Assembly: GCA_916048095.2 (NCBI GenBank)
Contig: OU696572.1
Location: 1,332,501-1,396,500 of the forward strand
DNA from: Sacculina carcini
Lineage: Eukaryota; Arthropoda; Thecostraca; Sacculinidae
Length of the DNA stretch: 64,000 nucleotides
Reading direction: 5' to 3'
Shown here in pieces: positions 1 to 64,000 of the stretch. The notes below the pieces were generated by a model that had not been told where the DNA came from, made no database searches, and saw nothing but the letters and a program-made list of their open reading frames with translations. The position numbers and the translations under genes were made by a program. Within the stretch, counting starts at the first letter, position 1. Every line of letters starts with the position of its first letter.

Positions 1-285
1 TATGTCCACAAAGGAATGCACATACCATTATACCAATGTAGATAGCTGCCTCAACCGCTTTGTGTAGAGAAAAAGCTTTGAAATCACTCAGCATGATATG
101 AATCAATGGCGGCTCTAGGAAATTCCCACCTGGGGCTGAACAATGAAAATCCACCCTTATGAGATGATATCACGATTTCAACTTGTTCTACCTCCTTCTC
201 GAAACGTTCATGACGACAACACCTGAGGGTGATTTCTATACAGCGCTTCTGTGTGCGTCGCAGTATCACAAATTCATCAGCAGGC

Positions 286-460
286 CAATGGCAGAGCCAG
301 AATTTTTCCGATAGGGGGGCTAAGGAAAAATGCGGGGCTTGGCGAATCATGAAGAACTACACTCAAAATGTTCAATGTCCGGATTTTTGGGGGTAACAGG
401 GTGCTTAACATATTTTTGGGGCCTTCAGCCCCTCCAAGCTCCCCCCTGACTCCGCCACTG
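286..460. mobile_element. hAT MITE with CAnTGGCGGAGCCAG ends
   Basis: Left end CAATGGCAGAGCCAG and right end CTGACTCCGCCACTG are imperfect inverted repeats. The flanks CAGCAGGC (278-285) and CAGCAAAC (461-468) are compatible with an 8-bp duplication. 175 bp, G-rich subterminal parts. Confidence 0.65.
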
Positions 461-489
461 CAGCAAACCCGTGTGGATGTAAAGATCTG

Positions 490-626
490 CGCCCCGCACG
501 CACAAAAACACCACACTCACACACGCGCACATAAACCAACCACTATGTGTGCGACCGTGTTTGTATGCGTGTGCGTGTTTCTACACACGCACTGGACAGC
601 ACATACACCTCTGGAATTCACACCCG

Positions 627-659
<33 letters not shown>

Positions 660-806
660 ACATGCATATACCACGATACGCAAGCTCTTTAGCAAGCCAA
701 CCCAAAGACTTACACATTTCAAACACACACACACACCCATAGACACACACACATACATACACATGACCAGCCACCGACCGGCCCAGGCAACTATGCAATT
801 CTCTCT

Positions 807-842
<36 letters not shown>

Positions 843-1045
843 CACCAGCATGTCTGGACGATATACACTGGGCACACACACACACACACACACAGACACA
901 CAGACACACACATACCAGGCATGCATACGACACGCATACACATACCCCACACACACACACAAGCAGATGTGTGTTATTGATGTGGTTCATATTGCGAAAT
1001 ATGTAGTGCACAGTGGACACACACACACACGTACATACACGTTCG
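490..1045. repeat. CA/GT-rich low-complexity region
   Basis: Runs of CA at 622-655, 725-770, 870-912 and 945-960, and (GT)15 at 811-840, separated by short unique sequence. Overlapping frames of up to 217 codons here are Cys/Val and His/Thr repeats, not genes. Confidence 0.9.
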
Positions 1046-1049
1046 TAAA

Positions 1050-2520
1050 CATTCATTATAATATACAGCAAGATATAGGAGAAGCTAAATGTGAAGCCCC
1101 GTGTGGGGTAGCGCAGGGGAAGCACGTGTTGAATATCAGCCTCCCCTAGGGAAATTCCCCACACATTCAACTGATGTGTGAACCAAGTGACGCCATTCTA
1201 GTAGACTAGGGGTCATATAATCCCTTGCCATCCCCCAGCATAACAATGCATTCCCATAGACCAGAGTTTCTGATAACCTGAGGTTGAGAAACAAAATGTG
1301 ATCATCAAACAATTTGATGGGAGAATTGAACGGGGAAAACAGAACATTTAGGGAACGCAATCACAAATCACATTTCTCGAGAAGAATTTCAGTTAACATT
1401 GACTTTGAACTAATGAATTTATACTTTATTATAATTTCAGTAGACCTATACATTTAGAACTATCTTTCTCTCTACATGTTTTGGATACCTCCAGTACATG
1501 GGGCCACCGCATAAAAGTAATAATGAAAATAGTGGTAATAGGTAAAAGAACAATAAATAATAGGTAAAAAAGTGCCTGCAATATTGAAAAATGGTCAAAC
1601 TCGAAAATTAAATCATTTTGGATCTGCTATCAGAAATGAGAATTAAGATTTCTCCCAAACACATGATAAATTTGGAGTAAGTCCTGCTTACGCCACTGAT
1701 GCACCCCACTATTACTGAGCCTACAACCGCCTCTGACAGATAGCCCAGCATGGCCAGCAATAAGAAGAGTGCTGAGTCAGCCTGGCAGGATGTTTTGCGA
1801 AAACACGCGCAGTCGTGCAATTTCTGCTTGCACAGCACGCGATATGATTGAGCAGCATCTAAAGACAATAAACGCTCACACCAAGAGCTTCAAAAACCAA
1901 ACTGAAATATCCACAAATGAAACATGAGGCAATAAGTGCGCACACCCAAAACAAATAAATTTTCGTTTGAATTCATTTGAAATTTCTAAGAAACATGAAC
2001 ACATCTTTTAACTATTCATTTATGGTTTACCAAATGTAAAAATTAGATGTAAGTAAAGTAAGTTTTCTATTAAACAATTATATTGATTAACTGGAATATT
2101 TAAACTTCTAGGGGTTCACTGTTACTGCTTTAAAGCATAATTGGTGTGGTCTATTTGAAAAGAACACTGAATTGTATACTGATTTCCGGGGTATTTCAAT
2201 ATGGTATTATTTTTTCGAGATATTTTCGAAAATACCAAAACCATATTAATACACAAAACTAAAAAAACTTGTTTATCTTGATCAAGGTGCATGGAGATGG
2301 CTGTCATGCATTTTATACCGTTCACGTTCATCCAATTTCTAATTCTTAATCTATTTTAACAATAATTTCAATATTTGAAAAAAGAAACATAAATTGCTAG
2401 TGGCATAGAGATGAAAATGAATATATCCTATCAATTGTGAGCTGAACTAAGCAGGTAATACAAGCGTGATATCACCGGCAACATTCCTAGCGTATATTAT
2501 TGTATGATGTATTACGTCAA
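1050..2520. other. no gene recognised
   Basis: AT-rich unique sequence. Fragments such as GGGAAATTCCCCAC (1149-1162) and CCTGAGGTTGAGAAAC resemble ends of hAT MITEs. The frames are short and have no coding character. Confidence 0.6.
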
Positions 2521-2740
2521 ACATTCGCACATACACACACACACACACACACATACACACACACACACATACACACACATACACACACACATCCGCATTG
2601 AATGAGGCGAAAGAAGCAAAGACGAGATGTGCATAGCAAATACGACGACCACTGGTGAGATAATAAATCACGCACACACATACACACATACACACATACA
2701 CACATACACACATACACACGGGTACATGTTGACAGGATGT

Positions 2741-2775
<35 letters not shown>

Positions 2776-3010
2776 AGCACATTAGCAATGCATGAGAATT
2801 TAGCGTAGTCGTTTCGGTGAATCTACACATTTTGCGTGTTTGTGTGTGTGTGTGTGTGTGTGTGTCACAAGCACATACATACATCCACGTATGTGTATGA
2901 TCACTTCAAAAATCTGTGTGTTTATGTGTATGTGTATGTATGTGTGTGTGTGCCACAGGCACACATACACACACATACATAGGCCTTTGAAGTGATCTCA
3001 CACATACACG
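2521..3010. repeat. CA/GT-rich low-complexity region
   Basis: CA runs at 2526-2590, 2670-2720 and 2742-2775, and GT at 2838-2865 and 2910-2955. The segment GTGTGTGCCACAGGCACACA near 2943 forms a natural hairpin. Confidence 0.9.
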
Positions 3011-3221
3011 GGCGAAATTCGTACTTGGAGATTAGCCGAAGCAAAGTCAGGTGATTTTTCGGCGTGTGAAAATATTATATACAAATAAAAGAATGTTATG
3101 ACGGCAAGGGCGCACTCAGCCACAACAATCGAAGGGGTTAGACCAGGCATAATCTGTTCTCCTGCTCTCCGGAAACCTCTGAATATTCATCAGAATCGAA
3201 ACTTTAATATAAACTTAAAAC

Positions 3222-3989
3222 GTGCGGTGTTATTGCAGTGTTGGTAAAGTTGGGAAGTTTACCAGTTGGTAAATCTTGTTAACATCAACAAAATAATATG
3301 CAACATTATCATTTTTATACAAAATATACCAAATCTTTAAAAACTTGAAGACTTAACAACTTTAAACTACTCGAAACACTAATAAAACTTAAATATACAC
3401 TAAACTTTAAAACTTTAAATAAAACTTTTTCACAAGCCTGAAATATCCATTTTCTAACTCAATCGCAAATATACAGCAGCCCCACATATCCTTGACAAGA
3501 AAATCTCCAATATAGAGTGGAGCTGGTCAAAATTCCCTTTAGAACAGTGGTTTTTAACCTGTGGGAAATTCCCCACTGGTAGGGAATGGAAGAGTTGTCA
3601 AGTGGGAAGCTAAAGGTCGGACAGAATGACAAATGTGTGTTTTTATCCATTCAAATTCGTTTATTTTTGTTTCTTTGACATTTACTTTGATGTAACAACT
3701 GAGTTTATTGAATTTATCAGCGCTGTTGTGTGGAAAATGAAGAGATGGCTCATTAAGAAGTGGGGAATCAGAGAGATAAAAAGTTAAGAACCACTGTTCT
3801 AGAAGAAGCCAAGAATAAGAGAGAGAGAGAGACAGTATAGCAGAAAGAAAAAATGAGAATCAAGAATGAGAATATTATTGGTATATTCTATATAAAAAAT
3901 GATAATGTTGCATATTATGTTGTTGATGTTAACGAGATTTACTAACTGGTGAACTTCCCAACTTTACCAACACTGCAATAACACCGCAC
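3222..3989. repeat. fold-back element with long (about 110-bp) inverted arms
   Basis: The left arm, about 3222-3332 (GTGCGGTGTTATTGCAGTG...), is repeated in reverse complement at about 3880-3989 with few mismatches. Both contain TTGGTAAAGTTGGGAAGTT and ATAATATGCAACATTATCATT. The centre is occupied by MITE copy A, so the original loop was about 0.3 kb. No transposase. Which superfamily it belongs to is unknown. Confidence 0.8.
3545..3796 (+). mobile_element. hAT MITE, CAGTGGTTCTTAACC family, copy A
   Basis: Begins CAGTGGTTTTTAACCTGTGGG and ends AAGTTAAGAACCACTG, which are inverted repeats. Flanks CTTTAGAA (3537-3544) and TTCTAGAA (3797-3804) fit a decayed 8-bp duplication. 252 bp, non-coding. 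It is inserted in the middle of a longer fold-back element (3222-3989). Confidence 0.8.
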
Positions 3990-4499
3990 CTTTTTGGCAT
4001 ATACACACACACATACACACACACACCGGATGGAGTGGTGGCTTTTGCATTTTAAGCAAAATGCACATCATGCAAGCACACACACACACGCGCGCGCACA
4101 CAGACACGCATACACCGGGCTATAAATAACAAAATCCCATAACACAACGAATGGGAGTTATGAGTCTCAGTCAGTGGAACTTATGACAGCAGGAAGATGG
4201 AGAGCTGAATAATTTCGCACAACAAAACTAGCACACCTGGCTAAGGCGCATATTATCGCAATTATATGAGTAAGGTTCCTATGGGGAAATTTATCACATA
4301 TGTGTGTATGTGTGTGTGTTTGCGTTACGGGGTAACATAGGTAAAGAGGAGGTAAAGGTAGTATAAATGGGATGAAAAAGGTTGATACCCATCGAAATAC
4401 ACGAACACAGACAAGACCACACGAGACACAGAACGAAGACGGATACCAGCAAAAGCATGTGACCACATCGGCACGGAGGAAAGGAAGATTGGAGAGGGG

Positions 4500-4985
4500 A
4501 AAGTCGAGGTAGAGGGAGAGAAAGAGAGAGAGATAGAGGCAAGAACTGAGCGAGCAAGTCAGCCGGCGTGAAATTGACCACACCACACGAAGCATCACGA
4601 TGTATAAATCGTGCAAATGCTCCCGCGAACCACCGCCGTACAGCTGAGCGAACAGAGATTGCACCAAGCGGCGGCAGAACAAGCCGCAGAAAAAGAGAGA
4701 AAAAGAGAGAGAAAGAGAGAAATAAAGAGAGAAACAAAAATATAAAAGACAGAGAAAGAAACAGATAGAGAAATATATAAGACACAGAGAAAAACAGAGA
4801 AATAAAGAGAGAAGTAAAGAGAGAGACAGAGATAAAGACAGAAAAATAAAGAGAGAAACAAAGAAAAAGAGAGACACATAGATATACATTTATAGAAACC
4901 CTAGATAAAAGAGAGAAATAGGGAGAAACAGACAGAAATAGGAGAAGAAGAGAGAAATAGGAGAAAGAGATATATTAAGGTCGTG
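4500..4985. repeat. GA-rich purine tract
   Basis: From 4681 to about 4980 the plus strand is almost entirely A and G (AAAGAGAGAGAAA style) with sparse C/T. This long polypurine strand gives Leu/Ser/Phe-rich minus-strand frames of up to 240 codons that I do not accept as genes. Mirror-like parts could form triplex DNA. Confidence 0.85.
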
Positions 4986-4989
4986 GGAG

Positions 4990-6600
4990 GAATAAACATC
5001 ACACTCTGCAACAACCGGACCAACAAGAACTGGAAGACAGACAGACAGACAGACAGACAGGGATAGAAGGACAAACACGACCAACAATATGACATGCAAG
5101 CTGAACAAGGTCTAGCCAACGCCATCACAAAACAGCAACCGGTTATTGCAAGTGGAACAGGTGGATGCGCGCCTAATTTGCATTTCAACATACACACGCT
5201 AATTATAAACGAATCAACAGGCCACGATGGTACTCGCGTGCCTTCCAACACAGACGGGTGTTGATAAGATAAATAAATAACCAATATGTAAACAACAAGA
5301 GACCACAGAAAGAATTGCTATGCATAAATAATACGTGTATATATGTGTGTATGTGTATCAGAAAGTGATTGAGAGGAGCAAAACACCTCCACTCTGCCCA
5401 GCCAACGTCGAATACACACTAAAACAAACAATTTTGTTGATAAGCTCATAATTAAAGTGAATTAATTAATAATAAGTCAATTAATAATTTTCTCAATATC
5501 TGTACGTGTTGGAAACTACTGGTGTACAAAATGTATATGAATGTCCATGTACATACACATGCATGTGTGTGTGTGTGTGTGTGTGTGTCTGTCAGTGAGT
5601 GTATGAAGTGTGAGCATGCAATTATGTGCGGCCGTAAATTCGCGCGCACACAAAGAAATACGACAGATCGAGTCGAGTGGCAATAAAGTTATACAATACA
5701 CATGTACAGTGGCCGTCGACGCCGCCACCGCACTCGTAAAAATCTCCACCAAATAAACAATAAACAACAAGACGCAATCTCATACAAAATCGTGTCACAA
5801 TACAGCCCAGCCTAGCCAGTGTGCGCGCGCGTTTCGGCTAGAACCGAAGCAAGCCTTCGTGTATGAGTGTGTGCGCGCGTTTCGGCTACTATAAACGCAA
5901 TATAACAGTCATGGATTCTTTGCGCACGCACGCGTGTGCGTGTCTCTATGTGTGTGTATGTATGTGCGTGTGTGTGTGTATGTTTGTCAGGTGGAAAATA
6001 GACGATAGAATACGTGCAAACCTACAAAACCACGCACACAAACTCATAGAAACACACACACTATTGCCATCCATAAACAACCTAATTGACAGCTAGGCCA
6101 AATCTTCCTGTACAAAGACACACATACACACACACATACGCATGCACACACACACGCATGCAATACAAGCTTATCTCACTATAGTATTGTGCGTGTATTT
6201 GTGTGATGTCGTCTTTATTGATGCAATATGCATACGATCACATACACGCATACAAACACACATACTTACATACATGCAAATAAAAATATCCAAATTTTCG
6301 GTGATATGTATAAATATATACACTATATTTTTAGTGTATATTCTATGCTCTATACATTTGTAACATATGAATGGATTTACTTACATATTTACTTTATTTA
6401 CAAACAAGAAACTAAGCCAAAAATATCAATGTTAACTAATCTCACAAGCAAAACTCACTGGAATAAAAACAACTGAAAAACGGAAGTCATATATAATATG
6501 AATTCAGTGCGCCACAAATGAAAGACCTCAATATTCAGCTATGTGTGGGTTTGTCTGTTGAATAAGTTTGAGAGCCACTGTAAAAACACAAGCCGGGTTC
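4990..6600. other. no gene recognised; short repeats only
   Basis: Contains (CAGA)n at 5037-5060, short GT/CA runs, and a duplicated GTGCGCGCG-TTTCGGCTA phrase (5821-5840 and 5870-5887). No plausible exon was seen. Confidence 0.6.
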
Positions 6601-6608
6601 AATGACAC

Positions 6609-6913
6609 CAAGGGCGGGCCCAGATATTTTGCTTGTGGGGAGACAAGTAACTTGCATATACGGATAGTATGTGATATGATAAAAGTCAAAGTCTCAGTAT
6701 ATCGTATTAAAAACGCAATTAACATTACAATTTCAGCCAAAATTCCTGTCTGGAAAGATGGCAATGGGAACAATGATATTAGGCCCAAACTCTGTATTTT
6801 CTATGCTAGACTAAGGAAAGTTGGATTAGGCTAGGTTAATTAGGAAAGAGGAAGAGATTCTGGGGCGTAATATCGCTAGCTCCGAGGGAAACAACCCCTA
6901 GGTCCGCCCATGC
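6609..6913. mobile_element. possible MITE with GGGCGGGCCCA / GGTCCGCCC ends
   Basis: CAAGGGCGGGCCCAGATATT on the left and CCCCTAGGTCCGCCCATG on the right form an imperfect inverted pair. The interior frame of 88 codons has no recognised homology. Boundaries are approximate. Confidence 0.4.
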
Positions 6914-7050
6914 ACAAAAGAAGCAGAATGTGTCAATTCATCATTCATCATTGGATGATGAATTTCAATCGGGCACACACCAATTGGCCTGTTTTTACAC
7001 TGACATCCGCAAACGACAGTTTAGCTCGTCACGTAGGACCGTCTGCTTGA

Positions 7051-7080
7051 TTTGGCGTCACATATAAACTAGACGCCAAA
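7051..7080. repeat. 9-bp inverted repeat around a TATAAA
   Basis: TTTGGCGTC and GACGCCAAA are exact inverted repeats separated by 12 bp (ACATATAAACTA) that include TATAAA. May be chance or a small regulatory palindrome. Confidence 0.4.
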
Positions 7081-7488
7081 GCATAATTCTGTATTGAAGA
7101 CATGAAAATGACACGACAATTGTTTGATAATTGACTATTTTGCGACTTTATCAATGTTATTCGTTGATAATTTTTGACTAATCATAGCTGGAAACGCAGA
7201 GACCAAATGTTTGGTAGCTGGCACAACAGAGCTTGCAGTTGCCACGAAACACAAACCAGCCTCTAATAATGATCAAACAATACTGCACCTGATAATTTCA
7301 AGTATCCTGGTAGAAATCAACATATTGGGTTCACTGTCATGAATGCAAAAATATGTATATATTTATAACGTGATGTTGAAAGCGAGGGTCTTCCTATTTA
7401 TGGCCAATTTACATGTAAATGTATGATATCAACACTCGTGTGGTAAACTCTTGGCGGCTAATGTAGCGTTGCTCTTGGCCTCCTATGC

Positions 7489-7560
7489 CAGTGGTTCTCA
7501 AACCAAAGTTGAGTCGCCACGCTATTCTAATGGGTCGCTAGGCGTTCGAAGAATATTTTT
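7489..7560. mobile_element. fragment of a hAT-type element
   Basis: CAGTGGTTCTCAAACC followed by AAAGTTGAGTCGCCA and GGGTCGCTAGGCG is the usual 5' part of small hAT elements. The other end was not located. Confidence 0.4.
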
Positions 7561-8080
7561 TGATAACAGCGACTGAAATAGTTGAAGCTGTTGTCTTGCA
7601 CGGTAGCACAGCATAACGAACCAGCAACGGTGAAAGTATGATACACACACACGTGCACACAAGCAACTAGAAAGAGCAAGAAAGAGACACGGAGAGAAAA
7701 CAGAGGGTGGGAATATTCAAATGAAGCCCGTCCGTGCGCGCTGCTCGGATGAATGTAGTAGATTAGGGTCATACATAGGGCCTGCGCGCACTGTGATGCC
7801 AACGCGAAAAAACAGCAAGACAACACAATAAATTGGGCAGGAGAGAGGGAGAGAGAGGGAGAAAGAAAGAGGACAAGCGAAGAACCATGAACACACACAC
7901 ACACACATACACATACATCCAATACATCTGCCAGTTTTCTCCAACTCATGCGGAATAAATTAGCTTGCATATTTGAGTATTAGCGCGTATTTGCGTTATA
8001 TCATGTGTCTATGCATACACAATGATTCTCATGTAAGGTTGGGTCCCAACAGTGACAACTAGCAGAATACATGTCTAGTT

Positions 8081-8371
8081 CAGGGGTTCTCAAACTTTTT
8101 ATGGTTCCATACCCACAGTGTATTGTTGAATCTCGTAAAATATTCCCTTTAGTTGACTGTTCAAATAATTATCACCAATCCTATTATTTACCAGAATGTC
8201 ATCCAGATCCACGAGTATTTCAATCGCTTGAGTTTACTGTAATTATAATAAAATTGATCATTTTATTACTTATAAACCAGTGATTATTTATAACAGCACC
8301 CAGAAATCCAATTCCACATCGCCGACCATTGTTTCCAATATCCCCAAGGGAAGCCCCTGGTTGAGAAGACC
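8081..8371. mobile_element. hAT-type remnant with CAGGGGTTCTCAA end
   Basis: Left CAGGGGTTCTCAAACTTTTT is a typical hAT end. On the right GGTTGAGAAGACC mirrors TTCTCAA. TCTAGTT and CTAGTCC flank the ends loosely. Non-coding. Confidence 0.5.
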
Positions 8372-8379
8372 TAGTCCAG

Positions 8380-10307
<1,928 letters not shown>

Positions 10308-10650
10308 CGTACACACACATACACACACACACACTCACATACACAAACATACATACACACAGACATACACAGATAATCAGAGATTTGAGACATACTCCAG
10401 AACTGTTGAGACCAATCATACACACACAAACTTGTATGTATGTGTGTGTGTGTGTGTATGTGTGTTTGTGAGCAACACTCACGCTAAGTGGTCATATCTT
10501 TTCTCGCAGGGACAATTTGCCCTGGGCAAATAGTGTCGTTAACTGACACGTGTTTAGCGCACTTAGGGGGAAAAGAGCGACCTCTCCCTTGGGGAAAAAT
10601 AGAATTTGTCGTGTGTCTCCAAGTGTCTTCAACTTTTCGCTAGCTGTAGA

Positions 10651-10848
10651 CAGTGGCGACGCCAGGATTTTTCCGCGTGGAGTGAGGGGCTAGACGGCTA
10701 GAGGCTGACGGAAAACGATGCGGGGGCTTGACCAAGCATAAAGAACTAAACTAGAAATATTCATGGGGATGATTTTGGGGGGCTCAGGGAGGTTTGACAC
10801 ATTTTAGAGAAAGCTTCAACCCTTCTTGGCGTAGTCACTGATTGTAGG
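10651..10848. mobile_element. related hAT MITE (CAGTGGCGACGCC ends)
   Basis: Left CAGTGGCGACGCCAGGATTT and right TTGGCGTAGTCACTG are imperfect inverted repeats. It shares the motif order GATTTT-TCCG...GGGGCT with the element at 286-460. Flanks GCTGTAGA and ATTGTAGG agree at 5 of 8 positions. Confidence 0.6.
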
Positions 10849-10855
10849 CAGGGAC

Positions 10856-11340
10856 GCACTAAGAATTTGTCTTATACCCGTCATCACTCATCTTTATCTC
10901 CAGTATAATATCATCACTGATATTCTCATCTTCCAAATATATTTCTCATCTTCCAAAACGCCTTCTCAGAGAGCGAATGTATCTGACCTTCCTTGCTACA
11001 CCAGCTGAATCTGCCTCTGTGCCAAACAGCCGGCAGCTATTGCTAATTGCGTTTGCACAGCGAATTTCTGCTCTGATCGCACCCGCTTCCAACCATCCAA
11101 CCGCCTCCACATCTCACCTCATTCTTCCGAGGCGGCGAATTTTCCCTCCAAGGCAAGAATTGTTCCGAAGCGAGAGAGAGGTGGTTAGAAGGACCCTTGC
11201 TAACACACATGGTCATATTGTAGCTCTCCCTATGACAATTTCCACCACCCCAAGTCTGTCTCCCCTAAGGCAGTCTCGACGAGCTTCGGCTGCATATTGA
11301 TGGCACGTGTCTAGGGGGAGATGTGTGTGCCCCTTAGAGT
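10856..11340. mobile_element. possible hAT-type remnant starting CAGGGACGCAC
   Basis: A second terminal-repeat-like start, CAGGGACGCACTAAG, follows the previous MITE by a few bases. The interior holds a 107-codon plus-strand frame (10977-11300) without recognisable homology. A matching right end is only suggested (GTGTGCCCCTTAGAG near 11325). Boundaries are uncertain. Confidence 0.35.
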
Positions 11341-11620
11341 GTTAATTTGCCCGCCATTGAGAATCAGCTATAAGTACATATACCTTCTCTCGGGTTTCAA
11401 TGTAGGTGTATATGTGCTTGCGTGTGCATGTGTGTGTATGTGTGCGTTCATGTGTGCTTATTTGTATGTGCTCGATGCTGTCAAAGTTTAAAACTCACAG
11501 GGATGAAATTACACATATTAATTTCATTGATTCCTAAAATAAAAATTCTTTCCCAGTCTCAATTCGATGGGTTTGTATTCCAAAACACACTTCTGAATTA
11601 CATGTATATGTATCTGTGTA

Positions 11621-11621
<1 letters not shown>

Positions 11622-11707
<86 letters not shown>
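11622..11707. repeat. (GT)n followed by (AAGT)n
   Basis: GT run of about 57 bp running into seven GTAA tetranucleotides. A second GT run is at 11791-11856. Confidence 0.96.
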
Positions 11708-11788
11708 TTATTGCTCACTCATACAAGCAGTTCAGTCAATAGTACGTGTACACGAGTACGTATACACGAGATAAAAGCACATGTGACA

Positions 11789-11826
<38 letters not shown>

Positions 11827-12716
11827 GTGTGTGTGTGCGTGTGTGTGTGTGTGTGTATGCTTGGTCTGGGTTCAAGTGCTGGTATTGAAAAAGTACCCGT
11901 ATTAATGCAACACCCGTATGTTAATCTTTTGTTGGTGGTTTTGTAATTGTTCTTTGCAGGCATAACGTTGACTGTGGATCAAATTCAGACATACAAACTT
12001 TTTGGGGCCTTACATTTTGACTGGTGCAGCCTAATTTTTAATATATTTTCTTCAATTCATTTCTCAAAACCGTCGTTTTTACCGATTCCACGTTTGCTTC
12101 CAATTAATTCAAACTTGGCAATTATTTCCAGATACTTGTGTAAATGTGTCATTTACAGTATTACTTCTAGCCAGTAATACAGTATTACCTTGTCATTATT
12201 ACCTGGATTTTCAGTATTTCTAGCACAGCGTACAAAATATAATGCGGGATAAAATATGCAAACTCTTGCCCTGAACATCAAATGACCTATTGTTTATATT
12301 TCCCTACCATCATGTTAACTATCCACAAATGAGCTACAATATATAGTATAACCACAATCCTCTGGCAAATACTAATTCTCCATCATCACAATATTCCCGG
12401 TAAATATTGCCGGGTTTTTACACCCTAAAAAATTACCACCTAATTGGTGTATTTACTGTTGTCGTTTGTATGTCTGTGTGTGCAGACGAATGTGAATATG
12501 TGTGTATGTCTGTGTGCGAGTGACGAGTGTTGTGCCTTGCTAAAAGCCTATGAGTTATTGCGTTTTCACAGTGCAATTGTGTTTGCAATAATGCAGTCTA
12601 AACAAATCGACGACAACCTGGCCAATATCATGCCATTTCATCTCCCATTATCTCTTCCTCTTATATCTCCCTATGTTATGTTTTTCGCTCTCTATTTCTT
12701 GCTGTGTCTGTGTGTC

Positions 12717-12719
<3 letters not shown>

Positions 12720-12793
<74 letters not shown>

Positions 12794-12809
12794 GTGTGTG
12801 TGTGTGTGT
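12720..12809. repeat. (GT)n microsatellite
   Basis: About 90 bp GT run with one GC interruption. Another GT-rich segment with CT repeats follows at 12899-12945. Confidence 0.96.
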
Positions 12810-13155
12810 TTGTATTTCCCATTTGCGCACGGCTATATGTGAGTGTGCTTGTTTGTATGTCTGTCAGCCAGCTTGTGTATATATGGGTCTTTCGTTTCTC
12901 TCTCTCTCTCTCTCTGTAAGTGTGTGTGTGTGTGTTTGTGTTTGTTTGTTTGTCAGAGGACAGGCGTTTGTTAGTTGGCTAATGGTGTGTGTGGGCTCAA
13001 ATATACTCCAAATATGTCCGTGTGTAGGTACGTATGTGTGTATGCGTGTGTGTCTGTGTGTGTGAGTGCAATATTGCAAAGAGCAATTGCAAGTGGAGTG
13101 GAAGGAGCCATTTCTTTTGCCCGATAAGCTCTCGTGTGTATATCTGAAATGGCTC

Positions 13156-13160
<5 letters not shown>

Positions 13161-13238
<78 letters not shown>
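13161..13238. repeat. (TA)39 microsatellite
   Basis: Pure TA run of 78 bp directly before the palindromic short element at 13248. Long pure TA runs can extrude cruciforms. Confidence 0.98.
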
Positions 13239-13244
<6 letters not shown>

Positions 13245-13247
13245 CAC

Positions 13248-13360
13248 GAAGAGAGAGAAGAAAACACAAATGACTGCCACTTTAGTCAAACGTTTCGGTC
13301 TTGAGACCTTCGTCAGTGACTGATCTGTCTATAGTCATTTGTGTTTTCTTCTCTCTCTTC
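13248..13360. repeat. palindromic short element with 28-bp perfect arms
   Basis: Arms 13248-13275 and 13333-13360 are exact reverse complements (purine-rich GAAGAGAGAGAAG end), enclosing 57 bp with the hammerhead-like core. One arm plus the core recurs at 62646-62724. Both copies touch TA repeats, which suggests a preference for TA-rich targets. Confidence 0.7.
13284..13321 (-). ncRNA. hammerhead-ribozyme-like core (copy 2)
   Basis: The minus strand carries the same 38-nt core as copy 1, with every element named there unchanged. It sits inside a palindromic element (13248-13360) with perfect 28-bp arms, directly after a (TA)39 tract. Conservation of the core at two loci with different flanks supports a repeat family, not proof of ribozyme function. 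Confidence 0.35.
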
Positions 13361-13645
13361 AAATACGTTCTTCTTCTCGTATGTCGAGAACTTCAAATAT
13401 ATATATACATTAAAATAAGTTTTCCCATAGACATTGAAACGTGCATAAAAATAGGCGTTATTTCAGTGCAATGGCGGTACAAAGGGGAGCTTATCACGGA
13501 AAATAAGTTATTTTTCAAATAGAAAGCAAATGCTATTGTTTTTGTAAAATTTTGTTTTTGGGGGAAAGTTTTAACTCCATAAATAACTCCGTCTTTACAA
13601 CACCATTTTTTCTCAGCTACCCTCTACGCTTGGTTCCGCCCCTGC

Positions 13646-13694
<49 letters not shown>

Positions 13695-13834
13695 ATGTTA
13701 TTGGCGATAATTGCCTGTATTGACACAATAGAGTAGCGAAACACAATTCTGACGTGTTCGTGTGTTTCCGCAAATTAACTTCGGCGGAGATTATGCATGT
13801 GTCTCGTAATGCAAGTGTGTATGTGTGTGTGTGT

Positions 13835-13872
<38 letters not shown>

Positions 13873-14856
13873 ATGCATTGAGGTTTGTTCCCCAGTCGAT
13901 CTTATTTGTACTAACAATAAATGAAGAGAGATTTGATGGTGAAAATTGTCGATGGAATATAAAAATAAAAATTATGTAATTTCTATGTAATCTCTAACGT
14001 ATATTACCAGTTGAGATATATTTGGGGTGCGCAAAAGTTGCATGCATTTTTGATATCATTATTTTCTTTAGAAAAAATCGCAAACTCATACAGCAGAAAA
14101 TTTTAAAATTCAATCCAACGGTATAATTATAGTAACCTTGTTATTCACAGCTGAGTGAAAATGTAGTCGATTTATGATAAAAAAACAAATTCACAAAAAA
14201 CGTTTCAAAAAGCGGAAAATTGTGGAATTTCTATAGAAAACAATTAAACGAGGACTCTAATTTGCATAATGCATTAATTAATTTGTGTGTGTTTGAGTGT
14301 GTGTGTGTGTGTGTGTGTTTGTTTGTGTTTGTAAGTTTAATATTGTCTACACTTTATATATACAAGTGAATTAATATGAGAATATGACTGAAAATCACTC
14401 ATATGTATTTCGTCCGCTAGACGCACGATTGACAATCAACTCATTCAAGCACAAACACCAAATATGCAGCCATGTTTCTGCCTGTTTCTTGTTTTTACTG
14501 GCTTCCGCAGCGCGGCGAATCATAGGCGTAAGCAGCACACAACCAAAAGGGATCACGCCACATATTTGTAAACCTATATGAAAAAATTTCAAGTGCATTC
14601 AACGCTCCGCATATTTTTATTATGAATATATGCTATGATTGTTATATAATGCACAATATGACAATTATAATGATAAACTCGCATTGCTGAATTATCCCCT
14701 GTCAGTAGTTGACTGGGCTCGCCTCTGATTACTCAACCAAAAACGATCGGACAACTGGAAGAATATGCAAATGCTGGAGTCGATACCGTTTCGAATTTTC
14801 TGCCTTCTGGCTATATATACGATATGTGATACTTCCTAGGCTTGACCACATGCGTA

Positions 14857-15173
14857 CAGGGGCGTAGCAAGGAGTATTTCATGGGGCGTGTGTGTCGGAA
14901 CTCAATTTTTGTTGGAGGGATGAATCTTTTCGAAATTTAACTCCACACTTTAATTAAATTCCAAAGGCTATGCAATTTTTTTGGGGGGCATAGGACCGAA
15001 TTTAAAAATGGGGGGCCACCGTGTTTTCTCACTATCCACGAAATATATATGACAATCCATGTGTATATGGGGCCACAAGGGTGTCTAGGTGATCCAAGGA
15101 GTGTATTGGGGGACCACAAAGACTCTCATTGTGTTGAAGGGGGCCACGGCAAGAAAAAGGTTGATAACCACTG
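14857..15173. mobile_element. hAT-type non-autonomous remnant(s)
   Basis: Begins CAGGGGCGTAGCAAGG and ends GGTTGATAACCACTG. The two ends belong to different terminal-repeat types, so at least two damaged elements may be merged. G-rich GGGGCCAC blocks recur inside. Confidence 0.45.
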
Positions 15174-15518
15174 GTCTCAGTGTATTCGGGCAGTTATAGC
15201 TCCCCTAGCAGCCTCTCTGGGTACGCTCTTGCCTGTGTCACCGCATGAATTTGACGTACGGCAAAAAGACGGGCAGTTGTGATCGGTCTCATGACTTGCC
15301 TTGCGAATGACACACACACACGCACACACACGCACACACACACACAGGTAGGATCGTGTGGGTGAAACACAGGTAGGGACATCCAGGAAGCCATGTTTGT
15401 GTGTGTGTGTGTGTGTCGGTGTGTGTGTGTGGCGGTGCGATAAAGCTGCAAGGATAAAAACTGGACCGGCAAAGCCGTTTTGATGCGGTCACGTATTATT
15501 GATACTGTGGGCTCACCG

Positions 15519-15952
15519 TGGTGTCGTGTCAGTGTTGTCGTGTCAGTGGTGTCGTGTCAGTGGTGTCGTGTCAGTGTTGTCGTGTCAGTGGTGTCGTGTC
15601 AGTGGTGTCGTGTCAGTGGTGTCGTGTCAGTGGTGTCGTGTCAGTGGTGTCGTGTCGGTGTTGTCGTGTCTGTGATGTTGTGTCAGTGGTGTCGTGTCAG
15701 TGGTGTCGTGTCAGTGATGTCGTGTCAGTGGTGTCGTGTCAGTGATGGCGTGTCAGTGATGTTGTGTCAGTGGTGTCGTGTCAGTGGTGTCGTGTCAGTG
15801 GTGTCGTGTCAGTGATGTCTTGTCAGTGGTGTCGTGTCAGTGGTGTCGTGTCAGTGGTGTCGTGTCAGTGATGTCGTGTCAGTGGTGTCTTGTCAGTGGT
15901 GTCTTGTCAGTGGTGTCATGTCAGTGGTGTCTTGTCTGTTATGACTTGTCGG
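15519..15952 (+). repeat. 14-bp minisatellite, locus 1
   Basis: About 31 tandem copies of GTGTCGTGTCAGTG with mostly GTG/ATG and TCG/TCT/TTG variants. Because 14 is not a multiple of 3, each frame cycles through all phases. The unit lacks stops in this direction, so long VSVVSCQWCRVSG-like frames appear that are not genes. Confidence 0.95.
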
Positions 15953-15959
15953 TTGAGTC

Positions 15960-17121
15960 TGAATTGAACGTTGTCAAACAGCCGGACGGATGTGTTTGCG
16001 GTTTTCTTTGCGCTCGGAGAAAGTTGGCCACTCTCAGGGACCACCCCAGTGGTTTCCTCTTCAAGACTTCTTCACGTCGTGCGATTTCTTGCTCCATTTG
16101 TTCGACTGATACGCACACACATCATAGGTCGTAAATCTTGCGCAGTTGTGACAATTATATCGCCATGTGTGTGTGTGTGTGTGTGTGTGTGAGTTATTCA
16201 TCAATTAACGTCTATCATAAAGTTTTTGTAGTGTTTTAGCGAGTTCAGATGTACGCACACGCACATGGATGAACCACGGTTTTTGCCCACTGCTCAAGCT
16301 TATAGCAATATTAATGAATCCACAGCTTATCAAATGCTTAATTTTGCAAGAATAGAAATAATATTATTATAAATATTAATACAACTATATACATTATGGA
16401 CATTATGACAGATATCGTTATTATCATACATCATTAAATGAATTTTATAACGGGGAAAATGCTAGAATTTTGTCAAATTCAAAAACGATTTGTTTTGCGA
16501 AATATTCGACTTTTTCCCCAATTGGATTATCCACATCAATCGCACAAAAAATGTTCGTGCGTTCTTCTGTCATAAATTGACAGCGAAATAAACTTTTGCT
16601 TTTGAAAACTTGCCGCGTTGAGGTGGCTAACCATTCTAATATCTTAACATCGACTTTCAAAATTAATCTCACTAGATTTCGCAAAATCTACCTGCTATGC
16701 ACTTGTGTGTGTGCGTGTGTATGTATGCGTGTATGTATGAGTGTATGTATGTGTGAAAGCTACACAAATATGAGTACATTTATGGTAGTGTGATTAACGC
16801 TAGTGCGAACACAAATTCTGCTTGTGTGTGTATGTATGTGTGTATGTATGTTTGTGTGTGTGTTTGTGTGTTGATGTGTGAATGTGCCTAGATGATTAAT
16901 TGACCCGCTCTGAACATACAATTTGTCGCAGGGGCGCACTCAGTAATGTCATAGCAAGGTGCCACGTGCCAAATATTCAGCTAGCTCAGTACTATGTCTG
17001 AAGAACAAAATTGAAAGTCTTCTTCAAGCCGCATCTACCGCTAAATATGGCCATTCAAGCAGCTTAGCTTTGACATACAGACATACAGACATGCATGTAT
17101 GAAGGTGTGTGCGTGTGTGTA

Positions 17122-17166
<45 letters not shown>

Positions 17167-17596
17167 AGTCTACCAGCTTGCGAAACTGACCGCCTATGAC
17201 AAGACGCGAACAGACACAATCTGATATCTTCTCTCTCTCACTCTCACTATATCTCTCTTTCTCTATACACTTCTTTCTCAAACGCAACACGTATCTAATT
17301 GCAAACCGTACTGGCATGATATATACCTGACACACACATACACGCACACACACACACAACCACACACACGCGCGGTTCCCATCGAGGTCGTTGAGGGGTG
17401 TGTGTGTGTGTGAGTGTTGTACTTACGAGCAGCGGCAATCAACACCCGACCAGCTGTTGCACTGGCTGACCTTAGATGACATCTGACCCGAGATGACATC
17501 TGTGACCTTAGCTGTGCGCTGAATTGGGCTGTCTGTCTGTGCGTGTGAGGTTTCGCTTCAGCACACACCAGTGTCAATCAACATGCAGGTGTGTTA

Positions 17597-17653
<57 letters not shown>

Positions 17654-17760
17654 TGTGTGTGTGGGTGTCTCGTTAGCAGAACCCAACAGAGAGCGTCTGA
17701 TGCCCGGTAAAGTAGAAGGGACGTCCGTCCGTGTTGAACAGAAATATTAAGATATAATGA
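15960..17760. other. no gene recognised
   Basis: Short GT runs at 16165-16191, 17124-17163 and 17597-17650. A hAT-like end, CAGGGGCGCACTCAG, is at about 16930. A direct repeat, GATGACATCTG, appears twice near 17475-17502. Confidence 0.6.
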
Positions 17761-17767
17761 TATAGAC

Positions 17768-18030
17768 CAGTGGTCCGTAATCTGTTTTCTCACTGATTCC
17801 CCACTTCTTGAATGAGCCAACTTTTTCATTTATACAACAACGCTGAGAAATCAATTAAATTCAGTTATTCCATCGAATCAGTGTGTTAGGAAGTGACTAG
17901 AAACGGAAATAAACTATTTCGGATTGATAAAAACACACATTTGTCCAATTCTGTCCGACCTTTAATTGTCCATATTACATCTCCTTCGTTCCCCACCGGA
18001 GGGGAATTACTCACAGGTTTCGAACCGCTG
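17768..18030 (-). mobile_element. hAT MITE, CAGTGGTTCTTAACC family, copy B
   Basis: Opposite orientation to copy A. Shares the internal block GATAAAAACACACATTTGTC and the ends CAGTGGTCCGTAATCTG and GGTTTCGAACCGCTG. The target duplication is weak (5 of 8 positions). Its right end is 20 bp from another MITE. Confidence 0.65.
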
Positions 18031-18049
18031 CTATGGAGTATATTAGACC

Positions 18050-18308
18050 CAGAGCCGTAGCAACCGCCCCCCATACCCCCCGGCCGGGGGGAGTCCCCGA
18101 GTGCTGAGGGGCCCCGTTTGTTCACGTATGACATTAAAATTTTATCATATTATGTATAGACTTTACCTTTTTGCTCAGATGTTTTCACCTGAGCTTGTAT
18201 TATGTGATTATGTATAATAAATTTATTCATTATTTGATGACTTATTTATAATGGGGGCCCCAAGTGTTGCCTTCTGGGGGGGCCTCATGGGTCCTCGCAA
18301 CGGCTCTG
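18050..18308. mobile_element. hAT MITE with CAGAGCCGT ends and perfect 8-bp duplication
   Basis: Begins CAGAGCCGTAGCAACC and ends with CGCAACGGCTCTG, inverted repeats at the first nine bases and beyond. It is flanked on both sides by ATTAGACC (18042-18049 and 18309-18316). GGGGCCCC-rich subterminal parts, AT-rich centre, no coding capacity. The perfect duplication indicates a recent insertion. Confidence 0.85.
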
Positions 18309-18319
18309 ATTAGACCATC

Positions 18320-20517
18320 ATTTCATAGATTCGGAGATGGCTCGTATTTATTTGAACAGATTGTCAAGATTTTCATCTGGAAATGGGTTAAATTTTTATG
18401 TTTTTGTCATCGCTGGAGTAGTTGCAAGTGAATTTCGCCTCGGGAGTCTTGCTTCAAATGAAAGCTGCTGAGGTGCTCAATTCTTGCCGAGCGAAAAATT
18501 CCTAATTAAGTTTCTATTCCATCTTTTGACTTCTGTAGAGAAAATTTGCCTGATAAAAGATATAGCACTTATATACGACTAGATAAGTTAGATATACATA
18601 TTGTACTGCATATATCTACGCCAAAAAACACATGCGATTTAAAATCAACGCGTTAAATGTTTCAAATAATCACTAAAAATATTACAAACATATAATTTGA
18701 TAAAATTGATTTTATCAAGACATGTAAAATCAAAATGCTGATAAAAATGTTAGGTGATAATGTTTAGGTCCAAGTTTTTTAAGGTGTTTTATTCTTTTCG
18801 AAAACCGAAATTTAAAAAATATATTACAGGAATAATTAACCAAAATCGTATTTATGGCGTCTTAGATTATGATTAAAGTGCAAATATAATTTGATTAAGT
18901 CAACATTTGCTGCGAAAAACCTCATATTGATGTCAACATTGATAAAAACATAGGTTTTGCTCATATTTAGACACTTTTGTGTCTGTAAGCTTTATGCCGA
19001 TAACATACCATGATTAATTTATAGCCCACACTGTTTAAGAATGTTTGATATTAATTATTGTTATCAAATATTTAAATTAAATATTGTTTGATATTTCATT
19101 TTGCTATCTCGCATTTGTTTTTCTTATTGTAAAGACAAAATTTAAATATTGAATGTCCTTGAGTTTCTGCTCACTCGGGCGACGAAAAAATGGCGTGAGT
19201 TTTTAATGTTGTGATGTGTCATTTGTTTTGTGGAGAATATAATGTTAAGATTTGGATTATAATAGTTTAATTGCTTAAATATATTTCTTGCAGGGACAAA
19301 GTTGATTTCAGGTGGGTTATACTTCGCACTTCACACTGAATTAGATAGTTTTCATTACATTATCCAAACGAAAGAAAAGTATAGTTTATACAATATGTAG
19401 TTTAATATATGTTATATAAACTTTGATTCCGCCATTTTTGAGTGCTAAATCACTGAGAGAAAATGTTTTTACGTCTCCAAAAATATATTAAACACACCGA
19501 CATCCCGAAGCTGCTCATATTCAGTAAATTTGAATATCTCTGTTTGAGTTTGGCGTCAGTTTTTGTTGGACTTTGTCAATGAGATGAGATGGTGATGTGA
19601 ACTTTGCGTGCGCTGGTTGATAAGCGAATTGAGAAAGATCTCCAATGGGCTGATCAAATGATAACGGCGACAATATGCTAGAACGAGTTGAAGCTGTGAA
19701 GTGTTTGTGAAAGTTTGTCCACAAGAAATAGCCAACTTTGACCATTCACAAAGACACATTTTCGAAGCGAATTGGCACACAAATTGGGTGATATTCATGC
19801 GCGGATTCAGGGAGAATATTCCAAGGGGCTTTATCCGCCCAAACTCTGGGAACAAAAGTTACATTGTCTGATACAGCCCTCACTAATTGTATTCACTTCC
19901 CTCAACTCTTTCCTGGATCCTGGTCTGCCGGTACCGCAATATAAATTCAATGAACATAAAAGTTATCGAATATGTAAGCCTAGTAAATTTTTAGCAGATA
20001 CGTCAGATTTTGACAAAGTTAAATTCACTCGCAAAACGAAGTTATTATTGTAATTTAGCATAAAACATAACGGGATATATTTACTTTAGCAAAAATAAAT
20101 GTATTTTGCTAATATTATATTTTAATGACTAAAATAAATATTTATATTTGTATTTAAATTTATCAACCTAAGTAATCTTATAGTCCTTCAATTCTTATCC
20201 ACGCAAATGCAGGGGTTTTCAAAGTTTTCAACAGTTCTCACACAGGGCTCGCATGAAAATTTAAACTCACACCTAGCCCACACGATTTTTTATCCAGGAC
20301 AAATCAAAATATTCTATTCATATTCAAATGTCAGTTGCTAGATAGTGAATGTTTTTCTATGTGTGAAGAAAAGTGAATGATTGTGTGCAGCTTAGAATGT
20401 TTGCAGATATGAGCGTGTGTGTGTGTGTGTGTGTGCGGGTGTGTATGGGAGTGGGAAAAACTGGTTCCCTCCAGTTACCATAGCGATATTAACCTGCTGG
20501 GGCAACTGTATCACAAC
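18320..20517. other. no gene recognised; AT-rich
   Basis: Frames of 74-99 codons around 19520-19855 and 19772-20053 show no homology or codon bias I can support. ATGGC|GTGAGT at 19190 with a possible acceptor near 19292 is noted but not called. Confidence 0.6.
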
Positions 20518-21042
20518 ACCAGTGACACGCCATCAATGACACGACATCACTGACACGACATCACTGACACGTCACCACTGACACGACACCACTGACACGA
20601 CACCACTGCCACACGACACCACTGACACGACATCACTGACACGACACCACTGACACGACACCACTGACACGACACCACTGACACTACATCACTGACACGA
20701 CATCACTGACACGACATCACTGACACGACATCGCTGACACGACACCACTGACACGACACCACTGACACTACACCACTGACACGACGCCACTGACACGACA
20801 CCACAGACACGACATCACTGACACGACATCACTGACACGACACGACTGACACGACATCACTGACACGACATCACTGACACGACATCACTGACACAACACC
20901 ACTGACACGACACCAATGACACGACACCACTGGCACGACACCACTGACACGACATCACTGACACGACATCACTGACACAACACCACTGACACGACACCAA
21001 TGACACGACACCACTGGCACGACACCACTGACACGACACCAA
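20518..21042 (-). repeat. 14-bp minisatellite, locus 2 (inverted)
   Basis: The same unit in reverse complement (CACTGACACGACAC), about 37 copies with ACATC/ACACC variants. Near 20880-21020 a stretch of about 70 bp is repeated almost exactly, a local higher-order duplication. Confidence 0.95.
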
Positions 21043-21125
21043 GCCACTTATTGTTCTGTGACACTTGACACTTGGGTATGTTGAGATATTGTCATCTCCC
21101 GTTGAACAAGGTCATCACACATACA

Positions 21126-21170
<45 letters not shown>

Positions 21171-21716
21171 GACTTACATAATTTACTGCCATACTTAATA
21201 CAGCGTTAATATCAGTGTATGTAATTTACTGATGATACTTAATGCGATACATAATTTAATGTGATACACATATGTGCATTTACATAATTTACACGTGAGA
21301 GTGTTCGTGTAAAAGGTGTGGAGCAAACTGTTGTTTTCAAGCCTTTTGACTTTTGGATGTTGATGTGTGTTTATTATACCGGAAAAAACTAAACTTTGAC
21401 TGATAATATTAAATCTAAAATATTAACATATTTTTTTGTGGATGTAAAGCGAATTTCAGTTGCATATTTCAGTACAATATAGGTTCTTCAAGTTTTTGTA
21501 CCTTACCTGATAACTTTCCCAAAGTTCAGCCTGCCCTAGAAAGCCAATCTTGTCGATGAATGGAACATCGTTGTCATCGTATAACATCTTCACTAAGCTT
21601 ACCGACATTTGAAAATTGAAATTTTTCTATTGAAATTTCTAACATTTTTTATACATGTATAATTTGCAAATACCCACTATGGATTCGCAGAATGATTTTG
21701 CCATGATCTCTTGGAA

Positions 21717-21975
21717 CAGTGGCTCTGAACCTATTTTCTCTGATTCCCCACTTCTTAATGAGCAATCTCTTCATTTTCCACACAAGAGCGCTGATAAATT
21801 CAATAAATTCAGTTGTTACATGAAAGTAAATGTCAAGAGGTCATTAGAAACAAAAATAAACGAATTGAATTGATAAAAACACACATTTGTCTTTCTATCC
21901 GACATTTAGCTTGCCACTTGGTAACTCTTCCATGCCCCACCAGTGGGGAATTCCCCACAGGTTAAGAACCAAATC
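21717..21975 (-). mobile_element. hAT MITE, CAGTGGTTCTTAACC family, copy C
   Basis: Starts CAGTGGCTCTGAACC and ends with GGTTAAGAACC followed by a damaged tip. The flanks TCTTGGAA (21709-21716) and TCTCGGAA (21976-21983) match at 7 of 8 positions. Near the right end it carries the 16-bp perfect palindrome GTGGGGAATTCCCCAC. Confidence 0.75.
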
Positions 21976-22969
21976 TCTCGGAAATTATGTTCCCAGAGTG
22001 AGACGCAATGAGCTCAGCGGGTCTGTGGAAGCTACGATTGAGATACAACTGCCTAGTTGAAATTGAATCTTCTGACGGCTTCTTAGCTAACTGCTAACAC
22101 TGCAGAAAATACGTGCAATCTTGCTCATTAGCCGTGATTGATTTATTCCATTTAGCTCTGTCCAGTGAAGCGTTTGATTAGCTGGCGTGACGAAACCGGA
22201 GCGAAGATCTGAGATCGGTGTCTGTTTCGAGATTGACATGTCGATCTGGCGAGATACGAGCAATCTCTCGTTGCATAATTTCAATTTAGCTGAGCACAAC
22301 CACTCCACTGCAACACCACGCAGCAACATCCACTGACAGCACACACACACATACATACACATACACATGCACAAGCACACGCATGCTTCGCGTGTGTATG
22401 TGTGCAAATTATATTCCCTCTGTGTTGCACAACTAAAATTTGCATAAACACAAACAGTAGTTATTTGGGAATTTGCATATATTTGTAGTTATAATTCATG
22501 AGACTACCCGAGTTTTTATTGTTGGTTTTCAGTATTATGTCATATATCTTGTAATATATTTTTGTCCAATATTGGTAAAGCTGGAGTTATTTTTGCCCGT
22601 TTGAGTTATTTCACCTACTTAATTAAATAATCATTAAAAAATATTAATTACTAATTAGTAATAATTAATTACAATTTAGAGTTTATATTTAAGTCTCCCA
22701 TCCCTCATTGTGTCCCGGATACTATTAGGTATATTTTCCAATGTGGGATGCATTTGGTTTGAATTCCTGTAAATATCCTGTAATAAACGGTTTGTTATAT
22801 TTCAATTTTCTATTAATTTTAGTATTTTCTATGTGCAGTTTTATTATATTTTAATCATACCTTGAATGATAGGAATTCAGATTTGATAATCTTATTAACT
22901 TTTGCCAATCCAGTCATTTAGAAGTAGTTATGCGTAAGAAAATTTACGGTTTTAAAATTTCATATATAA

Positions 22970-23291
22970 GCCTCGATTCATTGTATCAACACTGAAACGC
23001 TTTTATCCAATTATACACTAGCGACAATCGCTTCTAGTGACGTCATAGGTCATGTGATGCACAAACGCAATCTGATTGATCCTCCCTAACAGGCACGCAG
23101 TCTCATTCTACAGCACGACACGTGGAAGAAGCAATTATCATGTGTGTGTGTGTGTGTGTGTACAGTTAATGGTGAACTACAATTTTGAATTAGTGAACAG
23201 TGATTGAAGATATCGCTACAACGAGAGGTACTCAGTGAAACCAAGCTCGTGTGTATTGCCGATTAGTGAAGCTACTCGATATATTCAGGTG
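22970..23291 (+). promoter_or_regulatory. candidate promoter with CRE and non-coding exon
   Basis: CATATATAAGCC near 22970 is a TATA-like box, and TGACGTCA at 23038-23045 is a perfect CREB site. The segment to 23289 ends TATTCAG|GTGGGT, a good splice donor. Together they could be a promoter and untranslated first exon, but no downstream exon was identified. Confidence 0.2.
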
Positions 23292-24060
23292 GGTGATATT
23301 AAAAATGTATGAGTAATATTGTATGCGTACCTGCACATGTCTGCAAAATGGGAAAATTTTCAAACGTTCAATGACATCGTCTCAAACAACGTTTGAGAAT
23401 AATGTTAACTGGTGATTTTGCCTAATATATAATTTGGAATTAATTGATTTTTAAATTAAATAATCATGATAATTGAATAATCATGAATTTATAAAAATAG
23501 CTAATATAACTGCATAATACAATATATTTTCAGCATTTTCCTATTCGCTTAATTCCGTGTTTCACTTTCAATTCATTTCAATTTTCACTTTCAATGTTAC
23601 ATGGTTATTATATAAATTCTGTATATTTTAACCTTTTGCATGTTGTTTGTTGATGAGTTTATAAATTTATATTTCACGAGCTGTTCATTTTTGTGTACTT
23701 GTATTCTATATGCTATTATATTTTTTTCCATTTAAAAACGTGACCACACCAAACAACACATACGATACGTTGTAAGGTTTAATTGAGGCGTATGTATTTG
23801 TCTGTCTGGCTAACTATCTTCGTGTGTGTGTGTGTGTGTGTGTGTGGGTGTGTGTGTGTATTTTCTGATTTGTTCCTCTTTCACACTCAGTCCAATGTTA
23901 CACACTAATGGGTAGCTAGTTCTTTTTGATTGGGCATTCCCTCTATACAACGGTCATGTATTTCCTAGAAGAACAATTTTGAGCTGACACGAAATTCGCT
24001 GTAGACAGTGATTGGTTCTCGATTCTCACAGATATTCCAGCTAGTTTTCCTGGCATACAA

Positions 24061-24169
<109 letters not shown>

Positions 24170-24233
24170 TTCAGTTAGCGCAAATTGGACTGGGACAATA
24201 TCATCTCACCAATAGGTATAACAACGTCTAGAA

Positions 24234-24330
24234 CAGTGGTTCCCAACTTTGTTTTGTGATCCAGTACCACTTGGAGGCCCCGTACATTCACCACGTACCT
24301 CCTGCTTCCAGGGAAATTCAGTTCGATAGG
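24234..24330. mobile_element. fragment of a hAT-type element
   Basis: CAGTGGTTCCCAACTTTGTTTTG and the following CCAGTACCACTTGGAGG resemble one end of a hAT MITE. No second end or target duplication was recognised. Confidence 0.4.
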
Positions 24331-25261
24331 ATAGCACTTTATTTACATAATTGTACAGGTAGAACACAGAAATAAACTGGTGAAAAACAACTGAATGCGA
24401 GGGCCGTATCTGCTTCATAATATCTCCATAATCATGCATTATTAATAGTACGTTAAGATAAGGGAAACTATTGAGTATGAGATGTTTTATTTAGTGCATA
24501 CTTCTAAAATAAGATCGTAAACGAAATGTTTAATGTCAGATAAAAACTTATATGTTTGTGCCACTGGAAAACTGATTTTCAATTTTTGAAAATAATCAGT
24601 TGTCGTGTAGTTTTACAGACAATGCAACTAAATTGATGTCCACACGCACACACACATACATACATGCACACAAGTCACATGGATTGCAACGCGTTGCAAT
24701 GCAACATGCATAGCCAATTCAATGACGAATGTATCGGCGTTGGAATGCGTTCCAATCTTGTCCTTGGTGATTGGTCTTAACGCATCAGAGCTGATACACA
24801 AAGCAATCATACAAATATTCGATCCATGAAATTTTGCATTATTGTTAGAATTCTTGAAATATTTTAGAAGTATTTTCATGGATTTTCGCATCAAAATTAT
24901 AATGAACTAAACCTTCAAATCATGCCAAAAAAGTGTACTTTTAGCGTTCACACAGATGTATTTTTAATTGTGTTTTCTGCAATAATTTCGAACAATATAA
25001 ATATATATGCAATACAGTTTACAATATAATTTCAATTACATTTTTGATGCATTTATGTTTTAAATACAATTTTCCTGAAATAACACAAGTGCATAAGCAT
25101 AATATGCACGTTGATTCATATACAATTATTTTATATTCTTACCAATATAATTCACCATATGGAAGGAACAGCTTAAACGGAACTAACAGAAATTTACAAC
25201 GAGTGTGTTTTTGACTTGTACACATCTAAGGCGGTCACAAAATGACACTATACCGTATGTT

Positions 25262-25263
<2 letters not shown>

Positions 25264-25345
<82 letters not shown>
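25264..25345. repeat. (GT)n microsatellite
   Basis: About 80 bp of GT repeat followed by interrupted GTAT-GTGT and a GCGCGCGC tract, a sequence with strong Z-DNA potential. Confidence 0.97.
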
Positions 25346-25349
<4 letters not shown>

Positions 25350-25644
25350 TGTATGTGTGTGTGTGCGCGCGCGTTTTCTCAAGCTGTTTGGAGTAGAAAA
25401 ACAAGCGCTTACAAGTCCACATTCACACACCTAACATCAACTTTCACCCCCAAACAGCACACACACACACACACACACATACACACACACACGCATATAT
25501 GCCTGTGCACGAGATGTGGCGTGATTGCATGCCTGGGTGTCCCTGAAGTTCCCGCATCGTCACCGATGCGTCATTTTTAGGCACACACATGCCCCGGCGA
25601 CGTGTCAAAACACATTAACCGCGACGAAAAGGCTGCTGGCGATA

Positions 25645-27980
25645 GTGTCGTGTCAGTGCTAGGGTATCAGTGGTGTCGTGTCAGTGCTAGGGTATCAGTG
25701 GTGTCGTGCCAGTGGTGTCGTGTCAGTGCTAGGGTATCAGTGGTGTCGTGTCAGTGGTGTCGTGTCAATGGTGTCGTGTCAATGGTGTCGTGTCAGTGGT
25801 GGCGTGTCAGTGATGTCGTGTCAGTGGTGTTGTGTCAGTGGTGTCGTGTCAGTGGTGTCGTGTCAGTGGTGTCGTGTCAGTGGTGTCGTGTCAGTGGTGT
25901 CGTGTCAGTGGTGTCGTGTCAGTGGTGGAAGAGTGTCAGTGCTAGGGTATCAGTGGTGTCGTGTCAGTGGTACTCTACCAGTGGTGGCGTGTCAGAGTTA
26001 GGGTATCAGTGGTGGCGTGTTAATGGAAGCATGTCAGTGGTGTCGTGTCAGTGGTGGCGTGTCAGTGATGTCGTGTCAGTGGTGGCGTATCAGTGGTGTC
26101 GTGTCAGTGGTGTCGTGTCAGTGCTAGGGTATCAGTAGTGTCGTGTCAGTGCTAGGGTATCAGTGGTGTCGTGTCAGTGGTGTCGTGTCAGTGGTGTCGT
26201 GTCAGTGGTGTCGTGTCAGTGGTGTCGTGTCAGTGGTGTCGTGCCAGTGGTGTCGTGTCAGTGGTGTCGTGTCAGTGGTGTCGTGTCAGTGCTAGGGTAT
26301 CAGTGGTGTCGTGTCAGTGGTGTCGTGTCAGTGGTGTCGTGTCAGTGGTGTCGTGTCAGTGCTAGGGTATCAGTGGTGTCGTGTCAGTGGTGTCGTGTCA
26401 GTGGTGTCGTGTCAGTGGTGTCGTGTCAGTGCTAGGGTATCAGTGGTGTCGTGTCAGTGGTGTCGTGTCAGTGGTGTCGTGTCAGTGGTGTCGTGTCAGT
26501 GCTAGGGTATCAGTGGTGTCGTGTCAGTGGTGTCGTGTCAGTGCTAGGGTATCAGTGGTGTCGTGTCAGTGCTAGGGTATCAGTGGTGTCGTGTCAGTGG
26601 TGTCGTGTCAGTGGTGTCGTGTCAGTGCTAGGGTATCAGTGATGTCGTGTCAGTGGTGTCGTGTCAGTGGTGTCGTGTCAGTGCTAGGGTATAAGTGGTG
26701 TCGTGTCAGTGGTGTCGTGTCAGTGATGTCGTGTCAGTGGTACCCTGTCAGTGGTGTCGTGTCAGTGGTGTCGTGTCAGTGCTAGGGTATCAGTGGTGTC
26801 GTGTCAGTGGTGTCGTGTCAGTGGTGTCGTGTCAGTGGTGGCGTGTCAGTGGTGTCGTGTCAGTGGTGTCGTGTCAGTGGTGTCGTGTCAGTGGTGTCGT
26901 GTCAGTGGTGTCGTGTCAGTGGTGTCGTGTCAGTGGTGGCGTGTCAGTGGTGTCGTGTGTCAGTGGTGTCGTGTCAGTGATGTCGTGTCAGTGATGTCGT
27001 GTCAATGGTGTTGTGTCAGTGGTTTCGTGTCAGTGATGTCGTGTCAGTGGTACCCTGTCAGTGGTGTCGCGTCAGTGGTGGCAGAGTGTCAGTGGTGGAA
27101 GCGTGTCAGAGGCATCAGTGGTGTCGTGCTAGTCGTACTCTACCAGTGGTGTCAGTGTTAGGGTATCAGTGGTGGCGTGTTAAGGGAAGCATGTCAGTGG
27201 TGTCGTGTCAGTGGTGTCGTGTCAGTGATGTCGTGTCAGTGGTGTCGTGTCAGTGGTGTCGTGTCAGTGCTATCAGTGGTGGCGTGTCAGTGGTGTCGTG
27301 TCAGTGCTAGGGTATAAGTGGTGGCGTGTCAGTGGTGGCAGAGTGTCAGTGCTAGGGTATGAGTGGTGGCGTGTCAGAGTTAGGGTATGAGTGGTGGCGT
27401 GTTAATGGAAGCATGCCAGTGGTGTTGTGTTAGTGGTGGCGTGTCAGTGGTGGAGTGTCAGTGATATCGTGTCAGTGGTGTCGTGTCAGTGATGTCGTGT
27501 CAGTGGTACCCTGTCAGTGGTGTCGTGTCAGTGGTGGAGTGTCAGTGATATCGTGTCAGTGGTGTCGTGTCAGTGATGTCGTGTCAGTGATGTCGTGTCA
27601 GTGATGGCAGAGTGTCAGTGGTACCCTGTCAGTGGTGTCGCGTCAGTGGTGGCAGAGTGTCAGTGGTGGAAGAGTGTCAGTGGTGGAAGAGTGTCAGTGG
27701 TGGAAGAGTGTCAGTGGTGGAAGAGTGTCAGTGGTGGAAGAGTGTCAGTGGTGGAAGAGTGTCAGTGGTGGAAGAGTGTCAGTGGCATCAGTGATGTCCT
27801 GCTAGTGGTACTCTACCAGTGGTGGCGTGTCAGAGTTAGGGTATCAGTGGTGGCGTGTTAATGGAAGCATGTCAGTGGTGTCGTGTCAGTGGTGGCGTGT
27901 CAGTGGTGTCGTGTCAGTAGTTGCGTGTCAGTGGTGTCTTGTCAGTGGCGGCGTGACAGTGGTGTCGTGTCAATGGTGGC
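25645..27980 (+). repeat. 14-bp minisatellite, locus 3, with higher-order units
   Basis: A 2.3-kb array of the 14-bp unit GTGTCGTGTCAGTG interspersed with the variant CTAGGGTATCAGTG. From about 26165 to 26640 the variant recurs at 70-bp spacing (one variant plus four standard units), giving a 70-bp higher-order repeat. From 27658 to 27790 a GGAAGAGTGTCAGTGGT subfamily predominates. Wholly open in the plus direction, but the peptide is repeat-driven. Confidence 0.95.
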
Positions 27981-27989
27981 GAAGGTTGA

Positions 27990-28185
27990 TATAAATAGGG
28001 GGATTGCTCTTCACTCTTCCATTCGTCGTGCCTTTCCTCTGTCATCATCCATCGCGGAAGACTTCATATCAGCTACCTCTGCTGTTGCCGATATGAAGAG
28101 ACGCAGGGGCGCTGGTTTGACTGAGACCCGGGGTAGTTTCGTATCTCCGTCGTCGCTGCGAGGCGGTGGCAGTCGGTGTTATTAA
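27990..28185 (+). promoter_or_regulatory. candidate TATA promoter and 30-codon frame after the minisatellite
   Basis: TATAAATAGGGGG at 27990 stands directly after the 14-bp array. About 25-30 bp downstream is a pyrimidine-rich CTTCACTCTTCC that could be a start site. The next ATG in the segment (28093) opens 30 codons (MKRRRGAGLTETRGS...) to TAA at 28185. No homology recognised; a chance TATA is quite possible. Confidence 0.25.
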
Positions 28186-28189
28186 TGAG

Positions 28190-29578
28190 TCGATTTGATG
28201 AGAACAATCCCGTCATATTTCTTCTCTCTCCCCTCGTCAACAGGGGCGGATGTATCAATGCAGAAATGAGGACTAGAATCTTCCCTCATAAAGAATCTAC
28301 TAAAACTAAGCAAACAAGTTTCAATTATCTGTGTGTATTCTGATTATTACTGAACCACGTATATCCCCAAATATGGCAAATGTGTTTTATGCTGAATATT
28401 AGTGGAGTTAGTTAATTTAACTGTAGCTGGTTGGTCAAATCTTGTGAGAACCAACAACCACTCCGCCTTTTCTTCGCAATCAGATTTTCTGGGCGCGTCC
28501 TTGCGTCTGAGTAGCGGCGGCCGTGGTGGCGGAGTTGATTTCGCACAGTCTCTGTGGACAGAGGGCTCCATCATTCTTGTTTAAACTCAAATATACAGCG
28601 AGATTGCCGCCGCGTGGCTCCGAGACGAGCAGATGCAATCGAGTGACAATGAGGCCTAGGGAAAATTCGGCAATAACTCTAATTTTCGAATAATTATCAT
28701 TTCTCAACCCTAAGCTCTTAAACTCACAACCCTAAGCTCACAACCCTAAGCTCTTAAACTCAGAGCTGTCCTGTGTTTGTGTTGTGTCGTGGGTGTTATG
28801 ACGTAAGTTGTATAAGAACAGCATATTATATTGCATCATGTAATTTGCCATCTTCCCATTTCATCTTGTTTATTTGTTTAAATAAAAATATCGTTAATCA
28901 TTATAGAATTATAAATTCGCCATCGTATGATCATGTATTCATCATTAGTTTCTTCATTTTTATTTTCATCATGACCTCGTTCATTGAGATAAGTCAAAAT
29001 TGAAAATCATATACTGGATAGCATCTTCATACATCATCTCAAAAGTTAAGCTGATTAAGGAAGTTAAGCTTCAGCGGAAGCATAGCTTCACAACTAACAG
29101 CTGAAGTTAAGCTTAAGTTAATTTTGTTTTCATGTCGTCCATCGTGTTTGAATTTGCCAAATCGAATAGTCTCACTCTTATCCTCTTTCTCAGTATTTGA
29201 TTATGCCTGGATTATAACACACACGCAGTCACTCTCGCTCTCTCTCTCTTCTACTCCAGCTTTCTCGCACCAGCACCCGTCTCTGCTGATGACATTTGAA
29301 CGGGTTGAATTCATGTCAGAGGTGCCTTTAGTCGAACTAATTGCCTGTCGGTATGCATTATTGCAATGTTGAAATACCGCCGTTGCAATTCAAACTGTTG
29401 TATGTTTGTCACACATGCAACCCAGAGAATCCAGTCACTTTGCTCTTGCAACGAAAATTTCTGGCTTCGCTAAAAATATTCCTTTATTCATGTAATATAT
29501 TATATACTCATATTTTCTCAACGTATCCACGTTCTCTCAAAGTTCTTTTGCTTATAACCATAATTTGTCTTGCTGTTA
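28190..29578. other. no gene recognised
   Basis: Includes a hAT-like end, CAGGGGCGGATGTATC, near 28240, the short CAACCCTAAGCTC repeat, and several AGTTAAGCT copies at 29045-29120. No exon supported. Confidence 0.55.
28708..28762. repeat. short tandem repeat of CAACCCTAAGCTC
   Basis: Three copies of ACAACCCTAAGCTC, two of them extended by TTAAACTC, so units of 22 and 14 bp alternate. Confidence 0.8.
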
Positions 29579-30470
29579 ATCTAGACCAGGGGTGGGCAAC
29601 CTCCGGCCCGCGGGCCACATCCGGCCCACGAAGGCTTAGCATCCGGCCCGCCACCCTGCTATGCTTTATCATTGCAATCCGGCCCGCAGACTTCCCACTA
29701 AAAGTAGAGAAGAAATTCCAATAAATCTCAAGATTTCCGAAAAAAAACATTATTGAACCACTTTACATTTCATTATTATTGTTATTGTCTGTAGTTTCAC
29801 AAATTACATGCGCGTTTGTTTCTTGTCACTGCTGGAGCAGGGTTGGCTTGATGTTGGTGTTCGATGTGATGTGCTTCTGGCAGAATGGAGCGATTTGATT
29901 GGCTGAGAGATCGTTCGATTATGACGTGTGTGCATATGCATGTCTGTGTGCGGCATTGTGACAAGAGTCTGATTAGCATTTACCGGCATTGTCGTGAGCT
30001 GATTAGTGGAGTTGTTTGCTTTGTGGGCTTGCAGAGTTGTGGCGTTTTGATTGGTGTATTGAATTTTGTACTTAATTACTTGTTCTGTACTGTTATCGTT
30101 AGCACTCATTTATTATTTTTGATGTGAGTCTGTTGTTTATAGGAGTACCTTATACCTATCAATAGAAATCTATGTTAACGAATAAATCAGTAGTTCGTTG
30201 GTAGGGTATTGAATAGCGAAATCTATTGTTGAGATGAATCGCATTGGTAAATATGTTTCCCATCCACAAAAGCCACCGTCATAGTTTTATACATTTATGT
30301 AGAGTGGAAAATATCAGTCTTTGGTGTTTTGTGGTGTTCATTGCTCAGCAGTTATTTGCGTGTTGATGAAATATAGATATGGTAGTGTATTTGGCTATTT
30401 TGTCTCACTTTTTTTGTAACGTGAAATGATGTTATTGTGTATGCTTAATTCTCTTTCTTTTTAGTTCATC

Positions 30471-30602
30471 ATGTCAGCGACCCAGTGCGTTAAGAAGAGG
30501 AAAGTTGACCTCGAGCGTCGGATTTTCAACCCTGAGTGGGAGAAGTATTTTTTCATCGAGCGCTTTGGACAGGCCCAGTGCCTCATATGCTTGAAGACTT
30601 GA
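30471..30602 (+). pseudogene. hAT transposase N-terminal fragment (broken BED finger)
   Basis: Starts ATG and reads MSATQCVKKRKVDLERR..., 43 residues to TGA. It has a KKRKV basic nuclear-localisation-type motif and the first half of a BED finger (CLIC), then stops where the finger should continue to its His pair. The frame differs from the downstream transposase frame, and the sequence jumps straight to the region that lies after the finger in relatives. The cause is an internal deletion with a frame change near 30595. A good acceptor (TTCTCTTTCTTTTTAG) precedes the ATG. Confidence 0.75.
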
Positions 30603-31987
30603 ATAACGTGAGCCTTTCGTCCCGCACCGTTCGTCGCCGCATCGAGGATATGTCGGACAACGTGCACGACTCACTCAAAACACGCCGCTCGAATTTCGTC
30701 GCCTTTTCTCTCGCTCTGGATGAGAGCACCGACACAAAGGACACGGCCCAGCTGTCCATTTTCATTCGCGGCGTCACTGCTGACCTTCAAGTATGTGAGG
30801 AATTCCTGCAGCTTGTCCCGCTACGCAACACCACCACTGGGCAAGACATCTGCGAAGCCGTGCTTTTGTGTGTTGATCAGCACTCTTTGGACCTCTCCCG
30901 TCTTGTATGTGTGACGACCGACGGTGCCCCGGCGATGGTTGGTGAGAAGAAGGGCGCTGCTTCGCTGCTAGTGCGTCACTGTGAAGCTGTCGGATACACT
31001 CAGCCCATTAACAAGATGCACTGCATCATCCACCAAGAGTCCCTGTGCGCTAAGTCTGCCAACCTCGTTGGTGTCATGTCTGTTGTGGTGAAAGTCGTCA
31101 ACTCCATCCTCTCCCGCAGCCTTAACCATCGTCAGTTCCAGGCACTGATAGACGAGGTGAATACGCACTACAACGACCTGCTCTACTTCTGTGAGGTACG
31201 CTGGCTGAGTCGTGGGGCCATGCTGTCTCGGGTGTGCGACCTTCAGCAGGAGATTGCCATATTTTTACGCCAGAAGAACCTTCCCCACGCTGATCAATTC
31301 TCTGATCCGCGGTGGCTAGCTCGCCTGGCCCTGCTCACTGACATCACGGCGCACCTGAACACCCTCAACATGAAGCTGCAAGGCAAAGATATTCTCGTGA
31401 CAGACATGTACGCGCACATTACTGCCTTTGAGGTTAAACTGCGCTTGTGGGAGGCTGAATTGGCTTCTGGTCAGTTCATGCACTTTCCTCGCCTTGCTGC
31501 ATGTGCCGCTGACGATGTGGACCTGAACACATGCGTTAGTGTCGTCAGCACTCTACGTGACGAATTCGCTTCCCGTTTTACAGGAGTCAGGGTGCTGGCT
31601 GCCGACTTCAAGCTTTTCACTGCTCCATTCGACTTTCCCGTGGAAGACGCCCCTGCCTCCCTGCAGATGGAGTTGGTGGAGCTACAATGCAATGATGAAA
31701 TGAAGGCGAAATTCCGCATCTCTTCTCCGCTGCCTTTCTTCCGTGACATTGTTCTCCCTACTAAAAATTTTCAAAAACACATTGCGCATGTCCAACGCAT
31801 TGTGGCCATGTTTGGCAGCACCTATTGCTGTGAACAGCTCTTCTCAAAAATGACGTACACAAAGTCTCGCCTTCGCTCCCAACTCTCAGACCGCCATCTC
31901 AATGACATTCTTTTGTTGTCAACCTCAACCATCGAGCCAGACATGGAAATGCTTCTTCATGGCAAACAACACCAGCAATCTCATTGA
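30536..31987 (+). CDS. hAT transposase, GTF2IRD2/ZBED-like group, N-terminally truncated
   Basis: Cut-and-paste transposase acting on the element's own ends in the nucleus. The open frame has 483 codons. Homology begins near residue 24 (NVSLSSRTVRRRIEDM); the preceding residues are out-of-frame readthrough and the printed Met is probably not the natural start. Catalytic features: first Asp in LALDEST (D62), second Asp in VTTDGAPAM (D129), C-x2-H in MHCIIHQ (C163, H166), EVRWLSRG (R222, W223), and the Glu in the hATC dimerisation block CCEQLFSKM (E433), which continues to residue 465. The core looks intact. What is missing is the BED zinc finger and the linker that should precede it, so this copy probably cannot bind DNA normally. 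Confidence 0.88.
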   Translation: MGEVFFHRALWTGPVPHMLEDLNNVSLSSRTVRRRIEDMSDNVHDSLKTRRSNFVAFSLALDESTDTKDTAQLSIFIRGVTADLQVCEEFLQLVPLRNTTTGQDICEAVLLCVDQHSLDLSRLVCVTTDGAPAMVGEKKGAASLLVRHCEAVGYTQPINKMHCIIHQESLCAKSANLVGVMSVVVKVVNSILSRSLNHRQFQALIDEVNTHYNDLLYFCEVRWLSRGAMLSRVCDLQQEIAIFLRQKNLPHADQFSDPRWLARLALLTDITAHLNTLNMKLQGKDILVTDMYAHITAFEVKLRLWEAELASGQFMHFPRLAACAADDVDLNTCVSVVSTLRDEFASRFTGVRVLAADFKLFTAPFDFPVEDAPASLQMELVELQCNDEMKAKFRISSPLPFFRDIVLPTKNFQKHIAHVQRIVAMFGSTYCCEQLFSKMTYTKSRLRSQLSDRHLNDILLLSTSTIEPDMEMLLHGKQHQQSH

Positions 31988-32152
31988 TTTATAAAGTGTT
32001 TGAAACAACTTTTGTATAATTTATTCATATAATCAATGCATTATACAAAATATAGTAATTCTGAGATTTTGTTTTCACTCCGGCCCGCGACTTCCTTCCA
32101 AGTGTCTCTTCTGGCCCTCACTCTGAAAAGGTTGCCTGCCCCTGATCTAGAC

Positions 32153-32250
32153 CATTGGAATGGAGCGTTGCCAAGTGGGAAATTAAATGTCGAACAGGAC
32201 GATAAATGACTGTTTTATCAATCCAAATTAGTTTATTTTCGTTCCTACCG
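32153..32250 (+). mobile_element. truncated copy of the CAGTGGTTCTTAACC MITE family
   Basis: Similar to 3588-3690: the order GGAATGGA, CAAGTGGGAA, AAATGTCGAACAG, CAATCCAAATTAGTTTATTTT is shared with mismatches. The first about 45 bp are absent. It lies directly against the 2.6-kb hAT element. Confidence 0.6.
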
Positions 32251-35200
32251 AAAAACTAGCATTTAGTTTTAATTCAATTGGAATTCTACTTCTACCAGAC
32301 GTCTCTAGGAAATTTCTTTTTTTGTTTTGCAGTCAATTAACCTGGCCAGATATATAGTTGCTAAGCACATGCTCCACGAAATACAAAATATCAGTTGTTT
32401 TTCCGTGTAGAAACACATTCTTGGTCGGTGCATATGCCTGAAACAATGCAATCATTTTCTGCTTCGAGATCGATTGTCAAACTCCATTCGACAGAGAAGC
32501 GATCAGCTCTCTTTCAACTCGTATATTTTGTGCAATCTCTCCCTTTTTACTCTCGTTTGGCTCGTGAACCTTTCAAGTCAACGAAGCGGGGAGCTGAAGA
32601 TCAAACGCACACAAAGTCCCATATACACATACACTCGCACATGCTTGTATCATAAGTGGACTTGAGTGTTGGCAATACTCCTGAGGGAATTCTCAAACAC
32701 TTTGCCTCCTTGTGTATCTATCGAGGAATTCGTGCTGCATACACAAATTTCGATACAGCGATAAATATACCACCCCGTATATTTGACTGGGACTTTGTGT
32801 CTCATAGGGGCCCAGAAATCACTACCTTTGCTGCAGTGTGTAATACAGTACTAAGGTACTCTTAAATATATTTTGGAAATGCCGCAGATTGTTGCTTAGT
32901 TTGTGTATGTGCAAAATTATCAAGCGGTAATTTCAGACATTCCCATATGAAACATCTTTAGAAAATAACCAATTGATTTATTGGGGCGTCTTTTGTTTGT
33001 TTGTGCGTGTGTGAGTGCATATTTGTTGTGTGTGTGTGTGTGTGTGTGTGCATGTGTGTGTGTGTGTGCTTGACTAAGGGAAGTAGCCAGTTGTGTAACA
33101 GCTGACAAATTGGCAACGCGCGCCAACTTGTTGCAAAATTTGGCGCCAATTTCTCGTGTGAGTTTCGCGCGCAAATAGCGATGCTTGTTTGGCGACTTTG
33201 GCTCGCACGAGACAAACTTTGGCCACTGCGCTCAGAGCGAGCGCAAATTAATTTAACACTGTCACGAATTGTCTATGTCTACGACGTGCAGAAGGATGTC
33301 TTGTCTTCTTGGGCGTTTAATTCTGGTTGTATCTTCCAGAATGCATTGTTTCGCTACCCGCTGGCTTACAGACAACTCTACACACTTGATTTTTGGTTAA
33401 GCTGTGGATGTGTTTGTGGACATATGTGTGTGTGTGTATCCATCAGAGGCGAGAAGAGCATAAGTAATATAAAGAAAGCAGTGAATTTATCAAGTAGATT
33501 TATTCGGATACATTCATTATATGATATGAAATATCGAGAACCGATGTTGAATTTCAAAAACGATAGAAAAGTCTGAACTCCAACAGCACATCATCCGTTG
33601 TCTCTGCATAAAATCTCATTTCTGTTTTTCTTTGAATACAATAATAACGAAGAATATATCAATGTCTATTTTTGATTTAATACAGCTACACTTCATCAGA
33701 TGCTTTAGTATATATTATAATATTCATAGAATTAGAACCTACCTTCGATCATTGAATATTTCTGAATACAGAATGGAGGGTATACGTGCATACCCAGTAT
33801 GTAACACTCTTATACTGTAGTAAATGAGACATGTATACAACCATAATTGTATGCAGTTCTGCTTCCGGAATTGGCATTCTTCATCCACGTTCATTTGCTA
33901 ATTCTGTGTATTCTCGCCTTGGATGCATGACGGGATTATCTCCCCTCATCCATGCGATCAATACTTCTTTATTTGTGTTCATTCATACCGCGACGTAATT
34001 GAACGGGGCTGATTATTGCCTCTATTGTCACCTTCTCCGATTTGCAATCATGGCTGAATTGTGTAGGCATAGTGGTAGGCTAATACAAAGTATCAAACAC
34101 AGAAATCACTAACTTACTACACTTTGCAGACTTCATGATATTCTGTATTTTATTAATACGGTTCCAGATATTGACATTTTCAATGTACAATATAATTTGA
34201 CTGACCCAATAGCTATTAATTTTTTTCTCTCAAGAATCCAAGTAGATTTTGCAGATAAGACATTGTCTGATTATGCGGTGATTATAAGTTAGTGATATTG
34301 CTCCATGTTTGCTAAAAAATTAAATAAAACGTTAAATTTTACCTTGCCTACTTTTATTTTGACATTCACTCAGGCATATAAGCTCAAGTGCACACACACA
34401 CACACACACACATACGCACACACATACACACACACACTGACAGACACACATACACATGTTGAAGGACTTAATCGTTGATGCAGCGACATATTTCTCAGTT
34501 GTCGGGCATATGTCTCAAGCTGGACTTGTCACATGTTCGCCTGATTCAGCAGTTACTAGACGATACTGAATCTCGCACGATTGGCATCATTAGAAACAAC
34601 GACCGACTTCGTGATGCCAGATGTGTCGTTTAGATTGCCAAGCAAATTTAATTTGGGGATATGAAGTCACTTATGTAGAAGTTTGAAATGTCGACATATA
34701 AAATATTGAATGTTTCAGCTATAATTTTTTATATAATGATGATTAATTAATTGATTAATGTGTTTGATTAATGTGTTTGTATACATTTAAATTAATCTGC
34801 TATATCAGAGTGATATACCAAGTAAATTTTTTGTGAAAATATTAGTCTGCAGTGCGGACCAGCTTCGGATTACTTCTGAGATTTCAGCAAAGGCGCTTTT
34901 TGCAAATATTTCAGCAGAATATCGTTTTTCTGGTCAGACCTAGTCTAGTTACTGGAAAAATGCAGTCCAGTACAAACCAGTAAAATGGTCGAGTCAAAGC
35001 GACTACAGCTTGTATCTCGGAAGGTTTAGTTTAGTTTTGCATTTGTGCGCTATAGTGAATACCAATTGTTGATGTTGTAATGCCAATAGAACGTGGATCT
35101 CAGCTTTCTTTCTCTTCAATCGTTGGAAATCAGCTATGCTTATAAGAGACTGTTTGGTCACTGAAGCTGCGCATAATGAGCTGTCACATTTGTTTTAGTT

Positions 35201-35931
35201 GACGCAACTAGCTGTCACATTGGCAAAACACTGTTTCTGAGGGCGTTTTGGCGTGTGAATGAATGAGATCTAGGCTTGTATTCTCAAATTACCAAAATTA
35301 CACGCGAAATACCGTAATATATAAAACATACAGACATTTGCGCCAATAATCTCTTAGCATTCCTTGATAACTACATAACCGATATATATCCCCGGAAATA
35401 CAGATGCGCCACAGACAACAGCACAACGTCCTGAGTATGGTAATTTAATTAAACTGCATACTGTCGACGTATCACGAGAAAACGTAAAAACTTGGACCAA
35501 TTTTCTCAACCGAATATGTTAAGGTGTGAGCACGTTTAGGCGTATTGTCTTCAATTGTCAATTGTGCGACCCATTGCGGCATACTTGCTAGTTGGCTCTG
35601 TATGCAAATATGAATTTCCAATTTATTTCTCATCTTGCAGCTCTGAACTTCTGCCTTGAACCTGCACTGTTATCGGCTTAACTCGCTAATGCTCGCATAT
35701 CCGTCTTGAGCTCTTTCCTGTCGGCGATCGCTGGTCTCACTCGACTGCTTGGCAAGCAGGGCGGTTAATTTGTATTTTTGATTTAGACACTTGGCGCGGC
35801 TCGGGCTGACATCGGCAAGATAAGTGGATCAGACACAGTGGAGGCAGCGTGCAAGCCTGGCTGGCGCTTGGCTGCCGACGGTAAATCAGTGACTGTCAGC
35901 GGATCATGTCAGCAAAATCCGTCTCAATCCG

Positions 35932-35964
<33 letters not shown>

Positions 35965-35990
35965 GTCACTGACACACGGCCATCTACAAA
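32251..35990. other. no gene recognised
   Basis: Mostly unique AT-rich sequence with CA tracts at 34392-34450 and 35935-35962 and a GT tract at 33029-33068. The frame at 33181-33576 (131 codons) lacks recognisable domains. Confidence 0.55.
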
Positions 35991-35999
35991 TCTTCACCT

Positions 36000-36188
36000 C
36001 TATTTCCGCGCAGTGGTCGTCGTTTTGACCGCCAGCGTCCGCTGCCTGTACCAAATGATAGAAACGCTCCCGATGCACGTGTCAGAGTCCAGGCTGCCGT
36101 CTTCGTCGAGTTCGACGCATTGATATGCTGTCGGCGAGCTGTCGACGCACAATTCAATCGGCGGCAGCTGCCCTGATGGGGAGGGCTG
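36000..36188 (-). CDS. possible terminal coding exon, unknown protein
   Basis: On the minus strand a polypyrimidine stretch and acceptor (CCCCTCCCCATTCCAG) precede 62 codons: QPSPSGQLPPIELCVD..., then CVELDEDGSLDSDTCIGS and IIWYRQRTLAVK, then TAG. Composition is coding-like and the local GC content is higher than its surroundings. I do not recognise the protein and found no partner exons, so it may be fortuitous. Confidence 0.2.
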   Translation of the reverse strand, partial: QPSPSGQLPPIELCVDSSPTAYQCVELDEDGSLDSDTCIGSVSIIWYRQRTLAVKTTTTARK

Positions 36189-36259
36189 CTGGAATGGGGA
36201 GGGGAAGCAGCGCATGGGGCACGAGTGCGTGGGAGACTCGGGTCCCTAGACAAATCACC

Positions 36260-41750
<5,491 letters not shown>

Positions 41751-41754
41751 TATA

Positions 41755-42213
41755 CTGTGAGTATATTGTGAGTATATTGCGAGCATATTGTGAGCATATT
41801 GTGAGCATATTGTGAGCATATTGTGAGCATATTGTGAGCATATTGTGAGCATATTGTAAGTATATTGTGAGTATATTGTGAACATATTTTGAGTATACTG
41901 TGAGTATATTGTGAGCATATTGTGAGCATACTGTGAGCATATTGTGAGCATATTGTGAGCATATTGTGAGTATACTGTGACCATATTGTGAGCATGTTGT
42001 GAGCATTTTGTGAGTATATTGTCAGCATTTTGTGAGTAAATTGTGAGTATATTGTGAGCATATTGTGAGCATATTGTTAGCATTTTGTCAGTATATTGTG
42101 AGCATATTGTGAGCATTTTGTGAGTATATTGTCAGCATTTTGTGAGTAAATTGTGAGAATATTGTGAGTATATTGTGAGTATATTGTGAGCATATTATGA
42201 GCATATTGCTCAG
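41755..42213. repeat. 11-bp minisatellite
   Basis: About 40 copies of GTGAGCATATT, alternating with GTGAGTATATT and occasional GTCAGCATTTT units. The minus strand is open in all three frames (LTICSQYAHN-type peptides) for up to 133 codons, an artefact of the 33-nt cycle. Confidence 0.95.
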
Positions 42214-42929
42214 TGAACTAAACTCTAAACATTCAATTGTAGAGCGATGTATTAGTTAACGATAATCTTAGATCACACTGAGCTAACTTTTGAACAAGTC
42301 ACACAGTGCCTAACTAGTTGAACAAGCATTCATTAGCTCATGACTAGTTTCAAACAGCTCCGTTTCATTCATACTGATAAAGTAATATCTATACGCAGAA
42401 CAGGTAACATACACACTCACAAACACACACATACATCCGCACTATATGTGCATGTAAGTGTAACAAAATGAACGAATTGCTTCACCTCTAAAGTCAATCG
42501 AATTCGAATGAACCGGATATATAACTTGATGTGTATGTATACATACATACCAGTTGAAAGAAATTACTCGCAAAAATTCCGTTGAATAACTATAATAGAT
42601 GTTAAAATATTTTGAATAAAGTGAAGTTGATATACATTGATATCTGTATATCAGATATTGAAGAAACAAGTATTGTAAAGATATTTCATTAATTGATGAT
42701 GATTTGATAAAAACAATATGAAATAAGTGAATTATATAACGTTACATTAACACCAAGCACATGAATACATTTTCACGACAAACACACTGGAAATATGGCT
42801 GAAGTAAGCATTCTACATTGTACATTGCACATTATGGAATGTAGCGTGCCAACAGGAAATTCTTTCATATTGAGTCTATGCTGTCGTATTCACTTGCAGC
42901 AGAGTCGAGTGCGTCACTGGGAATTCATA

Positions 42930-42968
<39 letters not shown>

Positions 42969-43693
42969 ATGGTGTTGATCAGGTAAAATTGTATAGTATA
43001 CATGAAAAAATAATTATATATAGATTTATTAAATGTTAAAAATATTTTTAGTTTAAATGTTTTGGGGAGGATACTTAGAAAGCTGCATATATTGGTTCTT
43101 CAAATGAATTCATTCTTGTATTCTGGATGCGCCTTGGTATTGAATGTATTTTGAATGCGGCATGGTATTGGTTTGAATAATTGTAATTTCCTTAGATATA
43201 TCAACGGCGTAGATTTGTGTCGAGGCTCGTGGGGGATGACAGCCATCATGCATTAGTGTTCAATGATGGCTCAGTTGGATGAGACCCTCAACTATTTTCA
43301 GCCTATTCAATTACAACACACACATACCTCAATGAAAAGTATATTGCGTGGTATTATTATTGACATATTTAGAAGTTGTTGCATTTTTATGCATTGTCAT
43401 AGTCCTTCTATGCTGATTTGGATGACAATATACCAAATGAACCGAACTCAGCAGGATTCTCAGGGGATATAATTGCATATTCATACCCCCGGCCAATTAG
43501 TCGGGGTATATATCCCATACCCCCCTGGATTTACGCCCATGAGACAAATCGTATGGACTATACAATATATGTATGTATACGTGTAAATGTGGTTTTCATA
43601 CCTCCTAAACTGAAAATCTCTCCTCCTACACTGAAATATGTCTTCAATTGGTCTATGCAATCTGTAAAAATTATCTTTGAAATATAGCGCTAG

Positions 43694-43723
43694 TTTCTTT
43701 GAAGCCACCTGGCTTCAAAGAAA
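43694..43723. repeat. perfect 13-bp hairpin with ACCT loop
   Basis: TTTCTTTGAAGCC-ACCT-GGCTTCAAAGAAA, fully complementary arms. No T-run follows, so a bacterial-type terminator reading does not apply. Role unknown; possibly the tip of a small MITE. Confidence 0.6.
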
Positions 43724-44384
43724 TTGAAGGCTGAATACAGATAACTTAAGAAAGGCTGGATACAGTTAACTTCAATTGGTTTTTTATTCTGAGCTTTGTG
43801 GTTGCTGAGGTTCCTGTGGCACTCGTTTCATTATGGGTATGTTTGGTTCATCTCTACAAGGGCTTCCGAAACCCATTCAAATCGTTAGATTATCACTTCG
43901 GAAGTTCTTCGGAAGTGCTTCCAGGTGCTGCTGAAGGGAATCCAGAAGTGAATCAGAATTTGTCATTCATGGCGCAGTGTAAGGATTAATTTTGTTCATT
44001 TTTGTTTTACTGGCATTTATTTTAAGCCTAATTCGTTCAAAACTGCAACAATTCGTGACTAAATTTGAAACATCGAGAAAATAATAAATTATTGGCAAAA
44101 ATATTAACACGGAGGCGGAAAAAACAACACAACGATTTTCTGATAGACACTTCTGAACTCGTGTTCGAATCATGCACTTGGAAAGTCATTTCTTGTGAAG
44201 TTGTGAATCGAACATACTACTAGCAGCATACAGAAATAGATGGCGTAGATGTGAAGTCATATTGTAGGATATTTTTAATTCGGTCAGAAGGGATAGGAAA
44301 GGAGACATCTGCAATACTCGAAGGGGGGTACCAGCTCTGCTGAATTATCGCTCCCCTCTTGGACATGACATTACAGAAAAGGAA

Positions 44385-44468
44385 GAAGCAGAGGGTCCGC
44401 TTTTAGTCGCCTCTTACGACACGAAGCGGGTACGGCGGCAGTATTCTTATCCACTGACCGCAGGGTCT
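44385..44468. repeat. GC-rich segment resembling a dispersed SINE-like sequence
   Basis: CTTTTAGTCGCCTCTTACGA and the following ACGAAGCGGGTACGGCGGCA stand out from the AT-rich surroundings. I believe similar GTCGTAAGAGGCGACTAA strings are dispersed in invertebrate genomes, but I cannot assign a family. No tRNA-type A/B boxes seen. Confidence 0.3.
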
Positions 44469-44851
44469 CATTTTAAGAGCTCACCACAACTTCCAAGATT
44501 TGTTGGGCGCGCCAGCTCTGGAAGCGCTTCTCAGAATCCCAACAGCTTTGAACTGGAAAATCAACAGATGATAATTAAATAAGTTTCATGTAGAGCAAAC
44601 CTTTAAACAAAAGATTATATAGCATAAACCTAGGATCAGTAATTCGAAATGTAGTTGAATACTACCAAAATAGACGGCGAAAAGATATATATTTATATAA
44701 ATAGCGTAATTTTATTGGCGTTTTCACATTGGATTTTTTAACAAATTATTTTTCATAGTATTTTTCAGTGCTTCGGCTATCTGTCCAATACCTATTTCTA
44801 TACGCAGATTGATATTGTTTGAGTTTACAATGTGTGTGATATTTTTCTGGG

Positions 44852-45099
44852 TTGACTTGTCATTTTCGGTGTTCTATTAGTGACATTTCTTAGCAAAAAA
44901 TTTAACTACAAGCTGGCAACGTTTCTCTCCTGTTTTTCGGAAAAATCATCTATACTGTCCAATATTTGAAGGTTGGGTTAGGTTAAGTTGGGTTAAAACG
45001 ACAAAATCCGCCATATTATAGGCGGAAAAAGCTGCCAGCCTGTAGTTCAATTTTTTGCCATCAGATGTCACTAATAAAACTCCCTAAAAGACAAGTCAA
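44852..45099. repeat. fold-back element with about 69-bp imperfect arms
   Basis: Arm 44852-44920 (TTGACTTGTCATTTTC...GCTGGCAAC) is matched in reverse by 45031-45099 (GCTGCCAGCCTGTAGTT...GACAAGTCAA), with scattered mismatches. The spacer holds GGTTGGGTTAGGTTAAG. This looks like a MITE. Transcribed, it would form a long hairpin. Confidence 0.75.
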
Positions 45100-45582
45100 G
45101 CTTTTTCTGTGATCCTACAAAAAGTGTAATAATCAAGGCTAACTTGATTAACCAGCTTGAATTTTCGTGAATAATTACGATTTAGTTATTTGACTCGACA
45201 TTAATCAGTTGCATTTCTATAGTCTCAGACGCTCGCCACATGAATCCACACCACACACTCGAATGTGATTGTGTCTGTAGCACTGTGTGACCCTCTATAA
45301 ATATAAGTTCATGTCCACAAGGAAGCCATAGGCTATAGCTATAGCTATAGGTGGAATATAGAGGAAACGTATATTGTGGGTGTGACTGTACACACACAAC
45401 ACACGCAACACACACACACACACACGCACGCACACACACACACGCACACACACGCACATATGCACTGGCACACACGCTGACAGCACCTATAATTCCCAAC
45501 CGGCGATCATAAATGAGATAAGCGAGACTGATAACTGATGAAAAACGTAAAGAAATGAGCAGAAACCAGGAGACACGTCGAG

Positions 45583-45617
<35 letters not shown>
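45583..45617. repeat. (CAA)n microsatellite
   Basis: About 11 CAA units; read on the minus strand as (TTG)n. Lies about 0.9 kb past the calbindin stop. Confidence 0.95.
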
Positions 45618-46048
45618 TATATTTAATATAGCGCACATATTTATACACAGGTGCGAAAAAGACACAACACACAGCAACATCCGACACAACCGACAAGAAC
45701 ATCACAGCGAGCAGGGAGTAGGCACAAATAGAACAATGAAAACACGTTTGCAAACTGGAACATGCTAGATGGCCGTTGGCTATCAGATAGCTCATCCGCC
45801 CTTGAAACGAAGATAGACCAAGTGAAGCAAAGAGAAACGAAGAGAAAATAGGAGTAGCAGTGGCGACGCCAAGTGGGAATTTGGAGAAGCTGTAGCAGCC
45901 ATGAAAATGTGCCAGACCCCATGAGCCGACCAAAAATATTGACCACGAACATTTCGATTGTAGTTTGTTATGTTTAGCCAAAGCCCGGTATCCGTATTCC
46001 TGACCTCCCCCATCGGAAAATTACTGGTGCCGCCACTGCTGAGAAGTG

Positions 46049-46452
46049 ATGAAGGATGATGAAGGATGATGAAATATGATGAAGGATAATGAAGGATGAT
46101 GAAGGATGATGAAGGACGATGGATGATGATGAAGGACGATGAAGGACGATGAAGGATGATGAAGGATGATGAAGAACGATGAAGGATGATGAAGGATGAT
46201 GAAGGATGATGAAGGATGATGAAGGATGATGAAGGACGATGAAGGATGATGAAGGATGATGAAGGTCGATGAAGGACGATGGAGGACGATGGAGGACGAT
46301 GAAGGATGATGAGGGATGATGAAGGACGATGAAGGATGATGAAGGATGATGAAGGTCGATGAAGGACGATGGAGGACGATGGAGGACGATGAAGGATGAT
46401 GAGGGATGATGAAGGATGATGAGGGATGATGAAGGATGATGAAGGCTGATGA
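46049..46452. repeat. 10-bp minisatellite beside the 3' end of the calbindin gene
   Basis: About 40 copies of GATGATGAAG(G) with ACGAT and GTCGAT variants. It begins about 35 nt after the calbindin stop on the sense side, where it reads as TCATCATCCT, so it would lie in the 3' UTR or in a terminal intron. Confidence 0.95.
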
Positions 46453-46486
46453 TAGATACAGACAGATGACAAGATGTTGTTTTCAC

Positions 46487-46636
46487 TTACTCGCGTTGTT
46501 CGAGTTCGTCTCCGCTCTTGAACAGAGCCAACATGATCATGGTCAGCTCTTTCTTGTTGATCTTGCCGTCACGGTCGAAGTCGCAGCCCTGCATTATGGC
46601 CTGGCGAAACTCGGCCAGGTCGCCGGCATCGTAATC
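46487..46636 (-). CDS. Cbp53E: calbindin exon 11 (EF6 and stop)
   Basis: Forty-nine codons and TAA. Acceptor CTGTTGGTAG|GAT. It contains the sixth loop DFDRDGKINKKE followed by LTMIMLALFK, and ends SGDELEQRE. The end position agrees with calbindin-32. The stop lies inside CGA|GTAAGT, so splicing to a further exon could replace the last residue and extend the protein. No AATAAA was seen within the next kilobase; an ATTAAA is at 45627-45622. Confidence 0.9.
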   Translation of the reverse strand, partial: DYDAGDLAEFRQAIMQGCDFDRDGKINKKELTMIMLALFKSGDELEQRE

Positions 46637-47659
46637 CTACCAACAGTAGTTTGATAAATGTTGATGCTTAGCTGTAGAAAATAGTAATGAAAACTACATA
46701 TATATTTCTTATGATATATTTTTGTCTCTATTTATGTATAAATGTCTTATTTTTGTTTATATTTTCTATATATTCTGTTTGTTTACACAATTGGTCCGGA
46801 TGTCAGCCATAAAGAGTAATTTATTGAGAAATTCAGTAATCATACTATAATTAACACAATTACACTGAAATTTATATATTATCAAGAATTTCGCTTGGAG
46901 AAATGTGGTTTCTGTAGTGCTATTCTGTCGAGCTGCACATATTTGTACAAGTGTATGCACACAGCTTGCACATTCGCAGGCAGAGATAAATCAATGACCA
47001 AGACGAAACTGAATGGAAAGCACAAGATTACCGGACTAGCGAGCGAGTGCGTTTCTGGGGGCACACAGCTCGAGGATGGAAAATTTACGAGCTCTGTTCG
47101 CTCACATGCGGCGAAAGCCAAGGCGTACGAAGAGCATAGCAAGTACAGAGCAATGCAAATATATGACCTCATTAGAATAGCAGCAGTAGCAAATGGAAAT
47201 ACGAAATAAATTCACTAGATTAACAAATGGGAATTTAAGTGCTTTCCAATCGAAAAATAACAAGTGTGAAGCCAAAATATAAGATTCTCAAATTGAGTGA
47301 ATATTTTGAAAGCAAAATCAATATTTCATAATTTGCGACAGTTATTATTTAAATTTAGTTTGTTCCTGTAGTAATAATCTGTTTTAACGAAAATAAACTT
47401 GATGGATTGAAAATTGTACATCTGAAATTAACACTTGATCATCGCTAGATATTTTTATATTTTTGATTAAATTTTGAAACTTCTACGTATGACAAAATAA
47501 GAGCATGTTAGTATCCCCACACACCCACTCACAACCCTCCACACACACACATAAATACATATGGTACATACACATACATACGGTACATACACATACATAT
47601 GGTACATACACACATATGGTACATACACATACATACAGACACACAGTTCCTTTGAAAAT

Positions 47660-47752
<93 letters not shown>

Positions 47753-49849
47753 ACACTCGTTGAATGAGACTGACTTTTTTGACGAATTCCATGAGGTCTT
47801 TGAGGAAGCCATTCAGCTCGTCTCCTTCAATATTGCCGCTACCATCCTGTTGAATTAAACAAGTTGTTTCCAACTGTTTTCAGCCCAAGATACACAATTC
47901 AGAGCTAAAACACTAGAGATAATCATTGCCCCCGAAAAATTGCAGAAATACCCCTGGGGGATAATTTACGCCCAATTCATCTCTAGGATTGCAACCAATG
48001 AATTAGACAGTATGTTAGAGTATGGTCAGACCAACATTAAAAACAGGACGTAAATACACCCTTTCAAGTAGCCAATTCAGAATGGTAATGACTTGGTCAC
48101 AAATCTTTTCACAAATCACAAATTCATTAGTCTTTCTCATAAGAATATCTCGACAATTTCAACTGAGGGGCTACTTTTAAAGAAGGATGTATTCAATGCT
48201 GCAATACATACTTATTCATCTGCAGGCAAAAGTGTTTGAAAACAAAATGATTTAACTCTTAGAAAACTTCACCAATGTATGTTTGAGTTTCTAAAAAGGC
48301 AAGCGTCTGAGCTCTTTACTGTACTTTCTTAATGTGTCCCGTTGGATTTGTATTGCCCGTTGCATTTTTATTGCCTATATAGAATGTTTGTTGAGCTTTC
48401 ACGAATGCCATTAGACTTCAGCGAAAGCACACAAATCGCGATTAGAGCTCATAAAAAGCTATAAGCGCGACCAAGAAAAGTTCTTTGAGATTCGCTCAAG
48501 CAAAATATTGCTCGATGCATAAGTGCTTGAATTTATCTTGGTGCAAATTTCTAATATGACAGGCTAAACAATCGCCTTTTTGGGATGTAAAAATGATTTG
48601 CGGAAAAATAGGTTCTTAGAGGATTAAAGTTGAGTATTAAACACAGAATAGGTTTTTTATATCCACATTCTAGCCTGTAAGCCTTTAAAAAAAACTACAC
48701 TAAAAACCACCATTAATATTTGAATAGATAACCAACAATTTATGTGATATATTTACTATATGAAAACAATTGTTAACTAAGACTTACCTAGGTTTTAATG
48801 AGGTAAATATAAAAAATTGTTGAGAAAATCTCACCCGATCGTACAGAGCAAACACACGATCCAAATCTTCCCGTCGAATTTTGGCATTGACCTGAAAACC
48901 AATGTCATAATAGAGGAATGCATTTGAAATAACGAGAAAAAAACCTGAATTATTTGTGAATGTTCTTAAAGTTTGTATGTTGGAATTAAATTGTACTATA
49001 ATTGTTTGGGGAATGGATTTTTTAGATGTATCCATGCTTTATCAATGTACCGCTGGATATCGATAAAAATTGGCCATTAAAAATTTAATTTAATTATGTT
49101 TAATCCAGTGATTTGTTAGAACTTTTGTTGCATCGTAAGACTCTATCTAAAATCAAATTAAAATATGTTTTAATAAATTGAAAACTCAATAATCTCATGT
49201 ATAAAAAAGTATTGCATTCAATTATTGCAAATCTATACTAGTGCAGTTTTAACGTCTCTTTCAAATAATTTACCAAGTCCATTTAAAAAAGAATTCATCA
49301 TTTGGTGGGAAATAATTTACGTGATGAAAAGAGAGTTAGAAATTGTAGTTAGAGAGAAATATTTAGGAATAATTCTACAATTATATGATGAGTTGCAAAT
49401 TATACAAAATTAAAGCAGCACGCGATTATAAAATAAATTTGTAAAGATATATAATAACGATTGCTTAAATACACGGGTCTGAAACACAAATGAAAATATG
49501 TGAATTTTCATGAAATAGAAATGGCAGGTGAGTCACATCAATAGGAAATATATCCTTCAATTTTATTGTGTAGAATGAATCAATTTAGAAAAATCAGGAA
49601 ATTGACTTCAAAATCCAGAAAAACTGATGACAATTTCAATTGAATAATGCATAATTAAATCACATCATGTAATAAATATGAATTTATCTGTTATTTTGTT
49701 TGGCTTTCCGTATTTCAAGACAACGTTTTGATGGTGACGGGTGTTCGTATGTGCGTCTGCGATATTGAATACTACTAGCGTAATGTAGCGGAAATTATTG
49801 ACATTTAAGTATCTAATCAACTGTATAAGATGACACACACACACACACA

Positions 49850-49914
<65 letters not shown>

Positions 49915-50035
49915 ACACATACACACACATACACACGCACATACACACGTAATGCAATATCCGTCGGCAAACGGAGTATTTTGCAAAGGTACGATTGCAT
50001 CTTGGAAAATGCATGCAATGACATCTCTATTATCT

Positions 50036-50098
<63 letters not shown>

Positions 50099-52482
50099 AC
50101 ATACACACGCTAGGGAAGAAATGTAGTTACATGTGGACGTATGCGTATCAGATGAATTCAGCTTGGGACCAAAAGTAAATTGAAGAGATAGAGAAGAGAA
50201 GAGATATAGAAGTAACGAGGACGTTTATCACCATCTTAATTTATCATTAATCTAGTCACACGAGCATATGCTTCTCACGAAGTTAGGCAAGTTTTATATT
50301 TGTACACAACGTTTCGGTTGGCATAGATTAGCTCTCATAATATTCACAAATACATGCGCATTTAAACTTTATCTGTCTTGTGAATCAGCTAAAATTAGCA
50401 AGAGTTCAGTCATGGTTTTGATAAATGTAGTCATGGTTTTGATAAATGGTTTTGATAAATGTCATATATCTAATAATGTTTGCTATATTTGGTTACATTT
50501 TATTATATCAGCTATATTATATTATTTTTTAACAATGTTGGCCATTTCTGGCATTTTGACTATTAATTTTTAGCTTTTTTGCTAGCTAAAAATACAAATG
50601 TTCACACTCTGATTTTATTGAGTACCTACGCGATTTAAGTCCACTCTATGATTTGGTCTATTTTCGTTGGATCTCTCACATTTGACATATGTGAGTGTTT
50701 TTGGAGGGATTTGGTGTAATTGCATAAATATTAATAATTGTATCCAAGTGCAAGGCGAAAATTGTATTCAATTTTGTGTAAAAATGGAAATGTTCTCTGC
50801 CTCATATACAGACGGAAAGTGAATCAAGAAAGGACTCACTCCAAAAATTGAACGAGACAAGAAATTCTCCTTAACCGGCAGCAATCTGTCAATTAAATCA
50901 ACACACAAACACACAAACACACAAAAACACAAACACACAAACAAGCACATACACACTGTTATGACTCAAACTGTTGTTGTGTAATTATGTGCTAAGCAAT
51001 ATTATAAATGTCACTATCACCAAATATAAAAACAATATGTCTTCAACTGACGAGCAAAATGGCGACTGAAAGGATGTCCCATTGCACCATATCCAAGAAT
51101 TATGTCCAAGCATCGGGTGCCCTATTACCCTTTCACATTGTTTTATGGTTTAAATCACATCGAAACTCTGATAAATTATTATTTACTTATTAATTATTGT
51201 TGAAATTATGCAAACATAATTAATGTTACCGTTAAAATTTATATACTGACAAAATAATTGTATTTCCTTCCCATCTTCTACAGTACAACTCGTTTCCTTT
51301 ACACAATTTTCTTTTCAATCTTATTTTCTTTCTGCTGTGAGCGTAATGGAACTTTTATGCCCGCATATTTGCTATCAAAGGCCGATGATGGAACAATATT
51401 CGAAAACCGCTTCAGACAAGTGAATCGACCATGAAAATTGATGTCCCAAGCCTTCCACGAACGATTCTGACAATAACTCGCTTGAAAGAGCAAATTCACT
51501 CAGTTCAGATTGCCCTCCAATCTGTTCACTGACAAAAGCGAGATGTTCCTCACTCTTCCATAGATAATTTCCCGTCGGCGCCACGGCGTGTCTAGAGGCA
51601 AACGACACCTCCTGGCTCTGGGAGTAAATTGTGTAATATTTAACGTATCTGTTGTGTGAACACAAAGCTAGAGCGTTGCTCATCTATGGATTCCACAATT
51701 CTTGATGCATATGGACAATTTTAGGACATTGTATGTGTTTGTGTGTGTGTGCTGTTGTTGTAGTTTTGTGAATGGTTCTGATTCCGTTTCACCTGATTTA
51801 TTTTCCACTTATATTTCGTAATAGTATTGCTTATATATGTCTGTCTGTTGATGATATCAGTTATACATTTTATAGCGTTGGTGCTCTTACCACATCACAC
51901 TGTCATTTCATTTTAATAATAATAATAGTAATATTTTCATTATTAAAACAATACAAAAGTACAGCTAATTCATTGATAAAGGAACTTGAGTAAATTGTTA
52001 ATTGTTCTATAGGGGAAACTAATGATTATGTTGAAGTGAATGCTAGAACGCTTCAAACACGCTACACTTCGTAAAGAGATTTAAATGTTATTTTCTTTTT
52101 CCTGCTTTTATATCTCAAATTGCACTCGTGTAACTTTGTGTATGTGTATGTGTGTCCGTGTGTCTGAGTGTGTATGTTCTGTTCTGTGTGTGAGTCTATG
52201 TGTAGATAGCATGATGAACTGAAATCAAACCCCAGGATTCAACTGTCACGAACATTTCCTGTCAAAGTAAGCCTGGCCAATATTATGAGTTAGGATTTCC
52301 CACAGGTTATCGTTAGAGTTGTCAAAAGTTTGCAAAAATGTATAATTCGATTGCTTTGTTATGGTTGATTTTACGCTCTCACTTGGCCATTTCTGACAGT
52401 TGCAGCTTTCCGTCTTGATTGGCATCAAAAACTTTCAGCTGCAGAAAACACACACACACACACACACACCCACCCACACACA

Positions 52483-52539
<57 letters not shown>

Positions 52540-55500
52540 TAAGACATTTATATCGCACCGAAGGTCTCAAAAACACTCACTTTATTTCACCCGAAGGTCT
52601 CAAAAGCACTCACACACATGCACACACTCACCTACATACACACACACACACAAAACAGAAAATCACATATACGCACAAACGCAAACATACATTCCCGTTT
52701 ACATACGTAAAACACATAAATACACACACACACACACACACATTTAAAAAAATAACAGCAACAAAAAAGTAAAAACAAAAACACAGTAAACAACACATTA
52801 ACACAACACAGAAGACATGCAAGGACATACACTCAGATTGACAACACAATAGACACACAAATAAAAACAACAAAACTCAACATAACACACACAGAAAGAC
52901 ATACACTAAAACAAATAGACAGATATCACAACAGACACTGAAACACAAATATGAGGAATCAGCACAACAACACAGATACAGTATACAATGGGAAAACATA
53001 CAGACACAATAACGACAAATACACACACACACATGAAACATATACACATAGAAGACAGAATTAGGGAACAATCACACACACATACACACGCATATATACA
53101 CCCACACACACACACACACACACACACAAAGTGAAACAAACAATTATAACATACTGACTATTTGTATTTAATTAAGAATATATTCACTTGAATACCAAAA
53201 ATTAATAAGATGATTAAAAGACGTTGAAGATTATGCAGTTTAAAAGAGAAAAAATCGGTATAATTTACCATGGTTTCAGTGTATTCGGTGAGTTTTGCGT
53301 CGGATATTTCGGCGGCTTTCGAATCTTTGAGCAAGTCGCACAGAAATTGCTGTAGATCGGAAAAAACAGTGAGCGATTGAGCAAGGCCAAATAGCGCGCA
53401 TTTCGACAAGTTATATTCAAATCGTGCTCTTCTAAACAAAAATGAATCCGCACAGCTAATATTTACATCGCAACAACTCGTTTTCGATTGGTGAAATTTT
53501 GAGAATAATTTTTTATAATTCATAGCATATACACACTGTTGTTTGTTCCCAAATTTGTATTTGTCTTATTTTAATTTTCGTAAAGTTATGCAAATGGATT
53601 GGGTTCGTTATTGGAGATTTAGTCAAGCGTAAAACAACATTTTAGAGAATTTTTTATCTGAAAGCCATAACCTGCCATTTTTATAGTTTTAAACATTATT
53701 TCAGTCCAACATATTCGGGTGTTGAAACAATAGAAATACATTCTAAAATTGTATGCGACATTTACAAGAAAATTTCAGCATACAAATGCAAATTTCTGTA
53801 GAAAATATATCTTTTTGATGAGGCTAAATTAAGTTGATAAAGTCATGATATTGTATAGCTCACAAACGAAATTACGAGCACAGAGAAACAAGAATGTTAC
53901 ATAAAAACTGCCTTACAAATGGCTGATTCCGGTAATTTTCTATGAACACTTCTAAATTCCACTTGACGACTAGCTTATCTACAAGACTACGTTTGTGTCT
54001 AACTATAGATTGTACCTTCAGCTCATTGCTCTCTATGAATCCGGAATGATCACCGTCGTATCGCTGCCATATCTGAAAATATCATGACCAAATTGACAGC
54101 AGTCCATTTGACCAATGTGTGTGTCTGTGTTTTTGTGTGTGTGTGTGTCCGTACCTTCATTTCGGACGAGTCGATAGAACCACTGCAATCTACATCATAG
54201 TGCTTCCAAATCTGCCAAATGATTCGGCCAGGTGAAAATGAAGATTTTACAATAGGAGATGTTTAACACAGGCCGCGTAACAACAATACGTACTGCTAGC
54301 CACGTGCCTTGTTTCTAGCAGACTGAAAATCATTTTACTACCAAACAAAATGGTTAAATATCTAGGAAACCATGCATATCACTGCTACAAATTATAAATA
54401 AAAAATGCAGTGTATTCTAAAAAATTACCAGAAAATTACATTCTATGATTCTTGAGCAGCAATTAGTCCACGAAAAAAATACTTTTTATAATAAGTTTTT
54501 AATAAATTATTGTCTAAAGCTAATGAAAACCTTCAACACATTCTAGCGTGCAAATCTTGTTTTATAATTGTATGCCGTTGAACAGAAATATTTTATTGCA
54601 CAAAAATAATTATTGTAAATTTTGAGTTTGCAGCATGAACAAATAAATAACAGAAAGACTTCGAAACGAAAATATTTAGCTAAAATAAGACCTTTTGCGA
54701 CCCACGGCATATGCACACGCAATACATTGTATCAGAAAAGCAACGACTCTGATATGCCCCTCATAAAATGAAAAATGAAAAATTATATTTGAAATTGTCA
54801 TGCAATATTACACTAGCATCTAGCCAAACGTTTACTTCAATATTTAATATCATATATAACGGAGAATGATTTATTAAATACATATTCGCCTGTATAGAAT
54901 AACATGCATTATTCGAGGATTGAATATCGATTATAAGTAATTTTATATTTTATATGAGTAATTTTTTTTGTGTGTAATCGTTTCAGATCGTTAACATATC
55001 CGCATAATTTCGTTGCATTTCGAAAAAATGATGACAAAAGTTGAAAAAATATAATTTGTGAATACACCCCGAATAATACATCAATGAAAAAATGAAAAAA
55101 ATACATTACAATTTCAATAATTTACCAAGATATTGCAAATTCAGTTACAACTTGTGATTAATTTGACTTTTTCAATTAATGTCTGACAATCCATCTAATA
55201 AGATTAATCACATTCCTACAATTCACACTCTTAGATAATTAAAACACACACAATTGATTTATTTATACGTAAAATTTTCGAATTACATATTTTGTTCTAT
55301 ATAAACGGCAGTTTTATTTGGAATTATACAGTAATTGACGAGCAATCACCTTCATGAAATCAATGCTGGACTCCAGCGGGTTGTCAAATCGAAACAACAG
55401 CAGAAAATTCTCCTCCATCGGTAACAGTTGCGCCAACTGAAAAAAAAAAAAAAAACACACACACATACAATCATCTCTTCAAAAATAGCGTCTTTTGTTT

Positions 55501-58095
55501 TGGCCCAAATATTTTCAATAAACTTCCTTCGCAGTGTAAGAACTGGCTGAATTCAAGCCTTTCAACATTTAAGAACAATATAAAAATTGTTTATTTTTGC
55601 AATAAATATATGAAACTACAGCTGCTTAAACACATTCATGTATGTTGTCTGCATTGAAGCAACATTATATATTATTCTTATATATTCAGCCGTTTACGTA
55701 CTCGTGTCGATTGCTGAAATTGTTCCATGTGTCAACCGTTATAATTATCTGCCGGCATTGGTGACATTCTTGTAGTATCGTGCGTGCAAATTGTGAAAAT
55801 TTTGTAGAAGAAAATATTGTGTAACTGTCATTTACCTTTTGGAATCTACGTTTTGGAATTTGTATGTGTTCATCTAAGAGCTTCGGCTCGATGAACTCTT
55901 GCCAATATAAGCCATTAATTTTTAATGAATTTGTAGATACACACACACACACACACACACATACACATACAAACACATACACACATGCATGCATACACAC
56001 ACAAACATATATACACACAAACACACACACAAACACATACACACATACATACATACATACACACACAAGCACACATACACACACAAATCTTTCTGGACAA
56101 AATTGTCTTACGCAAGTTAGTGTAGTTTTGTGTGGACAATATAAGTTATCCCAGAAAGTATTCCAGCTAAGCTGTCTGAATGATATTGGCACAAATCTCA
56201 TTGCTTCACACATCCACGCTAGCAATTTGTAGACAATTTATTAAGCTATATCGTTGGACTTCTCGGACTCTAGAATACAACGCGGACGAAAACCAGAAAA
56301 ACCAGAAATAACTGACTCATTCGCATACACAAATTAAGCGAGGTTTTCAACCCAGTTTTTGCTAAAAATAGTTTCCTAAGCGTTGTGTGTTAACATAACA
56401 TTCAATCGAATAAAAAATGCGAGTTTGAAACGAATTTAATTAATCTGAATACGCGGAATCAACGAGAAACTACTTTGAGAACGGAAAAAATCTACAAATC
56501 ACAACAAGCTAAAATTCTATATCACTTCATGTTCTAACATTGCTTCAAACGCGTGTAACAGTGGCTTAGAAAAAATACAATACAAGATAGTTCGAGAACA
56601 ACGAGTTAGTAAGGCAGTATATGAGCATAACCCAAGCGAAACCAAAACACTTAACCAGGAAAATTATAGAAACGCTAACACGCAATCACACAAGTCAAAT
56701 ATTTCACATATGAATTCACACACAAACACTACTAGTGATCACATCCACACATTCACATACACACCAACACGCCGCATAAAATACATACAACAAGTAAAAA
56801 TAGTAAGACGGAAAATGACCTAATCTAACCATTTTTAACGTTGCCTACATTAAACATATACTAGGTGAACCACACAAAATGCATTAAACGCACACGCCCT
56901 GCATAAAATACATTAAACATGCTTGTTTTTAGCTGCCCGTCATGTCTCGATGAATTCATTTGTGATATTAAACAGGACGGCAATGTTTTCACAGTGTCTG
57001 CTATATAGATACAAGTTTTTCAATCAGCGACATTCTCAATTTATAGACAATTCAAATCACACTAAATCAGTTCCGAACAGATTGCAAAAGTTACATTGTG
57101 TCGTCAAACTTCATGAAAAGTCCAAATTGAACTATGCTAATATATATACATATATATTTATTATACGATATATGCACTCGTATATATGCATATCTAATGC
57201 TGGCGTCAACGGTGTCGCATTATGTAGTCGTTTGTATCAGATCAATGGTGCATTAACGACCTTGGTGACCATGCATGTTTGTTTGCATGAACGCATGACT
57301 AGGCTTCATGTATCAACCATGCTTTTGTGTGTGTATCTGTGTGCGTGTCCGTGTGTGATTATTGTGTGTATGTTATCTGTGTTGTTTATCTGTCCATTCA
57401 GCAGATGTGTATGTATGTGCGTGTGTCGCTAGTTTGCTAACGCAAGCATTCTTGTGTACGTGCTTGTTTGTTTGTGTGTGTGTGTGTGTGTATGTGTGAG
57501 TGTGTGTGTGTGTGTGTATGTGTGTGTGTGTGTGTGTGGCAGCTCATTTTCTTCATGTGATGAATACGTCCCGTGATGACGACTTCATCTATTTCCCATC
57601 ATCTATTTCTCATCATTTATTTCTCATCATTTATTTCTCATCATTAAGCCATCCATTTTCTGCTCTATAAGTTGCACCGATCCAGCGTAACAACCAACAA
57701 ACTATAAAGATTGATAAAATGTAAATTGTTTATCGATAAAATTATTTTAGCTTCTATAAAACGTGACATATTTCAAATATTATTTATTCAGTTTTCTCCA
57801 TATAATTATATATATATATATAAGTTTCATATAATTTTTCTACGTAGGCTAAATCGAGTGAATCCAACTAAAATTTTAATGATTGAGCTTTTTTGTCAAG
57901 TATATGACGAGTTATCTTTCTTCGAAGAAGTCAGTTTAAAGCTTACCAAATTGTCATATTTTTGGCACTGACTTTTATGCGAATCTCACTATAGACTCAC
58001 TCACTTCGCGTATTTCGATTTTGCCGTCCTGGTTGTCATCGTATGCCTCCATAAAACATTCCCTCAGCTCAGACAGCATCGCATCCGACACGACC

Positions 58096-58154
<59 letters not shown>

Positions 58155-59502
58155 TAAAACACGAATTTACAGTGAGTAATCCTATACACAAACGCGAAAA
58201 AATGCAAGATTTTCAGGAAGGTGGAAGGATTTCAAGTTTATATTGAGATGTGAGATTGAACTCTGCTGTGCTATTTCTCTGTTCAAAATCTTTGTTGTTT
58301 TGGGTGTGCCTCCATTTCAGTGATATAGATGTGAAAAAACAAGATTGTCAATCTTATAATTGGTTATAATTCACTAACTCGCAAATGGAATATTTGATAT
58401 TATCAGGATTTAACTAAAATTGGTGCAAAATATATATATATATTATTTAAATTTAACTGGCAAAGACTCTGAATGAATTATATTCCAGGAGTCTATGATA
58501 TCACCTCAGGTCCACACTCCGTACTGTTCACGCTCGACACGAATTCTCTTAGGAATCCGTCCAGTTCCTTGCCTTCGATGTATCCGTTGCCTGCAGAAAA
58601 CACAAATAAACAACACATATTTGAATTTACCTGCCATTCTTAATATCCCAAGAAATGTTGTGCGTTTTTTGGTGAATGTTGAGGCGATTTAAAATCTATA
58701 CGATATTATTTTCTTGAGTGAAAACCGCCGGAAAACAACGGAATTTTTCTGGCAAAATATTTTATCAACGAGCTTATTAAAAAACGAACAACTGCAAATA
58801 AAATGAAATTAAATATAAATATTTTCCCTGTGAAAAAAACCCAGTTCTTTGTCCTTTTTCGAATAAAAAAAACAAACACTTACGAAAGATTCTATCTATA
58901 TTTCTGTATTCTGAATTTTGTAATGTTTTTCAACCGATGTCTTGGACTGAAAATTAATGACGGCAGATCGTAGTATTGAGCTGTCGACATTGGCCAAATT
59001 CTCCAAACAAAATCCATTGCTCGTCAGCATCTTAGCACAACATTTCTACTAACGAGCACCCGCGGTCAGAGGCGGATTTAGCAACATTCTCCAGAGAATG
59101 CCAAGTATCGGCTGTCAATTGACCTTGTGCATTAACTTTGTGCTTTGTTTGAGAAAATTTATAGTATTCTAAGCTGTGGAATAATTCAACAAACGCATTT
59201 TATGTGTTTTCTCAGCTGCCAATGCTAGGACAACTGACATCCATTGACATTTTTGGTGAATTTGCTGATTGCCGCATAGATCCGCCATTGCTATCTCGGG
59301 CTCACCACCCTAGTTAGCTCTGAAAATTACACACATCTCAATTGGAACTCGTTGCTCGGAACAGTCACAAATTACCCAGTGTGTGTGTGTGTGTTTGGGT
59401 GTGTATCTATGTGCGTGTGTGTATGTGTGTGCTGCGTTGTTTCGATAGGCATACAAATTGGCCTAAGAAACCAACGACAAGGGATCACACACACACACAC
59501 AC

Positions 59503-59569
<67 letters not shown>

Positions 59570-59692
59570 CAAACAAGGATCGCAGACGAGAACACATCTC
59601 ACTCAACAACGAACAATTCGTTTACTGTTTTATAAATGAAGGAAACTGTTGATAATGCGACTCAATTTTGAAGAAGCTTTTTATGCGTGTGT

Positions 59693-59771
<79 letters not shown>

Positions 59772-59953
59772 TGTGTGTGTGTGTGTGTGTTAGAAACTGA
59801 CGTGCATCATTGTTGAAGCTCAACTTTGGCGTATCTTGTTGAAGATCTAGGCAAAATTTGCGATAATGGCATAGGCGAGGACCACAAAATAAATACGATA
59901 CGACTCAAGTGTGGTTTGTGAATACTTGAAACCAGTGAATGCTGTCATCGCGA

Positions 59954-60019
<66 letters not shown>

Positions 60020-62191
60020 CACTGGGAGTTGCACAGTCACGCACAACTAGATACACACATTAGCAAATCTGTTCCACTAGGCGATACTGTGAGTGCACTG
60101 GCGTTAAGTCCCCATTTTGTCTCGCAGATCCTCATCTACCGATTGCAAATTCAGGCTATTTCTATGGTTGTGCTTGCAGTTGCATGACGGTCGGCGTAGT
60201 CTATCATTCTTGCGGTTTTTAGATGTATATAGGGGGTCATCTGGGGGTGCTAACCACTGGATGAAGCTGGTATTTTGCTGAAATAACATATGTGCTTACT
60301 GGTCTACACTAAATGTCCAGATCTGCACGCTAGTTGAATTACTGTCACGTTTCGCAGTTAGTAGAGTTAGCACACTTGTTTCAGCTTCATTTAATGCCAT
60401 CGTGGCAAAAAGTTTTCAAAACGCATGCATACATCATCTATACAGTCGCATGCTAGCCCATACCATATAGAATCTAATCTGGAATTTGAAATTTTCTCCA
60501 TCTTTTATTAATTTTCCCACACAGCGACCAACATAGACCCCAGTTGAAAATTTAAATAAAAACCACGAACAAAAGCGAGAATAAATTATTTTAATTTTAA
60601 TATAAAATATATTTATATCCAAGTAATAGTTGAAGTTATACGAATGTGTTTGTGGTGTGACACAACTTTCGTCTCTCGCCACTTCGCGACCCTACCAGCT
60701 GTGTGTACGCCTGTTAGTTTGTATGTCTGTGTGTCATGATTTTTCTTGTCATTGTGTATGTGTTGTAGGACCATGTGTGTGCGTGAGCTTGTTTGTACGT
60801 GTGTCCGATCATCCTGTCCTGTTATGTCTGTACTTGTAAATACAGTCGGTCCATAGCACTCACGTTGTTAACTTGTGTTGTTCCGTGGCTACCCAAACGC
60901 CACATGTTCATATTTTAACAAGATAAACTTGTAAATATTGTCAGTTTAATTATTATTTAATATTATAATTAATATTTATTATTATTATTTATTATTTAAA
61001 TATTCCAATGCTCGTATATATTCGCAAGCATTCATCTCTAGGCTGAATTTCAACAATACATGTTATACAATACAACAATAATTAATGTTAACAACATAAA
61101 TGGTGCAAATATATCATTAAGTAAAATACGTTATTTTGAATTAATTATACGAGGTAGAGCTATTGGTGAAACTACATGATTTCGCAGGATAATTAGCTCA
61201 CATTTGTCCATTTTTCCTATATGAACCCTCGTATTAGATTTACTAACAACAAGATAAAGACAAGTTAAGATAATTCGTGATAATAAAGTGTTAATATGCA
61301 CTCGCTGTTTCAGATGATCTGCAAATGAGAAAAACAACAGCCGCAAATGAAAACAGGAAGAAAACCTACCTCAGTGAAAATTGACGGCCAATTTTGAAAA
61401 TGAAATTTCCAATTACCAAAAAATTCTACGCACAAGATATCAAATAACAGTTTATGCACTTCAAATTATCCAGGTCTGATCACTTTCTACGCTAATAAAA
61501 AAAAACTATGAACGTATTTTATTAATATTTATATTCAAATAACTTGTATTATGTTTAATATTAATATTATTGTGTGGCGTTTTCATGATGTTATAATGTC
61601 TTAGTTCAATGTTAACTTGAAGAGATATTTTGTGTTTTATCAGTCAAATACTTGAATTTATCTATTTTTTCAATTGTATATAGTTATTGTTATTTTGTTT
61701 GCTAATTTAATTACATTTTATTTGGTTTTAGACACACGAAAATCCTATGCTTTTATGTGATTTTTTAAGAAAAATTTAAATTTGCATATGCATATCATGT
61801 ATTTATCAAAAAGCATCCATTACAAATGGCTTTTCAGCTCTTTGTCGTTTAATTACATAGTGAAATTCGAATAAAGAGTCGATGAATGAAATGTATAAAA
61901 TTGGTGAATGTGCTAAAACACAATATAACGCATAGAAATGGTAAGGTGAAATAAATAAAATCAGATAAAATCAATGCCTCCACTCAAATCAAATCGAATC
62001 CAAACACTCGCAGAATTACAAACGAGGATATGGCGCCCACCATCGGAGTCGTAGTGTTTCCACACGTCCATGAATTGAGCGGCGGTGAGTTTTTTAATCT
62101 GCTGACTCTCGGAGTCGCGAAATTGCCGCATGAAATTGTGCGCTCGCACTGAGCTGGCAGTGGCACCGCTGTCGACAGGTTCTGAGCTCAT
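46487..62191 (-). CDS. Cbp53E: calbindin-32-like six-EF-hand calcium-binding protein (whole gene)
   Basis: Cytosolic Ca2+ buffer/sensor of the calbindin-calretinin-secretagogin family, closest by memory to Drosophila calbindin-32. Coding exons on the minus strand: 62191-62041, 58590-58505, 58094-58005, 55436-55350, then 54211-54155 or 54072-54016, then 53349-53269, 52438-52383, 50885-50840, 48891-48835, 47846-47775 and 46636-46487. All introns are GT-AG and all junctions keep frame. With one copy of exon 5 the product is 310 residues, which as I recall is the Drosophila length. EF loops are at residues 48-59, 98-109, 144-155, 189-200, 236-247 and 280-291. Each has acidic or Asn/Ser ligands at positions 1, 3 and 5, Gly at 6 and Glu at 12, so all six look able to bind calcium. 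The N-terminal RAHNFMRQFRD and the linkers LAQLLPMEENF and LLPVKENFL are family signatures. An in-frame TAG at 62206-62204 supports the start. In flies the family is mainly neuronal and muscle; expression here is unknown. Confidence 0.93.
47660..47748. repeat. (AC)n microsatellite in calbindin intron 10
   Basis: Pure AC run of about 89 bp. On the gene's sense strand it is (GT)n, starting about 20 nt after the weak exon 10 donor. Confidence 0.97.
47775..47846 (-). CDS. Cbp53E: calbindin exon 10 (rest of EF5)
   Basis: Twenty-four codons, DGSGNIEGDELNGFLKDLME and FVKK. Acceptor TTCAACAG|GAT. The donor AAA|GTCAGT is weak at +3. It completes the loop DRDGSGNIEGDE. A (GT)n microsatellite begins about 20 nt after the donor on the sense strand. 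Confidence 0.92.
48835..48891 (-). CDS. Cbp53E: calbindin exon 9 (first part of EF5)
   Basis: Nineteen codons, VNAKIRREDLDRVFALYDR, phase 0 at both ends. Acceptor GGTTTTCAG|GTC and donor CGG|GTGAGA. It supplies the entering helix and the first two residues of the fifth calcium loop. Its 57-nt length matches exon 5, but I saw no duplicate copy of this exon in the flanking introns. Confidence 0.92.
49831..50104. repeat. two (AC)n microsatellites in calbindin intron 8
   Basis: AC runs at about 49831-49947 (with ATAC interruptions) and 50039-50104, separated by about 90 bp of unique sequence. Deep in the intron, not near a splice site. Confidence 0.95.
50840..50885 (-). CDS. Cbp53E: calbindin exon 8 (EF4-EF5 linker)
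   Basis: Forty-six nt encoding the end of Lys203 and LLPVKENFLSRSIFG. Acceptor AATTGACAG|A and donor GGA|GTGAGT. The linker LLPVKENFL is a family signature. Short internal exon in phase 2-0. Confidence 0.9.
52383..52438 (-). CDS. Cbp53E: calbindin exon 7 (EF4)
   Basis: Fifty-six nt, LKVFDANQDGKLQLSEMA plus AA, phase 2 at its end. It contains the fourth loop DANQDGKLQLSE. Acceptor TTTTCTGCAG|CTG. The donor must be AA|GTGAGA, since reading on gives TGA at once. The last two bases join the first base of exon 8 to make Lys203. A (GT)n tract lies upstream of the acceptor on the sense strand. Confidence 0.92.
52447..52538. repeat. (AC)n microsatellite at the exon 7 acceptor
   Basis: CA-rich run starting about 9 nt upstream of the exon 7 acceptor. 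On the sense strand it forms a (TG)n tract in place of a normal pyrimidine tract, followed by TTTTCTGCAG. Confidence 0.95.
53269..53349 (-). CDS. Cbp53E: calbindin exon 6 (EF3-EF4 linker helix)
   Basis: Twenty-seven codons, phase 0 at both ends, residues 158-184 (QFLCDLLKDSKAAEI to EYTETM). Acceptor CGATCTACAG|CAA and donor ATG|GTAAAT. It aligns with the family segment NFLRDLL...YTDTML between the third and fourth EF-hands. Confidence 0.92.
54016..54072 (-). CDS. Cbp53E: calbindin alternative exon 5b (EF3, version b)
   Basis: Nineteen codons, phase 0 at both ends: IWQRYDGDHSGFIESNELK. Acceptor TATTTTCAG|ATA and donor AAG|GTACAA. The loop DGDHSGFIESNE is close to the canonical third EF-hand of calretinin and calbindin-32, so 5b is probably the ancestral form. 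It lies 82 nt downstream of exon 5a. Including both exons would stay in frame but would put two loops head to tail without a proper helix between them, so exclusive use is more likely. Confidence 0.9.
54073..54154 (-). promoter_or_regulatory. 82-nt intron between alternative exons with CA-rich element
   Basis: On the sense strand the intron starts GTACGG and runs straight into CA-rich sequence (two short CA runs, roughly positions +6 to +38), then ends TATTTTCAG. Sense CA repeats are the known binding preference of hnRNP L-type proteins, which regulate exon choice. A role here is inference from position. At 82 nt the intron is short but not clearly below the usual minimum. Confidence 0.45.
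54155..54211 (-). CDS. Cbp53E: calbindin alternative exon 5a (EF3, version a)
   Basis: Nineteen codons, phase 0 at both ends: IWKHYDVDCSGSIDSSEMK. Acceptor TTTGGCAG|ATT and donor AAG|GTACGG. It encodes the end of the entering helix, a complete 12-residue loop (DVDCSGSIDSSE) and the start of the exiting helix. It has the same length and phase as exon 5b and matches it at 11 of 19 residues. It reads as an intact paralogous exon, with no stop and with consensus splice sites, so it is probably used as an alternative to 5b. It diverges more from the family consensus than 5b, with Cys at loop position 4. Confidence 0.85.
55350..55436 (-). CDS. Cbp53E: calbindin exon 4 (EF2-EF3 linker)
   Basis: Twenty-nine codons, phase 0 at both ends, residues 110-138, from LAQLLPMEENFLLLFRF to SSIDFMK. 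The acceptor lies directly behind a run of about 17 T on the sense strand. The donor is AAG|GTGATT. The block between EF2 and EF3 is strongly conserved in the family. Confidence 0.93.
58005..58094 (-). CDS. Cbp53E: calbindin exon 3 (EF2)
   Basis: Thirty codons, phase 0 at both ends, residues 80-109. It contains the complete second EF loop DDNQDGKIEIRE preceded by CFMEAY. The donor is GAA|GTGAGT. The acceptor GTGTAAAG|GTC is preceded directly by a (TG)n tract instead of an ordinary polypyrimidine run, which makes this the least orthodox acceptor in the gene. Confidence 0.9.
58097..58152. repeat. (AC)n microsatellite at the exon 3 acceptor
   Basis: Abuts exon 3. On the sense strand it reads (TG)n followed by TAAAG, so it takes the position of the polypyrimidine tract. 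Confidence 0.95.
58505..58590 (-). CDS. Cbp53E: calbindin exon 2 (second half of EF1)
   Basis: Acceptor TTTTCTGCAG|GC and donor GAG|GTGATA. It completes the first loop as DSDGNGYIEGKE and continues LDGFLREFVSSVNS. It encodes residues 51-79 and ends in phase 0. It follows a 3450-nt intron 1. Confidence 0.92.
59065..59291. mobile_element. MITE in calbindin upstream intron 1 region
   Basis: Left CAGAGGCGGATTTAGCA and right CGCATAGATCCGCCATTG are imperfect inverted repeats, 227 bp apart end to end. It lies within intron 1 of the calbindin gene. No clear 8-bp duplication. Confidence 0.55.
59487..60022. repeat. cluster of three CA/GT microsatellites in calbindin intron 1
   Basis: AC at 59487-59568, GT at 59691-59790 and AC at 59956-60022. 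Neighbouring AC and GT runs of opposite sense could pair in the pre-mRNA. Confidence 0.95.
62041..62191 (-). CDS. Cbp53E: calbindin exon 1 (start codon, first half of EF1)
   Basis: Encodes residues 1-50 plus one base, starting MSSEPVDSGA and ending WKHYDSD inside the first calcium loop. The donor is G|GTGGGC (phase 1). The base before the intron joins GC of exon 2 to restore Gly51. The ATG has A at -3, and a TAG lies five codons upstream in frame. No TATA box was recognised within about 300 bases upstream. Confidence 0.9.
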
Positions 62192-62265
62192 GCTGTCCAG
62201 GTTCTATCACCGACAATCTACACAGCAGCAACATTGCAATAATGGGAATTAGGATGTTTCGTCCA

Positions 62266-62370
62266 GGGTACGTTTGGTCCCGCTTCAGTCGCGGCTCTAT
62301 CTCTCAAATATTGTTGGCTTAGCTTAGGTAAGGTCAGGAAGCCGGCAATGAAGCGGGAACAAACGTACCC
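62266..62370. repeat. 22-bp inverted repeat upstream of the calbindin start
   Basis: Arms 62266-62287 and 62349-62370 are complementary with a single mismatch and a 61-bp spacer. The left arm begins GGGTACGTTTGGTCCC. It lies 75-179 nt before the ATG on the gene's sense side, so it falls in the 5' UTR or promoter. It looks like a small fold-back/MITE core, although no target duplication was recognised. Confidence 0.6.
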
Positions 62371-62645
62371 GAGGCGTAATATCCCCAGTTTGGAAAACAT
62401 TACAAATCTCGACTTGATTTTAAAAACATTCCACGGCAAACGGCATATCTCATGTTCTTGTGTCATAATTAAGATTTATTTTGCATAAATCTACACACAC
62501 ATGTGCTCCCTTGTATATATACTCAAGGGATCATAAATCTATTTATAAATCTAAATCTATAATCTATATATAATCTATATAAGATTTATATATATATATA
62601 TATATAAATCTACACATGTGCTCCCTTCTGCTTGTGCTTGATGTG

Positions 62646-62724
62646 TCTGTAGTCACTGACGAAGGTCTCAAGACCGAAACGTTTGACTAAAGTGGCTGTC
62701 ATTTGTGTTTTCTTCTCTCTCTTC
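62646..62724. repeat. partial copy of the palindromic short element
   Basis: It is the reverse complement of 13250-13325 through the core and one arm (GTCATTTGTGTTTTC...CTCTTC), and is followed by a short TA repeat. The other arm is missing and replaced by unrelated sequence. It lies about 460 bp upstream of the calbindin ATG. Confidence 0.6.
62651..62688 (+). ncRNA. hammerhead-ribozyme-like core (copy 1)
   Basis: Read in order: AGTCA, CTGACGA, A, GGTC-TCAA-GACC, GAAA, CGTT, TGACT. This matches the hammerhead order: stem I strand, CUGANGA, stem II hairpin, GAAA, a very short self-complementary stem III (ACGU), UH, then the other stem I strand. One extra A lies between CUGANGA and stem II compared with the consensus. 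Such minimal type-I motifs act as dimers in Penelope-like elements and retrozymes. Activity is unproven; a chance resemblance fixed in a repeat is possible. Confidence 0.35.
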
Positions 62725-62729
62725 ATATA

Positions 62730-64000
62730 TATATATATACAATTTTCTTACAAGCGGCTATTTTTGACGAAGCTGACAACGTGACGAGACAGCCTGTCAG
62801 TGAATAGACTGAGTGATTGTCATTGCGGCATGATTGATCTATTATTTTGACTCTTCTCTCTTCCTATCTGCACTGCGACGTCTGAGAGACTCACAGAGTG
62901 TGTGAGGCCAAATAGATCTGTGTCGGAAGCAATGCGAGAGAGAAAGCCTTGCTCAGGCGGCAAATGGCCTGACGAGCTGAGGAAATTTTGTTATTTGCCA
63001 GATACTAATGAGCTGTGATGGAACTAATTCGATCGCAACCAATCCTGCACAGATATTCAATTGTCCGTTGAATAATTATATATTTATTAATTTCATTTAT
63101 GTCTTTATTGCGTCCAAATGATTAAATTTAGCATAACTATTTTGTGCTATTTTCATCAGTTTAAGATTGATAATATACGTGAAAGCGACTAAACACATTG
63201 AACATTTGATAAACATGCTCATGCTATTTCAAGAGTTACTCGGTTGAATGAAATATTTGCACAGCAAGTTAGAGGTACGATTGACAACATAGACAAAACG
63301 ATATGTTTGAGAAATGCAGAACATCCAGAGGGGATAGGCCAACAAGATGCCCTTAGGGTGCGCTAGGTCAAGAAGGTGCACCTATAAGTAAATATATTGA
63401 GCTTTTTAATTATATCATGCTTCTAATTCTTCTCGTTTTATAATCGTAGATGTCAAATAACTTCTTAATCAGCCCGAGTCAAAGAAGATTTGAACGAAGC
63501 GAGGCTTTTCTGATTTTCTCATCCAATTAATGTCTTTTTACGCTACAGATTCACAACAAGAGAAGGAAATTGACACCAGCTTAATGCTAGCTGAATAACC
63601 GTTATGAAATGATCCTTGATATATTTCACTTCTACATATTTGATTTCAAATCCTTGATAACAAGGCAGTTTATCAATTGGAATTTCTCAGTTCACGAATA
63701 ATAAGAATACACGTATTAAATTCAGTTATTCTATACCATTTGCATTTTGATTGAATCCCAGCGGCTTCATTGTATATGCAGGTCAATGTTAAACATCTCC
63801 TACTCCTGTATTTCTTTTAGTCTGCTTATCTATTGGTCAGTTTTTAATACAGTAATCTATTAATCATTATTAAAATTCATACAAATAATATATTATCGAA
63901 TCAATTATAAGTGTTACTAAAGGAATTTATTGAATAATATTTGATTTTTGTGCAGTAGTTTGTGAATATCCGTAAGGATAAATATATTTATTGCCATTTT
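62730..64000. other. upstream flank of the calbindin gene, no gene recognised
   Basis: AT-rich sequence on the promoter side of the calbindin gene. A few GC-richer blocks (62760-63000) could hold regulatory sites or an untranslated first exon, but I see no clear TATA box or donor to call one. Confidence 0.5.

Follow-up and report, generated by a model that had tools for sequence, protein, structure and literature searches.

Predicted alternative use of two tandem exons for the third EF-hand of a calbindin-32-like gene in Sacculina carcini

The window, as we call the 64,000 nucleotides of Sacculina carcini contig OU696572.1 analysed here (assembly GCA_916048095.2, positions 1,332,501 to 1,396,500), carries a gene on its minus strand that we model in 12 exons, with AG/GT at all borders between coding exons (Table 1). 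Position 5 of the model is occupied by two adjacent exons, 5A and 5B, each of 57 nt, in phase 0, preceded by AG and followed by GT. Their coordinates and translations (IWKHYDVDCSGSIDSSEMK and IWQRYDGDHSGFIESNELK) agree with the original prediction, and recomputation gave the same count of 11 of 19 residues in common. The complete 12-residue calcium loop proposed for each exon is also present; direct reading places canonical ligands at positions 1, 3, 5, 9 and 12 and Gly at position 6 in both. One detail departs from it: whichever of 5A and 5B is used, the protein of the 12-exon model is 316 residues long, against the predicted 310. Inclusion of both exons would yield 335 residues and of neither 297, in frame in every case. 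An exon of 57 nt holds a whole number of codons, and the reading frame therefore does not enforce exclusive use. The intron between the two exons is the shortest of the gene (82 nt, next shortest 410 nt).

No third copy of the exon was detected when both strands of the window were scanned for 19-mers resembling EF-hand 3. Exons 5A and 5B each scored 107, which is a self-score because both sit in the reference set of the scan, and the next best score, 40, belonged to EF-hand 1 of the same gene. The 19-residue A peptide has one match in its own genome, the window itself.

Table 1. Positions in the window of the exons of the calbindin gene model and of the intron separating 5A and 5B.
Feature	Position	Strand	Description
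Exon 1	62041..62191	-	Start codon, first part of EF-hand 1
Exon 2	58505..58590	-	Remainder of EF-hand 1
Exon 3	58005..58094	-	EF-hand 2
Exon 4	55350..55436	-	Upstream partner of 5A/5B, ends FMK
Exon 5A	54155..54211	-	EF-hand 3 variant A, IWKHYDVDCSGSIDSSEMK; loop DVDCSGSIDSSE, Asp at loop position 9
Intron 5A/5B	54073..54154	-	82 nt; pairing with exon 5A possible at its 3' end
Exon 5B	54016..54072	-	EF-hand 3 variant B, IWQRYDGDHSGFIESNELK; loop DGDHSGFIESNE, Glu at loop position 9
Exon 6	53269..53349	-	Downstream partner of 5A/5B, begins QFLCDLL
Exon 7	52383..52438	-	EF-hand 4
Exon 8	50840..50885	-	
Exon 9	48835..48891	-	
Exon 10	47775..47846	-	EF-hand 5
Exon 11	46491..46636	-	EF-hand 6
Exon 12	44531..44552	-	Final codons and stop; least certain, located solely from reading frame and acceptor

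A 14-nt minisatellite (GTGGTGTCGTGTCA, in either orientation) forms long arrays at 15518-15936, 20512-21041 and 25645-27978, with 30 to 164 copies per array across 12 kb, and a 10-nt tandem repeat (TGATGAAGGA, ∼ 41 copies, 46047-46452) lies within the last calbindin intron. CA/TG runs of at least 10 nt make up 4.7% of the window, and in the calbindin gene TG runs stand immediately ahead of the acceptor sites of exons 3 and 7. On the plus strand, an open frame of 483 residues (30536-31987) has a single Pfam match, DUF4371, below cut-off (E 0.00062); by eye we take it to resemble a hAT-type transposase.

Judged by its homologues, the calbindin gene is a relative of arthropod calbindin-32 (Cbp53E), a hexa-EF-hand protein. 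A protein search, with permitted lengths between 0.55 and 1.75 times that of the query, returned 1067 homologues at E ≤ 0.001. The best 120 of these are 65-79% identical over 90-100% of the query, and most of the named ones are arthropod calbindin-32 or calbindin 53E. Pfam assigns EF-hand families to both forms. In the PDB, form B retrieves secretagogin and calbindin (seven distinct sequences at E ≤ 1e-10, best 1.6e-73). The AlphaFold model of an A-type relative (P0001) has a mean pLDDT of 65.7, with 78-84 for the blocks of the 19-residue segment corresponding to exon 5 (hereafter the slot). It shows the expected helix-loop-helix, with the slot running from the last part of the entering helix through the loop into the first part of the exiting helix; the model is too weak for a comparison of the variants. 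The solved structures closest to this model of modest confidence are again vertebrate secretagogin and calbindin-D28k. A gene tree of 42 of the best 120 homologues and the window, from which the 19-residue slot was omitted, joins the window to P0001 (support 98) and groups both with Amphibalanus and Pollicipes (support 95, four rows). The branches are long and the tree was built by a quick method, so the placement of long-branch rows is uncertain.

In the region of exons 8-12, other crustacean and insect isoforms show further differences: small inserts, located between EF4 and EF5 and ahead of the DYDA in EF-hand 6, and a longer C-terminus. A decapod-like alternative C-terminal exon (...LRVRHFVNRTLG) was sought with loose patterns in all six frames of the window and gave no match.

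Exons 5A and 5B are identical at 30 of 57 nucleotides. The 27 differences are distributed 6/7/14 over first, second and third codon positions (19 of each); dN is 0.42 and dS is not calculable (NG86). When 27 random substitutions were placed in either exon, at least 11 residues were kept in 0 of 20,000 trials each way, and a stop codon arose in over half of the trials (10,810 and 12,332 of 20,000). The nucleotides have diverged while the protein was kept, so neither exon looks dead, and the constraint statistics indicate that both copies have long been selected as protein. These data support the view that the EF-hand 3 exon was duplicated in tandem long ago and that both members of the pair are under constraint.

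All of the best 120 of the 1067 homologues have exactly one 19-residue unit at the slot (two or none, 0/120). Slot positions 1, 3 and 12 are D, D and E in each of the 104 rows among them that were caught by our pattern. Loop position 9 is Glu in 111 of the 120 and Asp in nine, a count that is descriptive and no independent test, since it is the Asp itself that labels the 'alternative' type. The Asp rows include two of A-type, P0001 and P0003 (Pollicipes X2), which share 16/19 and 13/19 residues with exon A. The remainder (P0004, P0005, P0006, P0007, P0008, P0010 and P0054) have the decapod-like pattern HNG(F/Y)IDS(N/V)ELK, and those named are from Homarus, Panulirus, Procambarus, Cherax and Macrobrachium. 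None of the nine is named as insect, mite, myriapod or copepod. The slot of P0001 is closer to A (84%) than to B (10/19), and the rest of the protein is 81% identical. P0001 has 318 residues and is encoded on a contig of 1,692 nt. As the gene in the window spans > 17 kb, this contig must derive from spliced RNA; the nearest relative among the matches listed would accordingly transcribe an A-type exon and use it by itself. P0006 and P0007 likewise lie on short contigs (2,540 and 2,802 nt).

Both forms within one species were found, among the best 120 homologues, in decapods only and in no single barnacle. Homarus X3/X4, Panulirus X3/X4 and Procambarus X5/X2 each differ at eight residues, all of them in the slot and none outside; the two Procambarus records come from different source databases. 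In these three pairs, as in the window, position 9 is Asp in one form and Glu in the other. Other pairs differ more widely: Panulirus X4 and X5 also diverge in an insert and at the C-terminus, and Cherax X4 and an OTU49 protein show seven differences in the slot and 16 outside. From the naming convention we take the decapod 'isoform X' records to be automatic predictions.

The decapod comparison raises the case for one-at-a-time use of the two exons from a guess to a well supported prediction. Exon 4 would join either 5A or 5B, which would then join exon 6, and the outcome would be two calcium buffers of 316 residues and six EF-hands each, identical except at site 3. Very probably, then, an old tandem duplicate of EF-hand 3 is spliced in as one copy or the other, presumably to tune site 3. 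The tandem duplication of the original prediction stands, and single use is borne out in relatives by the three decapod pairs and the 120 single units. We infer that S. carcini would use the exons alternatively and strictly exclusively, with an effect on binding kinetics.

In a tree of the 19 slot columns (47 distinct sequences), P0001 and Pollicipes fall together with window A, set off from the other sequences by a branch with support of 93.8/93. The A group adjoins the decapod alternative forms, and window B falls on the canonical Glu-9 side; support for the branch that separates the two sides is modest (SH-aLRT 76.7, bootstrap 85). The Glu form is also found in Lepeophtheirus P0046, the only row named as a copepod among the best 120, and in the six rows grouped with it in the 43-row tree. 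In the NCBI taxonomy, Communostraca has two members, Malacostraca (with the decapods) and Thecostraca (with the barnacles). A single origin in Communostraca, in the ancestor of barnacles and decapods, is possible and perhaps likely on these grounds. The exon may instead have been duplicated independently in the two groups, the likeness of the pairs being convergence, and we put this somewhat short of an even chance. Homarus X4, which has the alternative form of decapods, shares more residues with window B (14/19) than with A (12/19), as independent duplication would allow, and there are just 19 columns to compare. The division of the slot tree, for all its modest support, the Asp on one side and Glu on the other at position 9, and the pairing of Malacostraca and Thecostraca in Communostraca argue against it. 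If barnacles and lobsters did inherit the pair jointly, the choice has been kept since their common ancestor.

One mechanism by which the choice could be made exclusive is RNA pairing: the first ∼ 35 nt of 5A would pair with the branch-point/acceptor region of 5B and hide 5B when A is used. The duplex has a predicted energy of −31.9 kcal/mol, whereas shuffled pairs averaged −18.9 (sd 3.6) and 2 in 1,000 of them were as good; it ranks second of the 156 exon-by-acceptor pairs of the gene, and the helix is present in minimum-energy folds too. However, the pairing was first spotted in a fold, so the duplex test is not independent, and the folding energy of the region is ordinary (z −1.47, 14/200 shuffles as good; over 351 nt, z 0.43, 64/100). 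We therefore consider this mechanism doubtful. Steric block is not settled by the distances in the 82-nt intron, where candidate branch points lie 46-73 nt from the donor, and the intron is not clearly too short for splicing. Its CA run was considered as a regulator and set aside: when the gene body is taken in stretches of 82 nt, 12.6% have a CA/TG run on either strand and 3.0% have CA on the transcribed strand. The latter figure is mildly unusual, but the feature was examined after the fact. The introns flanking the exon pair contain seven imperfect AT-rich inverted-repeat pairs, and no Rfam families were found in 44000-64000. We speculate that one duplication in the barnacle-malacostracan ancestor gave rise to an Asp/Glu switch at position 9, kept as a tissue- or stage-specific choice of buffer speed, with RNA of 5A masking the acceptor of 5B; this combined scenario is a long shot.

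Two further readings concern the fate of the exons themselves. Both might often be included together, giving an extra EF-hand unit, or one might be an ordinary cassette exon. The frame would be kept with both or with neither, and joining of 5A to 5B would use a GT donor and an AG acceptor. Against this, the slot holds neither two units nor none in any of the best 120 homologues, although the search admitted lengths at which such proteins would have been retained, and a 19-residue insert with partial helices would be expected to disturb the paired EF-hand lobe; we regard this reading as very unlikely. That one exon is a decaying relic, out of use, is no better a prospect and scarcely credible: the 5B donor is the weakest of the 12 donors (0.39, versus 4.31 for 5A, in a simple score on consensus frequencies) and the sequence of B has moved away from that canonical in arthropods (12/19 to Amphibalanus X2), but both exons are open, constrained and retain ligand positions and AG/GT, B is free of frame or ligand damage, and the match of A to the spliced A-type exon of P0001 is as close as that of the remaining protein.

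Under alternative use of 5A and 5B, the swap would tune site 3 rather than switch it off, as both loops are complete, and such tuning is likely to be its point. Residue 9 of an EF-hand loop sets the speed of calcium binding. The exchange of Asp (A) for Glu (B) at this position should alter binding speed or affinity; PMC5983762 describes position 9 as the water-bridged −X ligand. A literature search on position-9 kinetics gave no match. If the reading holds, the gene would offer a natural test of how much site kinetics matter in neurons or muscle, since nothing else in the protein changes. Buffering by calbindins is usually regarded as fixed and governed chiefly by the level of expression.

The claim that such a swap is unreported in the calbindin family holds for print, within the titles and abstract openings that our search covered: no report of a calbindin with mutually exclusive or duplicated EF-hand exons was found there. 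It does not hold for the databases, which already contain the swapped decapod isoforms as predicted proteins. Two papers on Drosophila Cbp53E (PMC4500412, PMC12934590), when searched for splice terms, gave no such isoforms. A search for splice variants of the crayfish sarcoplasmic calcium-binding protein returned unrelated matches only. Vertebrate secretagogin and calbindin-D28k are the best relatives of solved structure, by sequence for form B and by fold for P0001. We know of no swap of the third EF-hand in either.

The exon swap itself is known from other proteins, and on the literature found it is the calbindin family that would be new. As summarized in PMC9177970, the P/Q-type calcium channel, OGDH and the actinins share one pattern: duplicated exons, in many cases separated by a short intron, that change how the protein responds to calcium. 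The calbindin pair resembles the channel and OGDH in its duplicated exons and short intron, but these are a channel and an enzyme. Exons 4a and 4b of OGDH specify Ca2+-insensitive and -sensitive forms, and PMC7969005 attributes their exclusivity to distant branch points, whereas in the calbindin pair the branch point could not be fixed. Mutually exclusive duplicated EF-hand exons are described for alpha-actinin in PMC9177970, which cites a chick alpha-actinin paper of that title and has this splicing limited to chordates. As far as that account goes, alpha-actinin is like the calbindin pair in having duplicated exons of the EF-hand region used one at a time, but it is a cytoskeletal cross-linker and not a six-EF-hand buffer. 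The EF-hand splice forms of alpha-actinin differ in calcium sensitivity; in the calbindin pair, by contrast, the ligand positions are kept in both loops.
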